NCBI GenBank assembly: GCA_000620545.1
Contig: JIBA01000012.1
Coordinates: 496,001 to 560,000, forward strand
Direction of reading: 5' to 3'
Length of the DNA: 64,000 bases
Source of the DNA: Intrasporangiaceae bacterium URHB0013
GTDB taxonomy: Bacteria; Actinomycetota; Actinomycetes; Actinomycetales; Dermatophilaceae
Below are positions 1 through 64,000 of this stretch, piece after piece; the stretch's first letter is position 1; the number at the start of each line of letters is the position of its first letter. Both the position numbers and the translations under genes were made by a program. The notes under the pieces were generated by a model. That model saw only the letters and a program-made list of their open reading frames with translations. It ran no database searches and was not told the DNA's origin.

Positions 1-1385
1 AACTGCTCGGCGCGCTCCCAGTCGAGCGGTACGTCGTCGCGGAACCACTCGTCCTCGAGGAACTCCTGGCCCTGGAAGAGCATCGGGATGCCCGGCGTCG
101 TCAGCGCGATAGCCAGCCCGAGCGTCGCGCGCTTCTGCGCCGCCCAGCCGCTCGGGTCCTCGCCGTCGACCTCGTGCGGGACGCGGAGCTTGCCGTTGGC
201 GACCTCGTCGTGGCTCTCGGTGTAGACGATGCGCCGGAACGGCTCGTCGACGCCGCGCAACGCATCGGCCAGCTCGGTCATCGAACGGTCGCCGTCGTCG
301 ACGGTGGTCAGCAGGCGCCGGACGGGGTGGACGAAGGTCGTGTCCCACTGGGCGTGGAAGCCGGCGCCGCCCTCGTCGGTGGCGGTGATCGCCGGGTCGG
401 ACTGGAGGTCCTCGGCGATGAGGATCTTGTCGGGATGGCGCTCGCGGATCGTCGTCGTGAGCGAGCGCAGGACGTCCCAACCCTCCGGCAGGTCGCCGGT
501 GCCGAGCCCGTCGATGGTGCGCACGTAGAGCGTCGCGTCGAACCGCAGGCCGTCGAGGTGGAACTCCTCGAGCCACATCAGGGCGTTGTCGTGCAGGTAG
601 GCGCGAACCTCCGGGCGACCGTAGTCGGGACGGGTTTCCCCCCACGGTGTCGACGAGCGCTCGTCGTTGTAGAAGTAGATGCCGCCCTTGCCCTCCTCGC
701 TCCACCCGTCGAACTGCCACAGGGCGAGGTCGCTCGGGCCGTAGTGGTTGATGACGACGTCGAGGATGACCGCGATGCCGTGAGCGTGGGCCTCCTTGAC
801 GAAGCCCTTGAGGGCGTCGGCGCCGCCGTAGCCGCTCTCGACCGCGAAGGGATTGGACGGGTTGTAGCCCCACGAGTAGTCGCCGGCGAACTCGGCCACC
901 GGCATGAGCTCGATGGCGTTGATGCCGAGCTCGGCCAGGTAGCCGAGCTTGCCGGCCAGGCCACCGAGGTCACCCGCATCACCCTCGGCTGCGACGAACG
1001 AGCCGATGTGGGTCTCGTAGACGACGAGCTCGTCATGGGGCGGGCAGCCGAACGTGTCGCCCGCCCAGTCGAAGGCGTCCCGGTCGTAGACGACGGCGTT
1101 GCCCGAGGAGTTGGTGACGACGCGGGCGCGGGGGTCGATGCGCATGAGGCGCTGGTCCCCGTTGGTGATGACGAACTGGTACTCCGCGCCCGGACGCACG
1201 CCCGCGACGTCGGCGTACCAGTGGCCGTTGTCCTCGGGAACCATCGGGTGGCCGTCCTCCGACCAGTCGGTGAAGGTCCCCGTGACCGCGACGCCGTCGG
1301 CGTGCGGAGCCCACACGCGGAAAGCGGTCCCGTCCTCATGGGGCATGGACCCGAGTCCTGGGCGCGGGGCGTCGTGCTCGGACAT
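1..1385 (-). CDS. GH13 alpha-glucan enzyme, branching-enzyme/trehalohydrolase-like (3' end outside window)
   Basis: Reading leftward from ATG at 1385 the frame stays open to base 1, giving at least 461 residues, so the C-terminus is off the window. The N-terminus resembles a CBM48-type beta-sandwich (FRVWAPHADGVAVTGTF). The GH13 regions are all visible: DVVINHYGP (region I), GLRFDATLY (region II, nucleophile Asp), LIAEDL (region III, acid/base Glu) and YTESHDE (region IV). The region I sequence is closer to malto-oligosyltrehalose trehalohydrolase and branching-like enzymes than to classical GlgB. Likely acts on alpha-1,4-glucans in the cytoplasm; no signal peptide is seen. A GGAG-type ribosome site precedes the start. 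It lies 166 bp downstream of the sugar kinase in the same direction, so co-transcription is possible but not shown. Family is secure; exact specificity is not. Confidence 0.85.
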   Translation of the reverse strand, partial: MSEHDAPRPGLGSMPHEDGTAFRVWAPHADGVAVTGTFTDWSEDGHPMVPEDNGHWYADVAGVRPGAEYQFVITNGDQRLMRIDPRARVVTNSSGNAVVYDRDAFDWAGDTFGCPPHDELVVYETHIGSFVAAEGDAGDLGGLAGKLGYLAELGINAIELMPVAEFAGDYSWGYNPSNPFAVESGYGGADALKGFVKEAHAHGIAVILDVVINHYGPSDLALWQFDGWSEEGKGGIYFYNDERSSTPWGETRPDYGRPEVRAYLHDNALMWLEEFHLDGLRFDATLYVRTIDGLGTGDLPEGWDVLRSLTTTIRERHPDKILIAEDLQSDPAITATDEGGAGFHAQWDTTFVHPVRRLLTTVDDGDRSMTELADALRGVDEPFRRIVYTESHDEVANGKLRVPHEVDGEDPSGWAAQKRATLGLAIALTTPGIPMLFQGQEFLEDEWFRDDVPLDWERAEQ

Positions 1386-1551
1386 GCTGGCTCCAGTCGG
1401 TTGGTGAGGGGCGGCCCGAGCGAAGAACGCGCTGCCGGGACCGCTTGGAGTCGTACCCGCTCCGGTGGGGTCGGCGGACACGGCCTCCGCCGGGCAGACC
1501 GGGCTCGGCCGCGCTCGACAGGATCGGCCGGCGTCGGTCGTCATGGCGGGC

Positions 1552-2520
1552 TCAGCCGACGAGGAGGTATGCCGGGTGCTCGGGGAGCGCTCCGGTGTCC
1601 CGGAGGCGTCGGGCCAGGTGCAGGGCGCCGTCGAGCGCCCGGCCACGGGCGGGGCAGAGGCTCGCTCCGTGCCCCACCTCGGCGAGGCGGGCGTCGAGGG
1701 CGTCGGCGACCACGCGTGCGGCGAGCAGGCCGCCGGTGGCCGTGAGGACCGGGTCGTCGAGACCCTCCGCCGCCCGGAGCAGGGAGTCGGCGAGGTCGGC
1801 TCCCGAGCGCACGCAGAGGGCTCGGGCCACAGGGTCGTCGGCGGCGGCTGCCGTCACGAGAGGGGCGACCGAGGCCAGGCGCTCGGGCGCGTCGGGGCTC
1901 GTCATGACGAGCCGTGGCCAACCCTCGGGCGGCCCGAGCAGGCGGGTGGCCGCGGACAGGAGGGCTGGCGACCCATCGGCGAGGCCGTCGCCGGCGCGTA
2001 GCGCCGCCCGGAGACCGGCCATGCCGAGCGCCGCCGCCGACCCGGCGTCGCCGAGCACGTGGCCCCACCCGTCGACCCGTCGCCACTGGCGGTCGAAATC
2101 GGTGCCGAAGGCCACCGAACCGGTGCCGGCCGCGACGACGGCGCCGGGCCCGATGCGTCCGGTCGCCCCGACGAGGTTGGCGACGGCGTCGCTGACGACG
2201 ACGGTGCGTCGGGCGCCGAGCCCCTCGATCACGGTGCGGAGCACCTCCGCGCGGTCGGCGAGGAAGAGGAGGCCGCGCATCGACCAGACGACGACGTCGG
2301 GCGGTCCTGCCCGAGGGCCGAGCTCGTCGGCGGTGCTCACGAGCAGGGCCCGCGCGTCGGCCACCAAGGCCACGACGTCGATGCCGCCGGCCCCGACACG
2401 CACCCCCGGTGCGGTGAGCACGCGACCCGGCGTGACGGCATACGTCTGCAGGCGGAGGCCCGATCCGCCGACGTCCACGGCGACGACCGTCCCGGCAGGG
2501 GACGTCACGGGCTCGCTCAC
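1552..2520 (-). CDS. BadF/BadG-family sugar kinase (N-acetylglucosamine/N-acetylmuramic acid kinase-like)
   Basis: A 322-residue ASKHA-fold kinase. The N-terminal phosphate loop VAVDVGGSGLRLQTY and the second glycine-rich loop VVAAGTGSVAFG are typical of the BadF/BadG/BcrA family that includes N-acetylglucosamine kinase and the MurNAc kinase MurK of Clostridium. The WGHVLGDAGSAAALG segment matches the GDEGS-type motif of these kinases. It sits directly downstream of two ABC permeases (13 bp from the permease stop) in the amino-sugar salvage locus. The expected job is to phosphorylate imported MurNAc and/or GlcNAc in the cytoplasm, producing the MurNAc-6-phosphate that MurQ needs. The substrate is inferred from context; other hexosamines are possible. 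Confidence 0.85.
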   Translation of the reverse strand: MSEPVTSPAGTVVAVDVGGSGLRLQTYAVTPGRVLTAPGVRVGAGGIDVVALVADARALLVSTADELGPRAGPPDVVVWSMRGLLFLADRAEVLRTVIEGLGARRTVVVSDAVANLVGATGRIGPGAVVAAGTGSVAFGTDFDRQWRRVDGWGHVLGDAGSAAALGMAGLRAALRAGDGLADGSPALLSAATRLLGPPEGWPRLVMTSPDAPERLASVAPLVTAAAADDPVARALCVRSGADLADSLLRAAEGLDDPVLTATGGLLAARVVADALDARLAEVGHGASLCPARGRALDGALHLARRLRDTGALPEHPAYLLVG

Positions 2521-2533
2521 GCGAGCGAGCCGA

Positions 2534-3448
2534 TCACTTGGCCATGCCGGCGGTCAAGCCCGCGACGATCTGCTTCGTGGCGACGAGGAAGAGCAGGATG
2601 AGCGGGATCGTCGTGATGACCAGCCCGGCGAAGACGGCCGAGTAGTTCGTCGCGTTCTCGCCGAAGAAGTTCGTGAGGCCGACCGGCAGGGTGTACTTGT
2701 CCTCGTTGCGCAGCAGGACGAGCGGGAAGAGGAAGTCGTTCCAGATGGGCACGAAGCGGAAGACCGCCACGGTCGCCAGGGCCGGCCGAACGAGCGGGAC
2801 CATGATCCGCCAGAAGGTCTGCCAGCTGCTCGCGCCGTCGAGGGCCGCCGCCTCCTCGAGCTCCTCCGGCAGCTGCCGGAAGAACGTCGTGAGGACGAAG
2901 ACCGAGAACGGGATGCCCGACGCGGCGTACATCAGCATGAGGCCGAGACGCGAGTCGATGAGCCCCAGGCCGTCGAAGAGGTAGAAGATCGGCAGGATCG
3001 CCAGGTGGATCGGCAGCATGAGGCCCGAGAGGAAAAGCGCCTCCAGCCAACGGAAGATCCGGGACCGGCCACGGGCCAGGGCGTATGCCGCCATCGTCGC
3101 GACGGCCGTCGAGATCGCGACCGCGCCGACGGTGACGGTGAGCGAGTTGGCGAAGTACGTCGCGAAGCTGCCCGTCGTCCAGGCCTCGACGTAGCTCGCC
3201 GTCGTCGGGGGAGAGGGCAGCCCGAGCGGATCGGTGATGAGGTCGGCGTTGGAGCGGAAGCTGTTGCTCACCATGAGCAGCAACGGCACGAGCGCCAGGG
3301 CGGCATACCCCCAGAGGAGCGCGCTCGCGCCCACACCGCCCACGGGACGGTTGACCCGCGGTGGGCGACCGCGACCGCGGCCGGGCTGGGCGGGACGGGC
3401 CGGGGCCTCCTTCGCCGGCGCCTCGGTGGTGACGACGGCCGTGGTCAT
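2534..3448 (-). CDS. Carbohydrate ABC transporter permease (MalG type)
   Basis: 304 residues starting at ATG 3448, which overlaps the stop of the upstream permease (ATGA), indicating translational coupling. A longer reading of the same frame exists but runs through the other permease and is not real. After a proline-rich cytoplasmic N-terminus there are six hydrophobic segments beginning near LLWGYAALALVPLLLMV. The binding-protein-dependent EAA loop reads EEAAALDGASSWQTFWRI and contacts the ATPase. Together with the neighbouring permease and lipoprotein it forms a CUT1 sugar importer. No ATPase gene is present in the operon, so a shared MsiK-type ATPase encoded elsewhere is expected, as is common in actinobacteria. 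Confidence 0.93.
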   Translation of the reverse strand: MTTAVVTTEAPAKEAPARPAQPGRGRGRPPRVNRPVGGVGASALLWGYAALALVPLLLMVSNSFRSNADLITDPLGLPSPPTTASYVEAWTTGSFATYFANSLTVTVGAVAISTAVATMAAYALARGRSRIFRWLEALFLSGLMLPIHLAILPIFYLFDGLGLIDSRLGLMLMYAASGIPFSVFVLTTFFRQLPEELEEAAALDGASSWQTFWRIMVPLVRPALATVAVFRFVPIWNDFLFPLVLLRNEDKYTLPVGLTNFFGENATNYSAVFAGLVITTIPLILLFLVATKQIVAGLTAGMAK

Positions 3449-4344
3449 GCGGTGATCCTCCGCTCGTGACGGCGCAGCACGGCCGTGGCGGCGTAGGCGC
3501 CGCCGAAGATGATGAGGAAGAGCAGCGTCGCCAGGGCCGACGAGCTGCCGATGGCGTCGGTCGCGCCCGAGTCGAAGGCTGTCCGGTAGAAGAGCAACGA
3601 CACGAAGTCCGTTGCGCCCGCGGGGTTTCCGGTTGATCCTCCGAAGGCGTAGGGCAGGGCGAAGGCCTCCATCGCGAAGATGAACGTCAACACCGACACC
3701 GTCCCGATGGCGGGCACGAGCAGTGGCAGCGTGATCTTGGAGAAGGCCTGCCGGTTGCTCGCACCGTCGACGCGGGCCGCCTCGCCCAGCTCCTCCGGGA
3801 TGCCACCCAGCGCCGCTCCGTAGAGCAGCACCGGGAAGCCGATCCACTGCCAGACACTGACGAGGATGACGACCCAGATCGCCGTCTTCGGGTCGCCCAG
3901 CCACGGCAGCGCCCACGACTCGAGACCGACCTTCGTCAGCAGGGTGTTGACCGGGCCGAACGTCGGCGAGAGCAGCAGCGTCCAGAGGTAGCCGATGACG
4001 ATCGGGCTCACGAGGTAGGGCATCGCGTAGAGCGTCTGCAGCAGCCGGCGGCTGCGCGGCCGGGTGTAGAGCAGGTACGCGATCGTCAGCCCCACCGTGT
4101 TCTGGACGAGCATCGTGCCGACGAAGAAGAGGACGTTGTGCAGCAGGGCTCGCGGCAGGTCGGTCGTGAACGGCGCCCGGGTGAAGAGGGTCACGAAGTT
4201 CTCCACGCCCGCGAACGCCCCCCGGGTCGTCCCCTGCCACGAGAAGAAGGCGTACGAGAACGCCGTCACCATCGGGTAGAGCACGAACACCGCGAAGAGC
4301 GCGAGCGCCGGGGCGACGAAGACAAGGCCGGTGCGGCGCCTCAT
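3445..4344 (-). CDS. Carbohydrate ABC transporter permease (MalF type)
   Basis: 299 residues with six predicted membrane segments, the first being GLVFVAPALALFAVFVLYPM. The EAA signature GEAARVDGASNRQAFSKI is in the expected place about 90 residues from the C-terminus. It starts 10 bp downstream of the substrate-binding lipoprotein and its stop overlaps the start of the second permease, so the three form one transcription unit. Role: inner-membrane half of a CUT1 importer, probably for cell-wall amino sugars or muropeptide-derived disaccharides given the neighbours. Substrate is inferred from context only. Confidence 0.93.
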   Translation of the reverse strand: MRRRTGLVFVAPALALFAVFVLYPMVTAFSYAFFSWQGTTRGAFAGVENFVTLFTRAPFTTDLPRALLHNVLFFVGTMLVQNTVGLTIAYLLYTRPRSRRLLQTLYAMPYLVSPIVIGYLWTLLLSPTFGPVNTLLTKVGLESWALPWLGDPKTAIWVVILVSVWQWIGFPVLLYGAALGGIPEELGEAARVDGASNRQAFSKITLPLLVPAIGTVSVLTFIFAMEAFALPYAFGGSTGNPAGATDFVSLLFYRTAFDSGATDAIGSSSALATLLFLIIFGGAYAATAVLRRHERRITA

Positions 4345-4354
4345 GCGGGAACCG

Positions 4355-5674
4355 TCACGCGCTCGGCTTGAACCAGGTCTGGACGCCGGTCTGGAGCTCC
4401 TGGCTGACCGTGGCGGCGTCCTTGGCGCCGAGGAGCATCTCCTGCAGCCCCTTGCCGAGCAGGTCGGTGCCCGAGGGAGCCCCGTAGCGGAAGTCCGTGA
4501 GGAGCAGGTACGGCGAACCGGAGTTCGTGTAGTTGTCGCTCATCTGCTTGAGCAGCGGGTCGCTCGGCTCGATGCCCGGTACGGCCGAGAGCTGCTTGAT
4601 GTCGTCGCTGACCATCTGGCCGAACTCCTTGGAGGTCATCCACGAGACGAGCTCCGTGGCCTCGGCGGGGTGCTTCGACCTGGCGGAGACGGCGAAGTTG
4701 CCATCGGCCCATCCTGCCGTCGTCGGGCTGGATCCGCTCGGCGAGCCCGGGGCCGCCGGCACCTGGAAGATGCCGATCTTCATGGCGGGGTTGGCCTTCT
4801 GGAAGACCGAGAGGTCGAAGCTGCCGCCGGGGATCATCGCCGCCTTCTCGGCGGAGAAGAGCGTCTGGGCGTCGGTCTGGGCCACCCCGGTGACGTTCTT
4901 GGGCATGTACTTCGCGAGGTCACCGACGACCTGGACGGAGCCGACCCAGTCGGGGTCGGTGAACGACGTCTTGCCCGAGAGCACCTCGTCGCGGAAGGCC
5001 TTCCCGCCGAAGCGGGAGCCGGCGAGGACCTCGTGGACGATCGGAAGGGTCCAGTCGTCCTTGGCCCCGACGGCGATCGGGGTCACGCCCGCCGCCATGA
5101 GCTTGTCGTTGGCCGCGACGAACTCGGCCCACGTGCTCGGGGCCTTGATGCCGTTCTTGTCGAACAGGCCCTGGTTGTAGAACATCTGCACGGTCTGGCG
5201 GGCGAGCGGCACCGAGTAGGTCTTGCCGTCCTCCTTGCCCTTGGCGCTGGCGACGACGTTCTCGTCCCAGCCGGAGAGGTCGACCTTGCCGTCGAGCGGC
5301 AGCAGCGACTTGCTCGCGACGGTGCCCTGGAGCTGGCCGTAGGAGCGCACCTGCGGCACGTCGGGCCCGCTCGCACCCGCGAGGCCGGTGGCGAGGATCT
5401 TGTTGTACTCCGTGGCCTTGAACGCCTTGAAGTCCACCGTGACGCCGGGGTGGGCCTTCTCGTACGCGTCGAAGATCTTGTTGTAGGCCGCCTCGTCCTC
5501 CACGCGCCACGACCACACCGTGAGGGTGACCTTGCCGTCGTCGCCCGTGCTCGAGGAGCCCGAGGACGACGGCGAACAGGCGGTCACGACGAGCGCGCCG
5601 GAGAGGGCGGCGATCGTGAGGACCGTGCGGCGTGCGCGCCGCGACGAGCCGGGAAGGCGTGGGGCGAACGTCAT
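4355..5674 (-). CDS. Extracellular sugar-binding lipoprotein of ABC transporter
   Basis: 439 residues. The N-terminus is a lipoprotein signal: basic region (SSRRARR), hydrophobic core and lipobox VTAC with the lipidated Cys near residue 33, followed by a Ser/Gly-rich linker. The mature part is a family 1 solute-binding protein (VTLTVWSWRVEDEAAYNKIF, GPDVPQVRSYGQLQG and later AAMIPGGSFDLSVF), normal length for the family. Anchored outside the membrane, it delivers its sugar to the two permeases that follow immediately. It lies 64 bp downstream of murQ, which makes MurNAc, GlcNAc or a MurNAc-GlcNAc compound the most likely ligand. Confidence 0.92.
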   Translation of the reverse strand: MTFAPRLPGSSRRARRTVLTIAALSGALVVTACSPSSSGSSSTGDDGKVTLTVWSWRVEDEAAYNKIFDAYEKAHPGVTVDFKAFKATEYNKILATGLAGASGPDVPQVRSYGQLQGTVASKSLLPLDGKVDLSGWDENVVASAKGKEDGKTYSVPLARQTVQMFYNQGLFDKNGIKAPSTWAEFVAANDKLMAAGVTPIAVGAKDDWTLPIVHEVLAGSRFGGKAFRDEVLSGKTSFTDPDWVGSVQVVGDLAKYMPKNVTGVAQTDAQTLFSAEKAAMIPGGSFDLSVFQKANPAMKIGIFQVPAAPGSPSGSSPTTAGWADGNFAVSARSKHPAEATELVSWMTSKEFGQMVSDDIKQLSAVPGIEPSDPLLKQMSDNYTNSGSPYLLLTDFRYGAPSGTDLLGKGLQEMLLGAKDAATVSQELQTGVQTWFKPSA

Positions 5675-5738
5675 GGTGGTGCTCCTGTCGGGTTCTGCTG
5701 GTGCCTGGGGGGCGGCACTGCGGGTGGAAGGGGTGGGA

Positions 5739-6674
5739 TCAGCGTTCGGGGGTCGGGGCCGCGGCCACCTGGCCGCCGAGGGACGTCAGCGCGCCGGCCA
5801 CCGAGCCCTCGTGCGCGGCGATGGCGTCGCGGGCCGTACCGGCGTCGACGCCCGCGAGCATGGAGAGCAGCGCGGGCTTGAGCTCGCCGTCGGCGTCGTC
5901 GAGGGCCCGACGGGACTGTTCGGCGTCGGCCCCGGTGGCCTCTTGCAGGATGCGCACGACCCGGCCGCGCAGCTTGGCGTTGGTCGCCACGACGTCGACC
6001 ATGAGGTTGCTCCACGTGCGGCCGAGCCGGATCATCACGGCGGTCGAGAACGAGTTGAGCACGAGCTTCTGGGCCGTGCCCGCCTTGAGCCGCGTCGAGC
6101 CGGTCAGGGCCTCCGGGCCGGTGCGCACGGCGAGCAGCACGTCGGCGTGGACGGCGACCTCGGCGTGCGGGTTGGCGGTGATGAGAGCCGTGACGGCACC
6201 CACCTCGCGAGCCCGCGCGAGGGCGCCGGCCACGAACGGCGTACGTCCGGAGGCGGTCAGGCCGATGGCGATGTCACCGGGGTGCAGGGCGTCGGCCTCG
6301 GCGCGACCGAGGTCGACGTCGTCCTCGACGTTCTCGACGGCCTGCACCAGTGCGTCGGGGCCACCCGCGTGGTGGGCGACGACGAGGCCGGTGGGGGCGT
6401 TGAAGGTGGGGCGCAGCTCGGCGGCGTCGAGGACCGCCAGGCGGCCCGACGTGCCGGCACCGAAGTAGTGCACGGCTCCGCCTGCCCGCAGGGAGTCGAC
6501 GGCGCGGTCGACGAGGCGGGCGAGCTCGGGGAGGACGTCGCTCACGGCGCCGGCCACGGTCGCGTCCTCGGCGTTGAGTGCCCGGAGGATGTCGAGGGAG
6601 GTGTGTGTGTCGATGGACGTCGTCCCCGGATGGCGCTCCTCTGTGGGGGCGTCCACGGTCACCTCGCTGCTCAC
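5739..6674 (-). CDS. murQ: N-acetylmuramic acid 6-phosphate etherase
   Basis: 311 residues, a full-length SIS-domain etherase. Diagnostic stretches are YFGAGTSGRLAVLDAAEL, GLTASGRTPFVAGAL and STRLKAGTAQKLVLN, all conserved in MurQ. The enzyme removes D-lactate from MurNAc-6-phosphate to give GlcNAc-6-phosphate, the committing step of MurNAc catabolism, in the cytoplasm. The start is a GTG at 6674 that begins about 7 nt after a good -10 box (TAACCT, 6682-6687), so the transcript is probably leaderless. It lies 62 bp downstream of its likely regulator (MurR/RpiR) and upstream of an ABC importer. In Proteobacteria and Firmicutes the substrate is made by the MurP PTS; here the ABC importer plus BadF kinase would supply it. 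Confidence 0.96.
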   Translation of the reverse strand: MSSEVTVDAPTEERHPGTTSIDTHTSLDILRALNAEDATVAGAVSDVLPELARLVDRAVDSLRAGGAVHYFGAGTSGRLAVLDAAELRPTFNAPTGLVVAHHAGGPDALVQAVENVEDDVDLGRAEADALHPGDIAIGLTASGRTPFVAGALARAREVGAVTALITANPHAEVAVHADVLLAVRTGPEALTGSTRLKAGTAQKLVLNSFSTAVMIRLGRTWSNLMVDVVATNAKLRGRVVRILQEATGADAEQSRRALDDADGELKPALLSMLAGVDAGTARDAIAAHEGSVAGALTSLGGQVAAAPTPER

Positions 6675-6681
6675 CCCCGTG

Positions 6682-6710
6682 AGGTTAGTTTCCTACGTCT
6701 TCACCGTCAA
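6682..6710 (-). promoter_or_regulatory. Promoter of murQ, probably leaderless, with a possible MurR half-site
   Basis: On the minus strand TTGACG (6705-6710) and TAACCT (6682-6687) are separated by 17 bp, close to the housekeeping consensus. The GTG start of murQ lies 7 nt beyond the -10, so transcription should begin at or next to the start codon. The spacer contains ACGTAGGAAA, which resembles ACGTAGGTAA in the nagZ promoter and may be a regulator half-site. Confidence 0.6.
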
Positions 6711-6736
6711 TGCCGTAAATGAGTAACATTTTGGGC

Positions 6737-7636
6737 TCAGTCGGTGACGTGGTGGCCGGCCACGGCCTCGCGTGTCTCGGCGACGGCCTTGCGCACCCGC
6801 CGCAGGTTGCGCTGGGCGACCGCGATGTAGAGGCAGTCGACCACGGTGAGGGCCGCGATGCGGCTCGCCGTCGCTCCCGAGCGCAGGCTCGTCTCGCGCG
6901 CGGCGGTGGTGAGCAGGTAGTCGACGCCCGAGGCCAGGCGCGACAGAGGGAAGTTCGTGATGGCCAGGGTCTTGGCCCCGGTCGAGCGCGCGGCCGCCAG
7001 CGCCTCGATGGTCTCGGTCGTCGTGCCGGAGTGGGAGATGCCGATGGCGATGTCGCCAGACCCGAGCAGGGTGGCGCTCGTCAGGGCGAGGTGCGGGTCG
7101 TTCCAGACGAAGGCGACGATGCCCATGCGGTGCAGCTTCTGCTGGAGGTCGGCCCCGACGACGGCGCTCGCGGCGACACCGTAGATGTCGACGCGTCCGG
7201 CCTTGGCGATGAAGGCAGCCGCCTCGGACAGGGCCTGGCGGTCGAGCTGCTGCGCGGTCTCCTCGACCGCGCTCGCGTCGGTGAACGCCACCTTGGCGAT
7301 GATGTCGTCGATCGTGTCCTTGGCGCTGATGTCGCTGCCGCTGCGGTTCATCGTGCGCGGCTGGGCCGACTCCTCGGCGAGTGCGAGGCGCAGCTGCGGG
7401 TAGCCCGGCAGCCCGAGCCGCCGACAGAAGCGCAGCACCGTGGTCTCTGACGTGCGGGCCGCCGTGGCGAGCTCGCTGATGGTCAGTCCGGCGGCACGGC
7501 GCGCGTCCGCGAGGACGATGTCGGCGACACGGTCCTCGGCGGGCGACAGCGAAGGCTTGATCCCCCGCAGGCGGATGAGCAGCGATGCGCTCGCGGCGCC
7601 TGCGGGGGACGAGGCCCCGTCCTCGGTCCTGGGCAT
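6737..7636 (-). CDS. MurR/RpiR-family transcriptional regulator
   Basis: 299 residues. Residues about 20-95 form the RpiR helix-turn-helix (LTISELATAARTSETTVLRF) and residues about 130-270 a SIS sugar-phosphate-binding domain (VDIYGVAASAVVGADLQQKL, IGISHSGTTTETIEALAAA). Regulators of this family next to murQ normally repress MurNAc catabolism and respond to MurNAc-6-phosphate. It is placed between the secreted hydrolase and murQ in the same direction. Likely targets are the inverted repeat over the nagZ promoter (12693-12718) and the murQ promoter (6682-6710). The ligand is inferred from the neighbours. Confidence 0.93.
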   Translation of the reverse strand: MPRTEDGASSPAGAASASLLIRLRGIKPSLSPAEDRVADIVLADARRAAGLTISELATAARTSETTVLRFCRRLGLPGYPQLRLALAEESAQPRTMNRSGSDISAKDTIDDIIAKVAFTDASAVEETAQQLDRQALSEAAAFIAKAGRVDIYGVAASAVVGADLQQKLHRMGIVAFVWNDPHLALTSATLLGSGDIAIGISHSGTTTETIEALAAARSTGAKTLAITNFPLSRLASGVDYLLTTAARETSLRSGATASRIAALTVVDCLYIAVAQRNLRRVRKAVAETREAVAGHHVTD

Positions 7637-7640
7637 GCGC

Positions 7641-9383
7641 CTACGCTACGGCGTCGCGGGCGGCGAGCCGCCACCCGACGGCCGTGAAGGCGTCAGGTGT
7701 CTTCTCCCCGTCGAACAGGATGCCGCCAGGGCCCTGGACGACGACGTCGTCCACGGCGACCCCGCGCCCGAGGTAACCACCGTCGGTCGTGTGCCGCCAG
7801 CGCAGCTGCTGGGAGCCCGCGGGTAGGTCGGCTCGCACCTGCACCCAGCGCCGCGTGCCCGCACCGGAGACGACGCCGTCGGCCGGCTCGGTCTGGCCGC
7901 GGTCGACGACGTCGAACGGCAGGGCCGTCCACGTCGCGCCGCCGTCGGTGGAGCGCTCGAGTCGGAGAAGGTCCGTCTCCTCCGTGTCGAGGAAGAGGTC
8001 GAAGCCGAGGCGCGCCCCGCCGGCGCCCACCGGCAGCGTGGGCGTCGTCAGGGTGGTCGTCGTCGCGTTCGCGGCCCCGGTGAACCATGCCGTGTCGCCG
8101 TGGCGCGGCCGGATGCCCATCGAGGCAGCGAGTCCGTGCGCCCACTCGCGGCGGGCCAGGTTGATCGAGCCCCAGTCCCGTGACGGGTGCACCCGGTTGG
8201 TCAGCAGGATCGCGAACGACCGCGAGCTGAAGTCGATGACGATGGACGTGCCGGTGTAGCCGGTGTGACCAGCGGTGCGCGGGCCGGAGAGGGCGTCCAT
8301 GTACCACCGCTGGTCGAGCTCGAAGCCGAGGCCGTGGTCGTCGCCGGGGAAGGCGCCGTTGAAGTTCGTGATGAGGGCCTCGACGCTCTTGCGGCTCAGG
8401 ATGCGCTGGCCGCGGTAGGTGCCGCCGTTGAGGAGGGCCTGCGACAGCGTCGCGAGGTCGTCGACCGTGGAGAAGACACCCGCGTGCCCGGCGACGCCAC
8501 CGAGCGACCACGCGTTCTCGTCGTGCACCTCACCGCGCACCATGCCGCGCGCCGGCGCCGTCTGGTACTCCGTCGCTGCGGTGCGCGCCTTGTCCGTCGG
8601 GTTGTAGCCGGTGTCCGCCATGCCGAGCGGCGCGGTGATGCGGTCGTGGACGACGACGTCGAGCGGTTGGCCGCGCAGCTTCTCGACCATGACGCCGAGG
8701 GTGATGAGGTTGAGGTCGCTGTAGAGGTAGGTCGTGCCGGGCGCGTTGGTCAGCGGTTGGTCCATGACGGCCTGAATGCGCGAGGCCTTGTCGGGCCACT
8801 TGCTCCACAGCGGGAGCCACGACGTGAAGCCCGAGGTGTGGGTGAGCAGGTGGCGCACGGTCACCGACTCCTTTCCGGCCGCCGCGAACTCCGGCAGGTA
8901 GGCCGCGACGGGGCTCTCGAGAGACACGCGGCCCTCCTCGACGAGCTGGACGACGGCGACGGAGGTGAAGAGCTTCGACACCGAGGCGAGGTCGAAGACC
9001 GTGTCCGTCCGCATCGGCTCCCACTGGTCCCGGGGCAGCTCGTTCGTCGTATCGGCGTAGCGCAACGCCCAGCCGCTCGCGTCGCGCTCGACGATGCGCC
9101 CTTCGTGGCCCATGATCCCGACGGCGCCCGCGAAGAGCGGGTGGCCGCCTGCCACCGCCTGCTCGTGGGCGTGGATCTGGGCGACCGACTCGGCGATCGG
9201 AGCCGGGTCGAGCCCGATCGACGCGGGGGCCGCGTCGGACAGGACGGTGTTGGGCGGGGCGAAGCCCCGGTCCGGCTTGCTGAAGTCGTCGGCCGTCGCC
9301 GAGCCGACCGGCCCGGCGGTCACGAGACTGCCGGCGAGGGCGAGGCTGCCCAGGGCGGCCGGGACGAGGGTGCGCAGGCGCAT
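7641..9383 (-). CDS. Secreted serine hydrolase, beta-lactamase/PBP4b fold with extra C-terminal domain
   Basis: 580 residues with a Sec signal peptide (LGSLALAGSLVTAGPVGSATA). The class C beta-lactamase/DD-peptidase triad motifs are present: S134-V-S-K137, Y221-S-D and H373-T-G375. The catalytic part ends near residue 420; the remaining about 150 residues look like a beta-sandwich (ARLGFDLFLDTEETDLLRLE, then WRHTTDGGYLGRGVAVDDVV), similar to MAM/immune-inhibitor-type modules. In Bacillus the equivalent position between murR/murP and nagZ-namZ is held by AmiE/YbbE relatives. It probably cleaves peptide or amide bonds of muropeptides outside the cell before sugar uptake. Exact bond cleaved is not determinable; a plain esterase is the alternative. 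Confidence 0.85.
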   Translation of the reverse strand: MRLRTLVPAALGSLALAGSLVTAGPVGSATADDFSKPDRGFAPPNTVLSDAAPASIGLDPAPIAESVAQIHAHEQAVAGGHPLFAGAVGIMGHEGRIVERDASGWALRYADTTNELPRDQWEPMRTDTVFDLASVSKLFTSVAVVQLVEEGRVSLESPVAAYLPEFAAAGKESVTVRHLLTHTSGFTSWLPLWSKWPDKASRIQAVMDQPLTNAPGTTYLYSDLNLITLGVMVEKLRGQPLDVVVHDRITAPLGMADTGYNPTDKARTAATEYQTAPARGMVRGEVHDENAWSLGGVAGHAGVFSTVDDLATLSQALLNGGTYRGQRILSRKSVEALITNFNGAFPGDDHGLGFELDQRWYMDALSGPRTAGHTGYTGTSIVIDFSSRSFAILLTNRVHPSRDWGSINLARREWAHGLAASMGIRPRHGDTAWFTGAANATTTTLTTPTLPVGAGGARLGFDLFLDTEETDLLRLERSTDGGATWTALPFDVVDRGQTEPADGVVSGAGTRRWVQVRADLPAGSQQLRWRHTTDGGYLGRGVAVDDVVVQGPGGILFDGEKTPDAFTAVGWRLAARDAVA

Positions 9384-9431
9384 GTCACTCCTAGATCGTG
9401 CAACAGTCGGTGCAGCAGGTGGCGGGCGAGG

Positions 9432-10754
9432 TCAGTTCGAGGGGCCCCGGTAGATGAGGTACTGCTGGCGCCGGGCGTCGAAGGCCGCGAGCTCGTCACG
9501 CCAGGCGCCGACCACCTCTGCGGCCGGCGCGCCGGCCGAGATCTGGGTGCGTAGCCGCTGAGAGCCCGTCAGCTTGTCGATCCAGTAGGGCCGTGCCGGG
9601 TCGTAGGAGTCGTAGCGCCACGCGAAGTCCCGATAGAGCGCCTTGGCCGCCACGAGCATCTCGACGGTCGAGCCGATCGGGTCGAAGGTCGACGGGTCGG
9701 TGACATGGACCTGCACGCCACCGCAGACGAGGCCGGCGTGCTTGTTGAACGTGGGCGAGAAGTATGCCTCACGGAAGCCGACGCCCGGAAGGTCAAGTGC
9801 CGCAAGGCGTTCGGCCCACTTGTAGTCGACGTAGGGCGCACCGATGAGCTCGAAGGGCCGCGTCGTGCCGCGCCCCTCGGAGAGGTTGGTGCCCTCGAAC
9901 ATGCCCGTGCCGGGGTAGACGAGCGCGGTGTCGGGAGTCGGCATGTTGGGACTCGGCATGACCCACGGGAGGCCGGTGACGGCATACGGCACGTCACGGC
10001 GCCAGCCCTTGACCTCGATGACGGACAGGTCGGTGAGCCGGCCGCCCGCGTCAGCCGTGAGGAACTCGCCGTCGAAGTAGCGGGCGAGCTCGCCGATGGT
10101 CATGCCGTGGGCCTGGACGATCTCCTTGGCGCCGACGCCGGAGGTCCACGGCGTCGTCATCATGGGACCCATCGCAGTGCCCCCGATGGGGTTGGGTCGG
10201 TCGAGCACGACGAAGCGGGCGCCGACCGCTACGGCAGCACGCATGGCCGTGTACATCGTCCAGATGTAGGTGTAGAAGCGCGAGCCGACGTCCTGGATGT
10301 CGAAGACGAGGGTCTCGACGCCGGCGGTCCGGAAGAGCGTCGTCATCTTGGCCGCGTTGGCCCCGTAGGCGTCGTAGACCATGAGTCCGGTACGCGGGTC
10401 CGTGTGGTTGCCCTCGGAGTCACCCGCCTGGGCGGTGCCGCGGAAGCCGTGCTCGGGCCCGAAGACACCGACGATGTCGACCGCGCCGGACTCGTGCATC
10501 TCGTCGACGATGGTGCGCAGGTTGGTGAGGATGCCGGTCGGGTTGGTGATGATCCCGACCTTCTGGCCCGACAAGGCCGACCACGACGAGGCGGCTGCGC
10601 TCTGGGCGCCCGTCGTGACGGGGTTGCTCGGGTACTTGGCCGCGTATGCCGTCGAGCCGGCTTGCGCGGCAACGGAACCGGTCGCCGTGGCGGGGATGGC
10701 GACGGCACCGAGGGCGCCGGCGGTGAGTAGCTGCCTGCGGTTGAGGTGGGTCAT
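9432..10754 (-). CDS. namZ: Exo-beta-N-acetylmuramidase NamZ (DUF1343)
   Basis: 440 residues. The N-terminus LNRRQLLTAGALGAVAI is a twin-arginine signal with an AxA site near residue 38, so the enzyme is exported folded. The family core is clear: KVGIITNPTGIL, VFGPEHGFRG (E101-H102, the conserved acidic/histidine pair), LVFDIQDVGSRFYTYIWTM and DRPNPIGG. NamZ removes terminal MurNAc from the non-reducing end of peptidoglycan chains. It lies 48 bp upstream of the serine hydrolase and 69 bp downstream of nagZ, and NagZ plus NamZ together allow sequential exo-degradation of GlcNAc-MurNAc chains. Full length and all motifs intact. Confidence 0.93.
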   Translation of the reverse strand: MTHLNRRQLLTAGALGAVAIPATATGSVAAQAGSTAYAAKYPSNPVTTGAQSAAASSWSALSGQKVGIITNPTGILTNLRTIVDEMHESGAVDIVGVFGPEHGFRGTAQAGDSEGNHTDPRTGLMVYDAYGANAAKMTTLFRTAGVETLVFDIQDVGSRFYTYIWTMYTAMRAAVAVGARFVVLDRPNPIGGTAMGPMMTTPWTSGVGAKEIVQAHGMTIGELARYFDGEFLTADAGGRLTDLSVIEVKGWRRDVPYAVTGLPWVMPSPNMPTPDTALVYPGTGMFEGTNLSEGRGTTRPFELIGAPYVDYKWAERLAALDLPGVGFREAYFSPTFNKHAGLVCGGVQVHVTDPSTFDPIGSTVEMLVAAKALYRDFAWRYDSYDPARPYWIDKLTGSQRLRTQISAGAPAAEVVGAWRDELAAFDARRQQYLIYRGPSN

Positions 10755-10823
10755 CTGGAGCTCTCCGATCCTTGGTGGAGCAGTGGGGCGACGGTCACGG
10801 CCGGCCGGTGCAGGGCGCTCATC

Positions 10824-12641
10824 TCAGTACGTCAGTCCGTGTCCGAACGGGTACAGCACCGCGGCCGGGTCGCCGGCCACCGGGATGTCGACGGGCAGGG
10901 AGGCGGTCGGGGCCACCTCGCCCACGAGCACGCGGGCGGCGGCCTCGATCGCGACCGGGCTGTAGGAGTAGGTCGCGACGTAGGTCGGCGCGCTGGTGAA
11001 GTACGCGATGTCGCACGGGTCGCGCACGGCCACCACGACGACGTCCTTCCCGGTCGCGAGCAGCTGCTTGACGAGCTTCTGCTGGCCCCCGCGGGTGTCC
11101 GTGACACTCGTGTCCCAGGCCTTCATCGTCGTGACGACGACGACGTCCTTGTCGGCGGCCGCGGCGACGGCCGAAGCCACCACGGTGTCGGTCGGGGAGG
11201 TGCCGGTCTGGAGGGTCTGGACCGTCGCTCCCTTGGCCGTCAGGGCAGCTGCGAGCGTCGCGGTCGTCGAGACGCCGTAGCCGGTGACGAGGACCTTCTT
11301 GCCTCTCGGCGTGATGGGCAGGGCCCCGGCGTCGTTCTTGACGAGCGTCGTCGTGCGGTCGGTGACCGAGTCGGCCGCTGCGAGGTGAGGGGTCGTGCCG
11401 ACGGCCGTGGCCACCCCGGCCGGGTCGGCGTACGGGCGTGCCACGATGCCGCGACGGTACTTGAGGCTCAGCACGCGGCGTACCTTGGCGTCGAGCTCGC
11501 TGGGGTGGATCCGGTGGCTGCGCACGGCGGCGATGACGGCGGCATACGCGTCGTCCATGGCGGGCGTCATGAGCAGCTGGTCGACGCCCGCGAGCAGGGC
11601 GCGGACGGCCACCTCGGCGTCACCGTAGAGGTCGCGGACACCCTGCATGGCGAGTGAGTCGGTGACGATGACCCCCTTGTAGCCGAGCTCCTCGCGCAGG
11701 ACGCCGGTCATGATCGGCTTGCTCAGCGTGGCCGGGTTGCCCGAGTCGTCGAGCGCCGGGAACGCCAGGTGTGCCGTCATGATCATGTCGATCTGCTCGT
11801 TGATCGCCGCCTTGAAGGGCGGCGCGTCGATGGACTCCCACTGCGCGCGCGTGTGGGTGATGACCGGGAAGGCGACGTGGCTGTCGGTCGCGGTGTCTCC
11901 GTGGCCGGGGAAGTGCTTGGCCGACGACGACACGCCACCGTCGCGCTGGTAGCCGGCAACCTGTGCGGCGACGAGCTCGGCGGCGAGGTCCGGGTGCGAG
12001 GAGAAGGACCGTGTGCCGATGACCGGGTTGAGCGGGTTGACGTTGACGTCGCAGACGGGCGCGAAGTTCGTATTGACGCCCATCGCGAGCAGCTCGCGGC
12101 CGGTGATGGCGGCGGCCGTGCGCGCGTCCGCGGCGCTGCGCCCGGCGCCGAGGGCCATCGATCCGGGGAACTGGGTCGCCGGCGGCCCGATCCGCGTCAC
12201 GACGCCCTGCTCCTGGTCGATGGCGACCTGGAGGGGGACCCGGACCTTGCTCTGCTGCGTCAGAGCCGCCTTCTGCAGGCCGTTGGACAGGCCGACGATC
12301 TGGTCGGGGTCCTGGACGCTGTCGGTCCATGCGAAGTAGATGACGCCGCCGAGGTGGTACTTCTGCACGACCTCGGCAGGGCTCGCGACGCCGTAGAGCG
12401 GCAGGTTGCGGCTGTCGGGGCTCGTCGCGTCCTTGCCGTAGACGTTCTGGATGAAGAGCTGACCGACCTTCTCCTCCAACGACATCCGAGACATCGTGGA
12501 GGTGATCCAGCCCTCCTCGCCGGCCATGGCTGCGGGGGATGCGCTCGAGGCGGCACGGGCACTGCCGGCTGCGGTGCCGGCCGCGGCGGCAGCCAGGCCA
12601 CCGGCGATCACCGAGCGACGTGAGAGTTCGGACATGGACAT
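10824..12641 (-). CDS. nagZ: GH3 beta-N-acetylglucosaminidase NagZ, exported
   Basis: 605 residues with a twin-arginine signal (LSRRSVIAGGLAAAAAG). The GH3 barrel carries the NagZ-specific His-Asp dyad loop AKHFPGHGDT (H247, D249) and the nucleophile D328 in GVIVTDSLAMQG. A second C-terminal alpha/beta domain follows, as in Bacillus NagZ (YbbD) and unlike the short cytoplasmic Gram-negative enzyme. Role: removes non-reducing-end GlcNAc from peptidoglycan outside the membrane. Start at ATG 12641 follows TGGAGGCACC; ATG 12635 is an alternative. It is the first gene of the salvage locus and has its own promoter and operator-like repeat. Confidence 0.95.
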   Translation of the reverse strand: MSMSELSRRSVIAGGLAAAAAGTAAGSARAASSASPAAMAGEEGWITSTMSRMSLEEKVGQLFIQNVYGKDATSPDSRNLPLYGVASPAEVVQKYHLGGVIYFAWTDSVQDPDQIVGLSNGLQKAALTQQSKVRVPLQVAIDQEQGVVTRIGPPATQFPGSMALGAGRSAADARTAAAITGRELLAMGVNTNFAPVCDVNVNPLNPVIGTRSFSSHPDLAAELVAAQVAGYQRDGGVSSSAKHFPGHGDTATDSHVAFPVITHTRAQWESIDAPPFKAAINEQIDMIMTAHLAFPALDDSGNPATLSKPIMTGVLREELGYKGVIVTDSLAMQGVRDLYGDAEVAVRALLAGVDQLLMTPAMDDAYAAVIAAVRSHRIHPSELDAKVRRVLSLKYRRGIVARPYADPAGVATAVGTTPHLAAADSVTDRTTTLVKNDAGALPITPRGKKVLVTGYGVSTTATLAAALTAKGATVQTLQTGTSPTDTVVASAVAAAADKDVVVVTTMKAWDTSVTDTRGGQQKLVKQLLATGKDVVVVAVRDPCDIAYFTSAPTYVATYSYSPVAIEAAARVLVGEVAPTASLPVDIPVAGDPAAVLYPFGHGLTY

Positions 12642-12689
12642 GGTGCCTCCATAAATGTGAAGAATTCACGCAAACTGTCGTCCGCCCGG

Positions 12690-12718
12690 AACTTACCTAC
12701 GTACCGTGGCGTAGGCAA
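12690..12718 (-). promoter_or_regulatory. nagZ promoter overlapped by a MurR-type operator candidate
   Basis: Minus-strand TTGCCT (12713-12718), 17-bp spacer, TAAGTT (12690-12695). The same bases form an inverted repeat, on the plus strand TTACCTACG - 8 bp - CGTAGGCAA (12693-12718), arms matching at 8 of 9 positions. A repressor bound here would cover both the -35 and the -10, consistent with control by the MurR/RpiR protein encoded in the locus. Confidence 0.62.
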
Positions 12719-12761
12719 CAGATAGCGGCGCGCCGTCTCACGACCCGCCCATCCGGCTGGC

Positions 12762-14309
12762 TCACCAGCCGGCGAGTGACCTCACGGTCTGCACGCTGTC
12801 GATCTCGGAGACCGGCTTGTCGTCGCGGTAGCGCAGGACCCTGGCGAAGCGCAGCGCCATGCCGCCGGGATAGCGCGTCGAGCGCTGGACGCCGTCGAAG
12901 GCGATCTCGACGACCTGCTCGGGCCGGACGGTGACGACCCAGTCGCCGCGCTCGACCGCCAGCTCCTGGAAGCGCTCGGTCTGCCAGGCGAGCATCTCGT
13001 CGGTCATCCCCTTGAACGTCTTGCCGAGCATGACGAGCTCACCCGTGTCGGCGTCGCGCGCACCCAGGTGGATGTTGGACAGCCAGCCCTTGCGGCGACC
13101 GCTGCCCCACTCGACAGCGAGGACGACGAGGTCGAGAGTGTGTCGCGGCTTGACCTTGACCCACCCGGGACCGCGGCGGCCGGCGGCATACGGCAGCGCG
13201 GGGTCCTTGACGACGACGCCCTCGTGCCCGGCGGCGACGAGGTCGGTGAAGAACTGCTGCGCGCGCTCGGGGTCGTCGGTGAGCTCGCGCGGCACCATCC
13301 ACGCGGGTGGCACCGTCGAGGCCAGGCGCTGCCAGCGGACGTGTGCCGGTTCGTCGAGGAGGTCGTCGCCGTCGAGGTGGAGCAGGTCGAAGAAGAACGG
13401 GGTCAGCGGCACGTCCTCGCGCAGTCGGTCGACGTCCGCGCTGCTGGCGGTGCGGGCGCCCGTGACCTGGAAGGGCTGCGGCCGCCCGTCATCGCCGAGG
13501 GCGATGACCTCGCCGTCGAGCACGAGGGTCTCCACCTCGAGGGCGGCGAGGGCCTCGGTGATCTCGGGCATGCGGTCGGTCACCTCGTCGAGCGTGCGAG
13601 TGAAGAGCCGCACGCTGCCCGGGCTCGTGCGGTTGTCGACGTGCGCCTGCAGGCGTATGCCGTCGAGCTTGGTCTCGACGACCACCTCGCCTCCCAGTGT
13701 GGCCAGCGCCGCGGCGACGTCGGGGGCGGAGCCGGCGAGCATCGGTCGCAGCGGGCGGCCCACCTCGAGCGTCAGGGCCTCGAGTGCCTCGGCGCCGCCG
13801 CTCAGGGCCGCGCGGGCGACCGGCCCGGTGAAGCCGGCGAGCATGACGGCCCGGCGGACGGCGGCGTCGGGCACATCGGCCGCCTTCGCGACCGCCTGGA
13901 GCATGACGCCGTCGCCGGCTCCCTGTCGTGTCTCACCCGTGATGAGGCCCCGCAGCCAGGCCTGCTCATCGGCGGTCGCCCGGGCGAAGAGCTCCCGCAC
14001 GGCGGTGGAGCGAGCGGCGCCCGAGCCGGATCCGCCGATGGCGGCGATGGTCGTCGCGGCAGCGTCGACCTCCTCGACCGTCAGGGTCGAGGTGTCGGCA
14101 GGCCCGGGAAGGCTCTGCAGACCGCGCCAGCTGACGCCGATGCGCCGTTGCCGCAGGACGCCCGACAGGTGCGCGGTGACGACCTCCACGACGTCGGGGC
14201 CGTCCTCGGCCGCACGCCGCAGGCACGCCGCGAGTGCATCGACCTTCGCGGTGCGCGACGACGTGGCGGCGACGGTGTGCGAGGTGGCGACGACGTCGGA
14301 GAGCTGCAT
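12762..14309 (-). CDS. ligB: ATP-dependent DNA ligase, LigB type
   Basis: 515 residues from ATG 14309. Longer upstream extensions of the frame run into the 32-bp repeat array and are rejected; MQLSDVVATSHTVAATSSR matches the true N-terminus of actinobacterial LigB. The adenylation motif is ETKLDGIRLQ with the nucleophile K214, preceded by the N-terminal ligase DNA-binding domain. Later nucleotidyltransferase motifs include VLDGEVIALGDDGRPQPFQ, FFDLLHLDGDDL and GVVVKDPALPY, with an OB domain at the C-terminus. It seals nicks using ATP and acts beside the NAD-dependent LigA in repair. It reads toward nagZ but nagZ has its own promoter. Confidence 0.93.
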   Translation of the reverse strand: MQLSDVVATSHTVAATSSRTAKVDALAACLRRAAEDGPDVVEVVTAHLSGVLRQRRIGVSWRGLQSLPGPADTSTLTVEEVDAAATTIAAIGGSGSGAARSTAVRELFARATADEQAWLRGLITGETRQGAGDGVMLQAVAKAADVPDAAVRRAVMLAGFTGPVARAALSGGAEALEALTLEVGRPLRPMLAGSAPDVAAALATLGGEVVVETKLDGIRLQAHVDNRTSPGSVRLFTRTLDEVTDRMPEITEALAALEVETLVLDGEVIALGDDGRPQPFQVTGARTASSADVDRLREDVPLTPFFFDLLHLDGDDLLDEPAHVRWQRLASTVPPAWMVPRELTDDPERAQQFFTDLVAAGHEGVVVKDPALPYAAGRRGPGWVKVKPRHTLDLVVLAVEWGSGRRKGWLSNIHLGARDADTGELVMLGKTFKGMTDEMLAWQTERFQELAVERGDWVVTVRPEQVVEIAFDGVQRSTRYPGGMALRFARVLRYRDDKPVSEIDSVQTVRSLAGW

Positions 14310-14339
14310 CCCCCGATCCTGCCCCGCCACGCCGACACC

Positions 14340-14467
14340 CACCCGTCGAGAGGCCAAACTTCGCGGGTCCCCACCCGTCGAGAGGCCAAAGTTCGCGGGT
14401 CCCCACCCGTCGAGAGGCCAAACTTCGCGGGTCCCCACCCGTCCAGAGGCCAAAGTTCGCGGCTGCC
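14340..14467 (+). repeat. Four tandem copies of a 32-bp repeat (array 1)
   Basis: Copies begin at 14340, 14372, 14404 and 14436, exactly 32 bp apart. The core is GAGAGGCCAAACTTCGCGGG. Copies 1 and 3 have AAACTTCGC, copies 2 and 4 AAAGTTCGC, so the array looks like a duplicated dimer. There are no unique spacers, so this is not a CRISPR. The same repeat recurs in the opposite orientation at 15569-15711. Confidence 0.9.
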
Positions 14468-14535
14468 CAAGCGTCGGAGGTCGTGGCCTGCCGTTCCCGC
14501 CGTCGCGTGGTCACCTTTGTGCACGTCACAAGCAC

Positions 14536-14541
14536 TAGATT
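14536..14541 (+). promoter_or_regulatory. -10 element before the alpha/beta hydrolase, leaderless start likely
   Basis: TAGATT ends 6 nt before the ATG at 14548 and no Shine-Dalgarno sequence is visible, the usual picture of a leaderless actinobacterial transcript. No well-spaced -35 is seen (TTTGTG at 14516-14521 is only 14 bp away). Confidence 0.4.
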
Positions 14542-14547
14542 CGCTGC

Positions 14548-15555
14548 ATGGGTGTCGTCGACCGGACTCGCGGCCTGGCGCGAACAGCAGCGCTGGGTGC
14601 TGTCGCCGCGGCAGGCACACTCGCCGTAGCGGCGCGGACGACTCCATGGCCCTCCGCCCTGGCGCTCCGCGCGGTGTTCCACCGAGGGGCGACTCGGACG
14701 AGTACGGCGCTCGAGCGGCACGTCCCGCGCGATCTCGTCGAGGTCGTCGGTGAGGCGTACGACATCGCCTCGCCAGACGGCCGTCTTGACGTCTTCAGGT
14801 CCGGTTGCGACGAGGCGCTACCGACCGTCGTCTGGGTGCACGGTGGTGCGTTCGTGTCGGGGTCCAAGGCGGACGTCGCCAACTACCTGCGCGTGCTCGC
14901 CGGGCGCGGGCTCGCGACGGTCGGAGTCGACTACTCTATCGCCCCGGGTTCACGCTACCCGACGCCGGTCAAGCAGGTGTCGGCAGCGCTCGCGCACCTC
15001 GTCGACCACGCCGACCGCCTCGGCATCGACCCCGGTCGAGTCGTTCTCGCCGGTGACTCGGCGGGCGCCCAGATCGCGGCCCAGGTCGCGCTGCTCATCA
15101 CCGACCCGTCGTACGCGCGCGAGGTCGGGATCGACGTCGAGCTGCCGCCCTCTGCCCTGAGCGGTCTCGTGCTCTTCTGCGGCGCCTACGACTTCACGCT
15201 TGCCCGGGGGTCGGGCCGCCTCGGCACCTGGCTCATCGACACGGCCATCTGGTCCTACCTCGGTTCCACCCGACGGCATGACAGGCGGACCACCCGTGAG
15301 GGGTCGGTTGGGGTCCACGTCCCCCCGTCCTTCCCGCCCACCTTCGTCTCGGCCGGCAACGGTGACCCATTGCTCCCGCACACGCTCGGCCTCGTCAAGG
15401 CCCTGGAGCTGCATGGCGTCGACCACGACACCATGCTGTTCCCCGACGACCACGACCCGCGGCTCCCGCATGAGTACCAGTTCGACCTCGACACGCCTGA
15501 CGGACGTGAGGCGCTCGACCGAGTCGTCGCGTTCGTCCACCGGGTCGCCGGCTGA
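14548..15555 (+). CDS. Alpha/beta hydrolase of the hormone-sensitive-lipase (GDSAG) family
   Basis: 335 residues. A hydrophobic N-terminal segment (AALGAVAAAGTLAVAA) may be a signal or anchor. The oxyanion-hole motif is VWVHGGAFVSG, the nucleophile elbow VVLAGDSAGAQ, and the remaining triad members are probably Asp in SAGNGDPLLPHT and His in LPHEYQF. Such enzymes hydrolyse carboxylic esters or act as lipases; substrate unknown. The gene stands alone, divergent from ligB, and is bracketed on both sides by inverted arrays of the same 32-bp repeat. No clear operon partner. Confidence 0.87.
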   Translation: MGVVDRTRGLARTAALGAVAAAGTLAVAARTTPWPSALALRAVFHRGATRTSTALERHVPRDLVEVVGEAYDIASPDGRLDVFRSGCDEALPTVVWVHGGAFVSGSKADVANYLRVLAGRGLATVGVDYSIAPGSRYPTPVKQVSAALAHLVDHADRLGIDPGRVVLAGDSAGAQIAAQVALLITDPSYAREVGIDVELPPSALSGLVLFCGAYDFTLARGSGRLGTWLIDTAIWSYLGSTRRHDRRTTREGSVGVHVPPSFPPTFVSAGNGDPLLPHTLGLVKALELHGVDHDTMLFPDDHDPRLPHEYQFDLDTPDGREALDRVVAFVHRVAG

Positions 15556-15568
15556 GGATGCGAGCTGT

Positions 15569-15711
15569 GGCCCTTCGACCGACAAGAGGCCACGAAGATT
15601 GGCCTTTCGACGGTGGGGAGGCCGCGAAGTTTGGCCTTTCGACGGTGGGGAGGCCGCGAAGTTTGGCCTTTCGACGGTGGGGAGGGCGCGAAGTTTGGCC
15701 TTTCGACGGTG
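15569..15711 (-). repeat. Tandem copies of the same 32-bp repeat, inverted (array 2)
   Basis: The plus strand shows GGCCTTTCGACGGTGGGGAG units starting at 15601, 15633, 15665 and 15697 with a degenerate copy at 15569, all 32 bp apart. The reverse complement contains AGGCCAAACTTCGCGG, the core of array 1. The array begins just after the hydrolase stop codon. Confidence 0.9.
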
Positions 15712-15756
15712 TCTGGTGGTGGGTCACTTGACGGGGGGACCGTCGAGTCGCCAAGG

Positions 15757-15770
15757 TAAGCAAGCGCTTA
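15757..15770. promoter_or_regulatory. Palindromic operator candidate before the SDR/acyl-CoA operon
   Basis: TAAGCAAGCGCTTA, with TAAGC/GCTTA arms and the perfect palindrome AAGCGCTT inside, lies 18 bp before the first ATG of the operon. It resembles TetR-family operators of the CAAGCGCTTG type found before actinobacterial acyl-CoA genes. No regulator gene is adjacent. Confidence 0.45.
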
Positions 15771-15788
15771 GTCCACCTGAGGAGCAGC

Positions 15789-16589
15789 ATGCCCGACACC
15801 GCCGTCGTCACCGGAGCCGCCCGGGGGATCGGCCGCGCCATCGCCGTCCGCCTGGCGCGTGAGGGCTGGCAGGTCGTCGTCGCCGACCTCGACGCCCGCG
15901 AGCTCGAGACCGCGGCCGAGGAGATCGGCGCGCTCGCGGTCCCGGGCGACACGTCGACCGAGGCCGGTGTGCGCCACCTCGTCGACACGGCATACGACAG
16001 CCTCGGTCACGTCGACGTGTTCTTCGCCAACGCGGGCATCGGCTCCCTCGCGGGTCTGGAGGCGACCGATGCGCAGTGGGCCCGCGTGCTCGAGACGAAC
16101 GTCCTCGCCCACGTGCGCGCCGCCCGTCACCTCGTGCCGCGCTGGCTCGACGCCGGTGGCGGCCGCCTCGTCGTCACCGCATCGGCGGCCGGGCTGCTGA
16201 CGATGCTCGGCGACGCGCCCTACTCCGTGAGCAAGCACGGCGCGGTGGCCTTCGCCGAGTGGCTGAGCGCGACGTACCGCCACCGGGGGATCGTCGTGCA
16301 GGCGATCTGCCCGCAGGGGGTGCAGACCCGGATGCTGGACGGCGCCGGCCCGCTCCGCGAGCTGCTGACGCTCGACGCGACGCTCACCGCCGACGAGGTC
16401 GCCGAGGCCGCGTGGCAGGCCCTCGCGGGCGACGACTTCTACGTGCTCCCGCACCCCGACGTAGGCGACTACTACGCGCACCGGGCGGCCGACCCCGACG
16501 CCTGGCTCGCCGGCATGAACCGGCTCCAGCAGAAGCTCGACCAGCAGACCCAGCAGACCTCCACCGCCCCGACCCAGGAGAACGCATGA
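15789..16589 (+). CDS. Short-chain dehydrogenase/reductase
   Basis: 266 residues, classical SDR. Cofactor motif TGAARGIGRAIA, structural ANAG motif, and catalytic YSVSK (Tyr-x-x-x-Lys) in DAPYSVSKHGAVAFAE, with the Ser of VVTASAAG. Asp in VVADLDAR suggests NAD rather than NADP preference. It ends with a Gln-rich tail. GAGGAG precedes the ATG. First gene of a five-gene operon with a second SDR, a phosphotransferase-fold protein and two acyl-CoA dehydrogenases, so a 3-hydroxyacyl-CoA or alcohol oxidation step is likely; substrate not determinable. Confidence 0.88.
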   Translation: MPDTAVVTGAARGIGRAIAVRLAREGWQVVVADLDARELETAAEEIGALAVPGDTSTEAGVRHLVDTAYDSLGHVDVFFANAGIGSLAGLEATDAQWARVLETNVLAHVRAARHLVPRWLDAGGGRLVVTASAAGLLTMLGDAPYSVSKHGAVAFAEWLSATYRHRGIVVQAICPQGVQTRMLDGAGPLRELLTLDATLTADEVAEAAWQALAGDDFYVLPHPDVGDYYAHRAADPDAWLAGMNRLQQKLDQQTQQTSTAPTQENA

Positions 16590-17362
16590 CCGACCTGCCG
16601 ACCACCACCGACGCCCACCGCACCGCCATCGTGACCGGGGCTGCGCGCGGCATCGGCGCCGCCGTCGCCACGCGCCTCGCCTCCGACGGGTATGCCGTCG
16701 CGGTCCTCGACCTCGACGAGTCGGCCTGCGCCGCGGTCGTCTCCACGATCGAGGCCGCCGGGGGCAGGGGCCTCGCCGTCGGTGTCGACGTGTCCGACGA
16801 GGCAGCCGTGCAGGCGGCCGTCGACCGCGTCGCCAGCGAGCTCGGCGCACCGACGGTGCTCGTCAACAACGCCGGCATCATCCGCGACAACATGCTCTTC
16901 AAGATGAGCGCCGACGACTGGGACGCCGTCATGAACGTCCACCTCCGTGGCTCGTTCCTCATGACACGCGCGACGCAGAAGCACATGATCGACGCGAAGT
17001 TCGGTCGCATCGTCAACCTCAGCTCGACCTCGGCGCTCGGCAACCGCGGGCAGGCCAACTACTCCGCCGCGAAGGCCGGGCTGCAGGGCTTCACGAAGAC
17101 CTTGGCCATCGAGCTCGGCAAGTTCGGCGTCACGGCCAACGCCATCGCGCCCGGCTTCATCGCCACCGACATGACCCGGCAGACCGCCGAGCGCATGGGC
17201 ATCACCTTCGAGCAGTTCCTCGAGGGCGCGGCCAAGGAGATCCCCGTCGGCCGCGTCGGCCAGCCCGAGGACATCGCCGCCACGGCTTCCTTCCTCGTGC
17301 GCGAGGAGGCCGGCTTCGTCTCCGGCCAGGTCATCTACGTCGCCGGCGGACCGAAGGACTGA
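16586..17362 (+). CDS. FabG-like 3-oxoacyl reductase (SDR)
   Basis: 258 residues starting at ATG 16586, overlapping the previous stop (ATGA). Motifs: TGAARGIGAAVA, NNAGIIRDN, catalytic YSAAK in NYSAAKAGLQGFTK and the APGFIATDM loop typical of FabG. Reactions of this family interconvert 3-oxoacyl and 3-hydroxyacyl thioesters with NAD(P)H. Next to acyl-CoA dehydrogenases it more likely serves beta-oxidation than fatty acid synthesis. Translationally coupled to its neighbours. Confidence 0.9.
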   Translation: MTDLPTTTDAHRTAIVTGAARGIGAAVATRLASDGYAVAVLDLDESACAAVVSTIEAAGGRGLAVGVDVSDEAAVQAAVDRVASELGAPTVLVNNAGIIRDNMLFKMSADDWDAVMNVHLRGSFLMTRATQKHMIDAKFGRIVNLSSTSALGNRGQANYSAAKAGLQGFTKTLAIELGKFGVTANAIAPGFIATDMTRQTAERMGITFEQFLEGAAKEIPVGRVGQPEDIAATASFLVREEAGFVSGQVIYVAGGPKD

Positions 17363-17363
17363 C

Positions 17364-18413
17364 GTGACCGACGCCCGGGGCACCGCCGGCCCCACGAGCG
17401 ACCCGCCGGGCCTGCCGCTCGACCGGCTCCGGGCCTTCCTCGACGTGGAGGCGCCCGACCTGCTCGACGGGCCGCTGACGGGTCGGGTCGTCGCGGGCGG
17501 CAAGTCGAACCTCACCTACGAGGTGGGCGACGGCACGAGCACCGTCATCGTCCGCCGGCCTCCGCTCGGCCACGTGCTCGCCACCGCGCACGACATGGTG
17601 CGCGAGCACCGCGTCATCACCGCCCTGCGCGACACCGCGGTCCCCGTCCCGACGACGTATGCCGTGTGCGAGGACCCCGACGTCATCGGCGCGCCCTTCT
17701 ACGTGATGGAGCGCGTGGCGGGCACCCCGTACCGCTTCGAGGCGCAGCTCCAGCCGCTCGGTGCGGAGCGGGTACGAGCGATCAGCGAGCGGATGGTCGA
17801 CTCGCTCGTCGCCCTGCACGCCGTCGACGCCGCGGCGGTGGGGCTCGGCGACTTCGGCCGACCGGAGGGCTTCCTCGAGCGGCAGGTGCGGCGGTGGAAG
17901 CAGCAGCTCGACGCGTCACGCAGCCGCGAGCTCCCGGGCATCGACGAGCTGCACGAACGACTCGCTCGATCCGTTCCCGCGCAAGGTGACTCGACGATCG
18001 TCCACGGCGACTTCCGCCTCGACAACCTCCTCGTCACCACCGACGACGAGGTGTCGGCGGTGCTGGACTGGGAGATGGCCACGCTGGGGGACCCGCTCAC
18101 CGACGTGGCGCTGCTCGAGGCGTACCAGACCCTCCCGCTCATGATGGACAGCGTCGCGGTCTCCGACGTCGCGCGCACACCCGGCTTCATCAGCGGTCCG
18201 GAGCTGCGCCAGCGGTATGCCGCGGCGAGCGGTCGTGACCTCGGCCACCTCTCGTTCCACCTCGGACTCGCCTACTTCAAGCTCGCGGTCATCCTCGAGG
18301 GCATCCACTACCGCTACACCCGGGGCCAGACGGTCGGGAGCGGCTTCGCCAGCATCGGTGAGGCCACGGTTCCGCTCGTCACGGCCGGCCTCGCCGCCGT
18401 CAAGGAGAGCTGA
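17364..18413 (+). CDS. Phosphotransferase-family protein (APH fold, ACAD10/11-kinase-like)
   Basis: 349 residues from a GTG start 2 nt after the preceding stop. It has the aminoglycoside-phosphotransferase fold: [10 protein letters not shown] nucleotide loop, catalytic loop [10 protein letters not shown] and the metal-binding [11 protein letters not shown]. In animals this domain is fused to acyl-CoA dehydrogenase ACAD10/11, where 4-hydroxyacyl-CoAs are phosphorylated before dehydrogenation. Here the kinase and two acyl-CoA dehydrogenases are separate consecutive genes, which suggests the same chemistry. Not an antibiotic-resistance gene on this evidence. Confidence 0.88.
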
Positions 18414-18414
18414 C

Positions 18415-19635
18415 ATGGACTTCGGATTCGACGCCCGCACAGTGGAGCTGCAGAAGTCGCTGCTCGGCTTCATGGACGAGCGCATCGTGCCGTCGCTTCC
18501 GGTCTTCGACGCGCAGGTGTCGGCGTTGGCCGACCCGTGGTCGTGGAGCACGGCACCGGTCCTGCAGGACCTGCGCCGCGAGGCCCGGGACCTCGGCCTG
18601 TGGAACGTCTTCCTCCCCGGAGAGCACGGCGCGGGCCTGACGAACCTCGAGTACGCGCCGCTCGCCGAGATCACCGGCCGCTGCATCCGTCTCGCTCCCG
18701 CCGCCCTCAACTGCGCCGCCCCCGACACCGGCAACATGGAGGTGCTCGCGCAGTTCGGCACGCCCGAGCAGCAGGGACGATGGCTGGAACCCTTGCTGCG
18801 CGGGCAGATTCGTTCCGCATTCGCGATGACCGAGCCGGACGTCGCGAGCAGCGATGCGACCAACATCGGCACGAGCATCCGGCGCGACGGCGACGACTAC
18901 GTCATCAACGGCCGCAAGTGGTGGATCACCGGCGCGATGAACCCCGAGTGCGAGGTCCTCATCGTCATGGGCAAGACCGACCCCGACGCCGACCGGCACC
19001 GCCAGCAGTCGATGGTCCTCGTGCCCCGTGACACCCCCGGCGTCGAGGTGGTCCGCGGCATGGAGGTCTTCGGCTACGACGACCACGACCACGGCGGCCA
19101 CGCCGAGCTTCGCTTCACCGACGTCCGCGTGCCTGCGAGCAACCTCATCGGCGAGGAGGGGACCGGCTTCGCCATCGCCCAGGCCCGCCTGGGGCCGGGC
19201 CGAATCCACCACTGCATGCGCTCGATCGGTCTGGCCGAGGTCGCGATCGAGGCCATGTGCCGCCGCGCCTCCGAACGGGTCGCCTTCGGCCGGCCCCTCG
19301 CCGAGCAGGGCGTCGTGCGGGACTGGATCGCCGAGTCACGCGTGCGCATCGAGCAGCTGCGCCTGCTCGTGCTCAAGACCGCCTGGCTGATGGACACGGT
19401 CGGCAACAAGGGGGCGCACACCGAGATCCAGGCGATCAAGATCGCGACGCCCAAGACCGTCGAGTGGATCCTCGACAAGGCGATCCAGACGCACGGGGCG
19501 GCCGGGCTCAGCCAGGACACCGAGCTCGCCGCCGCCTTCGCCGGCATCCGCACCCTGCGCTTCGCCGACGGCCCCGACGAGGTGCACAAGAACGCGCTCG
19601 CCAAGGCCGAGCTGCGGAGGTATGCGGCCCGCTGA
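18415..19635 (+). CDS. Acyl-CoA dehydrogenase (ACAD10/11-like)
   Basis: 406 residues beginning [15 protein letters not shown] one base after the previous stop codon. FAD/acyl-binding signatures [16 protein letters not shown] and [18 protein letters not shown], then the C-terminal helical domain ending [15 protein letters not shown]. Family members oxidise acyl-CoA to enoyl-CoA with FAD in the cytosol. Sequence style ([12 protein letters not shown]) is that of the ACAD11 group, agreeing with the upstream kinase-fold gene. Chain-length preference unknown. Confidence 0.93.
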
Positions 19636-19709
19636 CCCCCGCCGGACGGCATACGCCCGCTGGGTGCCCACGGCACGATCCACTCCACCGCACGACGAAG
19701 GGACCGACG

Positions 19710-20879
19710 ATGGACTTCGACCTCAGCGCCGAGGAGCGCGAGATCCGCGACTGGGTGCGCACCTTCGTCCGCAAGGAGATCGTGCCGCTCGAGCCGGAGG
19801 TGCTCGAGCGCGAGCGCCGCAACGAGCGAGGGCTCGGCGCCGACGAGCTGAAAGCCCTTCAGGACAAAGCGCGCTCGTCCGGCTTCTTCGGTATCCAGAC
19901 GCCCGAGAGCCACGGCGGGATGGGGCAGGGTGCCGTGGTCGCGGCGCTCATCGAGATCGAGCTGGGCCGGTCCTTCGTGCCGTTCCGCTTCGCCGGCGAG
20001 GCCGACAACATCCTCTTCTCGGCCACCGAGGAGCAGCAGGACACCTACCTCCGTCCGACCATCGAGGGCAGCCGGAGGTCGTGCTTCGCGATCACCGAGC
20101 CCGGTGCCGGCTCCGACGCGCGCGCCATCCGCACCAGCGCCCGCCGAGAGGGCGACGAGTGGGTCATCAACGGCGAGAAGACCTTCATCACCGGCGGGAA
20201 CGAGGCCGACTTCGTCATGGTCTTCGCCGTGACGGACAAGGAGAAGGGCGCCGACGGTGGCGTCACGTGCTTCCTCGTCGACCGCGAGCGAGGCTGGACG
20301 AGCACGCCCATCGACACGATGGGCGAGTGGGGACCGGCCGCACTCGTCTTCGACGACGTCCGCGTACCGCACTCCGCCATCCTCGGCGAGGAGGGCCGGG
20401 GCTTCGAGCTCGCGATGCGGTGGATCGGCAAGGGGCGGTACATGCTGCCCGCCCACGCCCTGGGGTCCTGCGAGCGCCTCGTCGAGATGGGGATGGACTG
20501 GGCCCGCAACCGCGTCACCTTCGGTCGGCCGATCGCCGAGCGTCAGGCCATCCAGTGGATGGTCGCCGACTCCGCCGTCGAGATCGAGGCCCTGCGGTGG
20601 CTGGTGCTGACCGCCGCCTGGCAGGTCGACCGCGGTCTCGACTCGCGCCAGTCACAGTCGATGGCCAAGCTCTTCGGCGGGGTCAAGGCCAACGAGATCG
20701 TCGACCGCGTGCTCCAGATGCACGGTGGGATGGGCTACACGCGAGAGCTGCCCGTCGAGCGCTGGTACCGCGAGCTGCGCCTGCTGCGCATCTACGAGGG
20801 CACCGACGAGATCCAGCGGCGCACCATCGCCCGGAACCTGCTCAAGGGCCACGTGTCGGTGCGCGGGCACCTGGGTTGA
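19710..20879 (+). CDS. Acyl-CoA dehydrogenase
   Basis: 389 residues from ATG 19710 (MDFDLSAEEREIRDW). Substrate/FAD signatures CFAITEPGAGSDARAI and WVINGEKTFITGGNEADFV, and the C-terminal signature MHGGMGYTRELPVERWYREL followed by YEGTDEIQRRTIARNLL. It is 74 bp behind the other dehydrogenase and probably the last gene of the operon. Two dehydrogenases in one operon suggest either a heteromeric enzyme or two steps of one degradation pathway; the sequences do not decide. Confidence 0.94.
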   Translation: MDFDLSAEEREIRDWVRTFVRKEIVPLEPEVLERERRNERGLGADELKALQDKARSSGFFGIQTPESHGGMGQGAVVAALIEIELGRSFVPFRFAGEADNILFSATEEQQDTYLRPTIEGSRRSCFAITEPGAGSDARAIRTSARREGDEWVINGEKTFITGGNEADFVMVFAVTDKEKGADGGVTCFLVDRERGWTSTPIDTMGEWGPAALVFDDVRVPHSAILGEEGRGFELAMRWIGKGRYMLPAHALGSCERLVEMGMDWARNRVTFGRPIAERQAIQWMVADSAVEIEALRWLVLTAAWQVDRGLDSRQSQSMAKLFGGVKANEIVDRVLQMHGGMGYTRELPVERWYRELRLLRIYEGTDEIQRRTIARNLLKGHVSVRGHLG

Positions 20880-20960
20880 GGCGAAGTCCCTCCCCGGCGC
20901 GGCGGCATACGCCCTGGGTGACCGTTCCCGTGCGCCCGGCCGGGGGAGCATGCTGAGGGG

Positions 20961-21374
20961 ATGGCAGGCCCACCCGCAGCCGCGAAGCAGTTCAACAAGG
21001 TCGCCGTCCGGCTCGCCGGGCACCGCATCTTCCCGATCTGGGCGGTGCTGCGCCACCGGGGGCGGTCGACCGGCAAGGACTACGCCACGCCGATCGCCGT
21101 CATCCCCACCCCCACGGCGTTCATCATCGCCCTGCCGTGGGGGCGCCGCACCGACTGGGTCCGCAACGTCCGTGCCGCGGGCGGCTGCACCGTCCGGTGG
21201 AAGGGACGCGAGTTCACGTGCACCGAGCCCACGTTCGTCGACAAGAGCGTCGCCATGGCCGCAGCGAACGGACTGACGAGGCGCGCCATCGACGCACGGG
21301 ACATGCCCGGGGGCTTCCTCCGACTCACCCGCACCCCCGTTCCCGAGCACTCGGCGATGCAGTCCGGCTGGTGA
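20961..21374 (+). CDS. Deazaflavin (F420)-dependent nitroreductase-family protein
   Basis: 137 residues, the size of the DDN/FDOR-B split-barrel family. Recognisable elements are RHRGRSTGKDYATPI, then ALPWGRRTDWVRNVRAAGGC, the segment that contacts F420 in this family, and a closing FLRLTRTPV. Members reduce varied substrates with F420H2 or merely bind the cofactor. The start at 20961 follows a weak GGGG region. Preceded by 81 bp without genes and followed by 195 bp before a histidine kinase; no operon partner. Confidence 0.83.
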   Translation: MAGPPAAAKQFNKVAVRLAGHRIFPIWAVLRHRGRSTGKDYATPIAVIPTPTAFIIALPWGRRTDWVRNVRAAGGCTVRWKGREFTCTEPTFVDKSVAMAAANGLTRRAIDARDMPGGFLRLTRTPVPEHSAMQSGW

Positions 21375-21569
21375 CGTGCGGAGACCCGCCTTCAACGACA
21401 CGGGGTCGCGAAAAGTCCCTTTTGCCCGTTTGGTTCCCCGTCTGGGACATCATGACGGGATGAGGTGCGCGCAGATGGCTGCTGCTGACGTCCCGCGTCC
21501 GGGGACGGCGTCCGCGGCACGAGGTGCACGCCGGCCCTCCGTCGCCACGCGGTCGCGCGGAGCGGCTGG

Positions 21570-24023
21570 GTGAGCCGCCTCCTCGGCCGCACCCGATGGT
21601 CGGTGGCCGCGGCTCTCGCGCTCGTCGGCGTGTTCGTGCTGGGCGCGACCGCCGTGCGCTTCGCTCCTCCCGGATCGAGCGTCGCCGTGTGGTGGCCGGC
21701 CGCCGGCTTGGCGGTGTCCTTCCTGCTCGCGACCGCACCCGGTCCACGCGCCTGGCTGTTCGTCCTCGGTGTCCTCGTCTCGAGTGCGGCCGCCAACGCC
21801 TACGGAGGGCGCCCGCCGCTCGTCGCGTTGTGCCTGGGGGTGGCCAACGCTGCCGAGGCGGCAGTCGTCTTCGGTCTGCTGACCCACGGCGGTCGACGGC
21901 CCACGCTCGCCTCCATGGACGACCTGTGGCGCCTGCTGGCCGCGACACTGGCTGGAGCACTCGTCTTCGCACTGCTCGCCGGCCTCACAGTGAGCATCGG
22001 GCTCGGTGGGCCGTTCCTCGCCACGGCGTCCGCCGTGACCGCCTCGCACGCCGCAGCCGTCCTCGTCTTCGCGCCGCTCGGCATCTCGGCCGGCACACGA
22101 CGCGCGCGGAGCCCCGGTTTCGAGGACCTGGTCCAGTGGGTCGTCACCGTCGGCCTCACCGCCTGGGTCTTCCACACCGGCCAGACGCTCCCGCTGGCCT
22201 TCCTGCCCATCCCGCTCCTCGTCTGGGGCGCCCTGCGCCTCGGGCTGCGCACCGTCGCCCTCCAGCTGCTCGTCGTCGGGGTCCTGGCGGTGACGCTGAC
22301 CAGCTTCGGCGGGGGCCCCTTCGCCGCGGCGGCTCGCGTCGTCGGCATCCTCCCGGAGACGGTCGGTGCGCTCACCCAGGCGTTCCTCGCGACGGCAGCC
22401 GTCACTGCCCTCTCGCTCGCGGTCGCGTCGACGCAGCGTCGCACGGCCCTCGGCGACCTCCGCGGCGAGGTCGAGCTCAGCGGCGTCGTGCTCGACACTG
22501 CGGCCAGTGCCATCATCGTCCTCGACCGGTCCGGGCTCATCGCCCGCCTCAACGCGACCGCAGCGCGCCTGCTCGGTGCGCCCGAGGACGAGCTCGTGGG
22601 TCGCCCGGCCGCGGACGTCTTCCCGGTCAACGACCACGATGAGGTGTCCGACCTGATGTCCGACATCGCCGAGGGCACCGCGGCGCTGCACGAGGAGCAG
22701 GACTGGCGCGTCGAGGGACTCGGCCTGCGCCACATCGTGTGGACCAACGCCTACCTCAGGGATGACGACGGCCACCGCACCCACCTGGTCAAGACCGGCG
22801 TCGACGTCACCGACGAGCGCGCGGCCCGAACCTTCGTCGAGGCCGTCCTCGAGGCCGCCACGGCGACACCCATCATCGGCACCGACCTCGTCGGCGGCAT
22901 CACCCTTTTCAACCGTGGTGCAGAGAACGTGCTCGGCTGGCAGGCGGCAGAGGTCGTCGGCCGACGAGACTGGTCCCTGCTGCACGACCCCGTCCAGATC
23001 GACCGTCGCGCCGACGAGCTCGGCGTCGAGTCCGGCTTCGACGTGCTCGTCCACCGCGTCCGGGAGGGCGCGGCGACCGAGACCCGTGACTGGACGTACG
23101 TCCGCAAGGACGGGATGCGCCGCACGGTGTCCCTGACGATGAGCGGAATCCGCGACGAGGGAGGGCAGCTCACCGGCTACCTCGGCGTCGCGGAGGACGT
23201 GACCCGGCGGCGGCAGGTCGAGGTCACCCTGCAGGTCGCCCTGGACCGGGAGCGTCAGGCGGTCGAGGAGCTCACGCAGCTCGACCGGACCAAGTCCGAC
23301 TTCGTCTCGGCCATCAGCCACGAGCTGCGCACGCCGCTCGCCAGCGTCCTCGGCTACACCGAGATGCTCGAGGACGGGGCCGCCGGTGCGCTCACCGACC
23401 GCCAGCTCGAGCTCGTCGCCCGCGTCGACCGCAACGGCCGTCGACTGCTGTCGCTCATCGAGGACCTGCTGCTCAACTCACGCATCGAGGCCGGTCGCCT
23501 CGAGCTCGACCCGCGCCGCTGCGACCTGTCCGACGTCGTCACGAGCGCGTGGACGTCGGTCGAGTCGGTCACCGCACAGCGCGACCTCGTGCGCGAGCTC
23601 GAGGTGTCGCCGCGGCCGCTGTGGGTCGAGGGTGACCCCGCCGCACTCGAGCTGATGGTCACCAACCTGCTCTCGAACGCCGTGAAGTTCACGCCGGACG
23701 GCGGCCGGGTGGCGCTCGCCGCGCACCACGACGACCGGCGCCCGGACACGGTGCGCCTCGTCGTCTCCGACACGGGAATGGGCATCCCGCCCGCCGACCA
23801 CGAACGCGTCTTCGCGCGCTTCTTCCGCTCGAGCGCGGCCAACGAACGAGCCATCCAGGGCTCCGGCCTCGGGCTGTCGATCGTGCGTGCCATCGCCGAG
23901 GGGCACGGCGGGTCGGTGTCGCTCGACTCGACGCCGGAAGAGGGATCGACCTTCACCGTGTGCCTTCCCGTCTCCACTTCGACGGGCCCTCCGACTCCTC
24001 ATGCATCTCAGGACATATCGTGA
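21570..24023 (+). CDS. Membrane sensor histidine kinase: MASE1-like, two PAS domains
   Basis: 817 residues from a GTG start. Residues 1-290 contain about eight hydrophobic segments in a MASE1-like arrangement. Two PAS domains follow (about 305-420, LDTAASAIIVLDRSG; about 425-545, ATPIIGTDLVGGITLFNRGA, ending GYLGVAEDVTRR). The phosphorylation site is H584 in ISHELRTPLASVLGY. The ATP-binding domain has MVTNLLSNAVKFTPDGG (N box), SDTGMGIPP and SGLGLSIVRAIAEGHGG. Role: membrane sensing with autophosphorylation. No response regulator gene is nearby, so its partner is elsewhere. A second kinase follows after 11 bp. Confidence 0.93.
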   Translation: MSRLLGRTRWSVAAALALVGVFVLGATAVRFAPPGSSVAVWWPAAGLAVSFLLATAPGPRAWLFVLGVLVSSAAANAYGGRPPLVALCLGVANAAEAAVVFGLLTHGGRRPTLASMDDLWRLLAATLAGALVFALLAGLTVSIGLGGPFLATASAVTASHAAAVLVFAPLGISAGTRRARSPGFEDLVQWVVTVGLTAWVFHTGQTLPLAFLPIPLLVWGALRLGLRTVALQLLVVGVLAVTLTSFGGGPFAAAARVVGILPETVGALTQAFLATAAVTALSLAVASTQRRTALGDLRGEVELSGVVLDTAASAIIVLDRSGLIARLNATAARLLGAPEDELVGRPAADVFPVNDHDEVSDLMSDIAEGTAALHEEQDWRVEGLGLRHIVWTNAYLRDDDGHRTHLVKTGVDVTDERAARTFVEAVLEAATATPIIGTDLVGGITLFNRGAENVLGWQAAEVVGRRDWSLLHDPVQIDRRADELGVESGFDVLVHRVREGAATETRDWTYVRKDGMRRTVSLTMSGIRDEGGQLTGYLGVAEDVTRRRQVEVTLQVALDRERQAVEELTQLDRTKSDFVSAISHELRTPLASVLGYTEMLEDGAAGALTDRQLELVARVDRNGRRLLSLIEDLLLNSRIEAGRLELDPRRCDLSDVVTSAWTSVESVTAQRDLVRELEVSPRPLWVEGDPAALELMVTNLLSNAVKFTPDGGRVALAAHHDDRRPDTVRLVVSDTGMGIPPADHERVFARFFRSSAANERAIQGSGLGLSIVRAIAEGHGGSVSLDSTPEEGSTFTVCLPVSTSTGPPTPHASQDIS

Positions 24024-24034
24024 CGATCGGGACG

Positions 24035-25891
24035 ATGGCCGGCGGTCCCGATCCAGGCGTAGGACGGGGACAAGGGGACAGGGTGCGCGACGGCGTGGTG
24101 TGGGAGGTGCTGGCGCTTCGCCGGCTCACGGAGCTGATGAACCGGGTCAGTGCTCAGGACGACCTGTCGAGCCTCTTCGACATGGTCGTCGACGGCGCGG
24201 CCGACGTCGTAGGCTTCAAGGTCGCCGCGATCAGCGTCGTCGTCCCCTCGGGCGACGTCGAGGTCGTGGCCGTCGCCGGGGACGACGACGCGCGCAGCGA
24301 GCTGCTCGGGCGGCGGACCGCCCAGGCGATCCTCGAGGGGGAGTTCGCGGTGGCCGAGCACTGGGGAAGCCTGCGCTTCGTCCCGGCCGGTGGGCTGCCC
24401 GACGAGTCGGCGGAGGGCTGGGTCTCCTCGGACTGGACGGCGCCGACGCCTGCTGGTGACCCCGACGCATGGAACCCCGAGGACACACTCATCGCGCCGT
24501 TCTTCGACGCCGTCGGTGAGCTGCTCGGCTTCCTCTCGGTCGACCTTCCGCTCAGTGGTCGACGTCCCGACGCGACGCAACGGGCCGTGCTCGAGCTCTT
24601 CGCCAACCAGACGGGCATCGCGATCTCGGCCGCCCGACAGCGCCACGCCCTCTCGGAGCGGGTCCGACTCGGCGAGGCCGTGCAGACGGTGGCCCGCATC
24701 GCCCAGGAGGACCTCGACCCGGCCAAGGTGGTCGACGCCGCAGCGGTGCCGATCTCGGCAGGGCTTGCCTCGGCAGGCCTGTGGCTGCGGGCGTTCGCGG
24801 GCGAGGACGACGACGAGCGCGAGAGCGTGTCGGCGCGCAGCGGTGGACCCGTGCGCACCCCGGTGTCCCTGGTGGCCGTCGCACGGCGGGTCGCGGCGCG
24901 CTGCTGGCAGGCCGGCGTCGTCGCGGTCATCGGTCACGACCACGAGGAGCCGGTGCCGCTCTGGGCTGCCGAGGACGTCGCGCAGGTGCGCGCCTTCCTC
25001 GACGACGCCGGTGCGCGATCGATGCTCGTCGCGCCGATGGGCTCGGGGTCGAGCTGCTTCGGCTACATCGCGTGCACCCGCGCGCCCGGCGACCCGGACT
25101 GGACCGACGCCGAGGCGCAGGCGGCGCTCGAGATGGGACGTGACCTCGGCCGGGCCATCCGCAACGCCCGGTTGTATGCCGTCGAGCGGCGTGTCGCAGC
25201 CGAGCTGCGTGAGGCGGATCGGAGCAAGACCCAGCTCTTCTCCACCGTGTCGCACGAGCTGAAGAACCCGCTCGCCTCGATCGTCGGGCACGTGGAGCTG
25301 CTGCGGCAGGAGCCCGACGGCGACCGCGAGTGGTCGCTCGGAGTCATCGAGCGCAACACGGAGCGGCTGCAGAGCCTCGTCGACGACCTGTTGACGCTCT
25401 CGCGGGTCAGTGATCCCGACCGGGCCATGCCCGAGGCCGACGTCGACCTCGGTGAGGTGTCGCGCGAGGTCGTCGACATGTTCCGTCCGCGGGCAGACAC
25501 GCAGCAGGTCAGCCTGACCTTCGACCTGCAGGGGAAGCTGCCGCTCGTCCGGGGCAGCGCCGGTGACCTCGAACGTGTCGTGCAGAACCTCGTGAGCAAC
25601 GCCGTGAAGTTCACCCCCGCCGGCGGCAACGTGGCGGTCTCGGTCGCGAGCCGTCGCGACCGGGTCGTCCTCGAGTGCACCGATGACGGCCTGGGCATCT
25701 CGTCGGAGGACCAGGCAGGTCTCTTCACCGAGTTCTTCCGCGGGACGAACCCGCAGAGCCTCCGGGTGCCGGGCACGGGCCTGGGTCTGAGCATCGCCCA
25801 GCGCGTCGTCAGCCGGCACGGTGGACGGATCGACGTCGACTCCGAGCTGGGTCGGGGGACGAGCGTCAGGCTCCTGCTGCCGGCGCTGTGA
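24035..25891 (+). CDS. Soluble GAF-domain sensor histidine kinase
   Basis: 618 residues from ATG 24035; GTG 24083 (V17), with GGGGACAGG upstream, is an alternative start, and residues before it are poorly structured. Two GAF-like domains (about 20-165 and 190-345), then a HisKA domain with H407 in VSHELKNPLASIVGH and an ATP-binding domain with NLVSNAVKFTPAGG, CTDDGLGISSED and GTGLGLSIAQRVVSRHGG. No membrane segments, so probably cytosolic. It is co-oriented with the membrane kinase 11 bp upstream, and its 3' end overlaps the 3' end of the convergent membrane-protein gene by 26 bp. Confidence 0.9.
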   Translation: MAGGPDPGVGRGQGDRVRDGVVWEVLALRRLTELMNRVSAQDDLSSLFDMVVDGAADVVGFKVAAISVVVPSGDVEVVAVAGDDDARSELLGRRTAQAILEGEFAVAEHWGSLRFVPAGGLPDESAEGWVSSDWTAPTPAGDPDAWNPEDTLIAPFFDAVGELLGFLSVDLPLSGRRPDATQRAVLELFANQTGIAISAARQRHALSERVRLGEAVQTVARIAQEDLDPAKVVDAAAVPISAGLASAGLWLRAFAGEDDDERESVSARSGGPVRTPVSLVAVARRVAARCWQAGVVAVIGHDHEEPVPLWAAEDVAQVRAFLDDAGARSMLVAPMGSGSSCFGYIACTRAPGDPDWTDAEAQAALEMGRDLGRAIRNARLYAVERRVAAELREADRSKTQLFSTVSHELKNPLASIVGHVELLRQEPDGDREWSLGVIERNTERLQSLVDDLLTLSRVSDPDRAMPEADVDLGEVSREVVDMFRPRADTQQVSLTFDLQGKLPLVRGSAGDLERVVQNLVSNAVKFTPAGGNVAVSVASRRDRVVLECTDDGLGISSEDQAGLFTEFFRGTNPQSLRVPGTGLGLSIAQRVVSRHGGRIDVDSELGRGTSVRLLLPAL

Positions 25892-27098
25892 CTTCAGGGG
25901 TGTCGGGGGCGGGACCCAGAGCCCCGGGATCGGTCGGCGGGGCGGCGGTTCGTCCGGCTGACAACGCGACGAGCAGGGCCACGGCGGCGACGGCCACGAG
26001 CAGGAGGGTCCACCCGGTGCCGAGGTCGCCGGCGAAGACGACGACGAGCACACAGACGACGGCCACCCCGACCGCGACCGGGAGGGCGAGAGGCGTGCCG
26101 GCGGCGCGGTCCACGCCACCGCGCGCACCGTTCCAGCCCGCCACGCCCAGGGCGCGCACCCGACGGGCGCCGCGCGACGGTCCGACCACGAGGGCGACGA
26201 GCACGAGCACCAGGGACAGGACGACGACGACACGCAGCAGCTGGCGCAGGCCCTGGGTGACGGTGTCGACGATGGCGATGGCGGCCGCGGACGCGTCGGG
26301 CTGCACACCGGTCGCCAGCCGGGACCGCGCGAAGGAGAGCCCCAGCACCACCACGACGCAGGCGACCGCGATACCGAGCCCCACGCGTACGAGTGCTCGT
26401 CGCCGGTCGCGAGCCATCGCCAGCCCGCCGGCGAGGAGCAGGAGCGCCAGGATCGGTAGGACGACCCCACCGATGCGCAGGGCGTTGTAGGCCGTTTGCG
26501 CGCTCTTGAGGTCGGCGCTCTGGAACAGCGGCACCGACACGGTGATCGGCGGCAGCTTGTCGACGAGGGGGACTCCGGCGGCGACGAGCCGTTGCTCGAT
26601 GGGCGCGACGAGGTTGCCGATGTCGATGTCGACTGTCGTGCCGTCGTCGACGAGGACACCCTCGGACGAGCCCGAGAGGAGAGCCACGACCTGCGCCTGT
26701 GCGATCCGGTTGGCGGCGACCCAGGCCGCGGCGAACTGGTCGCTCGCCACCACCGCTGTCACGATCCGTCCAACGACCTGCTCGACCTCGGCCGCGAGCG
26801 GCGCGGCGAGGAGCCCGAGTGCCTTGGCGGCGGCGGGCAGACCCCGGGTCTCGAGTGCGTCCAGGGCGCGTTCGACGAGGTGCTGGTCACTGATCGCGGT
26901 CACGACACGCGCGGTGGCGCGCTCCTCGACGAGGGTCGTGACGGCCGGGTCCGTGGCGAGGGGCGCGACCGTCGAGACCCAGGTGTCGGTGTCGGTGACC
27001 GTGGTGCGCAGCCACGTCGCGGTCACCCCGACCGGGACGAGAACGATGCCGAGGACGAGGAGCACGGCTGCCAGAGCCGAGCGCAACCGTGCGGGCAT
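25866..27098 (-). CDS. Membrane protein of unknown function with large extracytoplasmic region
   Basis: 410 residues taking ATG 27098 (MPARLRSALAAVLLV) as start; ATG 27143 would add 15 residues with little support. One N-terminal membrane segment is followed by about 190 mostly hydrophilic residues (including VDIDIGNLVAPIEQRL), then four to five membrane segments with Arg-rich loops and a Pro/Ala-rich tail. I recognise no catalytic motif; similar integral-membrane hypothetical proteins are common in actinobacteria. The last 26 bp overlap the histidine-kinase gene on the other strand. Confidence 0.75.
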   Translation of the reverse strand: MPARLRSALAAVLLVLGIVLVPVGVTATWLRTTVTDTDTWVSTVAPLATDPAVTTLVEERATARVVTAISDQHLVERALDALETRGLPAAAKALGLLAAPLAAEVEQVVGRIVTAVVASDQFAAAWVAANRIAQAQVVALLSGSSEGVLVDDGTTVDIDIGNLVAPIEQRLVAAGVPLVDKLPPITVSVPLFQSADLKSAQTAYNALRIGGVVLPILALLLLAGGLAMARDRRRALVRVGLGIAVACVVVVLGLSFARSRLATGVQPDASAAAIAIVDTVTQGLRQLLRVVVVLSLVLVLVALVVGPSRGARRVRALGVAGWNGARGGVDRAAGTPLALPVAVGVAVVCVLVVVFAGDLGTGWTLLLVAVAAVALLVALSAGRTAAPPTDPGALGPAPDTPEVTAPAAGA

Positions 27099-27194
27099 GT
27101 CGACCTCCAGCGTGTCGCGGATGCAGGCGACGGGCCTGCTCACCGAGCGTCCCGCGGCCTCGATGCCGCACGCATCCCCCGATGTGGGTGAGCC

Positions 27195-27584
27195 TCAGGA
27201 GGCGTGCGTCTTGCGCGGGCTGGCCAGCGGGGGCGTCATCGCTCGCCCACGCATCAGGAGGAGGCCGCCGACGACGATGCAGACGACCTCCGCGACGGCG
27301 GCCGTCCAGACGGACAGGCCCGCCCACTCGGTGTGCACGCCGAGCAGCCCGACGGTGGACGCGATGATGAAAGCCCCGAGGGTCGCGGCCCCGAAGCCGG
27401 CGGTGAGGAAGGCCGGTATCCAGTGCTCCCAGCGGAGCAGCAGGACGGCGATGACCACGCCGGCCACGACGTTCATGAGGAACATCGGCCCCACGCTCTG
27501 GTTCTTCACCCCGTCGAACCACAGGTAGAGATGCACGCCGGCGGAGACGAGCAACGCCACCGCACCCACGCCTCGGAGTCTCAT
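27195..27584 (-). CDS. Small four-helix membrane protein, unknown function
   Basis: 129 residues with four hydrophobic segments (starting GAVALLVSAGVHLYLWFDGV and ending VCIVVGGLLLMRG). The short His-containing first helix followed by a Trp-rich loop is typical of small DoxX/DUF-type membrane proteins, but no family can be assigned with certainty. Stands alone, 96 bp upstream of the sulfatase-fold gene's stop on the same strand. Confidence 0.72.
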   Translation of the reverse strand: MRLRGVGAVALLVSAGVHLYLWFDGVKNQSVGPMFLMNVVAGVVIAVLLLRWEHWIPAFLTAGFGAATLGAFIIASTVGLLGVHTEWAGLSVWTAAVAEVVCIVVGGLLLMRGRAMTPPLASPRKTHAS

Positions 27585-27680
27585 GATGCGCTCCTGTCGT
27601 CCCGGTCGCGCCTCGGCGTCCCGTTGGCGCCGCGGTGTTGGACTCGCTCTCCCTGAAGACGCCCCGGCGTGACCGGTGGT

Positions 27681-29345
27681 TCAGCCGTTCGTGCCGGGGC
27701 CGTAGGCCGTGAGGAACCGGTCGCGGAAGCGGTCCATCGGCCAGACCGGAGCCGTCGGTCCGGGCCGCAGGCCGTCGTGCCAGCCCCAGGCGTTGATGCG
27801 GTCGAGGACCGCCCGGTCGCGCGAGACGACGGTCACGGGCACGTCGTGTCCGGCGTGGTCGCCGGAGACGACACTCACCGGCTGGTGGTCGCCGAGGACG
27901 ACGGCGACGAGGTCGTCGTCGTGGGTCGCCCGCAGGAACGACACGACGGAGTCGATGGAGTACGCGACGGTCTGGCCGTAGGCCGTCCTCACCCGGGCCG
28001 GACTGCTCCACACGACCGCGCGCGGCAGGGCCTTGCCTGCCTGGGCTCCGAAGACGGAGCCGTCGCCGATCGCGGCCCAGTCGACGAGCTCGGGCAGCGG
28101 GGCCCACGGCACGTGGCTCGTGACGAGGTCGATCTCGGCCATGACCGGTGGTCGAGCACGCGTCGGCCGGCGCTCGAGCTCCAGACGGTTGAAGGCGGAC
28201 AGCGTGTACTGGTCCGGCATCGGGGCGTAGCCGAAGCCGGGACCGGCGTAGCCCAGGGTGCGGGCGTCGTAGACCTCGTCGTAGCCGTAGAACGCCTGCC
28301 CCTCGGGCCAGTCGCGGCGGTTGGCCGGGATGACGTCGACGGTGCGCCACCCGGCCCGGGAGAAGGCACCGGCCAGCGTGAGGCGTCGGCTCGCGGACGA
28401 GGCGGTGTCGAGCAGCTGGTCGTAGCGCTGCTCACTGCTCACCCAGAGGCCGGACTGGAGCGTCGAGTGTGCCAGCCAGCTGATCCCGCCAAAGGTCGGG
28501 GACGTGAGCCACGCGCTGCGGGTTGTGAAGCCGGCCGCGCGCAACCCCGTCGTTCCGGTGGCGAGCGACCTTGCGACGTCAGGGCTCTCGTCGACGGCCA
28601 CCCTGCCGTAGCTCTCGACGAAGATGACGACCACGTCCTTGCCGCGCAGCGCGGTCAGCAGGTCGGCCGGGGCGGTGTCGCGGAACGGGTCGACGGCGAT
28701 CTGCCCGGCGAAGACCCCCTGGTCGTGCAGGCCGTCGCGTACGGACGTGGCCTCCCGGGTGGCCAGCGCCAGGGTGCTCGACGAGGCCGTGGGCAGGTCG
28801 ACCGACGCGCCGAGCCCGAGCGAGGCGCAGACCACCCAGACGAGCGTCGCGGCCACGAGGGCGCGCAGCGCACCCGTGCGGTGCCGGTCGACGAGCCGTC
28901 CGACCCGTCGCACGGCCAGCGGGGTGAGGACGAGGAGCCCTGACAGGAGCAGTCCCGCTGCGACGACGGCCAGCACCGCTGTGACCTGACCGACCGAGTC
29001 GCCGAGCAGCCCCGTGGCGGACCCGGCGTAGCGCCAGTCGGTGAGCGGGTTGAACGGTCGGTACAGGGTCGTGAGGAAGGCCGCGTCGAGGATGCGCACG
29101 ACGAGGAGCACCCCCAGCAGCAGACCGAAGAGGATCGCGAACCACCGTGCAGCGGCCCCGCGGAGGAGGAGCAGCCCGGCGACGAGGAGCAGGCCCTCGA
29201 CCGGGAGCCGGAGGAGCGCGACCGCCGTCGGGGACCACCCGAGCAGGGGGCCGGGAGCCACCAGCGCGACCCACACGAGCAGGACGGCGAGCGCCGAGAC
29301 GGCGAGTCCGGAAGCCCGGCGCAGCGAGACGGGACGCCTCCGCAT
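27681..29345 (-). CDS. LtaS/sulfatase-fold membrane phosphotransferase
   Basis: 554 residues from ATG 29345. The first about 190 residues contain five membrane segments; the rest is an extracytoplasmic alkaline-phosphatase-superfamily domain with VVVIFVESYGRVA at its N-terminal edge, FGGISWLAHST and the metal-binding VLGDHQPVS near the end. This layout is that of lipoteichoic acid synthase and phosphoglycerol transferases. Expected action: transfers a phospho-alcohol to, or cleaves one from, a lipid or glycan outside the membrane. It starts 2 bp after the CDP-alcohol transferase gene, so the two are co-translated and probably act in one lipid pathway. Substrate unknown. Confidence 0.85.
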   Translation of the reverse strand: MRRRPVSLRRASGLAVSALAVLLVWVALVAPGPLLGWSPTAVALLRLPVEGLLLVAGLLLLRGAAARWFAILFGLLLGVLLVVRILDAAFLTTLYRPFNPLTDWRYAGSATGLLGDSVGQVTAVLAVVAAGLLLSGLLVLTPLAVRRVGRLVDRHRTGALRALVAATLVWVVCASLGLGASVDLPTASSSTLALATREATSVRDGLHDQGVFAGQIAVDPFRDTAPADLLTALRGKDVVVIFVESYGRVAVDESPDVARSLATGTTGLRAAGFTTRSAWLTSPTFGGISWLAHSTLQSGLWVSSEQRYDQLLDTASSASRRLTLAGAFSRAGWRTVDVIPANRRDWPEGQAFYGYDEVYDARTLGYAGPGFGYAPMPDQYTLSAFNRLELERRPTRARPPVMAEIDLVTSHVPWAPLPELVDWAAIGDGSVFGAQAGKALPRAVVWSSPARVRTAYGQTVAYSIDSVVSFLRATHDDDLVAVVLGDHQPVSVVSGDHAGHDVPVTVVSRDRAVLDRINAWGWHDGLRPGPTAPVWPMDRFRDRFLTAYGPGTNG

Positions 29346-29347
29346 CG

Positions 29348-30136
29348 TCACGGCCGCACGCGCGCGTCGACGGAGCGCGGCTGGACGTCCGACCAGGAGG
29401 AGGGGGGCTCGACGTCCGGAGCCGGCGGCGACAGCCTGCGCAGCGTCGACACCTCCGTGCCGAAGGAGACGACGAGCAGGCCCAGCCCGGTGCCCACGGC
29501 GATGACGGTGACCGGGGTGGGCACGACGCCGGCCACGGCCACCGTGAGCACGATGCCCTGGTATGCCGCGACGACCTTGCGCCACAGCCGGGCCGGGACC
29601 TGTCCGCGCATCCACGGTGCCCACCGCCCCACGAGAGCGACGAGCAGCAGGAGGTAGCGGGCGGCCCCGATGCCGAGAACCCACCACCCGACGTCGCGTG
29701 CGACGAGAACGCTGAGGACGAGAATGAGGAAGGCGTCGGTCTCCATGTCGAAGCGCGCGCCGAGGGGGTGGACGGTCCCGGTGCGGCGCGCGACCCGGCC
29801 GTCGACGGCATCGAGGACGAGAGCGACCGAGGCCAGCGCGACGAGGACGCCGGTGGGCTGGGGGACCCCCGCGCGAGAGGCGAGGGCGTCGGCGACGAGG
29901 GCCGCGACGCCGCAGGCGAGCACCGACCGCATCAGGGTGACGTGGTCGGCCGGCAGGAGGTGACGGCGCGACGAGCGGACGAGCCCGGCGCCGAGCGCCA
30001 CGCACAGCGCCACCCCGCAGACGAGTCCGACGGCCCAGCCGGCCCTGCCCAGTTGGACGCCCTGGTCCAGGGCGGCCAGCAGGGCCAGCACACCGACGAG
30101 CCCGGCACGTGGGCCGGGAGGGATCACCTGACGCAC
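29348..30136 (-). CDS. CDP-alcohol phosphatidyltransferase family membrane enzyme
   Basis: 262 residues from GTG 30136, chosen because AGGTGGAGG lies just upstream; the frame could also begin at TTG 30169. The family motif is complete: D-A-V-D-G-R-V-A-R then G-A-R-F-D-M-E-T-D (Dx2DGx2AR-x8-Gx3Dx3D). About seven membrane segments. It joins a CDP-activated alcohol or lipid to a second alcohol (for example inositol phosphate or glycerol phosphate). Directly followed by the LtaS-like gene, and divergent (84 bp between starts) from the dehydrogenase/PTPS/RibA cluster. Confidence 0.87.
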   Translation of the reverse strand: MRQVIPPGPRAGLVGVLALLAALDQGVQLGRAGWAVGLVCGVALCVALGAGLVRSSRRHLLPADHVTLMRSVLACGVAALVADALASRAGVPQPTGVLVALASVALVLDAVDGRVARRTGTVHPLGARFDMETDAFLILVLSVLVARDVGWWVLGIGAARYLLLLVALVGRWAPWMRGQVPARLWRKVVAAYQGIVLTVAVAGVVPTPVTVIAVGTGLGLLVVSFGTEVSTLRRLSPPAPDVEPPSSWSDVQPRSVDARVRP

Positions 30137-30220
30137 GCGCCTCCACCTCACCGAAAGGGTTCGACCCAAGGACGCCGTCGTTGCCGCCGGAGTTCACGGG
30201 CCCGGCCCTAGTCTGGTCCC

Positions 30221-31213
30221 GTGTCCACCGATGCGCGGGCGTTCTGGGTGGTCGAGCCCGGCAGGGGCGAGATCCGGCCGGTCAGCGTGCCCGACCCCCG
30301 GCCGGGTGAGGTGCTCGTGCGGGCGCTGTACTCGGGCGTGAGCCGCGGCACGGAAACGATCGTCTTCCGCGGGGCCGTCCCCGAGGACCAGCACGCCGTC
30401 ATGCGTGCCCCGCACCAGGAGGGGGACTTCCCCGGTCCGGTCAAGTACGGCTACCTCGGTGTCGGCGTCGTCGAGGAAGGACCGGTGGAGCTCGTCGGAC
30501 GGACGGTCTTCTGCCTGCACCCGCACCAGACGGCATACGTCGTCCCCGTCGAGTCGGTGGTCGTCGTCCCCGACGACGTACCGGCGCGACGGGCGGTGCT
30601 CGCCGGCACGGTCGAGACGGCCGTCAACGCGCTCTGGGACGTCGGCCCCCGGGTCGGTGACCGGGTCGCCGTCGTGGGGGCGGGAATGGTCGGGTGCTGC
30701 GTCGCGCGACTGCTCGCCGGGATCCCCGGCTGCCGGGTCACCCTCGTGGACGTGGACGCAGCCCGGGCGGCAGTGGCCGCCGGGCTCGGCGTCGCCTTCG
30801 CCCGGCCCGACGACCTGTCCCTGGCGCGGGGCGACCACGACCTCGTCGTCCACACGAGCGCGACCGGCGCCGGCCTCCAGCTCTCGCTCGACCTGCTCGC
30901 GCCGGAGGCGACGGTGCTCGACCTCAGCTGGTACGGCGACTCGCGGGTCCAGCTGTCGCTCGGTGGGTCGTTCCACTCCTCGCGTCTGCGCATCCGTGCC
31001 AGTCAGGTGGGTTCGGTTGCTGCAGCGAGGCGCTCGCGGTACACCCACGCCCAGCGGCTCGCCCTCGCGATCGACCTGCTGCGTGACCCGTCCTTCGACG
31101 CCCTGCTCAGCGGCGACTCGTCGTTCGAGGAGCTGCCCGACGTCATGCCGCGGCTCGCGGACGGCTCCCTGCCGGCCATCTGCCACACCATCACCTACCG
31201 ACTGACCGACTGA
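30221..31213 (+). CDS. Zinc-type alcohol dehydrogenase (MDR superfamily)
   Basis: 330 residues from GTG 30221. A TAGTCT -10-like box ends 6 nt upstream, suggesting a leaderless transcript. GroES-like N-terminus (GVSRGTETIVFRG, YGYLGVGVVEEG) and a Rossmann domain with VAVVGAGMVGCCVARLL and an acidic VDVD at the end of beta-2. The classic zinc ligand GHE is missing and structural-zinc cysteines are not seen, so it may be a zinc-free or atypical MDR. First gene of the rightward cluster; the PTPS-like gene starts 12 bp after its stop. Likely oxidises or reduces a sugar or alcohol intermediate. Confidence 0.85.
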   Translation: MSTDARAFWVVEPGRGEIRPVSVPDPRPGEVLVRALYSGVSRGTETIVFRGAVPEDQHAVMRAPHQEGDFPGPVKYGYLGVGVVEEGPVELVGRTVFCLHPHQTAYVVPVESVVVVPDDVPARRAVLAGTVETAVNALWDVGPRVGDRVAVVGAGMVGCCVARLLAGIPGCRVTLVDVDAARAAVAAGLGVAFARPDDLSLARGDHDLVVHTSATGAGLQLSLDLLAPEATVLDLSWYGDSRVQLSLGGSFHSSRLRIRASQVGSVAAARRSRYTHAQRLALAIDLLRDPSFDALLSGDSSFEELPDVMPRLADGSLPAICHTITYRLTD

Positions 31214-31225
31214 AGCGAGGAGCCG

Positions 31226-31624
31226 ATGTTCAGCGTGACCGTCCGGGACCACATGATGGTCGCGCACAGCTTCACCGGGGAGGTCTTCGGGCCGGCCCAG
31301 CGGCTGCACGGAGCGACGTTCGTCGTCGACGTCACCTTCCGCGGGCCGGAGCTCGACGGCGACGACATCCTCGTCGACATCGGACTCGCCACCCGGCACG
31401 TCCACGAGGTCGTCGGCGCCCTCAGCTACCGCAACCTCGACGACGACCCCGCCTTCACCGGGGTCAACACTTCGACCGAGGTGCTGGCTCGCACGGTCGC
31501 GGACCGCATAGCCGACCTCGTCCGCGCGGGCGAGCTCGGGAACGCGATCGACCGCATCACGGCCCTGACCGTGACGCTCCACGAGTCGCACGTCGCCTGG
31601 GCCAGCTACGAGTGCAACGTCTGA
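31226..31624 (+). CDS. 6-pyruvoyl-tetrahydropterin synthase/QueD-like protein with altered active site
   Basis: 132 residues, the usual size of the T-fold PTPS/QueD family, with GAGGAG before ATG 31226. Conserved fold markers: AHSF (H14, zinc), LHGATF (H28, zinc), [22 protein letters not shown] and [11 protein letters not shown] (E120). Key residues are changed: the catalytic Cys of the CxxxHGH motif is A24, the third zinc His is A30, and the catalytic Asp-His pair is S67-Y68. Standard PTPS or QueD chemistry is therefore unlikely; a different pterin-binding or lyase reaction is inferred. It lies between the dehydrogenase and the glycosyltransferase and overlaps the latter. Confidence 0.85.
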
Positions 31625-32670
31625 GCGAGGTCCATGCCGTCGTCCCCGCCGGCATCGACGACCCGTCGCTCCGGAGCGGGGGCAACGCGTATGACCGGCG
31701 GGTCCTCGACGGGTTGCGGGCGGCAGGATGGGAGGTGACCGAGCACGCGGTGGGCGGGTCCTGGCCCCGACCGGACGCAGCGGCACTGGGGCGGCTGGCG
31801 GAGGTGGTCGCCGCGGTGCCCCCCGGTGGACTGCTCCTCGTCGACGGTCTCATCGCCTCCGCTGCCGAGGACGTCCTCGTGCCCGCCGCGGACCGCCTGC
31901 GTCTCGTCGTCCTCGTCCACCTGCCGCTCGGACTGACCGATCCCGTCGCCGCCGTCGCAGAGGGCCGCGTCCTCCGGGCGGCCTCCGCCGTCATCACGAC
32001 GAGCCGGTGGACCCGTGGCGTGCTGCTCGACGCGTACGCCCTCCCGCACGAGGTCATCGGCGTCGCATCCCCTGGCGCCGACCGCGCTGGGCGGTCCGCG
32101 CACACGGCGGACGGGGGTCGGCTGCTGAGCGTGGCGGCGGTGGCCGCCCACAAGGGGCACGGCGACCTCGCCGATGCGCTGGCGCTCGTGTCCGAGCTGG
32201 CGTGGTCGTGCGTCCTGGCCGGATCACTGACCCGTGAGCCAGAGGTCGTGGAGCGGCTGCGCAGGCGGCTCTCGGAGTCGGGGCTCGCCGACCGAGTGCA
32301 GCTGGTCGGCGCCCTCGACGGTGCCGCCCTCGAGCGCGCGTATGCCGCCGACCTTCTCGTGCTGCCCTCGCACGTCGAGACGTACGGGATGGTCGTGACC
32401 GAGGCGCTCGCCCGCGGCATCCCGGTCCTCGCGACGGACGTCGGTGGTGTCGCCGAGGCGCTGGGAGAGACCGACGAGGGCCGTCCCGGCCTGCTCGTGC
32501 CCGCCGGTCGCCCCGACGCGCTGGCAGGCGCCCTCCGATCTTGGCTGACCGACGGTGAGCTGCGCGAGGAGCTGCGTCGGCGTGCGCTGCAGCGGCGGGA
32601 GGCGCTCTCGCCGTGGTCGGTGACCGCCAGCGAGGTCTCGGCCGTGCTCGCCGGGGTGCCGGGTGGCTGA
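31612..32670 (+). CDS. GT4-family glycosyltransferase
   Basis: 352 residues from GTG 31612, overlapping the PTPS-like gene by 13 bp. Two Rossmann halves of the GT-B fold: an N-terminal part with [13 protein letters not shown] (acceptor side) and VHLPLGL, and a C-terminal donor domain with [16 protein letters not shown] and the E-x7-E motif in [19 protein letters not shown]. It retains anomeric configuration and uses a nucleotide sugar. Embedded in the pterin/flavin-type cluster, so it may glycosylate a pterin-derived product or a lipid acceptor. No signal or membrane segment, so cytosolic or membrane-associated. Confidence 0.88.
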
Positions 32671-32730
32671 ACCCGATGGCCGCGTCGGACGTCGTCACCA
32701 TCAGCGGTCCTCGCAGAAAGGGCGGAGGAG

Positions 32731-33708
32731 ATGCACCCCGACAGGTCGTGGCTGCGCCCCCTCGGGGGGCTCGTGATCCTCGGCGTGCTCGTCTGGCGCG
32801 TCGGTGCCGGCGCCTTCGTCGACGCCCTGCGGCACGTCGACGCGCGGTCGGTCGCGATGGCGGCCGCGATCGCCCTGGTGACCACCGTGTGCGGGGCATG
32901 GCGATGGCTGCTCGTGGCCAGGGGCCTCGGCACCGAGCTGTCGCTGCGCTCGGCCGTCGCCGAGTGCTACCGGTCGCAGTTCCTCAACGTGACCCTGCCC
33001 GGCGGGGTGCTCGGTGACGTGCACCGGGGGGTGCGACACGGTCGCGACGGTGGCGACCTCGGGCGCGGCCTGCGGTCCGTCGTCTGGGAGAGGTCGGCGG
33101 GACAGGTCGTGCTGTTCGCCATCACGCTGGGCGCCGTGCTGGTCCTGCCCTCACCGGCGTCGTCGTTGCCGTGGGCCGAGACGGTTCTCCCGGCAGCGCT
33201 CCTCGCCTCGGGGGCCGTTGCGGTGGCAGCCGTTCTCGCCGTGCTGGCGGTGCGCTCGGGCCGGCTGCGGGAGAGCGCCCTGCCCGTGCGTGTCGCACGG
33301 GGCGCGGTGGCCGACGTGCGCGCCGGGCTGCTGGGGCGGCATACGTGGCCGGGGGTCGTCGCGGTCTCCTCGGTCGCCGTCAGCGGGCACGTGGCGACGT
33401 TCGTCCTCGCGGCCAGGAGCGCAGGAGTCACGGCGTCGGTGAGCTCGCTGGTGCCGCTCGCGCTCGTCGTGCTCGTGGCGATGGCCTTGCCGCTCAACAT
33501 CGCCGGATGGGGTCCTCGTGAAGGGGCGGCGGCCTGGGTGTTCGGACTTGCGGGACTCGGTGCCGCCGGGGGAGTCGGTACCGCCGTCGTCTACGGCATC
33601 ATGGCGTTCGTCGCCGCCCTGCCGGGTGCAGCACTGCTCGTCGTGTCGCGGCGCGAGAGGGCGCGGACCCAGCCCGTGCTCGCGACCGAAGGAGCCGCCG
33701 GTGCCTGA
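32731..33708 (+). CDS. YbhN/LPG-synthase-TM-type membrane protein (flippase-like)
   Basis: 325 residues with about eight membrane segments; GGAGGAG directly precedes the ATG. The family pattern is visible: an Arg-rich N-terminus, SQFLNVTLPGGVLGDVHRGV (the conserved polar loop) and LPLNIAGWGPREGAAAWVF near the C-terminus. UPF0104/LPG_synthase_TM proteins without the catalytic domain are thought to flip or carry lipids and often stand beside glycosyltransferases. Here it suggests that the cluster product is a lipid-linked or exported compound. Its last 8 bp overlap the RibD-like gene. Confidence 0.85.
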   Translation: MHPDRSWLRPLGGLVILGVLVWRVGAGAFVDALRHVDARSVAMAAAIALVTTVCGAWRWLLVARGLGTELSLRSAVAECYRSQFLNVTLPGGVLGDVHRGVRHGRDGGDLGRGLRSVVWERSAGQVVLFAITLGAVLVLPSPASSLPWAETVLPAALLASGAVAVAAVLAVLAVRSGRLRESALPVRVARGAVADVRAGLLGRHTWPGVVAVSSVAVSGHVATFVLAARSAGVTASVSSLVPLALVVLVAMALPLNIAGWGPREGAAAWVFGLAGLGAAGGVGTAVVYGIMAFVAALPGAALLVVSRRERARTQPVLATEGAAGA

Positions 33709-34396
33709 CCGCCCCTACACCCTGCTCAGCTGTGGCATGTCGATCGACGGTTACCTCAGTGCCGGCACCTCGACCCGTCTCATGCTGTCCAACGATGCCG
33801 ACTTCGACCGGGTCGATGCCGAGCGGGCTGCGAGCGACGCGATCCTCGTGGGCGCCAGCACGATCCGCCACGACAACCCCCGCCTGCTCGTCCGGTCTCC
33901 CGAGCGCCGCGCGGCCAGGGTGGCTCGCGGGCTCGCCCCGTCGCCGACGAAGGTGACGGTCACGAGGCACGGCGAGCTCGACTCTGCGGCCAGCTTCTTC
34001 GCGGCCGACGGTGCCGACAAGATCGTCTACTGCCCGAGCGACGTCGTGCCCCAGGCGCGGTCTCGTCTCGGTGCGGCTGCCGCCGTGGTGGATGCGGGAC
34101 GTCCGGCGACGATGCGCCGCGTCTGCGAGGACCTCGGCGAACGGGGCATGCAGCGGCTCATGGTCGAGGGGGGTGGCACCGTGCACACGCAGCTGCTCAC
34201 CGCCGACCTCGCCGACGAGCTCCAGCTGGTCGTGGCTCCCTTCTTCGTCGGTGACTCGGGCGCGTGCCGGTTCGTCGGGGACGGGCGGTACCCGTGGAAC
34301 CCCGGCCGCCGCGCGAGGCTCGCCGAGGTGCGGCAGATCGGTGACGTGGTGCTCCTGAGGTATGCGTTGTCGCCACGTTTCCGGGAGAGCGCATGA
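33701..34396 (+). CDS. RibD C-terminal (dihydrofolate-reductase-fold) reductase, stand-alone
   Basis: 231 residues from GTG 33701 (GAAGGAG upstream). It is the reductase half of RibD only: CGMSIDGYLS near the N-terminus, SDAILVGASTIRHDNPRLLVR (NADPH loop) and LMVEGGGTVHTQLL. The zinc deaminase domain is absent and no deaminase is adjacent. In riboflavin synthesis this fold reduces the ribosylamino-pyrimidine; family relatives reduce other pterin- or pyrimidine-like compounds. Immediately followed by a GTP cyclohydrolase II gene (overlap at 34393-34396), so its substrate is probably the GTP ring-opening product or a derivative. Confidence 0.87.
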   Translation: MPDRPYTLLSCGMSIDGYLSAGTSTRLMLSNDADFDRVDAERAASDAILVGASTIRHDNPRLLVRSPERRAARVARGLAPSPTKVTVTRHGELDSAASFFAADGADKIVYCPSDVVPQARSRLGAAAAVVDAGRPATMRRVCEDLGERGMQRLMVEGGGTVHTQLLTADLADELQLVVAPFFVGDSGACRFVGDGRYPWNPGRRARLAEVRQIGDVVLLRYALSPRFRESA

Positions 34397-35088
34397 CGTC
34401 CGCGACGCCGTCGGCACAGGGGGCCGCAGCGCCGGGTCCGGCGCGGATCCGCACGCACGTGCTCGTGCCGATCGCGTTCGCCGACGGTTTCGAGACGACC
34501 GCGCGCATCTTCACCTTCGAGGGCCTGGCCGACGGTCGCGAGCACCTCGCCCTGGGCCTCGGCGACCGAGTCGGTGCGCCTGGGCCAGGGGCCCGCCATC
34601 GGGACCCGACGCCCACCCGGCTGCACAGCGAGTGCCTGACCGGCGACGTGTTCGGCAGCCGGCGCTGTGACTGCGGCGCCCAGCTGCGCGAGTCGGTCGA
34701 GCGTCTCGACGCCTCCGGCGGCTTCCTGCTCTACCTGCGGCAGGAGGGGCGGGGCATCGGGCTCTACCCCAAGCTCGACGCCTACGTGCTCCAGGACGCC
34801 GGGCTCGACACGTACGAGGCGAACGTCGCTCTCGGCTACGGCGAGGACGAGCGCGACTACACCGTCGCGGCCCAGATGCTGGTGGCGCTGGGCATCAGCA
34901 GGGTCGCCCTGCTCAGCAACAACCCCGACAAGGCCCGGCAGCTGCGTGCGCTCGGGGTGACGGTGACCCGTCGCATTCCGACCGGGGTCCACCTGTCCGA
35001 CGCGAACGCCCACTACCTGGCCACGAAGATGGTGCGCGGTGCGCACACCATCGACCTGCCGGTGGAAGGGCGTCGCGGCACTGCGTGA
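34393..35088 (+). CDS. GTP cyclohydrolase II (RibA domain only)
   Basis: 231 residues starting ATG 34393 over the stop of the reductase gene. Zinc ligands C81, C92 and C94 lie in SECLTGDVFGSRRCDCGAQL, and the catalytic/nucleotide segment is LYLRQEGRGIGLYPKL; NNPDKARQLRALGV follows. The reaction opens the imidazole ring of GTP, giving 2,5-diamino-6-ribosylamino-pyrimidinone phosphate. The RibB (DHBP synthase) half is absent and no riboflavin synthase or lumazine synthase gene lies in the window, so this copy may belong to a dedicated pathway with the PTPS-like, RibD-like and GT4 neighbours. Last gene of the rightward cluster. Confidence 0.92.
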   Translation: MTSATPSAQGAAAPGPARIRTHVLVPIAFADGFETTARIFTFEGLADGREHLALGLGDRVGAPGPGARHRDPTPTRLHSECLTGDVFGSRRCDCGAQLRESVERLDASGGFLLYLRQEGRGIGLYPKLDAYVLQDAGLDTYEANVALGYGEDERDYTVAAQMLVALGISRVALLSNNPDKARQLRALGVTVTRRIPTGVHLSDANAHYLATKMVRGAHTIDLPVEGRRGTA

Positions 35089-35108
35089 GGCGCAGCCCCT
35101 ACCTTCGC

Positions 35109-35891
35109 TCACAGACCGGCGGAAGGGCCGAGCAGGGTCAGCTCGGCCGTGAGCGCCCGATGGTCCGACACCGGCAGCGGCACGGCTTCCCCGCCATCGG
35201 ACCGCACCGGGCCCCGGAGGCGGATGTGGTCGATCTGCTGCCGCGGCGCGTCGGTCGGATACGTCGTCGCCTCCACCGCCGCGCGCATGCCGGTGATGCG
35301 GGCGGTGCGGTCCGGCTCCATGTTGAGGTCGCCCATGAGCACGACGGCGCCCGAGTCGTCGGCGATGTCCGACATGAGCCGGCGCAGCTGGCGCCCGTTC
35401 CACCAGTCGATGAACGACAGGTGGGTGTTGACCACGGTGACCGGCCCCTCGGGCGACTCCACGTCTGCCACCACGGCGACACGAGGTTCGTCGCGCACGA
35501 GCTCCGGCCGACGGCGGCCCGAGAAGCGCATGGGTACCGGGACAGGCACCGGGGCGAGCCGCACGATCCGCCAGCCGTGCACGGGAAAGCGTGAGAGCAG
35601 CGCGATCCCGTACGCCGCTGCGTCCGGCTGCTCCTCACCGGTGGCAGCCACCCAGGTGGCGCCCGCTCCTCCGGACAATGCCGCGACGAACCGGTGCTCC
35701 GGTGCGTCCATCGCCTCGGCGGCGATGGCGGTCAGATCCGCGTGGTCGGACCGGTGCTGGTTGCGGTCCACCTCCTGCATGGCCAGCACGTCCGCGTCGA
35801 GCTGCCGGATCGCCCGGCGGAAGCCGTCGAGGTCGACGTGCTGGTCGGTCGGGACCCGCCCGTTGAGGATGTTGAAGGTCGCCACTCTCAT
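35109..35891 (-). CDS. Endonuclease/exonuclease/phosphatase (EEP) family protein
   Basis: 260 residues beginning MRVATFNILNGRVPTDQHVD, the EEP metal-binding N-terminus. Other conserved parts: AMQEVDRNQ (catalytic Glu), VNTHLSFIDWWNG, VLMGDLNMEPD and PVSDHRALTAEL (C-terminal catalytic His). No signal peptide, so cytosolic. Hydrolyses phosphodiester or phosphomonoester bonds of DNA, inositol phosphates or lipids; substrate cannot be assigned. Convergent with the RibA gene (20 bp apart) and divergent from the next gene. Confidence 0.86.
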   Translation of the reverse strand: MRVATFNILNGRVPTDQHVDLDGFRRAIRQLDADVLAMQEVDRNQHRSDHADLTAIAAEAMDAPEHRFVAALSGGAGATWVAATGEEQPDAAAYGIALLSRFPVHGWRIVRLAPVPVPVPMRFSGRRRPELVRDEPRVAVVADVESPEGPVTVVNTHLSFIDWWNGRQLRRLMSDIADDSGAVVLMGDLNMEPDRTARITGMRAAVEATTYPTDAPRQQIDHIRLRGPVRSDGGEAVPLPVSDHRALTAELTLLGPSAGL

Positions 35892-36001
35892 GACTGGTCC
35901 CTACCCGGCCCGCGGTGCGCCGTGCACGCGCCCGCCCGGGGGCCGTCGTCGTCGGCTGCCGCCCACAACGCCGGGCGGGCGAGTGTGGGTAAACAGAACG
36001 C

Positions 36002-36601
36002 ATGGGAGTTGACGATGCGCCCGATCTGCGGGAGGCCCTCAAGACGGTGGCCGTGGCCCTCAAGGGAAGCGGGGTGCCCTTCGCGTTGATGGGCGGGTAT
36101 GCCGCGTGGGCCCGCGGAGGGCCGGAGCCCGAGCACGACGTCGACTTCCTCGTCGCCGAGCAGGACGCCGACCACGTCGCGCAGTTCCTCGCCGACCAGG
36201 GCCTCGACGTGGTGCAGCCGCCGGAGGACTGGCTCTTCAAGGTCTTCACCGGTGGCGCGATGGTCGACGTCATCCACGGCCCCGTGGGTGCGGACGCCGA
36301 GCGCAGCGACGTGGAACGCGCCACGACGATGCAGGTGCTGTCGGTCGAGATGCCGGTGCTCGAGGCGACGGAGCTCGTCGTCCACAAGCTGGCCTCCCTC
36401 GACGAGCACTACTGCGACCTCGCAGCGGTGCTCCCCGTGCTGCGTGCCCTCCGCGAGCAGGTCGACTGGGAGCGTGTGGAGCGGGAGACGGCCGGCAACG
36501 ACTTTGCGGCCGCTGTGCTCTTCCTCTCGCGCCGCCTCGGCATCGTCGAGGACCGGTCCGATACGGACCCGGCGGCGCGTCCGGTCGCGGCCGGGCGGTA
36601 G
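36002..36601 (+). CDS. Nucleotidyltransferase-fold protein
   Basis: 199 residues. The N-terminal half has a nucleotidyltransferase core: FALMGGYAAWARG (GG-x-A type) followed by PEPEHDVDFLV with two metal-binding Asp residues, then MVDVIHG with the third acidic residue. C-terminal half is helical. Similar proteins include AbiEii-like and DUF6036-type transferases. No antitoxin partner is adjacent. No Shine-Dalgarno sequence is visible before the ATG. Function unknown; catalytic residues look intact. Confidence 0.75.
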   Translation: MGVDDAPDLREALKTVAVALKGSGVPFALMGGYAAWARGGPEPEHDVDFLVAEQDADHVAQFLADQGLDVVQPPEDWLFKVFTGGAMVDVIHGPVGADAERSDVERATTMQVLSVEMPVLEATELVVHKLASLDEHYCDLAAVLPVLRALREQVDWERVERETAGNDFAAAVLFLSRRLGIVEDRSDTDPAARPVAAGR

Positions 36602-36856
36602 GGCTGGACAGAGCTGGACGGTGGGGTCTCGACGGTGGGGGCCTGGGCGGTAGGTAGCTGACCGCAGGGCACAGCCCATCCCGACCCGCGGGGTGGCGCA
36701 CCTGCGCCATGGCGCATGTCCGCCGCTTTCATGTCCTTCCGGACGAACCGGCCTCTCGGGCACTGTGGCTCGCGACGCCGGAGTCGAACCCGGTGTCTCC
36801 CCCCACGCAGCGTGACCCGAACAGCGGGCTCGCGCGCCACTTTCCGGAGGACCAGC

Positions 36857-39800
36857 ATGCGCCCCATCTGGCGTAACACCCTAGGGGCGGCGACGGTAGC
36901 CATCGTCGCCGCTACCGCGGCCGCCCCGACCTCGGCCTTCGGCCAGGACTCAGGTGCCCCACCGCGGCCCATCGTCGGATCGTCCGCTGCGCAAGCGGCC
37001 AACGGCGCGCCCAAGACGGTCACCCTCATCACGGGCGACAAGGTCCTGGTCACCGGGGCGGGCACGAACTCGCCGATCGCGACCGTGCTGCCGCGCGAGG
37101 ACGGCACCGTGCCGTCCGCCGAGACGCGTCGGGTCGGCAAGGACGTCTACGTCTATCCGGCCGATGCCGCGGACGCCCTGGCTTCGGGCAAGGTGGACGA
37201 GGAGCTCTTCAACGTGACCGGGCTCGTCGCCATGGGCTACGACGACGCGAGCACCGACAGCGTGCCGGTCATCGCCCGCTACTCCTCGGACCTCAGCCGG
37301 GCTCGTTCCGCCCCCGCCACGCCGAAGGGTGCGGCCAAGGGCCAGACCCTGCACTCGATCGACGGCATCGCGCTCAAGGCCGGCAAGGCGCAGGCCGCTG
37401 CGTTCTTCGCCGACGCGACGGACCAGTCCACCGCGGCAGGGGCGAAGATCGAGAAGATCTGGCTCGATGCCAAGGCGTACGCCACCCTCGACCAGTCGAC
37501 GAAACAGGTCAACGCCGACAAGGCCTGGGCCGAGGGCTTCAAGGGTGCCGGCACGAAGGTCGCCGTCCTCGACACCGGCGCCGACGCCGAGCACCCCGAC
37601 CTGCTGGGTCGGATCGCGGCCTCGAAGGACTTCACCGGCTCCGCGGGCGGGGCTCTGAGCGATGTGCACGGCCACGGCACGCACACGGCCTCCACGGTCG
37701 GCGGCTCCGGAGCCGCGAGCGGAGGGGCCAAGAAGGGTGTCGCCCCCGAGACGCAGCTGCTCATCGGCAAGGTGCTCGGTGACAACGGCGGTGGTTCCGA
37801 CTCGATGATCATCGGTGGCATGGAGTGGGCGGTCGCGCAGGGCGCCGACGTCATCTCCATGAGCCTCGGCAGCAACGGGGCGCCTGCCGCCTGCAACGAC
37901 CCCATGTCGTCTGCGGCCCAGGCGCTCGCCACCACGAGCTCCAGCCTCTTCGTCATCGCCGCCGGCAACAGGGGCTCGGCCAACAACACGGTCTCGGCTC
38001 CCGGTTGCGCTCCCGGCGTGCTGACGATCGGCGCCGTGGACCGCCAGGACGTGCCGGCGTGGTTCTCCAGCCGCGGCCCCACCGCGGTCGACCACAACCT
38101 CAAGCCGGAGATGTCCGCACCCGGCGTCGGCATCTCCGCCGCACGCTCGGGCGGGCGCGGCGACGACGCGTACATGGCCATGTCGGGCACCTCCATGGCA
38201 ACGCCACACGTCGCCGGGGCTGCCGCCATCGTCAAGCAGGCGCACCCCACGTGGACCGGGCAACAGCTCAAGGCAGCCCTCGTCTCCTCCGCGAAGTCGG
38301 ACGTGCCCGGTGACGTTCGCGCCCAGGGCGCGGGACGTCTGGACGTGCTGGCTGCGGTCAAGGAGGCAGTGACGACCATGCCCGTGCAGGGCGGCACCTT
38401 CGCCTGGCCGCACACGAGCGAGCAGGTCACGACGGTCGACGTGCCCTACACCAACGTCTCCGACAAGGCGGTGACGCTCCAGCTGTCCATCGCCGGTGTC
38501 ACCGGTGACGACGGCTCTGCCGTCAAGTCGGCGCCGGCGATCCTCGGAGCCTCGGTGGTGACCATCCCCGCGGGTGCCTCCGTCAAGGTGCCCCTGAAGG
38601 TCGACCCCACCGCGAGGCTGGCGGCCGCGCAGTACGGTGACGTCACCGGTCGCATCGTCGCCACCGGCGACGCGAAGGTGTCGACGCCCTTCTCGCTCTA
38701 CGTCAGCCCCGAGACGGTGCAGCTCACGGTCCGGATGAAGGACCGCCTCGGCAACCCGGCCAACCTCGGCTCGAGCGTCGACGTGGTCAACATCGACTCC
38801 ATCAAGGCCGAGCGCGCCTTCAACAACGGCGCCGCGGAGCAGACGTTCCAGGTGCGCCCCGGCACCTACTTCGTGTCGAGCTTCGTCAGGACGCCGGACC
38901 CCGCCTACCTGACGCCGAACACGCAAGGCTCGATCGCCTACTTCGGTCGTCCGGAGCTCAAGGTCACGGGCGACACGACCCTCGACTTCGATGCGACCAA
39001 GGCGCACCTGCTGTCGGTCAAGACCGACCGGCCCAGTGAGGCCAAGGCGTCCGTCCTCTCGTTCGCCCGCACCTGGGACGACACGTGGATCCACTCCGGC
39101 TCGCTCAGTGCGGGTGTGACGACGACCGCCGTGTATGCCGACGTGCAGGGCAACCCGCAGCAGGGCACGTGGGAGTTCGGTGACTGGTCGCGCCGCTACG
39201 CGCCTGCCGTGGAGTCCCTGTCGGTCGTCGGAGGACCGGTGCTGCACCCCATCGCGGCCCCGAACGCGGCGCCCGGTCTCGACGGTGTCGGGACGGCCGG
39301 CCTCGTCGACGGCGGCAACGGCTCGTTCTTCGACCCGGCTCGCGTGGGTGGCAAGGTCGTGCTCGTCAAGGTCAGCCCTGAAGGGATCTCCCCGTCGATG
39401 GTGAACCGGGCTCGCACCGCCGGCGTCAAGACGCTGCTCGCCTACGCTCCGGCGCCCGGCAAGTGGCTGCCCGTGGCCGGCTTCGCACCGCTCGCCGTGG
39501 GCACCTACTCCCTTCCCATGGCCGAGGGCGAGCAGCTCCAGGCGCTCCTTGCTGCCGCCCCTGGCGGTCAGCTGACCCTCTCCTGGACGGCGACGGCAAG
39601 CAGCCCGTACGTCTACAACCTCGGCTTCACCCAGTCGACCCCCCTGACCGACGACAAGACGTTCGTCGTGCAGGACAAGAAGCTCGGGCGCACGGAGGCG
39701 GACTACAAGGGCATGGGCGTCCACACCCCGCTCCTGGACTACGTCTACGCGGGACGGGCTGACGGTCTCGCCTTCGGTGTCTCCGCCTATGAGCCGGTCC

Positions 39801-40633
39801 ACGTGGCGACCAAGCGCACCGAGTTCTACACCGACGGCGGCACGAAGTGGTTCCACTACCTCACCTCGAGCTTCCCCTTCGGAGAGGCGATGGCCGACGC
39901 GTGGCGCACGTACCCGGCCGGCAGCGTCCGCACCGACAGCTGGTACGGCGGCATCGTCGCCCCGGCCGCCATCAAGAACGACCAGGGCGTCGAGCAGCTG
40001 ACAGCCGAGAGGCAGGGTGGGCTCATGGGCTTCGCCCCCCAGATGTGGGGTGACGACTTCGGGCACGTGGCCAACCCCGGCAGCTTCGGCGACGAGGGCA
40101 ACCTCACGCTGCGCCGCAACGGCGAGGAGATCGGCTACAGCTACTACCCCAACGGCGTCTTCGAGGTGCCGGCCGAGGACTCGGCCTACGAGCTCGAGAT
40201 GAACACCGGCAAGTACGGGGGTCCGGCGAGGCAGTGGGCGCGTTCGACCGAGGTCAAGACGACGTGGGGCTTCCGCTCCGCGCTCGACCCTGACACGTTC
40301 TCAGTCGGTCTCCCGCTGCTCTTCCCGCGGGTCACCCTGCCCGAGGCGGGCAGCAAGACCCTCGCGGCCTCGGCCGGGCAGGTGCTGCCGATCCGGGTGA
40401 CCGGTCACGGTGGCTACACGCCGGGTGCCATCGCCGTTGCCAAGTTCGCCTACTCCTACGACGGCGGCAGGACGTGGACCGATGCTGTTGTCTCGGGCAA
40501 CGGTGGTGCGTGGGCCGCGACGGTCGACCACACCGGCGCGAGCGGCAAGACCGTGGACACCCGCGTCCAGGTGACCGACGCCAAGGGCGCCACCGTGACG
40601 CAGGTCGTCAAGGCGGCCTACGCGGTGCGCTGA
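36857..40633 (+). CDS. Large secreted subtilisin-like serine protease (S8)
   Basis: 1258 residues from ATG 36857 with CCGGAGGACC upstream; earlier in-frame starts lack a ribosome site. Signal peptide VAIVAATAAAPTSAFGQ, then a propeptide. Catalytic residues: D239 (AVLDTGADAEHP), H273 (HGHGTHTAS), oxyanion Asn in AAGNRGSANN, and S446 (GTSMATPHVAG). The roughly 750 residues after the protease domain are beta-rich accessory modules, including an NPCBM/fibronectin-like region. Actinobacterial relatives are extracellular proteases for nutrient scavenging. A strong hairpin terminator follows. Monocistronic. Confidence 0.93.
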   Translation: MRPIWRNTLGAATVAIVAATAAAPTSAFGQDSGAPPRPIVGSSAAQAANGAPKTVTLITGDKVLVTGAGTNSPIATVLPREDGTVPSAETRRVGKDVYVYPADAADALASGKVDEELFNVTGLVAMGYDDASTDSVPVIARYSSDLSRARSAPATPKGAAKGQTLHSIDGIALKAGKAQAAAFFADATDQSTAAGAKIEKIWLDAKAYATLDQSTKQVNADKAWAEGFKGAGTKVAVLDTGADAEHPDLLGRIAASKDFTGSAGGALSDVHGHGTHTASTVGGSGAASGGAKKGVAPETQLLIGKVLGDNGGGSDSMIIGGMEWAVAQGADVISMSLGSNGAPAACNDPMSSAAQALATTSSSLFVIAAGNRGSANNTVSAPGCAPGVLTIGAVDRQDVPAWFSSRGPTAVDHNLKPEMSAPGVGISAARSGGRGDDAYMAMSGTSMATPHVAGAAAIVKQAHPTWTGQQLKAALVSSAKSDVPGDVRAQGAGRLDVLAAVKEAVTTMPVQGGTFAWPHTSEQVTTVDVPYTNVSDKAVTLQLSIAGVTGDDGSAVKSAPAILGASVVTIPAGASVKVPLKVDPTARLAAAQYGDVTGRIVATGDAKVSTPFSLYVSPETVQLTVRMKDRLGNPANLGSSVDVVNIDSIKAERAFNNGAAEQTFQVRPGTYFVSSFVRTPDPAYLTPNTQGSIAYFGRPELKVTGDTTLDFDATKAHLLSVKTDRPSEAKASVLSFARTWDDTWIHSGSLSAGVTTTAVYADVQGNPQQGTWEFGDWSRRYAPAVESLSVVGGPVLHPIAAPNAAPGLDGVGTAGLVDGGNGSFFDPARVGGKVVLVKVSPEGISPSMVNRARTAGVKTLLAYAPAPGKWLPVAGFAPLAVGTYSLPMAEGEQLQALLAAAPGGQLTLSWTATASSPYVYNLGFTQSTPLTDDKTFVVQDKKLGRTEADYKGMGVHTPLLDYVYAGRADGLAFGVSAYEPVHVATKRTEFYTDGGTKWFHYLTSSFPFGEAMADAWRTYPAGSVRTDSWYGGIVAPAAIKNDQGVEQLTAERQGGLMGFAPQMWGDDFGHVANPGSFGDEGNLTLRRNGEEIGYSYYPNGVFEVPAEDSAYELEMNTGKYGGPARQWARSTEVKTTWGFRSALDPDTFSVGLPLLFPRVTLPEAGSKTLAASAGQVLPIRVTGHGGYTPGAIAVAKFAYSYDGGRTWTDAVVSGNGGAWAATVDHTGASGKTVDTRVQVTDAKGATVTQVVKAAYAVR

Positions 40634-40659
40634 CCGGAAGGCAACACCGACCAGCGTGG

Positions 40660-40696
40660 CGGATGCCGTCCCCTCCGAGGAGGTGGGCGGCATCCG
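40660..40696. terminator. Bidirectional hairpin terminator between convergent genes
   Basis: CGGATGCCG (40660-40668) pairs with CGGCATCCG (40688-40696), with an inner CCTCC/GGAGG stem in the loop. It lies 27 bp after the protease stop and 12 bp from the stop of the convergent glucosidase gene. No U-tract, as usual in high-GC actinobacteria. Confidence 0.7.
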
Positions 40697-40708
40697 TCAT
40701 GGGGTCGC

Positions 40709-43399
40709 CTACGGGCGTGCGGCCGGCCCGCCCGGTCCGGCGTTGCCGAAGATGGTGAGGGTGCTGCTGGCGGGGGGATCGAGGAGCAGGTCGACGACGA
40801 GTGCCGTCCACCCCGTCTGGTGCATGGCGCCCAGTCCCGCTCCGTTGTCGCCGTGGAAGTACTCGTAGAACAGGAGGTTGTCCTTCCAGGCCGGGTCGGT
40901 CTGCAGCCGCTCGACGCCTCCGTAGACGGGTCGGCGCCCTGTCGGGTCGGGCAGCCAGATGCTGATGAGCCGCTCGGACAGGTCGCCAGCGATGTCCTGC
41001 AACGTCATTCGTTGCCCTGACCCCGTCGGGTACTCCGTCGTGAAGTCCGAACCCGTGAACTCCGCATACTGCAGGAGTGCTCGGATGACCAGGTAGTTGA
41101 CGGGCATCCAGACGGGCCCGCGCCAGTTGGAGTTGCCGCCGTACATGGCCGTCGCGGACTCGGCAGGCTCGTACTCGATGCTCGCCCCGGGAAGGTGGGG
41201 AACGGTGTACGGCTCCGAGTGACGCTTGGACAGCGAACGCAATCCATGAGGTGACAGGAACGTTCCCTCGTCGAACAAGGTCGCGAAGATGCGCGACAGC
41301 GGATCCGGGGACACGACCGACAGGAGCAGGTGTCGCTCGGCATCGGTACCGCGCAGGCGCCAGTCCATGATCTCGCGTCTACCCTGGCGCTCGAGGATCC
41401 GGGCGAACCGCTTCTGCAGCCGTTGGAGTCGCCGGAGGTGGATCGCCGGCAAGGCGATGGCCGGCAGCACGGGGATCACGCCGACGAGACTCTGCACCCT
41501 GATGAGGTCGCTGGTTCCTCGAGGGTCGGTCAGGCGGTCGTAGAAGAAGCCGTCGTCGGAGTCGTAGCACCCCGAGCGCTCCAGCGCGTCCATGACCATC
41601 ACGGACTGCTCGGTGAACTTGACGACCATGTCGTCGTAGACATTGTCGCGCTCGGCGAGCACGACCGCCACGGTCAGCATGGCCAGGGAGTAGAAGGCCA
41701 TCCACGCGGTGCCGTCGGCCTGGTCGAGCCGGAACCCGTCGGGCAGGTGGGAGCGGTCGAGGGGAGAGATGTTGTCCAGTCCCAGGAACCCGCCCCCGAA
41801 GATGTTGTTGCCGTCGGGGTCCTGGCGGTTGAGCCACCACGTGAAGTTGACCAGGAGCTTCTGGAAGACGCGTTCCAGGAAGTCGTAGTCCGTGCTGCCG
41901 TCGATGACGAAGACGCGCAGCGCTGCGAGGGCATGGACCGGGGGGTTGACGTCGTCGAAGTTCCATTCGTAGGCGGGGAGGGCGCCGTTCGGGTGCTGGA
42001 ACCATTCGCGCAGGAGGACGAGCAGCTGGTACTTGGCGAACGCAGAATCGAGATGCGCCCACGGGATCGTGTGGAAGGCGAGGTCCCAGGCCGCGAACCA
42101 CGGGTACTCCCACGGGTCCGGCATCGCCAGCACGTCGAACGCATCGAGATGGCGCCAGCCGCCGTTGCGACTTCCGCTGTGGCCGGACGGCGGAACCGGT
42201 TGTCCCGGGTCACCGTCGAGCCAGCGCGCCACGTGGTACGGATAGATCTGCTTGCTCCAGACGAGTCCGGCGCACGCCTGACGGAGGAGCCTCATCCGCT
42301 CGGCATCGAGGTCTGCGGGGGCGAGCGCCGTGTAGAACTCGTCGGCATCCCGGCTGCGGGCCGTGAAGACGTCGTCGAAGTAGCGCCCGGACCAGCCGTC
42401 TCCCTCGTCTCCGGATGTCGGGCGAGAAAGGCGGAGTCGGATCTCGGCCTGGCCTCCGGCTGGGACGGTGAGGTGGTAGCGCCAGCAGGCCTTGGTCCCG
42501 AGCTGTGACGGGTTGACGGTGGCGGCGCCGGAGACGATGTGGTCGTTGATCCCGTCCTTCGGATACGGCGTGAGCGGCGCGGCTCCGAACAGTCGAACGG
42601 TGTTGGTCTCGTTGTCGCAGAACAGTGCCTCAGGACGGCCTCCGCCTGCTGCTGCTGCTGCGTCGAGGCGGTAGCCGGCCAGCCGAGGGTGGTCGACGGT
42701 GATGCCGCCGTTCGCGAGCCGCAGCTGCGGAGGGTCGCCGCCGGTGACCCGCCAGGTGTTGCGGAACCAGAGGGTGGGGAGCACCGACAGGCTCGCCTCC
42801 TCCGGCCCGCGGTTCTCCACCGTGATCCTCGCGAGGATCTCGGTCGCCGACGCCTTCGCGTAGGTGACCTCGACGACCCAGTAGCGGTCGTCGTCGAAGG
42901 CGCTCGTGTCGAGGAGCTCGAACTCGGGCTCGCGCCGCGACCGCCGCGCGTTCTCCTCCTCGAGCCGGCCGTAGGGGTATGCCGTCTGCGGGTAGTGGTA
43001 GCGCCAGCGCAGCCAGGCGTGGCTGGGCAGGCCCTCGAGGTACCACCAGTACTCCTTGGCGTCCTCGCCGTGGTTGCCCTGCGGGCCGGTGAGCCCGAAC
43101 ATCCGCTCCTTGAGGATCGGGTCGGTGCCGTTCCACAGCGCCAGACCCAGACACAGCTCCTGTCGGATGTCCGACAGGCCCGCCATCCCGTCCTCGTTCC
43201 AGCGGTACGCCCGCGACCGCGCATGGTCGTGGGGAAAGGAGCTCCACGCATCCCCGTCGGCGCTGTAGTCCTCCCGGACGGTGCCCCAGGCGCGTTCCGA
43301 GAGATAGGGGCCCCACTCGTACCAGGGGTTGGCGGAGAACAGGTCGTCCTCGGCGCGCCCGGTGGCATCCCTGAGCCGTCGATGCTCCTCGGTGTCCAT
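40709..43399 (-). CDS. MGH1/GH63-like glucosidase
   Basis: 896 residues. N-terminal about 350 residues form a beta-sandwich opening with FSANPWYEWGPYLSERAWGT; the C-terminal part is an (alpha/alpha)6 barrel with YPWFAAWDLAFHTIPWAHLD (the conserved W-D-x-A-F motif carrying a catalytic Asp), EWNFDDVNPPVHA and WRGPVWMPVNYLVIRAL. This is the MGH1-like glycoside hydrolase family related to GH63 processing glucosidases. No signal peptide, so it acts on an intracellular oligosaccharide, perhaps a glucosylglycerate or trehalose-like solute. Downstream of a GH15 gene by 93 bp on the same strand. Confidence 0.88.
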   Translation of the reverse strand: MDTEEHRRLRDATGRAEDDLFSANPWYEWGPYLSERAWGTVREDYSADGDAWSSFPHDHARSRAYRWNEDGMAGLSDIRQELCLGLALWNGTDPILKERMFGLTGPQGNHGEDAKEYWWYLEGLPSHAWLRWRYHYPQTAYPYGRLEEENARRSRREPEFELLDTSAFDDDRYWVVEVTYAKASATEILARITVENRGPEEASLSVLPTLWFRNTWRVTGGDPPQLRLANGGITVDHPRLAGYRLDAAAAAGGGRPEALFCDNETNTVRLFGAAPLTPYPKDGINDHIVSGAATVNPSQLGTKACWRYHLTVPAGGQAEIRLRLSRPTSGDEGDGWSGRYFDDVFTARSRDADEFYTALAPADLDAERMRLLRQACAGLVWSKQIYPYHVARWLDGDPGQPVPPSGHSGSRNGGWRHLDAFDVLAMPDPWEYPWFAAWDLAFHTIPWAHLDSAFAKYQLLVLLREWFQHPNGALPAYEWNFDDVNPPVHALAALRVFVIDGSTDYDFLERVFQKLLVNFTWWLNRQDPDGNNIFGGGFLGLDNISPLDRSHLPDGFRLDQADGTAWMAFYSLAMLTVAVVLAERDNVYDDMVVKFTEQSVMVMDALERSGCYDSDDGFFYDRLTDPRGTSDLIRVQSLVGVIPVLPAIALPAIHLRRLQRLQKRFARILERQGRREIMDWRLRGTDAERHLLLSVVSPDPLSRIFATLFDEGTFLSPHGLRSLSKRHSEPYTVPHLPGASIEYEPAESATAMYGGNSNWRGPVWMPVNYLVIRALLQYAEFTGSDFTTEYPTGSGQRMTLQDIAGDLSERLISIWLPDPTGRRPVYGGVERLQTDPAWKDNLLFYEYFHGDNGAGLGAMHQTGWTALVVDLLLDPPASSTLTIFGNAGPGGPAARP

Positions 43400-43492
43400 C
43401 GGGTCTCCTTTTCGGGGCCGGTCCGGCGGGGCCCTGGGCTGCTGCTTGCTCGGGCTCGGACGTGGGGACTCGCGTTCGGCCCTCGTCGTCGC

Positions 43493-45364
43493 TCACCTGC
43501 CCCGTGACGGTGACCAGGCCCGGTGTCCCCGCGCGGCGCCCCGTTCCAGCTCCCGGTCGAGGGTGATGGCTGCGTCGATGAGTGCCAGATGGGTGAACGC
43601 CTGGGGGAAGTTGCCGATCTGCTCGCCCGTCAGGGCGATCTCCTCGGAGAAGAGGCCGAGGTGGTTCGCGTAGGTCAGCATCTTCTCGAACGTCACGAGG
43701 GCCTTGTCGACCTGGCCGGCCCGTGCGAGGGCATCGACGTAGGCGAAGGTGCACAGCGAGAACGTCCCCTCCGAGCCGCGCAGCCCGTCCGGTGAGGCCG
43801 CCGGGTCGTAGCGGTAGACGAGGCTGTCGGTGACGAGCTCCCGGTCCATCGCCGCCAGGGTCGAGACCCAGCGCGGGTCGGTGGGCGCGATGAAGCCGGC
43901 GGACGACATACGCAGGAGAGAGGAGTCGAGGACGTCCGTGCGGTAGTGCTGGACAAAGGCCTGGCGCTCCTGGTTCCAGCCGCGCTCCATGACCTGGCGG
44001 TAGATGTTGTCGCGCTCGGCTCGCCACCTGTCCAGCGGCGCCGGTCTCCCGTTGTCCAGGGCCAGCCGGATACCGCGGTCCAGGGCGACCCAGCTCATCA
44101 CCCGGCCGTAGGTGAACTCCTCCCGGCCTCCCCGGGTCTCCCAGATCCCCTCCTCGGGCTGGTCCCAGTTCTCCGCCAGCCACTCGAGGAGCTCGCTGAT
44201 CCGCAGCCACCCCTCGTGGCCCGCCTCGAGCCCGCGCTGGTCGCCGATGTAGATGCTGTCCATCGCCTCGCCGTAGATGTCCAGCTGCAGCTGGTCGGCA
44301 GCGCCGTTCCCGATCCGCACAGGGGCGGACCCGCGGTACCCCTCCCAGTGGTCCAGCACCTCCTCCGACAGGTCGCTGGAGCCGTCGACGCGGTACATGA
44401 TGTTGAGCGGACCGCTCGCCCCGCCCTGCTTCTCGTCCACCCGCGCCCGAAGCCAGCGCCCCAGAGCCGCCGCCTCGTCGGTGAACCCGAGTCCGAGGAG
44501 CGAGTAGACGGAGAACGACGCGTCCCGGACCCAGGTGTAGCGGTAGTCCCAGTTCCTCTCGCCCCCGATCTGCTCCGGCAGGGCCGCTGTGGGGGCCGCG
44601 ACCAGCCCGCCGCTCGGCGCATACGTCATGAGCTTGAGGGTGATGGCGGATCGGTGCACGGTCTCCCTCCAGCGTCCGGCATACGGCGACTGCGCCAGCC
44701 AGGACCTCCAGAACTTCACCGTGTCGTGAAAGATCTCCCACGCTTCCGCGACGCGGACCGCCCGGACGCCGCCCGGCTCTCCCGTCACGAGAACCAGCCC
44801 GCGCATCTGACCGGCCACGAGCTCCAGGTCGGCGCGCACATCGCCGTCCTCGCTCACCACGGAGTGGGCGAGTCGCTCGTCATCGGGCTCGCGCACGAGG
44901 CTCACCGACACGGACGTCGTCCTCCCTTCGAAGACGACTCCGTCGTCGCTCAGGTGCGTCTGGTGCGGGTCACGACCGTAGTCGAGGCGGGGAGCGATCT
45001 CGATCGCGAACGTCATCCGACCCCTGACACAACGGACCATGCGCACGATCCGGTGCTCACCTGTCGCAGTCGTCCCTGCCAGCGGCATGAAGTCGACGAC
45101 CTCGCCCACCCCTTCCTCGGTGAGGAAACGGGTCACGAGGATGGCGGTGCCGGGGAAGTAGAGCTGCTTGCGGGTGAAGACATCAGCCTGCGCCGTGATG
45201 CTGAAGTGGCCGCCGCGATCGTGGTCGAGCAGGGAGCCGAAGATGCTGGGCGAGTCGAATCGCGGCGCGCAGAACCAGTCGATCGTGCCGTCGATGTCGA
45301 CGAGGGCCGAGGTCTGCAGGTCTCCGATGAGACCGTGGTCGGCGATGAGCGGGTACCGAGACAT
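43493..45364 (-). CDS. GH15 glycoside hydrolase (glucoamylase/trehalase type)
   Basis: 623 residues from ATG 45364, which has AGGAGGAGG nine bases upstream; the longer frame from 45403 lacks a site. The N-terminus GLIGDLQTSALVDIDGTIDW is the hallmark of bacterial GH15 proteins, and the catalytic barrel shows GGERNWDYRYTWVRDASFSV (general acid region) and a second Glu in EEGIWETRGG. Cytosolic. Family members include trehalases in mycobacteria and glucoamylases. Same direction as the MGH1-like gene downstream, so the pair may degrade one storage or compatible-solute glycan. Confidence 0.92.
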   Translation of the reverse strand: MSRYPLIADHGLIGDLQTSALVDIDGTIDWFCAPRFDSPSIFGSLLDHDRGGHFSITAQADVFTRKQLYFPGTAILVTRFLTEEGVGEVVDFMPLAGTTATGEHRIVRMVRCVRGRMTFAIEIAPRLDYGRDPHQTHLSDDGVVFEGRTTSVSVSLVREPDDERLAHSVVSEDGDVRADLELVAGQMRGLVLVTGEPGGVRAVRVAEAWEIFHDTVKFWRSWLAQSPYAGRWRETVHRSAITLKLMTYAPSGGLVAAPTAALPEQIGGERNWDYRYTWVRDASFSVYSLLGLGFTDEAAALGRWLRARVDEKQGGASGPLNIMYRVDGSSDLSEEVLDHWEGYRGSAPVRIGNGAADQLQLDIYGEAMDSIYIGDQRGLEAGHEGWLRISELLEWLAENWDQPEEGIWETRGGREEFTYGRVMSWVALDRGIRLALDNGRPAPLDRWRAERDNIYRQVMERGWNQERQAFVQHYRTDVLDSSLLRMSSAGFIAPTDPRWVSTLAAMDRELVTDSLVYRYDPAASPDGLRGSEGTFSLCTFAYVDALARAGQVDKALVTFEKMLTYANHLGLFSEEIALTGEQIGNFPQAFTHLALIDAAITLDRELERGAARGHRAWSPSRGR

Positions 45365-45427
45365 GGACCAGGGCCTCCTCCTGATGGGCTGCACCGCCAG
45401 CATCGCCCGCGCCGCGTGGAGGGAGCA

Positions 45428-46834
45428 TCACCCGCTTCGGGTGACCTGCCCAGCGCCTGCGCGAGGCAGCATCAAGGCGGCAACCAGACCTCCGACGCCG
45501 AGCACGCCGAGGACCGCCAGGGCCAAGCCGTAGGCCCGGCCTGGCGACGCGGCGATACCCGCCACGAGGATGGTCCCCGCGACGGCCGTGCCCAGCGAGG
45601 ACCCGAGGTTGGAGACGCTGCGCGACAACCCGGAGATCTCGCCCTGCTGCTGCTCGGGGAAGCTCGACTGCACGACGTTGACCGAGGGCGTGAGCATGGT
45701 GCCCAGTCCCAGACCGAGAAGCAGCAGCCCCGGCACGAACGTCCACGCGCTGCTCGACCCGGGGACCGTGAGCAGGAGCAGGGCTATCCCCCCGGTGGTG
45801 ACGGTGAACCCCACGACGATGAGGGTGCGCTGGGGTCGACGCGCGGCCAGCCGCGCGGCCGCCAGCGAGGTGGCCATGAGCCCCAGCGTGGTGGCGGTGA
45901 AGATGATCCCGGTCTGGATCGCGTCGTACCCGCGAACGACCTGGAGGTAGGCGGACACCACGAAGGAGGACCCGCTCAGCAGCAGCCACTGCGCGTTCTG
46001 GGTGACCATGCCCAGGTTCGAGGTCCGGTTGTGGAACATGGCGGGCGAGAGCAACGGCTCCTTGCCGGCACGCTCCTTGGCGCGCATGGACAGGAAGAAC
46101 CACGTCAGGACGGCGGCGCCCAGGACGATGCAGGCGAGCATGAGCCAGCCGTTGTCGTCAGCGGCGAGGATGCCCAGGACGACGAGCGCCAGCCCGACGG
46201 CGGACAGGACCGCTCCACCGGTGTCGAACGAGCGGGTGGGATCGGCGGGCAGAGGATCCACGATGCGCCGGCTCAGGACGTAGATGACACCGACGACGAC
46301 TGCCTGGAAGAGGAAGGCGGCACGCCAGCTGATGGTCGAGGTGATCAGTCCACCGATCAGGGGCCCGGCTGCTGCGCCGATGCCGCCCAGGGCGCTGATG
46401 ATCCCGAACGCGCGCGCACGCGTGGTGAGCTCGGTGAACATGAGGGTCGTCAGGATGTAGACCGGCGGGATCAACAACGCTGTGCCGACGCCCTCGAAGA
46501 TGGAGTTGCCGAGGATGAGCACCCCGAGATTGGGGGAGACGGCACTGAGCAGCGCACCCGTCCCGTAGAGCAGGAGCCCGAGGCTGAAGCACCGCTTGCG
46601 ACCGTACTTGTCGGTGAGCTTGCCACCGGGGATCATCAACGCCGCCATGACGAGCAGGAAGATCGTGATCGCGGTCTGCACTCCCTGCACCGTGGTGTCG
46701 AGGTCCGTGCTGATGTCGTTGATCATGACGTTCATGTTGGATCCGGCGAAGCTGCAGATGAACTGGGCCAGCGCCAGGGGAGCAAGCGCTCGACGGAGGT
46801 CGCTCGCCGCAGCAGTGGTGGGGGGCTGGCTCAC
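45428..46834 (-). CDS. MFS transporter, DHA2 (EmrB/QacA-like) drug exporter family
   Basis: 468 residues with about 14 membrane segments. Motif A reads GGKLTDKYGRKRCF between helices 2 and 3, and motif C-like GIGAAAGPLIGG is in helix 5, both typical of drug/proton antiporters. Helix 1 starts ALAQFICSFAGSNMNV. Proton-driven efflux at the cytoplasmic membrane; substrate unknown. No linked regulator. A strong inverted repeat lies 38-73 bp upstream of its start and may be an operator or an RNA hairpin in its leader. Confidence 0.92.
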   Translation of the reverse strand: MSQPPTTAAASDLRRALAPLALAQFICSFAGSNMNVMINDISTDLDTTVQGVQTAITIFLLVMAALMIPGGKLTDKYGRKRCFSLGLLLYGTGALLSAVSPNLGVLILGNSIFEGVGTALLIPPVYILTTLMFTELTTRARAFGIISALGGIGAAAGPLIGGLITSTISWRAAFLFQAVVVGVIYVLSRRIVDPLPADPTRSFDTGGAVLSAVGLALVVLGILAADDNGWLMLACIVLGAAVLTWFFLSMRAKERAGKEPLLSPAMFHNRTSNLGMVTQNAQWLLLSGSSFVVSAYLQVVRGYDAIQTGIIFTATTLGLMATSLAAARLAARRPQRTLIVVGFTVTTGGIALLLLTVPGSSSAWTFVPGLLLLGLGLGTMLTPSVNVVQSSFPEQQQGEISGLSRSVSNLGSSLGTAVAGTILVAGIAASPGRAYGLALAVLGVLGVGGLVAALMLPRAGAGQVTRSG

Positions 46835-46871
46835 GCTCCCATGGTCCTCAGGGGTGGGGTCTCTGGCAATC

Positions 46872-46907
46872 GTCCCGATGCGGACGGCTCGCCGTCGGCA
46901 TCGGGAC
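46872..46907. repeat. Long inverted repeat upstream of the MFS gene
   Basis: GTCCCGATGC (46872-46881) pairs with GCATCGGGAC (46898-46907); after a G/G mismatch the stem continues as GACGG/CCGTC closed by a CTCG tetraloop. It lies upstream of the MFS start. It could be an operator, a leader-RNA hairpin or a terminator. Confidence 0.7.
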
Positions 46908-47006
46908 AGCGGGTCCGACGCGCAGGGTCGTGGGCCTGGATCGACCTGGTGATGGTCCGCAGGGCGCGGTCCCCGCCCGGGTGCCCCACGGGCCGACCGG
47001 CGAACG

Positions 47007-47032
47007 GGTGAGGATCACGGTCGGCTGGGTAT
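47007..47032 (+). promoter_or_regulatory. SigB/SigF-type promoter candidate before the small gas-vesicle-linked gene
   Basis: GGTGA (47007-47011), 15 bp, GGGTAT (47027-47032). One base differs from the GGTTA/GGTTT -35 of stress sigma factors; -10 matches. About 235 bp before the next start codon, so weaker support than the site at 47606. Confidence 0.35.
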
Positions 47033-47267
47033 GTCCGGACAGGACGCCCCTTCTGTGCCCGACGGTCGAGAAGAGTGCTGAGGGGGCGTCGATGATCGAG
47101 GCAGCTCGTGGCTCCGGGGGGCCGCGAGCGGTCAGTGCTCCTGTCGGTCGGCCCTGTCGACCCCATCCGCCACACGACGTGCGGCGCGGAGACGAGGTGT
47201 GGCCACGCACGCTGCGCCAACGGTGATCCCGGCCCACCCCAGGGTCGGCCAGAGGGAACGAGGAACG

Positions 47268-47498
47268 ATGACGAACGACGATGGCACGGACGTCCGCGCT
47301 CGCTTGCTGGACATGCTGCTGGAGAAGGTCGCCCAGGACAGGTACGCGTCGAGCACCATGATGAACCTCATCGAGGAGCTGTTGCTGCCCGACGAGGTGC
47401 CCGCGTATGCCGCCGTGCTGTTGCAGAAGATGCGCGACGAGAACTACCCGAGCGTGACCATGATGCGGCGCTTGGCTGATCTCGCGGGATCGGCTTAG
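47268..47498 (+). CDS. Small conserved-looking protein, unknown function, next to gas-vesicle operon
   Basis: 76 residues from ATG 47268 with GAACGAGGAACG upstream; a longer reading from 47199 is poorly supported. Predicted all-helical: LLDMLLEKVAQDRYASSTMM, NLIEELLLPDEVPAYAAVLL and ENYPSVTMMRRLADL show an internal two-fold similarity (DRYASSTMMNLIEEL versus DENYPSVTMMRRLADL). No known domain recognised. It reads toward the gas-vesicle operon, about 200 bp upstream of it, so a role in vesicle production is possible but unproven. Codon use and ribosome site support a real gene. Confidence 0.65.
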   Translation: MTNDDGTDVRARLLDMLLEKVAQDRYASSTMMNLIEELLLPDEVPAYAAVLLQKMRDENYPSVTMMRRLADLAGSA

Positions 47499-47605
47499 CG
47501 AGCCGCACATTCCGGGGGCGCCGCACGGCGGCGGCCCCCGCTTGAGGGCTGCCCGGAGGCTCGCTCGAGCACCTGCCGCGCCCCTTCCCGGGCAAGAGAA
47601 TTTAC

Positions 47606-47630
47606 GGTTACATGACGAGGGTCAGGGGTA
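47606..47630 (+). promoter_or_regulatory. SigB/SigF-type promoter of the gas-vesicle operon
   Basis: GGTTA (47606-47610), 15-bp spacer, GGGTA (47626-47630), followed by CAAACACTACGAAGGAGG. This matches the GGTTT/A-N15-GGGTA pattern of actinobacterial general-stress sigma factors. The first gene starts at 47695. A strong GAAGGAGGTG lies at 47641-47650, too far from the ATG at 47695 to serve it directly. Confidence 0.52.
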
Positions 47631-47694
47631 CAAACACTACGAAGGAGGTGGCCGCGACCTGCCGCCCGAATGAGCGGCATCGCGGCTTGAATCT

Positions 47695-48636
47695 ATGTCT
47701 GTACCAACGAAAATCGCCGTAGGCGTCGCAGGTGGATACCTGCTGGGACGCACGAAGAATCTTCGTCTGGCCATCGCCCTCGGCGGCATGCTCGCCGGCA
47801 AGCGGCTGGCCGCACAGCGCGAGGACCTGCTCTCCCAGGGAGCCAAGCTGATCCAGGACAACCCACAGCTCAAGGAGCTGCAGGGCCAGATCACGGGGCG
47901 TCTCGTCGAGGTCGCTCGTGAGGCGGCGCTGGCCATGGTGGCCTCCCGGGTCGAGTCCCTGACGACGTCGCTCCAGGGTCGACAGCAGTCCGGCGGTGAG
48001 CAGTCCGACGAGCAGCAGGACGAGGGCGGACCCGCATCGTCTGTGAGCGGCCTGACCAGCTCGCTGTCAGGTCTCAGGAAGAGAAGGCGCCGGCAGGCCG
48101 AGGACGAGCAGTCCGGTGACGAGCAGGACGAGCCGCAGTCGCAGGACGACGAGGCCGAGGACGACGAGGCGTACGAGGACGAGCCGCAGTCCCAGGACGA
48201 CGAGGCCGAGGACGACGAGGCGTACGAGGACGAGCCGCAGTCCCAGGACGACGAGGCCCAGGACGACGAGCAGGACGACGAGCAGGACGAGCCGCAGTCG
48301 CAGGACGACGAGGCCGAGGACGACGAGGCGTACGAGGACGAGCCGCAGTCCCAGGACGACGAAGCCGAGGACGACGAGGCGTACGAGGACGAGCCGCAGT
48401 CCCAGGACGACGAGGCCCAGGACGACGAGCAGGACGACGAGGCGTACGAGGACGAGCAGGACCAGCCGCAGTCGCAGGACGACCAGGCGGATGAAGAGGA
48501 GGGCGGAGACGACTCGTCGACCGACGAGGTGTCCGAGGACTCCGCGCCCCCGGCGAAGAAGGCAACTCCGCGCACCGTGGCCAAGAAGGTCTCCGCGAAG
48601 AAGACGGCCAAGCGCCCGGCCAGGAAGGGTCAGTGA
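47695..48636 (+). CDS. Gas-vesicle operon protein with acidic tandem-repeat tail (GvpY-like N-terminus)
   Basis: 313 residues. Residues 1-120 (IAVGVAGGYLLGRTKNLRLA, GGMLAGKRLAAQREDLL) match the small protein preceding the SRPBCC gene in Streptomyces gas-vesicle clusters (GvpY position). After a short basic stretch (RKRRRRQ) residues about 140-275 are almost entirely Asp, Glu and Gln in 17-19-residue repeats of the type DEPQSQDDEAEDDEAYE. The tail ends with a Lys/Ala-rich basic segment. The repeats are absent from the usual family length. Likely a vesicle-associated scaffold; the acidic part should be disordered. Overlaps the next gene by GTGA. Confidence 0.8.
   Translation: MSVPTKIAVGVAGGYLLGRTKNLRLAIALGGMLAGKRLAAQREDLLSQGAKLIQDNPQLKELQGQITGRLVEVAREAALAMVASRVESLTTSLQGRQQSGGEQSDEQQDEGGPASSVSGLTSSLSGLRKRRRRQAEDEQSGDEQDEPQSQDDEAEDDEAYEDEPQSQDDEAEDDEAYEDEPQSQDDEAQDDEQDDEQDEPQSQDDEAEDDEAYEDEPQSQDDEAEDDEAYEDEPQSQDDEAQDDEQDDEAYEDEQDQPQSQDDQADEEEGGDDSSTDEVSEDSAPPAKKATPRTVAKKVSAKKTAKRPARKGQ
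48130..48495 (+). repeat. Higher-order in-frame tandem repeat coding an acidic tail
   Basis: Basic units of 51 bp (17 codons) and a 57-bp variant are arranged A-A-B. The A-A-B block starting at 48130 is repeated at 48289, exactly 159 bp later, including the same silent change (CAGTCG in the first unit, CAGTCC in the next). A final partial unit starts near 48463. Units are nearly identical at DNA level, implying recent expansion. Confidence 0.88.
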
Positions 48637-49946
48637 TCGCCATGGTGAGTCCGGGTGGAACACGACTGAAGACTGCGTCCGGTGGCCTGATGAAGGCCTT
48701 GGGCGACAAGGCGGTCGGATCGATCGGTAACCGTGTCACCGGCTTGACGGACCGCCTCGAGGGCGTGGCCAACGGCGACCCGTCGGCGAAGGCCGCGATC
48801 GGTGGCGGGACGTCCGTCCTCAAGGGCGAGAGCCCCGTCAAGGGTGCGCTGAAGGGCGCCGCGACCGGCCTCAAGGACAAGGTGAAGGACGCCATCCCCG
48901 GTCTCGGAGACGGTTCCGGCTCCGGGGGTGGCGGCAAGGCGGCAAAGCCGACGAAGGCCACCAACATCATCGAGGAGACCGATGTCGGCGTCCCGATTCG
49001 CGTGGCCTACAACCAGTGGACGCAGTTCGGCGACTTCCCCACCTTCATGAAGAAGGTCGAGACCGTCGATGCGCAGGAGGACAACAAGCTTCACTGGAAG
49101 GCGAAGATCGTCTGGTCGCACCGCGAGTGGGACGCGACGATCCTCGAGCAGATCCCTGACGAGCGCATCGTGTGGCGCTCCAAGGGCAAGAAGGGGCACG
49201 TCGACGGCGCCGTGACGTTCCACGAGGTCACACCGACGATGACCCGGGTCCTCGTGGTGCTGGAGTACTACCCGCAGGGCCTCTTCGAGCGAACCGGCAA
49301 CCTGTGGCGCGCCCAAGGTCGTCGAGCCCGCTTGGAGCTGAAGCACTTCCGCCGGCACGTCATGACCCGGACCATCCTCAACGCGGATGAGGTCGAGGGG
49401 TGGCGCGGAACGATCAAGGACAGCGAGGTCGTGACGACGCACGAGGATGCCCTCGAGCAGGAGGCTCAGGAGGAGCAGTCCGACGAGGCCCAGCAGGACT
49501 CGCAGGACGGCGAGGGTGGCGGCTCCGAGGAGTCCGAGTCCCCGGAGAACGAGTCGGACTCCGGCGAGTCCGATGCCTACGAGGACGAGGACGAGTCGGA
49601 CGACGCGGCCGGTGAGTCGGACGAGGACTCCTTCGAGGACGACGACGTGTCGGACGACGACCTGGCGGACGAGGACGACGACGAGGAGCTCGAGGACGAC
49701 GACGAGGACCTCGAGGACGACGACGCAGAGCTCGGCGACGACTCGGAGCTCGAGGACGATGCGGAGCTCGAGGAAGGCGACGAGTCCGAGGAAGGCGCGG
49801 AGTCCCAGGGTGACGCGGAGTCGGAGGGCGACGCGGAGTCCGAGGGCGACGCAGAGTCCGAGGAAGGCGCGGAGTCCGAGGGCGACGCGGAGCCAGAGAG
49901 CGCCGCTCAGGCCACCCCCCAGCGGGGCGGCCGCAGGCGCAAGTAG
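48633..49946 (+). CDS. SRPBCC-domain gas-vesicle protein with long acidic tail (GvpZ-like)
   Basis: 437 residues from GTG 48633, overlapping the previous stop; ATG 48642 is an alternative. Residues about 105-255 are an SRPBCC/polyketide-cyclase-type helix-grip domain (TNIIEETDVGVPIRVAYNQW, QFGDFPTFMKKVETV, VDGAVTFHEVTPTMTRVLVV). Proteins of this type are found as GvpZ in Streptomyces gas-vesicle clusters and may bind a hydrophobic ligand or partner protein. From residue about 275 to the end the chain is almost wholly acidic (DDE/ESE repeats), closing with a basic GGRRRK. The acidic tail parallels that of the preceding protein, hinting at a shared partner. Confidence 0.82.
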   Translation: MIAMVSPGGTRLKTASGGLMKALGDKAVGSIGNRVTGLTDRLEGVANGDPSAKAAIGGGTSVLKGESPVKGALKGAATGLKDKVKDAIPGLGDGSGSGGGGKAAKPTKATNIIEETDVGVPIRVAYNQWTQFGDFPTFMKKVETVDAQEDNKLHWKAKIVWSHREWDATILEQIPDERIVWRSKGKKGHVDGAVTFHEVTPTMTRVLVVLEYYPQGLFERTGNLWRAQGRRARLELKHFRRHVMTRTILNADEVEGWRGTIKDSEVVTTHEDALEQEAQEEQSDEAQQDSQDGEGGGSEESESPENESDSGESDAYEDEDESDDAAGESDEDSFEDDDVSDDDLADEDDDEELEDDDEDLEDDDAELGDDSELEDDAELEEGDESEEGAESQGDAESEGDAESEGDAESEEGAESEGDAEPESAAQATPQRGGRRRK

Positions 49947-50042
49947 GCCCGCACCGCCAACACCGCACCATCGCGACGGTGGGCGAGTCCAGCAAGAGCC
50001 GAGACAGAGCACGTTCCGTGGAACGGGGCAGGAGTCGGATCC

Positions 50043-50444
50043 ATGACAGTACAGGCACAACGACGACAGGGCGGTGGCTACCTGGAGCGCCCGGCTCCGA
50101 GTGGGCTCGCCGATGTCATCGACATCATCCTGGACAAGGGCATCGTCATCGACGCCTACATCCGCGTATCGCTGGTCGGCATCGAGCTGCTCACGATCGA
50201 CGCCCGCATCGTCATCGCGAGCGTGGACACCTACCTGAGGTTCGCCGAGGCCACCAACCGCCTCGACCTCTATGAGAAGGGCGGCAAGGACCTGACTGAG
50301 CTGGTGCACGACATGCAGCACGAAGGCGCCTCGGGCAAGACCTCCGGTGCGGTGGAGGGCGTCAAGCGCGCCATCACCGGCGGTCGCAACAGTGGTGAGG
50401 GCGAGCGCAGGCCGGCGAAGAAGACCGCTTCGTCGTCAGAGTGA
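50043..50444 (+). CDS. gvpA: Gas vesicle structural protein GvpA
   Basis: 133 residues; CAGGAG before the ATG. Residues about 15-75 are the GvpA core: [40 protein letters not shown] and [11 protein letters not shown], forming the helix-beta-beta-helix unit that assembles the rib wall. The C-terminal about 60 residues are a charged extension, as in other actinobacterial GvpA proteins and unlike the roughly 70-residue cyanobacterial form. It is the only GvpA of this type here; GvpJ and GvpS are the shorter-match paralogues downstream. First of eight tightly coupled structural/assembly genes. Confidence 0.95.
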
Positions 50445-50454
50445 CGTGCAGGAC

Positions 50455-51264
50455 ATGGCGAAGCGTGCGACCGCAGGGCCCTCACCGCCCGTCGAGGTGG
50501 ACATCGACCAGGCACTGTTCGTCTACGGAGTGATCCCGGCAGCCGACCTCGACGCCGTCGAGGGCCGGCTGGCCGGGGGCCTGACCGGGATCGACGGTCA
50601 ACCGGTGGTCCTCGTCCTGGAGGGTGAACTTGCCACGGCCGCAACGGTGGTCGACCTGGACAGGCCGCCGCAGCGCCGCGCTGACCTGCTCGCCTACCAG
50701 GCGGTCCTTGACGCGATGGCCGCGGCCGCGCCGGTTGTCCCCGTTCGCTTCGGGACTGTGCTGCCCGATGCGGACACCTTGGTGGACGAGCTCCACGTCG
50801 GCCAGGGTGAGCAGTTCGTCCGGATGCTCGAGGGGCTGCGGGGTCGACGGCAGTTCAACCTTCGTGCCACACCGGTCGAGGAGGCCGTGCTGGCAGAGAT
50901 CGTTGCCGGCAGTCCCGAAGTCCGCGAGCTGCGTGAGCTCACCCGGGACGTGCCTGAGGAGGCGTCCTACCGCCAGCGAGTCCGCTTGGGGGAGCTGGTC
51001 GCTTGGGCCCTCGAGGACCGAAGCGCTCGAGACGCCGACATGGTACTTGCCACTGTGGTACCACTGACCGTGGCACATGTGATGCGCAGCCCCGTCTCGG
51101 CCAAGCAGATCCTCGACGTGGCCTTGCTCGTGGAGGACTCTCGTGCCGACGACCTCGTGGCCGAGCTCGAGAACCTCGCAGAGGCGGTGCACAGCACCAT
51201 CCGGATGCGGTTGCTCGGTCCGCTCGCGCCCTACGACTTCGTCAGTGAGGGCTCATGGGACTGA
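50455..51264 (+). CDS. gvpF: Gas vesicle protein GvpF
   Basis: 269 residues from ATG 50455; GTG 50446 is a possible alternative. GvpF/GvpL family: N-terminal ferredoxin-like domain opening DQALFVYGVIPAADLDAVEG, then APVVPVRFGTVLPDADTLVDE, and a C-terminal half with the LGPLAPYDFV ending common to GvpF/L proteins. GvpF binds GvpA during nucleation of the vesicle wall. It overlaps gvpG at its 3' end. Confidence 0.92.
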   Translation: MAKRATAGPSPPVEVDIDQALFVYGVIPAADLDAVEGRLAGGLTGIDGQPVVLVLEGELATAATVVDLDRPPQRRADLLAYQAVLDAMAAAAPVVPVRFGTVLPDADTLVDELHVGQGEQFVRMLEGLRGRRQFNLRATPVEEAVLAEIVAGSPEVRELRELTRDVPEEASYRQRVRLGELVAWALEDRSARDADMVLATVVPLTVAHVMRSPVSAKQILDVALLVEDSRADDLVAELENLAEAVHSTIRMRLLGPLAPYDFVSEGSWD

Positions 51265-51500
51265 TCAGCGGGCTCCTGACGCTGCCCCTCGCGCCGCTGC
51301 GGGGCGTCGTCGCCGTGGCCGAGGTGCTGCTGGAACAGGCCGAGGAGATCTACTACGACCCTTCCTCGATCCGCAGTCAGCTCGAGGAGGTGGAACGCCT
51401 GCGGGAGGAGGGCCAGATCGACGATGTCACCGCGACCGAGCTCGAGGACGACCTCATCGAGCGGCTGATGGTGGCTCAGGAGAGGACACGACATGGCTGA
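51255..51500 (+). CDS. gvpG: Gas vesicle protein GvpG
   Basis: 81 residues, the normal size of GvpG. LISGLLTLPLAPLRGVVAVA then the coiled-coil-like EEVERLREEGQIDDVTATEL match the family. GvpG is a small accessory protein of vesicle assembly. Overlaps gvpF upstream by 10 bp and gvpO downstream by 8 bp, so expression is coupled. Confidence 0.92.
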   Translation: MGLISGLLTLPLAPLRGVVAVAEVLLEQAEEIYYDPSSIRSQLEEVERLREEGQIDDVTATELEDDLIERLMVAQERTRHG

Positions 51501-51888
51501 GGCCGACAACGCAAGCGACACCGAACAGGAGCAGGCCGACGACAGCAGGGAAGAGTCGCGGCCGCGGGGCAAGGCCGAGGGAAAGGGCGATCGAGACAAG
51601 TCCTCTTCCGGCGGTGGAGACAAGAAGCGGATGAATGGCCGACGCGCCGCCCGTCGAGCGGCCCTGCACCTGGCCGAGCTCACGGGGAAGCAGTTCGAGG
51701 GCATCGTGGGCATTCGCAAGTCCGAGGACGGCTGGTGTGTCGAGGTCGAGGTGCTCGAGATGTCACGCATCCCCAGCACCACGGACGTCCTCGCCACGTT
51801 CGAGGTCACCTTGGATGGCTCGGGAGAGCTGGTCGGCTACCACCGTGTGGCTCGCTACGTGCGCGGCGATGCGGGGGAGCGCGGATGA
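51493..51888 (+). CDS. gvpO: Gas vesicle protein GvpO
   Basis: 131 residues. A charged N-terminal tail (about 50 residues, Glu/Asp/Lys-rich) precedes the GvpO domain: ALHLAELTGKQFEGIVGI, GWCVEVEVLEMSRIPSTTDV and YHRVARYVRGD. GvpO is required for vesicle formation in haloarchaea and, in Streptomyces, usually heads the cluster; here it lies between gvpG and gvpJ. The stop overlaps the gvpJ start (ATGA). Confidence 0.92.
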   Translation: MAEADNASDTEQEQADDSREESRPRGKAEGKGDRDKSSSGGGDKKRMNGRRAARRAALHLAELTGKQFEGIVGIRKSEDGWCVEVEVLEMSRIPSTTDVLATFEVTLDGSGELVGYHRVARYVRGDAGERG

Positions 51889-52433
51889 GCGAGGTGAGGG
51901 CCGAACGCTCGAGCGGTGCCGGCGAGGGCTCCTCGGAGTCCTCGCCTGCGGGTCCGCCCGCTCGGGCGTACTACCCGAGCGCTCCGAGCCGGAGCGGCGC
52001 GCCCCAGGCGGCGACCCTGGCCGACATCCTGGAGCGCGTCCTGGACAAGGGCATCATCATCGCGGGTGACATCCGGGTGAACCTCCTCGACATCGAGCTG
52101 CTCACGATCAAGCTGCGGTTGCTCGTCGTGTCGGTCGACAAGGCGCAGGAGATGGGTATCGACTGGTGGCGCCACGACCCGATGCTGACGGTCCGGGAGC
52201 GAGGTCTCGACGAGGAGAACCGGGAGCTGCGCGAACGCCTGGCGCAGCTCGAGGGTCGCGCGGACGACGCTGACGAGGACGACGCGGACGAGAGCGACGC
52301 GGACGATACCGACGACGCATTCGAGGCGGACGAGGTGGACGAGGCGGACGACGAGGACGAAGAGTCTGGATCCGGTTCACGTGGTCGGACGGAGTCAGCG
52401 CGAGGTCAGGGTGATGACGGCGCAACGGGATGA
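51885..52433 (+). CDS. gvpJ: Gas vesicle protein GvpJ (GvpA paralogue)
   Basis: 182 residues from ATG 51885. Core residues about 45-105: TLADILERVLDKGIIIAGDI, VNLLDIELLTIKLRLLVVSV and DKAQEMGIDWW, the last typical of GvpJ/GvpS rather than GvpA. The C-terminal about 75 residues form a coiled-coil segment (ENRELRERLAQLEG) and then a third acidic Asp/Glu tail in this operon. Probably a minor tip protein that starts vesicle assembly. Overlaps gvpL by 20 bp. Confidence 0.88.
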   Translation: MSEVRAERSSGAGEGSSESSPAGPPARAYYPSAPSRSGAPQAATLADILERVLDKGIIIAGDIRVNLLDIELLTIKLRLLVVSVDKAQEMGIDWWRHDPMLTVRERGLDEENRELRERLAQLEGRADDADEDDADESDADDTDDAFEADEVDEADDEDEESGSGSRGRTESARGQGDDGATG

Positions 52434-53238
52434 GGATCCCGCCACGACGACGCCCGCGGCACAGCGCGTTGATGTGCCGGCGAGCGGACGCTACATGTAT
52501 GCCGTGTCCCGCGGGCTCACCATGTCGGACCTCGCGGCGGTACGAGGCATCGACGACCAACCGCTGGAGCTCGTGACCCACCGCGACCTGGCCGCGCTCG
52601 TCAGTTCGGTGCCGATGGCGACCTTCGGTGAGGAGTCGCTGCGACGCAACCTCGAGGACCTCGCGTGGCTGGAGACCATGGTCCGCGCCCACGACGCGGT
52701 CATCCAGGCTGCCGCCACGCTGGCGCCCACGGCGCCCCTGCGGTTCGCCACGGTCTGCTACGACGACGATGCCGTCCGGCAGCGCCTGGACGACGCATAC
52801 GCCTCGTTGAGCGCCGCCCTCGACAGGGTCACGGGATGTGCGGAGTGGAGCGTGAAGGTGCTGACGTCCGCGCAGGGCGCCGCGCCTTCCGGCGCCGCGG
52901 TCGAGCCGCCGGCGAGCGGCGCGGAGTACCTGCGCCGCAAGAAGGCCCAGGCGACTCGAGCGCTGGAGGCCGACGAGAAGGCAGCTGCGGCAGCCCAGCT
53001 GATCCACCAGCAGCTTGCCGGCCGGGCGCGGGCGAGCCGCCGGTTGCCGGCGCAGGACCCGCGGTTGTCGGGCCACCAGGGGAGCATGGTGCTCAATGCC
53101 GCCTACCTGGTGCAGGACGACGATGCGAGCGCCTTCGAGGCGTTGCTGTCGAGCGTGCGAGGCGAACAGCCCGACGTGCTGATCGAGTCCCGCGGCCCTT
53201 GGCCTCCCTACTCCTTCGCCATGCTGGAGGAAGGTTGA
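52414..53238 (+). CDS. gvpL: Gas vesicle protein GvpL (GvpF/L family)
   Basis: 274 residues from ATG 52414. The GvpF/L domain opens GRYMYAVSRGLTMSDLAAV and continues APTAPLRFATVCYDDDAV; the family ending GPWPPYSFAML is intact. GvpL interacts with several minor Gvps during assembly in haloarchaea. It is the second GvpF/L paralogue of the operon. The stop overlaps the TTG start of gvpS. Confidence 0.9.
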   Translation: MTAQRDEDPATTTPAAQRVDVPASGRYMYAVSRGLTMSDLAAVRGIDDQPLELVTHRDLAALVSSVPMATFGEESLRRNLEDLAWLETMVRAHDAVIQAAATLAPTAPLRFATVCYDDDAVRQRLDDAYASLSAALDRVTGCAEWSVKVLTSAQGAAPSGAAVEPPASGAEYLRRKKAQATRALEADEKAAAAAQLIHQQLAGRARASRRLPAQDPRLSGHQGSMVLNAAYLVQDDDASAFEALLSSVRGEQPDVLIESRGPWPPYSFAMLEEG

Positions 53239-53489
53239 CGGCCATCCACTCGCAGGACGCCGCGGGCACCGGCACGGACGGCCTCGCCCGACCAGGCTCG
53301 CGCCCGCGCGACCTCGCACCGGTGGCGCTGGTCGACCTGCTCGACCGGCTGCTGGGCTCCGGGGTCGTGGTGGCCGGCGACGTGGTCGTGTCGCTGGCCG
53401 GGGTCGACCTCGTGGAGATCCGGCTGCACCTGGTGGTGAGCGCGGTACGAGCAGAGATGGCGCAGAACCGGAAGGTCGGCCCCCGGTGA
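53235..53489 (+). CDS. gvpS: Gas vesicle protein GvpS (short GvpA paralogue)
   Basis: 84 residues from TTG 53235, chosen because GGAGGAAGG sits directly upstream, the start overlaps the gvpL stop, and no ATG or GTG lies before the conserved region. The core VDLLDRLLGSGVVVAGDVVV, SLAGVDLVEIRLHLVVSAV is a compact GvpA-type fold. A minor vesicle protein. The last bases overlap gvpK (GTGA). Confidence 0.88.
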   Translation: MTAIHSQDAAGTGTDGLARPGSRPRDLAPVALVDLLDRLLGSGVVVAGDVVVSLAGVDLVEIRLHLVVSAVRAEMAQNRKVGPR

Positions 53490-53839
53490 ACGAGCTGCCG
53501 TCACAGGACCCTTCGTCCTCGGATTCGCTCTGGGGGGACGGCCAGCTCGGATCGGCGCTCGGTCGGGCGCTGCTGCCGCAGCGGCTCGAGACCGACGGCG
53601 ATGCCGTCGCGCGGGATCTGCTCAAGCTGGTGCTCACCATCATCGAGCTCATCCGACAGCTGATGGAGAAGCAGGCTCTGCGCCGCGTGGACGAGGGCGA
53701 CCTCACCGAGGAGCAGGTGGAGGGCCTGGGCACCGGCCTCATGCACCTGGAGCAGGCGATGGAGGAGCTGAAGGAGCGCTACGGCCTGACGTCCGAGGAT
53801 CTCGACATCGACCTCGGCCCGCTCGGCACGCTGCTCTAG
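53486..53839 (+). CDS. gvpK: Gas vesicle protein GvpK
   Basis: 117 residues from GTG 53486. GvpK family: LETDGDAVARDLLKLVLTII, ELIRQLMEKQALRRVDEGDL, TEEQVEGLGTGLMHLEQAME, and the closing DLNIDLGPLG-like segment (DLDIDLGPLGTLL). An assembly protein of the gas-vesicle wall. Last gene of the operon; 193 bp without a gene follow. Confidence 0.92.
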   Translation: MNELPSQDPSSSDSLWGDGQLGSALGRALLPQRLETDGDAVARDLLKLVLTIIELIRQLMEKQALRRVDEGDLTEEQVEGLGTGLMHLEQAMEELKERYGLTSEDLDIDLGPLGTLL

Positions 53840-54032
53840 GCATTCTTCATCTGCCGCCACGACGAGACGTCGAGGTCGAGGTCGAGGAACCCCGATCGAG
53901 CGTGCCCGGTGCGAGCCAGTCCTCATTGCGTCGTCGCCGCGGCGGGGGCTAGCGTGAAACGTCCTGCGACGGCCCCAGCTGCATCGCCGAGGTTTCGACC
54001 GCCGCCTCCGCTCTGGTCTGGAGGTAGACCTC

Positions 54033-55796
54033 GTGAAGAGGTTCTCAGCATTTCTCGCCACTCTCGCGCTCGCATCCGCCGGCTGGCTCCTCGGAGCTCC
54101 TGCTGGCGCAAGTCAACCCACCTACGACATCACCACGCTCGCCGGGAAGGTCGCCTCCCTGCGCGGCACCGCCGGCTTGCAGGTCCGCTTCTCGTCCTTC
54201 CTCGAGGAGGAGGCAGAGGAGGACGCTGCGCCCCTTGCGGCGCCGATCACGCCGACGCACGTCCTCCGCAGTCCGCTCGATGCGACCTCTGTCGCGGCGC
54301 CGGCCGTGACGGTCAACCAGGACACGGCTGGCGCCCCCCAGAACGAGACAGCCATCGCCGTCGATCCCAACAACCCTCGCAGGGTCGTCGCAGCAGCCAA
54401 CGACTACACGACGCGCGCGTGGACGTGCACCGTGGCCGGCACGCCGTGCAGCGCGCTCGGGGATGGCTATTCCGGGACCTACGTCTCCAACGACGGTGGG
54501 GGGACGTGGTGCTGCGGCAACAGCGACCCCGCCCACCTCGGCACACTCATCCCTGGCGTGGAGCGACTCGCAGGCGGCCCCTATGACGCCGGCGGTGACC
54601 CGGCCCTGGCCTTCGACAGCCGCGGCACGGTCTACTACGCCGGTCTCGGCTTCAACCGCACGAGTGCACCAAACGCCGTGACAGTCAACCGTGGATCCTT
54701 CAGTGGGACTGGCGGACTCACCTGGAGCGCCCCGACCTTCATCAACCAGACGACCTCACCATCGACCCTCAACGACAAGGAGTGGATCGCGGCCGACGCC
54801 AACGCGTCGAGCGCCTTCCGGGACCGGGTCTACGTGACGTGGACGCGGTTCCTCTTCAACCCGCAGAACGGCGCCTACGTGCAGTCGCCGATCTTCTTCG
54901 TGTGGTCGAGCAACGGCGGGCGCACCTTCAGCGCGCCGACGCAGATCACCGGCAACGTGAAGTACGACCAGGGGTCGCGTCCCGTCGTCGGGCCTGACGG
55001 GTCGGTCTACGTCTTCTTCGAGGGCTCGACGAGACTCGCGTCCCTCAACTCGACCTATGTCGTCAAGTCGACCGATGGCGGCATCTCCTGGGGCAAGCCC
55101 GTCGCCATCAGCACGGTCCGGGACAGTCACGTGCTGACCGACACCGCCTTCCGCGACAACAGCTTCCCCGCTGCCGCCGCCGCTCCGAACGGTGACCTCT
55201 ACGCGACGTGGACGACCATGGTCGGGACCACCTCGACCGCGGTCTACAGCACGTCCACCGACGGTGCCGCCACGTGGAGCACGCCGGCCCGCGTCTTCCC
55301 CGACGCGCCACGCGTCGCCGAGGGCTACCCGGTGACACAGCCGAGGGGAGGAACCCTGACCGCGCCTGCACCGATCGCCGTCGAGGAGATATTCCCCGCC
55401 GTCGATGTCGGCAGCGACGGGCGCGTGCACTTCGGCGCCTACCGAGGCTCCGTGGTCTCCCCGTGGCAGACGTGCGCAGCCGGACCCGAGCCCCCGGTGG
55501 GCCGGATCGACTGCACGACGCTGGGCGACTTCATCCACAACACCCGGCTCACGTATGCCGTCACCGATCTCGGGGCGACGCGGACCGTGAGCACCCATCC
55601 GATCAACACCCGCAACGGATTCGGCGGTGAGTTCTTCGGCGACTACACCGACCTGAGTGTCGGGCCCGATGGGACCTTCCATGCCCTCTGGACCGACAGC
55701 AACAACCGCCAGACGGTGGTGTGGTTCTACGGGGCGCAGTTCACTCCGACGCCCATCAACCAGGAGGACGTCGTGACGGCTGCCGGCCACTTCTGA
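54033..55796 (+). CDS. Secreted BNR/sialidase-type beta-propeller protein
   Basis: 587 residues from GTG 54033 with CTGGAGGT upstream. Signal peptide FLATLALASAGWLLGAPAGA. The mature chain shows repeated Asp-box-like motifs typical of beta-propellers: SNDGGGTWCC, SSNGGRTFSAP, STDGGISWGKP and STDGAATWSTP. Sialidase catalytic residues cannot be verified, so an exo-sialidase role is not claimed; such proteins also bind carbohydrate. Follows the gas-vesicle operon after 193 bp and ends at a strong hairpin. Confidence 0.82.
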   Translation: MKRFSAFLATLALASAGWLLGAPAGASQPTYDITTLAGKVASLRGTAGLQVRFSSFLEEEAEEDAAPLAAPITPTHVLRSPLDATSVAAPAVTVNQDTAGAPQNETAIAVDPNNPRRVVAAANDYTTRAWTCTVAGTPCSALGDGYSGTYVSNDGGGTWCCGNSDPAHLGTLIPGVERLAGGPYDAGGDPALAFDSRGTVYYAGLGFNRTSAPNAVTVNRGSFSGTGGLTWSAPTFINQTTSPSTLNDKEWIAADANASSAFRDRVYVTWTRFLFNPQNGAYVQSPIFFVWSSNGGRTFSAPTQITGNVKYDQGSRPVVGPDGSVYVFFEGSTRLASLNSTYVVKSTDGGISWGKPVAISTVRDSHVLTDTAFRDNSFPAAAAAPNGDLYATWTTMVGTTSTAVYSTSTDGAATWSTPARVFPDAPRVAEGYPVTQPRGGTLTAPAPIAVEEIFPAVDVGSDGRVHFGAYRGSVVSPWQTCAAGPEPPVGRIDCTTLGDFIHNTRLTYAVTDLGATRTVSTHPINTRNGFGGEFFGDYTDLSVGPDGTFHALWTDSNNRQTVVWFYGAQFTPTPINQEDVVTAAGHF

Positions 55797-55804
55797 GCTG
55801 GAGA

Positions 55805-55849
55805 AGGCCACGTATGCCGCTCGGCTGAGTCCGGCGGCATACGTGGCCT
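55805..55849. terminator. Perfect 16-bp hairpin terminator containing the GTATGCCG octamer
   Basis: AGGCCACGTATGCCGC (55805-55820) pairs without mismatch with GCGGCATACGTGGCCT (55834-55849) over a 13-nt loop. It follows the BNR protein stop by 8 bp. Each arm contains the octamer that is over-represented in the window. Confidence 0.85.
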
Positions 55850-55949
55850 CGGCGGGGTGCGTCCACAGCGTGCGCTCGGACGGCGTCCTTCATGGCACCC
55901 ACCGCTTTCGCCCAAGGTGCCTCGGTGGGGTCCGGGCGCTCGAGAACGA

Positions 55950-55987
55950 CGAAACCGCAGGTCAGAGGCTTCTGACCTGCGGTTTCG
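55950..55987 (-). terminator. Hairpin terminator of the truncated tRNA gene
   Basis: CGAAACCGCAGGTCAGA (55950-55966) pairs perfectly with 55971-55987 over a GGCT loop, a 17-bp stem. It lies 2 bp beyond the CCA end of the tRNA-Phe fragment, which is transcribed leftward, so it is the original terminator of that tRNA. Confidence 0.75.
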
Positions 55988-55989
55988 GG

Positions 55990-56036
55990 TGGTGGCCAGG
56001 GGCGGGGTCGAACCGCCGACCTTCCGATTTTCAGGG
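55990..56036 (-). pseudogene. 3' half of tRNA-Phe(GAA): attachment site of the integrated element
   Basis: Read on the minus strand: anticodon loop CTGAAAA (56028-56034, GAA = Phe), stem TCGGA, variable loop AGGTC, T arm GGCGG-TTCGACC-CCGCC (56001-56017, fully paired), acceptor 3' strand CCTGGCC, A, CCA (55990-56000). No D arm and no 5' acceptor strand (GGCCAGG) follow at the right distance, so only the 3' half is present. This is the usual duplicated core left when a tyrosine integrase inserts into a tRNA gene; the intact tRNA-Phe should lie at the far end of the element. Confidence 0.8.
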
Positions 56037-56103
56037 AGACGCATTCGTGCAGGTCAGGCCCTGTCTCTGGCCGGCTGTGCGATCTGGCGTGCGATCGATG
56101 GAG

Positions 56104-57216
56104 TCAGAACGACTTGGGCAGCTTGCTTGCATCGCCCCTGGCGGCCAGCTCCGACAGGGCATCGGCGATCTGCGCGTCCCTGCCCTCGACCGCGTGCATG
56201 TAGCGCTGAGCCGCAGCAGTAGAGGAATGACCCAAGCGCTTCTTGAGGTCCACGAGGCTCGCGCCCGTGGCAGCCGCAAGGGACTGCCCGGTGTGCCGCA
56301 GATCGTGGAAGGCGATGGTGAGGCCCACCTGCTGCCGGGCGCGGACGAATGCCTGGTAGATCGTGTTTCCCCGCACCTGCTGCCCGTGGCGGTCCGCGAG
56401 GAAGTAAGTCGGACCAGAGTGGGCGCGCGCGTGGCCCTTAAGCAAGGGAATGATGTGCGGGGGGATCGTGACCGTGCGTTTGCCGGCCTCGCTCTTAGGA
56501 TCCTTCTCGAACTTCCTTGGTGCTTCAAGCAGTTCGACGTAGTTGCGGCGGACAGTGACCCGACCGTGCTCCAGGTCGACATCAGGTGTCCGGAGCGCGC
56601 AGATCTCACCCCGGCGCAAGCCGCACCATGCGGCGAGGGCCACAGCGGCGCGGAAGCGAGGGGTGGTGGCCTCTATCAGCTGGGCGACCTCGACCGGAGT
56701 GGCGATGGGGCGCTCGGCGGACCGCTGGGCGCCGGCGCCGGGGATCTGGCACGGATTTCTGACGATCGCGCTGTCCTGAACGGCCACGTTGAGGACAGCA
56801 CGGATGAGTCTGTAGGACTGGCTGATCGATGTGCGACCACCCGATCCCCGGAGGGCCTTCGCGTGCCAGGCGCGGACCATCGGAGGGTTGATGCTTGCGA
56901 TCGGCCGGTCGAGCAGGTCGTCGAGATGGAGCCGCATGTTGCGACGGCACGTCTCCGCCCACCGCTCGCCGACCCGGGGGTTCTCCTCGAGGTATGCGTC
57001 ACAGCACTCGCGGAGGGTGCGCTGCCCCAGTCGCGAGTCGGGCTGCCAATGTCCGCGCTCGACCTCCTGCTGGATCCGGTCGAGGAAACGTCGAGCGTCT
57101 GCCTCGGTCCGGTACGTCTCGGGCGCGTTGTGCCGGTGACCGTCTGGAGTCTTGTAGCTGGCGTGGAAGCGACCTGACGGAAGCTTGCGGATGTACCCGA
57201 ACCGGCGGCGGGTCAT
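56104..57216 (-). CDS. int: Tyrosine recombinase/integrase
   Basis: 370 residues. An Arm-binding N-terminal domain (RRFGYIRKLPSGRFHASYKT) and a core-binding SAM-like domain precede the catalytic domain. The catalytic residues are present: R201 (GLRRGEICALR), H304-x-x-R307 (HDLRHTG), H330 (LGHSS) and nucleophile Y339. It cuts and joins DNA at the tRNA-Phe attachment core 68 bp from its 3' end. Start ATG 57216 overlaps the stop of the excisionase-like gene, so the two are co-expressed. Confidence 0.96.
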   Translation of the reverse strand: MTRRRFGYIRKLPSGRFHASYKTPDGHRHNAPETYRTEADARRFLDRIQQEVERGHWQPDSRLGQRTLRECCDAYLEENPRVGERWAETCRRNMRLHLDDLLDRPIASINPPMVRAWHAKALRGSGGRTSISQSYRLIRAVLNVAVQDSAIVRNPCQIPGAGAQRSAERPIATPVEVAQLIEATTPRFRAAVALAAWCGLRRGEICALRTPDVDLEHGRVTVRRNYVELLEAPRKFEKDPKSEAGKRTVTIPPHIIPLLKGHARAHSGPTYFLADRHGQQVRGNTIYQAFVRARQQVGLTIAFHDLRHTGQSLAAATGASLVDLKKRLGHSSTAAAQRYMHAVEGRDAQIADALSELAARGDASKLPKSF

Positions 57217-57416
57217 CAGCCCGAACCGGCCGGATAGAGGCGCAGCCGCTCGACCGTGCCCTCGTTGATGAACTCCTGGAGCTCGGTCTCGGGGATCCGG
57301 ACGTGCCTTCCGACACGAACAAACCGAATTCGTCTCTCAGCGATGAGGCGTCGCGGAAACCTCGCGGTGGTTCCGAGAACCCTGGCAGCGTCCTCGACGG
57401 TCAGCAGTCGCTCCAT
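57216..57416 (-). CDS. Excisionase-like helix-turn-helix protein
   Basis: 66 residues, a MerR/excisionase-type winged helix: LLTVEDAARVLGTTARFPRR, then RRIRFVRVGRHVRIPETEL and a short tail. Such proteins next to an integrase bend the attachment DNA and favour excision. Overlaps the integrase start by one base. Divergent from lsr2 with 252 bp between. Confidence 0.85.
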   Translation of the reverse strand: MERLLTVEDAARVLGTTARFPRRLIAERRIRFVRVGRHVRIPETELQEFINEGTVERLRLYPAGSG

Positions 57417-57668
57417 TTTGCGCGCTCCTTGTGCGGTCTGAGCGCGAACCGCGGACGGGGGTCACCATCAGTTGCAGGCTGCGCCCCGCTGAGGGTCACG
57501 GTCGGCCAGCAGGGTGCATGCTGGCTCACCCGCGGCCAGCGGCAGGGGTGTGGAAAGCGTCATCGGGACCATTCCTCGCCTCCCTCTCACGCTGAGGTGG
57601 CGAACCGCGCATTGCTTGTGATTCGATGCTGCCGCAGGGATTCATCAAACAGTTGGAGAACCCACGGC

Positions 57669-57998
57669 ATGGCACAGCGAATTCAGACCATTCTGGATGA
57701 TGACATCGACGGTGGCCCCGCCGATTCCACGATTCAGTTCAGCTACCAAGGCACTCAGTACGAGATCGACCTCTCGAAGAAGAATGAGGAGAAGTTGATC
57801 AGGGCGCTCGAGCCCTTCACGAGCAAAGCCCGTAAGACCGGCGGCCGCCGCCGCTCTTCGGCCAAATCGCTTGTCGGAAAGACAGACAAGAACCAGCTCC
57901 AGGCCATGCGCGACTGGGCACGCGCCAACGGCTTCAAGGTCTCTGACCGTGGCCGGGTCAGCCAGGAAGTGCAGGACGCATACAACGCCTCTCGCTGA
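57669..57998 (+). CDS. lsr2: Lsr2 nucleoid-associated protein
   Basis: 109 residues, full family length. N-terminal dimerisation domain (AQRIQTILDDDIDGGPADST, QFSYQGTQYEIDLS), a Lys/Arg linker and the C-terminal DNA-binding domain with the AT-hook-like RGR in SDRGRVSQEVQDAYNA. Lsr2 silences AT-rich and horizontally acquired DNA in actinobacteria. Being on the element suggests either self-silencing or competition with the host protein. GGAG lies before the ATG, and a strong hairpin terminator follows. Confidence 0.95.
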   Translation: MAQRIQTILDDDIDGGPADSTIQFSYQGTQYEIDLSKKNEEKLIRALEPFTSKARKTGGRRRSSAKSLVGKTDKNQLQAMRDWARANGFKVSDRGRVSQEVQDAYNASR

Positions 57999-58006
57999 GG
58001 CCAGCA

Positions 58007-58046
58007 ACGCAGGTCGCCCGCCCCGGCGAGGGCGGGCGCCCTGCGT
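58007..58046 (+). terminator. Hairpin terminator after lsr2
   Basis: ACGCAGG-T-CGCCCGCCC pairs with GGGCGGGCG-C-CCTGCGT (9 bp, one mismatch, 7 bp) over a 6-nt loop; it begins 9 bp after the lsr2 stop codon. Confidence 0.8.
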
Positions 58047-58131
58047 GCCTTGGCTTCCGGAGAGATTGGTCCGTGCCACGTGCCACGGCTGGGCGCACGC
58101 AGGTGTAAAGATCCTTGACGAGTGAAGATGA

Positions 58132-58425
58132 CTCGATCACGTCGGTTCCATTCAGCGGTTCAAGTCGATCCCAGATGTGACGGTCCCATTGGGCGCCCTC
58201 ACTCTTCTGGTCGGATCCAATAACGCGGGCAAGAGCAGCGTCCTACAGGCGATTCAGTTTCACGACGTCGGCCTGGCAGAGCCGAGCTGGATAACGTCTC
58301 TCGCTGGTCAGGAGACGAACACAGCGGCACGCTCCGCCGAGCAGCTCATCTATACGCCGCTGCGCGACGTTCACCCGCTCGCGATCGGCGGAAGACGAGG
58401 CGTACGTGGCAGGCGCTCTTCCTGA
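58132..58425 (+). pseudogene. Truncated AAA ATPase (AAA_15/OLD-like), N-terminal part only
   Basis: Between stops at 58129 and 58425 the frame reads the start of a DNA-repair/OLD-type AAA ATPase: IQRFKSIPDVTVPLGALTLL, Walker A GSNNAGKSSV, and a Q-loop-like segment. Family members are 400-600 residues; here the match ends after about 80 residues and no Walker B or signature motif follows. No normal start codon precedes the conserved region (only GTG 58177 inside it). A remnant left by a deletion is the simplest reading. Confidence 0.75.
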
Positions 58426-58626
58426 TTCTGGGCGGCACCGGCTGTGCGGGGTCGACTGCCGTCCGCCTCGCCGGGCGAGCCTCTTGTGTGTCCTTGACGC
58501 GGCGAAGTGACGCATCCTCGTGAGCGCCGCATGCAGCTATGAGTGCGCAGACAGCGGACGTGGAGGCCACGCGCTCTCTCCCCATCGTGCCGAATGTTGC
58601 TGGCAGGTCCACGTAGGGTCTCGCAC

Positions 58627-60132
58627 ATGGAAACTCGAACAATCACGATCGATGAGGCCCTCGATCTGGTCGCCCGCAGCGAGTCTCACTTCTGGGACTT
58701 CAAGAGCGCGAAGAGCAGCGGCAAGGTCATTCAAAAGATCGGTTGCGCCCTCGCGAACGCGGATGGTGGAGAGTTTCTGGTCGGCGTCGAGGATGCCAAG
58801 ACCGGCGTGGGCTTGGGACGATGGGCAGGATTCCCTCTCGTCGAGGACGGCAACCACGTCATGCAGTCCCTGAGCGCGGACGTGAAGCCGCCGATCCCGT
58901 ACATCGTGGAGTGGCTGCAGGTTGACGGTCACGAGTCTGCTGGCTACGGATGTCTCTTGGGCATCCGCAAGAGCCCCACCGTTCACGAGACCGCCGACGG
59001 CACAGTGTACGTCCGCCGCAACGCGTCCACGGTCAAGATTGATGCGGCCGAGCGTGTGAACCTTGCCCTCTCGAAGGGTGCCGAGACGTTCGAGAATCAA
59101 GAGCTTGGCGACTACACCGCTGACGAACTAGCGGACGAGCCGGAGCTTGCGAGGTTTCTCGGCAACCTGAGCCCGAAGACACCTGCGGACGACTTCGTAC
59201 GAAAGCAACGGCTAGCGAACAAGGAGACTGGGAGGGCCAGGCTGTCAGGCGCGATCTTGTTCGCTGAGTCCCCGAGCGCGGTGGCTACCAAGCGCTGCGC
59301 GGTGAAGGTTGCCCGCTACGAGACCAGAGTCGAGAAGCCTGATCGAAAGCATCTCAGTGGTACCCCCATCACGATCGAGGCCCCGGCTTACCAGTTGATC
59401 GAACAGACAATGGCTGAAGTTCAGCGACTCATTCAAGCCGTTGCAGTGCTAAAGCCCAGTGGTGAAATGGAGCCGTTGGTGTACCCACCCGAGGCGCTCA
59501 AGGAGGTCATCGTCAATGCGGTGATCCACCGCGACTACAACATCTCGGACGACATCGTTATCCGCGTCTTCGACAACCGAGTCGAGGTCCGTAGCCCCGG
59601 GCGCCTTCCCGGGCACATGACGATCGACAACCTTCTGACAGACCGGTTTTCGCGAAACCCGACGATCAACCGCCTGATCAACAAGTACCCGGACCCGCCC
59701 AACAAGGACATCGGTGAGGGCCTGAAGACGACAGTCCGGAGCATGGCTGAAGCTAAGTTGAAGGCCCCCGTGTTCGAGCTGGAGGACAACTATTTCGTGG
59801 TAACGATCGAACATACTCCGCTGGCGCGACCGCAGGAGATTGTCCTGGAGTACCTCGCCGCGCATGACGAGATCACCAATGCGATTGCCAGAGAGTTGAC
59901 GGGCATCAACTCCGAGAACTCTATGAAGGACGTGTTCCTCGCTCTCCGGAAGGCGAACAAAATCGAGCGCGTCCCCGGCAAGGCCGGCAATAAGGCCGCC
60001 TGGCAGCTCACTTCAGACGCTGCACCAGCGCCTGCAGTGACCCTGGAGATGGCCGAGCCCGGCAACCGAGGTCAACGTCCCCAGCCACGACGGATGCCGC
60101 GATCGAAGCGCAGGCTATTGCGACGTCGCTAG
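58627..60132 (+). CDS. AlbA_2 (Schlafen-like) ATP-binding protein with GHKL-type and winged-helix parts
   Basis: 501 residues from ATG 58627. N-terminal AlbA_2/Schlafen-AAA domain (HFWDFKSAKSSGKVIQKIGC, ANADGGEFLVGVEDA), a middle HATPase_c_4-type ATP-binding region (NAVIHRDYNISDDIVIRVFD, VEVRSPGRLPG) and a C-terminal winged-helix (VLEYLAAHDEITNAIARELT) with a basic end. Such proteins are common in genomic and defence islands and may bind nucleic acid; a biochemical role is not established. No partner gene is clear. It follows the AAA remnant by 201 bp. Confidence 0.85.
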   Translation: METRTITIDEALDLVARSESHFWDFKSAKSSGKVIQKIGCALANADGGEFLVGVEDAKTGVGLGRWAGFPLVEDGNHVMQSLSADVKPPIPYIVEWLQVDGHESAGYGCLLGIRKSPTVHETADGTVYVRRNASTVKIDAAERVNLALSKGAETFENQELGDYTADELADEPELARFLGNLSPKTPADDFVRKQRLANKETGRARLSGAILFAESPSAVATKRCAVKVARYETRVEKPDRKHLSGTPITIEAPAYQLIEQTMAEVQRLIQAVAVLKPSGEMEPLVYPPEALKEVIVNAVIHRDYNISDDIVIRVFDNRVEVRSPGRLPGHMTIDNLLTDRFSRNPTINRLINKYPDPPNKDIGEGLKTTVRSMAEAKLKAPVFELEDNYFVVTIEHTPLARPQEIVLEYLAAHDEITNAIARELTGINSENSMKDVFLALRKANKIERVPGKAGNKAAWQLTSDAAPAPAVTLEMAEPGNRGQRPQPRRMPRSKRRLLRRR

Positions 60133-60527
60133 GCGCTGACCGCGGGACATTCGTCCGCAGAGGGGTTGTGAGTCGTCCACCAAGATCGACTACCCCCGAT
60201 GCTCGTCGACACAGAGAAGATGCGCCGGTTTGCGGACGAGCCCCGGGAGCCGATGGACGGACCGTCCTGCGGCGCCCCGATGACTCAAGGGGTGGACCAC
60301 CGCCGGGCAGGCGGGGATAGGCACGGCTCGCTCGACGAGCTGCCAAGGGAGCAGAGGGCTAGACAGTTGGCCGTGGACCTTCAACCTTTGAGGGCTCTTC
60401 ACAATCGAGACCAGAGGCTTCAGACCACGCCTACACCATCGATTGTGAAGAGCCGGCAAAGCCGTATGATGATTGGGGTGCGATCGCCAGGTTTGATCTG
60501 ATTATTCCGCGATATGCGAGGTGAGCA
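60133..60527. other. 395-bp intergenic region in the element
   Basis: No convincing gene. It contains a 16-bp perfect inverted repeat (60393-60408 and 60439-60454) and ends with GAGGTGAG, the ribosome site of the next gene. Confidence 0.55.
60393..60454. repeat. Perfect 16-bp inverted repeat with 30-bp spacer
   Basis: GGCTCTTCACAATCGA (60393-60408) and TCGATTGTGAAGAGCC (60439-60454) are exact reverse complements, separated by 30 bp. It lies between the AlbA_2 protein gene and the HExxH gene, 73 bp before the latter's start. Not an ordinary terminator because the spacer is long. Confidence 0.85.
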
Positions 60528-61673
60528 ATGGAGTCGTTGGCCGATTCGCGTAATCGATTCTTCCATGAGGCAAAGCAGCGCCGCTGTGAAAACCCGTGGA
60601 TCGTGGAAATGACCATTCGCGGCACACAGGTTGATGAGCAATCAATAGAATGGCGCAAGGTCCGCGCCTGGGACCCGTGCGCACCTACCGCGCATGCGAA
60701 CTGCCCCGAACTTCACGAGCGGGTCCTTGAGGTCAAGGGCCTCGTCGTGAACCCCAGTTGGCGCGCACGGGTAGATACAATCTACGCTGGCCGCGGCCGA
60801 TTCGAGGATATGACCGCCTCCTCACTCAAGCATCGTAAGGGAGGAACGGTCTACATAAGCTTTGCCTATTCTGACGCGACAGTTGCGGCATTGATTACAC
60901 TCGGCGACTTCGTTCAATTCGTAGACCGCGCCAAGATCGACGCACGCCTTGGGGCGAGGTCGGAGGCGTTACGGGACGGAATGCTCGCGGCCTTTGCCCG
61001 ATTGGCGAGGGGCGACCGAGAAGGCTCTCGGATATTCATGGCACCGTCACATGTGATCTCGCTAGCGATGAGGACCACTCAATGGGCGGAGCTCTTCATC
61101 ATTGCTCATGAGTTGGCGCACCTGATTATGAAGGACTCGACTCAGAAGCCGGACAAGTTGGTCTTGCAGGAAGTCGACGCTCTTCTAGCTGAGCCTAGCG
61201 TCGCCGTAGAGATTCAGGGATTGAGTGAATCCCAGAAGGCGGAGGTGCGGGCCGATGTACTGTCCTTGCTGATCGTCGCGGGCGAGGACGCGGGCGATGC
61301 CACGCTAACGACGGAGATGCAGGCGATCGACGGAGCAACGCTGGCGCTTCTTGGTGTGGGGATCGTTGACGCCGACTGGAGTGGCGCGGGGGATCACCCT
61401 TCCACCCTCACCCGACTTGCGGTAATTTCACGCATTGCGGCTCGTCGCATCCTTTCTCGAAGCGAATTGACGCTGGACCAACGAGAAGAACTCGTCCGCA
61501 GCGTAGTGCTGAAGTTGGTCTACGCAGCGTGGCTATCCGGGGTTCGGATCGACCAGGCGCACACCCAGAAAGCCGACGTATGGAGGAACGTGGTGGCAGA
61601 TTTTGCTGCAGGAGCTGCTGCCTTACTGGTTGAAAACGAACTTGAGTCCCAGCCCCTGTTCGTCTTAGCGTGA
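60528..61673 (+). CDS. Putative zinc metallopeptidase (HExxH), island protein of unknown role
   Basis: 381 residues; GAGGTGAG precedes the ATG. IIAHELAHLIM contains H194-E195-x-x-H198, and KAEVRADVLSL downstream has the E-x-x-A-D pattern that supplies the third zinc ligand in many such peptidases. The N-terminal 110 residues match nothing I recognise. Lower GC and weaker codon bias than the chromosomal genes. No signal or membrane segment, so cytosolic. Possible roles include cleavage of a regulator, as in ImmA/IrrE-type peptidases, but no substrate gene is adjacent. Confidence 0.78.
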   Translation: MESLADSRNRFFHEAKQRRCENPWIVEMTIRGTQVDEQSIEWRKVRAWDPCAPTAHANCPELHERVLEVKGLVVNPSWRARVDTIYAGRGRFEDMTASSLKHRKGGTVYISFAYSDATVAALITLGDFVQFVDRAKIDARLGARSEALRDGMLAAFARLARGDREGSRIFMAPSHVISLAMRTTQWAELFIIAHELAHLIMKDSTQKPDKLVLQEVDALLAEPSVAVEIQGLSESQKAEVRADVLSLLIVAGEDAGDATLTTEMQAIDGATLALLGVGIVDADWSGAGDHPSTLTRLAVISRIAARRILSRSELTLDQREELVRSVVLKLVYAAWLSGVRIDQAHTQKADVWRNVVADFAAGAAALLVENELESQPLFVLA

Positions 61674-61880
61674 GCAATCGGTCCAGCGTTGCGCTGAACG
61701 TTGGTCCGGGTGCCGTTTCGACCGACGCCGGGGGCCCTCTAGGAGAAGCGCAGATCGCAACTCCCCGCTCAAGCCTCTACGAGGCACGACCTGCGGCCCA
61801 GAAAGCGCGCCTTAGCCGCGGCGACGCGCCGCGAGGTTGGCTCTGTCGCTGCCCCACACTGGGCGGTGTGGGCGACCGGG

Positions 61881-63257
61881 TTACAGGGCGATCGAGGGGA
61901 CCGCAAATTGCCGGTCCTGCGAGCGCATGATCTCTGCGGGCAGCACACGGGCAGTGTGGGCAGCGGCTCTCTGCGCCGCCCAGGTGTTCTCGTGAAGGTG
62001 CGGCAGGTCGTGAGTCGTGGCCTCGACCATGCGTCCTCCGAGCCTTGCGCTCAGGCGCGACGGATCACCCTTGGCGTGCCGGGCGTGGATAAAGAGGGCG
62101 CCCGCGTTATGCAGCCGAGAAGCCGATGCCGTGACCAGCGTCGTCAGCCAGGCAACGTCGCTAGCTCCACGCAGGAGCGCCTCATAGACAGCCGAAATAG
62201 TGTCGGGCTCAGGCCCTGCGGTTCCCGTGATGCCGCTGAGAGCGGCGTAGAGGCGACGAGAGGTCTCAACGTATACCCGGGACGGCGGCATACCGGTGGA
62301 CGTCTGCTTCCAGGCGTCGGCGGCGCTCTGAAGCGCCAAGGCCGCCGTGCGTAATTCCTTCCGAGACTCCGAGTGATCGGCGTCTCCGGTCGGGGCACTC
62401 AGCACCGCATCCAGGGCCGCGTAGAGGTGAACGCCTTGGCGGTTGATGTCTTGGAGCACGGCAACGCTCGGCACGGCGTCACGTAGTTCGTCTCGGGCGG
62501 CGGTGGCCCACTCGTGCAGGGAGCCCTCGAGTTCTGCGCCAGGTGCGTTCGGCGCGTGACCGGGCGCTGCGATCGCTGGGTTCTGGAGGCCGCGGAGTGG
62601 GGAAGGGTCGGGCAACATCGACGCTGCTGTGGCTGCGTATCGGGCGATCAGCAGCGGTCGGTCTGCAGCAATTGGGTCGCAGAGGGCGAGCGTTCGCCTG
62701 GCGGCTTTCGCGGTGATGGATAGCGTTTGCGTGGCGAGTGAGAGGGCCGACTGAGTCTGCAGCCCGGGCGCGCTCGGGTGGAGCCGGTGGAGGACCAGGA
62801 GGTCGTTGAGCGCGCCGAGCGTGCAGGAGAGGCGGGCGATCGGGTGTGTGTCGTCCGTCGAGGCTGGCCGGAGGTCGCGACGGACTGTGGCCTCGCTGCG
62901 CGGGATGCGGTAGCCGTTGCTTGTGGGGGCGGCCAGGAGTGCGCCGGCCCAGATTCGGTTCCTCACGACGTTCTCGCTGGTGCCGAGTAGTCGTGCCGCT
63001 TCCTTGATGGAGAAGTCCGGTCGGTCATCCACGGGCTGAAGCGGCTGCGGGTAGTCACGCAGCACCTGATGCAGTTCGGCGGCGTCCTTGTCGTTGGAGA
63101 GCCGGCCGGTGACTGCCCCATCGAGCTCGTGAAGCAGGCGGTAGACGGTCTGGTCGAACGCCTCCCACTGTTGTCGCGAGATCGGGGCGTCGGTCTGCTG
63201 GAGCTCGACGAGGGCGCGTCGGGCCCGGTCGATCAGGTCCGTCGCGGTCGTCGCCAT
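61881..63257 (-). CDS. Unknown element protein with excisionase/MerR-type helix-turn-helix
   Basis: 458 residues. Residues about 80-130 look like an excisionase-type DNA-binding domain (DFSIKEAARLLGTSENVVRN, then RIWAGALLAAPTSNGYRIPR). The rest is Ala- and Leu-rich and predicted helical, with no motif recognised. Overlaps the start region of the preceding gene by one base, so it is the last of at least three co-transcribed minus-strand genes. Possibly a regulator or replication accessory protein of the element; function not assignable. Confidence 0.7.
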   Translation of the reverse strand: MATTATDLIDRARRALVELQQTDAPISRQQWEAFDQTVYRLLHELDGAVTGRLSNDKDAAELHQVLRDYPQPLQPVDDRPDFSIKEAARLLGTSENVVRNRIWAGALLAAPTSNGYRIPRSEATVRRDLRPASTDDTHPIARLSCTLGALNDLLVLHRLHPSAPGLQTQSALSLATQTLSITAKAARRTLALCDPIAADRPLLIARYAATAASMLPDPSPLRGLQNPAIAAPGHAPNAPGAELEGSLHEWATAARDELRDAVPSVAVLQDINRQGVHLYAALDAVLSAPTGDADHSESRKELRTAALALQSAADAWKQTSTGMPPSRVYVETSRRLYAALSGITGTAGPEPDTISAVYEALLRGASDVAWLTTLVTASASRLHNAGALFIHARHAKGDPSRLSARLGGRMVEATTHDLPHLHENTWAAQRAAAHTARVLPAEIMRSQDRQFAVPSIAL

Positions 63258-63598
63258 CAGGAGCCAGCCTTCGGCTCGGCCGGCCGACCGATCTCGAGTG
63301 TGTGGGCGTTGGTCGAGAGGTCAGCGATGTGGGCGCGCCAGAAGGGAAGGTCCAGCGGGGCCTCCGCGCCGGACACCTGGTCGAGAGCGTCAAGGGCTGC
63401 GGTGAAGTGCTCGTGAATTGCAGAGACCTGGACGGGCAACGCCACGGGCATCGGGTTGATAGCGGCGGCCAGGAGGCGGACCGTGCCGGCCATGGCTGAC
63501 CAAGGGTCCAGCGGGTTGCCCTCGGCACGCGCCTCGGCTTGGTCTGCAGCGCAATGCAGCTCAGCGGAAGCGCGATCGAGAAGGATGGTCAAGGACAT
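63257..63598 (-). CDS. Small helical element protein, unknown function
   Basis: 113 residues (SLTILLDRASAELHCAADQA, FWRAHIADLSTNAHTLEIG). Mostly helical, no known domain. It overlaps the start of the 458-residue gene by one base and follows the next gene by 21 bp, so the three form one transcription unit. Confidence 0.65.
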   Translation of the reverse strand: MSLTILLDRASAELHCAADQAEARAEGNPLDPWSAMAGTVRLLAAAINPMPVALPVQVSAIHEHFTAALDALDQVSGAEAPLDLPFWRAHIADLSTNAHTLEIGRPAEPKAGS

Positions 63599-63619
63599 AG
63601 AAACAGCGGCCCTTCTGGC

Positions 63620-63997
63620 TCAGATGAGCGACGGCGTGGCCGGTGAGCGCCACATGCAGGAATGAGCGGTGGGTTGCTCGCGCATCGCGTGCTCGAGCGC
63701 CTTCACATAGGTGTCGCGGGGGTTCCAGCCGTGCCGGGTCATCTCGACGGCTGAGTCGCGTAGGAGCTCGCGGCGCTCCGTGGACGGCAGCTGAGAGGCC
63801 AGCGCGGTGACGAGCTCGACGGCGTCGCGGATCGGGTCGTCTGCTTTGTAGAGCAGGGCTCGGATGATGTCTCGTCCGGGAACGATCGTGTTGGGGACGT
63901 CGTCGCTGGTCGCTTGCGACGGCGCCGCCAGGAGGTCTCGAAGGCCGTGGGGGCCGTGGGTGGCGAGCCAGTCCGCCGGGTCGATGCTGGGCGGCAT
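63620..63997 (-). CDS. Element protein of unknown function, start near window edge
   Basis: 125 residues from ATG 63997 if this is the true start; the window ends 3 bp later, so a longer N-terminus cannot be ruled out. Recognisable stretches are IDPADWLATHGPHGLRDLLA, VPGRDIIRALLYKADDPIRD and VELVTALASQLPSTERREL, none of which I can place in a family. Same unit as the two genes downstream. Confidence 0.6.
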   Translation of the reverse strand: MPPSIDPADWLATHGPHGLRDLLAAPSQATSDDVPNTIVPGRDIIRALLYKADDPIRDAVELVTALASQLPSTERRELLRDSAVEMTRHGWNPRDTYVKALEHAMREQPTAHSCMWRSPATPSLI

Positions 63998-64000
63998 ACG

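What the first reader, a model, noticed from the sequence alone, without database searches (positions are those of the whole stretch)
27681..35088. Candidate undescribed pathway: pterin/flavin-type enzymes with glycosyl- and lipid-transfer enzymes
Eight genes in two divergent units: CDP-alcohol transferase, LtaS-like enzyme / MDR dehydrogenase, PTPS-like protein, GT4, YbhN-type flippase-like protein, stand-alone RibD reductase, stand-alone GTP cyclohydrolase II. Riboflavin synthase, lumazine synthase, RibB and RibD deaminase are absent, so this is not a riboflavin operon. Overlapping starts argue for one product: perhaps a GTP-derived, glycosylated, lipid-linked or exported compound. This grouping is an inference from gene order.
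Basis: partly seen in the sequence, partly recalled or inferred. Interest (0 to 1): 0.8.

Follow-up and report, generated by a model that had tools for sequence, protein, structure and literature searches.

The report
Conserved unexplained pterin-type lipid/glycan pathway
This eight-gene cluster, kept together in many actinobacteria and in part in rhizobia and salt-loving archaea, appears to turn GTP into an unidentified, probably pterin-like, sugar- and lipid-linked compound.

Summary
In detail: eight genes at 27681-35088 in two divergent units. The genome also has a complete RibD-RibE-RibBA-RibH operon, so this is not the riboflavin source.

The set is a real unit. In the 80 named relatives examined (of at least 583), MDR lies near the PTPS gene in 79, GT4 78, YbhN 74, CDP-alcohol transferase 73, GTP cyclohydrolase II 64; two flanking window genes used as controls in 3 and 2.

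The PTPS is subfamily PTPS-IV (FGPAQ), whose RibA/RibD_C neighbourhood was noted in 2017 (PMC5445326) without a function.

New support for a GTP-derived pyrimidine: where the cyclohydrolase lacks the catalytic-position tyrosine, a creatininase-type gene is nearby (43 of 43); where it is kept, none was found (49 of 49). This rests on only 2-3 evolutionary events. Haloarcula has GTP cyclohydrolase III instead.

Best reading: GTP to diaminopyrimidine to pterin-like ring, then glycosylated, joined to phospholipid and flipped. The product is unproven. Against: the reductase is missing from 28 of 43 tyrosine-less loci.

The parts
27681..29351 (-). LtaS-like membrane enzyme, probably of the sulfatase / alkaline-phosphatase superfamily (ATG at 29345, GTG at 29351); optional member of the set
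   Evidence: 9 of 12 rows of an alignment of homologues hit PF00884, the window protein does not; conserved E246-S-Y, S284-P-T, S412-H, G487-D-H; found in 24 of 80 named loci
29348..30151 (-). CDP-alcohol phosphatidyltransferase, GTG start, 267 aa, complete D-x2-D-G-x2-A-R...G-x3-D-x3-D motif
   Evidence: PF01066; motif invariant in 11 of 11 aligned rows incl. haloarchaea; nearest solved kin, weakly (37 bits or less), CDP-DAG serine transferases, then cholinephosphotransferases
30152..30220 (.). 69-base divergent intergenic region, presumed to hold both promoters
   Evidence: coordinates only; promoters not tested
30221..31213 (+). MDR-family dehydrogenase, BchC-like, classical zinc ligands apparently missing
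   Evidence: within 300 b upstream of PTPS-IV on the same strand in 51 of 53 full-flank loci that have both
31226..31624 (+). PTPS-IV subfamily tunnelling-fold protein (FGPAQ), 132 aa; close to solved SCO6650 (3d7j)
31612..32670 (+). GT4 glycosyltransferase
   Evidence: PF00534/PF13692; 78 of 80 named loci
32731..33708 (+). YbhN / MprF-type lipid flippase-like membrane protein
   Evidence: PF03706; 74 of 80 named loci
33701..34396 (+). stand-alone RibD_C reductase, nearest to archaeal-type diaminopyrimidine reductase
   Evidence: PF01872; TIGR01508 best of NCBIfam though under its cut-off; PDB 5xv5 and 6p8c
34393..35088 (+). stand-alone GTP cyclohydrolase II with catalytic-position tyrosine Y131 kept
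   Evidence: PF00925, NF001591 over cut-off, residue by alignment

Best explanation
The cluster is one conserved biosynthetic unit of two parts. Supply part: GTP cyclohydrolase II opens GTP to 2,5-diamino-6-ribosylamino-4(3H)-pyrimidinone 5'-phosphate, and the RibD_C reductase reduces the ribose to ribityl while the 2-amino group stays (no deaminase). Core part: the MDR dehydrogenase and PTPS-IV act together on this pyrimidine. I propose that MDR oxidises C2' of the ribityl chain; the 5-amino group then condenses with that ketone, which gives a 7,8-dihydropterin ring (dihydroneopterin phosphate type) without GTP cyclohydrolase I, held by PTPS-IV through its conserved glutamate E120. GT4 adds a sugar, the CDP-alcohol transferase joins the product to a phospholipid, YbhN flips it outwards, and, where present, the LtaS-like enzyme modifies it outside. 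Supported here by sequence: the unit, its families, entry by a GTP-derived formyl/diaminopyrimidine. Inferred: every step after the reductase, and the lipid-linked product. My split confidences: one functional unit 0.95; GTP-to-diaminopyrimidine entry 0.85; pterin-type ring 0.5; lipid-linked 0.45; exact C2' oxidation chemistry 0.2.
For: Conservation: 80 named loci, counts PTPS 80, MDR 79, GT4 78, YbhN 74, CDP-OH 73, MTase 67, GCH II 64, RibD_C 55, creatininase 30, LtaS-like 24, against 3 and 2 for two flanking window genes used as controls (tblastn E <= 1e-4 within up to 10 kb, so orthology of the common families is not proven); 42 of 54 full-flank loci hold all six core genes. Haloarchaea keep MDR-PTPS, with GT4 and MTase in L039, L173 and L174. 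Entry: the residue at window Y131 is Tyr in 49 of 49 loci where no creatininase was found and Met 35/His 7/Leu 1 in 43 of 43 with it; creatininase-family BrbF deformylates the formylated intermediate (PMC9478397, abstract and passages); Haloarcula loci L038 and L175 have GTP cyclohydrolase III beside MDR, which makes that intermediate (PMC7288161, passage). Two coupled parts: distance correlation GCH II-RibD_C 0.95; within the core 0.71-0.92 (PTPS-MDR 0.92, GT4-CDP-OH 0.90); between parts 0.47-0.72 (no species-tree control). Amino group kept: the reductase matches archaeal-type reductases best and no deaminase is in the cluster. PTPS-IV keeps Glu (E120) but has HGA for HGH and LSY for LDH against 2dj6 (alignment weak, E 0.16), so a different chemistry is expected. 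Lipid: the two best solved kin of the CDP-OH enzyme are CDP-DAG serine transferases; YbhN has the MprF-type membrane domain.
Against: The reductase was not found in 28 of 43 tyrosine-less loci, and 8 of 8 such genomes tested, with a Streptomyces-type reductase as query, have no close copy elsewhere (best 37-52 bits, against 394-424 in the 2 that have it), so reduction is not obligatory everywhere and the reduce-then-oxidise scheme cannot be general. The tyrosine/creatininase match rests on only 3 changes on the tree, with 2 independent pairs on supported branches. One or more of the six core genes is missing from 12 of 54 full-flank loci; L045, L046 and L156 have PTPS-IV without the others. 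The window lacks the methyltransferase found in 67 of 80, so products may differ between lineages. The donor of the CDP-OH enzyme is open: kin are weak (37 bits or less) and include cholinephosphotransferases, which use a CDP-alcohol instead. No metabolite, assay or mutant is known to me. The LtaS structure job did not finish.
Confidence: 0.45

Rival explanations
1. The unit makes a soluble, exported pterin or azapteridine (like toxoflavin or pterin glycosides); GT4 makes a soluble glycoside and the CDP-alcohol enzyme forms a phosphodiester with another alcohol; YbhN serves export.
For: Same entry to the pathway. GT4 and CDP-OH substrates cannot be told from sequence; some solved kin of the CDP-OH enzyme use CDP-choline. 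LtaS-like gene found in only 24 of 80 loci.
Against: CDP-OH enzyme and MprF-type membrane protein in 73 and 74 of 80 loci fit a lipid better.
Confidence: 0.25
2. A second source of riboflavin precursors: extra RibA and reductase feed or regulate flavin synthesis, other genes are passengers.
For: GCH II and RibD_C are riboflavin-type enzymes, tightly coupled to each other (r 0.95).
Against: Full riboflavin operon elsewhere; no RibB, RibH, RibE or deaminase here; MDR and PTPS-IV are more constant than GCH II or RibD_C.
Confidence: 0.08
3. Two neighbouring systems: a teichoic-acid-like glycolipid locus (LtaS-like, CDP-OH, GT4, YbhN) and a pterin locus, held together by co-regulation only.
For: LtaS and CDP-OH are on the other strand; GCH II and RibD_C have a different history from the rest.
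Against: GT4 overlaps the PTPS gene in the window and co-varies with CDP-OH (r 0.90), YbhN (0.87) and MDR (0.87); CDP-OH also stands by MDR/PTPS in haloarchaea L038, L039 and L175.
Confidence: 0.1
4. A step of F420 or deazaflavin synthesis, as stated for PTPS-IV from unpublished work in PMC5041015.
For: Statement in that paper (passages). F420 shares the ribitylaminopyrimidine precursor (general knowledge). An F420-dependent oxidoreductase is annotated near the set in Streptomyces fungicidicus.
Against: No F420 biosynthesis gene is named in the annotated neighbourhoods that I read; F420 families were not searched. The set is found in rhizobia and Thiodictyon, where F420 is not usual (recalled).
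Confidence: 0.05

Closest known systems
PTPS-IV neighbourhood of COG0720 (PMC5445326, AGeNNT 2017; passages read)
   Same: FGPAQ signature; PF00925 and PF01872 in the neighbourhood (561 sequences there)
   Different: In the passages I saw, that paper names only those two neighbours, labels PF00925 as GTP cyclohydrolase I/FolE2, and gives no product; its supplement was not seen. The MDR, GT4, YbhN, CDP-OH, LtaS-like and creatininase links were found here
Streptomyces coelicolor SCO6650-SCO6655
   Same: SCO6650 (PDB 3d7j) is the close PTPS-IV homologue (E 1.1e-55); six genes in order PTPS, GT4, MTase, YbhN, creatininase, GCH II in many Streptomyces loci fit tags 6650-6655 (inference from numbering; that locus was not fetched)
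   Different: The Streptomyces loci with GCH II that I read have Met at the tyrosine position plus creatininase; the window has Tyr and none. That SCO6655 makes the formylated product through Met120 is recalled from Spoonamore 2006; only the reference was seen
Archaeal riboflavin entry (ArfA/GCH III, ArfB, reductase before deamination)
   Same: Same intermediates; archaeal-type reductase; GCH III itself in Haloarcula loci
   Different: No lumazine/riboflavin steps here; MDR, PTPS-IV, GT4 and CDP-OH instead
BrbF creatininase-type formamidase (PMC9478397; abstract and passages read)
   Same: Creatininase-family enzyme on the formylated intermediate, as proposed for Streptomyces-type loci
   Different: Serves riboflavin in rhizobia; no creatininase gene in the window set
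Toxoflavin-type (GCH II + RibD-like) natural product clusters (recalled)
   Same: Re-use of riboflavin enzymes for another product
   Different: No PTPS-IV, MDR, CDP-OH or YbhN (recalled)

Membership tests
PTPS-IV (COG0720 subfamily) | FGPAQ signature | tested here: met
   window residues 21-25; of the 43 rows only L046 (FGSAQ) and haloarchaeal L038 and L039 differ
PTPS-IV (COG0720 subfamily) | neighbourhood with PF00925 and PF01872 | tested here: met
   64 and 55 of 80 named loci by tblastn
QueD / PTPS-I | CxxxHGH motif and queuosine neighbours | tested here: not met
   HGA, Ala at the Cys place; QueD model 38.5 of 89.25 bits; no Que gene among the ten proteins scanned
PTPS-II (biopterin) | CxxxxxHGH motif | tested here: not met
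   motif from PMC5041015
PTPS-III (folate) | ExxHGH motif | tested here: not met
   motif from PMC5041015
Riboflavin operon | RibB, RibE, RibH and RibD deaminase present | tested here: not met
   they are elsewhere
GTP cyclohydrolase II | family score, three Cys zinc motif, catalytic-position Tyr | tested here: met
   244.2 bits against cut-off 148, NF001591; ECLTGD...RCDC and Y131
GTP cyclohydrolase II | forms the diaminopyrimidine from GTP | not testable with these tools
   needs an assay
Diaminopyrimidine reductase (archaeal type) | TIGR01508 over its cut-off | tested here: inconclusive
   best model but 114.9 of 186.45 bits
LtaS (lipoteichoic acid synthase) | sulfatase-type domain | tested here: inconclusive
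   no Pfam hit for the window protein; 9 of 12 rows of an alignment of homologues PF00884; no PDB kin by profile; one row of that alignment (L091) was in a wrong frame
LtaS (lipoteichoic acid synthase) | phosphoglycerol transfer from phosphatidylglycerol | not testable with these tools
   needs an assay; structure job unfinished
CDP-alcohol phosphatidyltransferase | complete CDP-OH motif | tested here: met
   invariant D114, D117, G118, A121, R122, G131, D135, D139 in 11 of 11 rows
Zinc MDR alcohol dehydrogenase | catalytic zinc ligands | tested here: inconclusive
   by inspection Ser stands where Cys is usual and no GHE motif is seen (motifs recalled; the N-terminal alignments are weak)

The most novel reading that the evidence does not exclude
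The cluster makes a new class of membrane lipid: a glycosylated pterin built from the GTP cyclohydrolase II product without GTP cyclohydrolase I, anchored to phospholipid and flipped to the outer leaflet, where it works as a lipid redox carrier. Cytochrome b561 genes beside the set in 6 Rhizobiaceae plasmid loci and in Thiodictyon (family checked for L035 only) would be its electron partner there; none was found in the window set or in the 80 named actinobacterial loci.
Probability: 0.12. Interest if true: 0.92.

Novelty: new variant of a known kind. Interest (0 to 1): 0.62.

Why it matters
The set gives PTPS-IV, a family with a solved but unexplained member, a concrete biochemical setting, offers a reason why some GTP cyclohydrolase II paralogues have lost the catalytic-position tyrosine (a creatininase-type formamidase candidate stands near them), and points to an untested route from GTP to a pterin-like lipid.

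Tried and rejected
Chance grouping of neighbours: rejected by counts and by two flanking-gene controls. Riboflavin operon or sole ribA: rejected. QueD/biopterin/folate PTPS: motifs not met. Viral cargo: no relative in viral contigs (single protein query, close relatives only); in PHROGs a general alcohol-dehydrogenase hit for MDR (6.3e-17), a weak QueD-like hit for PTPS (2.1e-4), none for the other two scanned. On plasmids the set does occur. Missing methyltransferase elsewhere in the genome: none found with one query (an empty answer is weak). Reductase supplied from elsewhere in tyrosine-less Streptomyces: not found in 8 of 8, which weakens my chemistry. A gene beyond the known set: rough neighbour clustering gave no unlabelled family of its own in more than 16 of 118 loci (its largest components merged several families, so members could hide there). 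Literature: ten searches in CC-licensed PMC papers listed no paper that, by title, abstract start or the passages I read, gives the product; most listed papers were not opened, and the two most relevant (Phillips 2012, Spoonamore 2006) are not held. Loci were not dereplicated against each other. From the 92 cyclohydrolase loci, two were dropped before the tree (L163 without a motif match, printed there; L056, in which one search shows no MDR), leaving 90; L163 was counted as Tyr by alignment. The 32 of 124 loci without a cyclohydrolase in the stretch say nothing on the tyrosine test; among them L141 has a creatininase. Error of mine: row L091 of alignment A3 (25% identity) was cut in a wrong frame; A3 was used, not for the folding job (A5).
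Full report
What is there. On the minus strand lie an LtaS-like membrane enzyme (27681-29345 or 29351) and a CDP-alcohol phosphatidyltransferase (29348-30151). On the plus strand lie an MDR dehydrogenase (30221-31213), a PTPS-family protein (31226-31624), a GT4 glycosyltransferase (31612-32670), a YbhN-type membrane protein (32731-33708), a RibD_C reductase (33701-34396) and a GTP cyclohydrolase II (34393-35088). Three plus-strand junctions overlap by 13, 8 and 4 bases, and the minus-strand pair by 4 if the GTG start of the LtaS-like gene is used. The two units are divergent with 69 bases between them.

Not a riboflavin operon. The genome has a second GTP cyclohydrolase II, lumazine synthase and RibD, and the stretch around them holds, by Pfam, RibD with its deaminase, riboflavin synthase, RibBA and RibH in a row. 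It also has two GTP cyclohydrolase I genes.

Is the grouping real? PTPS relatives were found in 32 of 197 genomes of the class (three of these are marginal, E about 2e-4), and in 9 of 9 genomes of the own genus (the own one counted), 21 of 58 relatives in all. In these 80, tblastn at E <= 1e-4 found MDR in 79, GT4 in 78, YbhN in 74, CDP-OH in 73, a methyltransferase in 67, GCH II in 64, RibD_C in 55, a creatininase in 30 and the LtaS-like gene in 24; two window genes that flank the set, used as controls, in 3 and 2. Such hits do not prove orthology for common families, and 26 of the 80 stretches are cut short. Of 54 loci with full flanks, 42 hold all six of MDR, PTPS, GT4, YbhN, CDP-OH and GCH II, and MDR lies within 300 bases upstream of the PTPS gene on the same strand in 51 of 53 that have both. 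Nearest named kin are Terrabacter and Terracoccus (MDR 89% identity to L087). On plasmids, rhizobia, Methylosinus, Thiodictyon, roseobacters and a Microbacterium carry versions of it, and haloarchaea carry MDR-PTPS with a methyltransferase and, in some, GT4 or CDP-OH. L045, L046 and L156 hold a PTPS-IV gene without the others.

Which PTPS. The protein carries the FGPAQ signature of COG0720 subfamily PTPS-IV. PMC5445326 (passages) reports a PTPS-IV cluster of 561 sequences with PF00925 and PF01872 as neighbours, and, in what I read, no product. PMC5041015 (passages) says that PTPS-IV takes part in F420 synthesis, citing unpublished work. The closest solved structure is SCO6650 of Streptomyces coelicolor, named uncharacterised (3d7j). 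Against the related chain 2dj6, a weak alignment (E 0.16) has HGA for HGH and LSY for LDH, so one zinc ligand and the Asp-His pair of ordinary PTPS enzymes would be replaced (roles of these residues recalled), while the C-terminal glutamate that anchors the pterin ring (recalled) is invariant (E120). Haloarchaeal copies have a His in place of that Ala. So the pocket looks kept and the chemistry changed.

Entry from GTP. In the GCH II alignment the window has Tyr131, the place of the catalytic Tyr105 of E. coli (numbering recalled). Across 92 loci with GCH II, 49 have Tyr and in none of these was a creatininase gene found in the stretch; 43 have Met (35), His (7) or Leu (1), and all 43 have a creatininase. 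Four more rhizobial loci read later are Tyr, with no creatininase hit. Creatininase-family BrbF removes formate from the formylated pyrimidine intermediate (PMC9478397, abstract and passages). I recall that SCO6655, with Met in that place, stops at this intermediate (Spoonamore 2006; only the reference was seen). The two traits therefore fit one need: the pathway requires the deformylated diaminopyrimidine. The statistics are weaker than the counts: on an MDR tree of 90 loci each trait changes 3 times, and only 2 independent pairs lie on supported branches, both concordant. Third solution: Haloarcula loci L038 and L175 have GTP cyclohydrolase III (PF05165 for L038; annotation and 84% identity for L175) between CDP-OH and MDR, an unrelated enzyme that makes the formylated intermediate (PMC7288161, passage); L047 has it beside MDR.

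After the entry. All 49 Tyr loci also have the RibD_C reductase; only 15 of 43 tyrosine-less loci do, and 8 of 8 such genomes tested have no close copy elsewhere. The reductase is nearest to archaeal-type enzymes that reduce before deamination (5xv5 is named only 'Conserved protein', its nature recalled), so the 2-amino group of the pyrimidine is expected to stay, as in pterins. Distance correlations split the set: GCH II with RibD_C 0.95; within the rest 0.71-0.92 (PTPS with MDR 0.92, GT4 with CDP-OH 0.90); between the parts 0.47-0.72 (relatedness of species not controlled). I read this as an exchangeable supply part and a constant core.

Mechanism. The core starts with MDR and PTPS-IV. MDR resembles BchC weakly (39.9 of 291 bits) and, in its C-terminal part, polyol and other dehydrogenases, and appears to lack the usual zinc ligands. 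If it oxidises C2' of the ribityl chain, the neighbouring 5-amino group would close a dihydropterin ring. This is inference, and the lineages without reductase would need an Amadori-type step instead. GT4, a CDP-OH enzyme with intact motif whose two best solved kin use CDP-DAG, though others use CDP-choline and all are weak, and an MprF-type membrane domain then suggest a glycosylated phospholipid that is flipped. The LtaS-like enzyme would act outside; it is optional, has no Pfam hit in the window, and its structure job did not finish. Six Rhizobiaceae loci and Thiodictyon add cytochrome b561 (Pfam for L035), which hints at a redox role there; four other alphaproteobacterial loci (L037, L041, L043, L044) and the 80 named loci show none.

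Verdict. Its entry chemistry is well supported, its product is not known. The novelty lies in the extended set and in the tyrosine/creatininase/GCH III pattern; the PTPS-IV, RibA and RibD_C association itself was in print. No paper found in ten searches names the product, but most subscription papers, among them the two most relevant, were not held.

Noticed in passing
L045, L046 (Streptomyces linear plasmids), L156: A PTPS-IV gene without MDR, GT4 or GCH II nearby; in L045 and L046 it stands near cupin, MEKHLA and MBL-fold genes, a possible second use of the family.
   Followed up: no
own genome C17:177593-178123 and C15:153435-153944: Two GTP cyclohydrolase I genes; the second may belong to another pathway.
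   Followed up: no
own genome, 10 places: Ten RibD_C-type matches, many more than riboflavin needs.
   Followed up: no
L035, L040, L169-L172, L034: Cytochrome b561 beside the set in six Rhizobiaceae plasmids and Thiodictyon; FkbM methyltransferase in some.
   Followed up: partly
L037, L044: MdoH-type glucan glucosyltransferase directly beside MDR-PTPS-GT4 in Methylosinus and Neorhizobium.
   Followed up: no
window 56001-64000: Lower GC (0.635-0.647 against about 0.71 in the first 40 kb) and a protein with Schlafen AlbA_2 and HATPase_c_4 domains at 58543-60132: could be a later insertion.
   Followed up: no
window 21570-25891: A histidine kinase with MASE1 and PAS domains, followed by what looks by its translation like a second kinase.
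   Followed up: no
PMC9478397: That paper still lacks the enzyme that makes the formylated intermediate in rhizobia; GCH II variants without the catalytic-position tyrosine, as seen here near creatininases, would be candidates to look for.
   Followed up: no
window 36716-40633: Large subtilase-family protease, 1305 aa.
   Followed up: no
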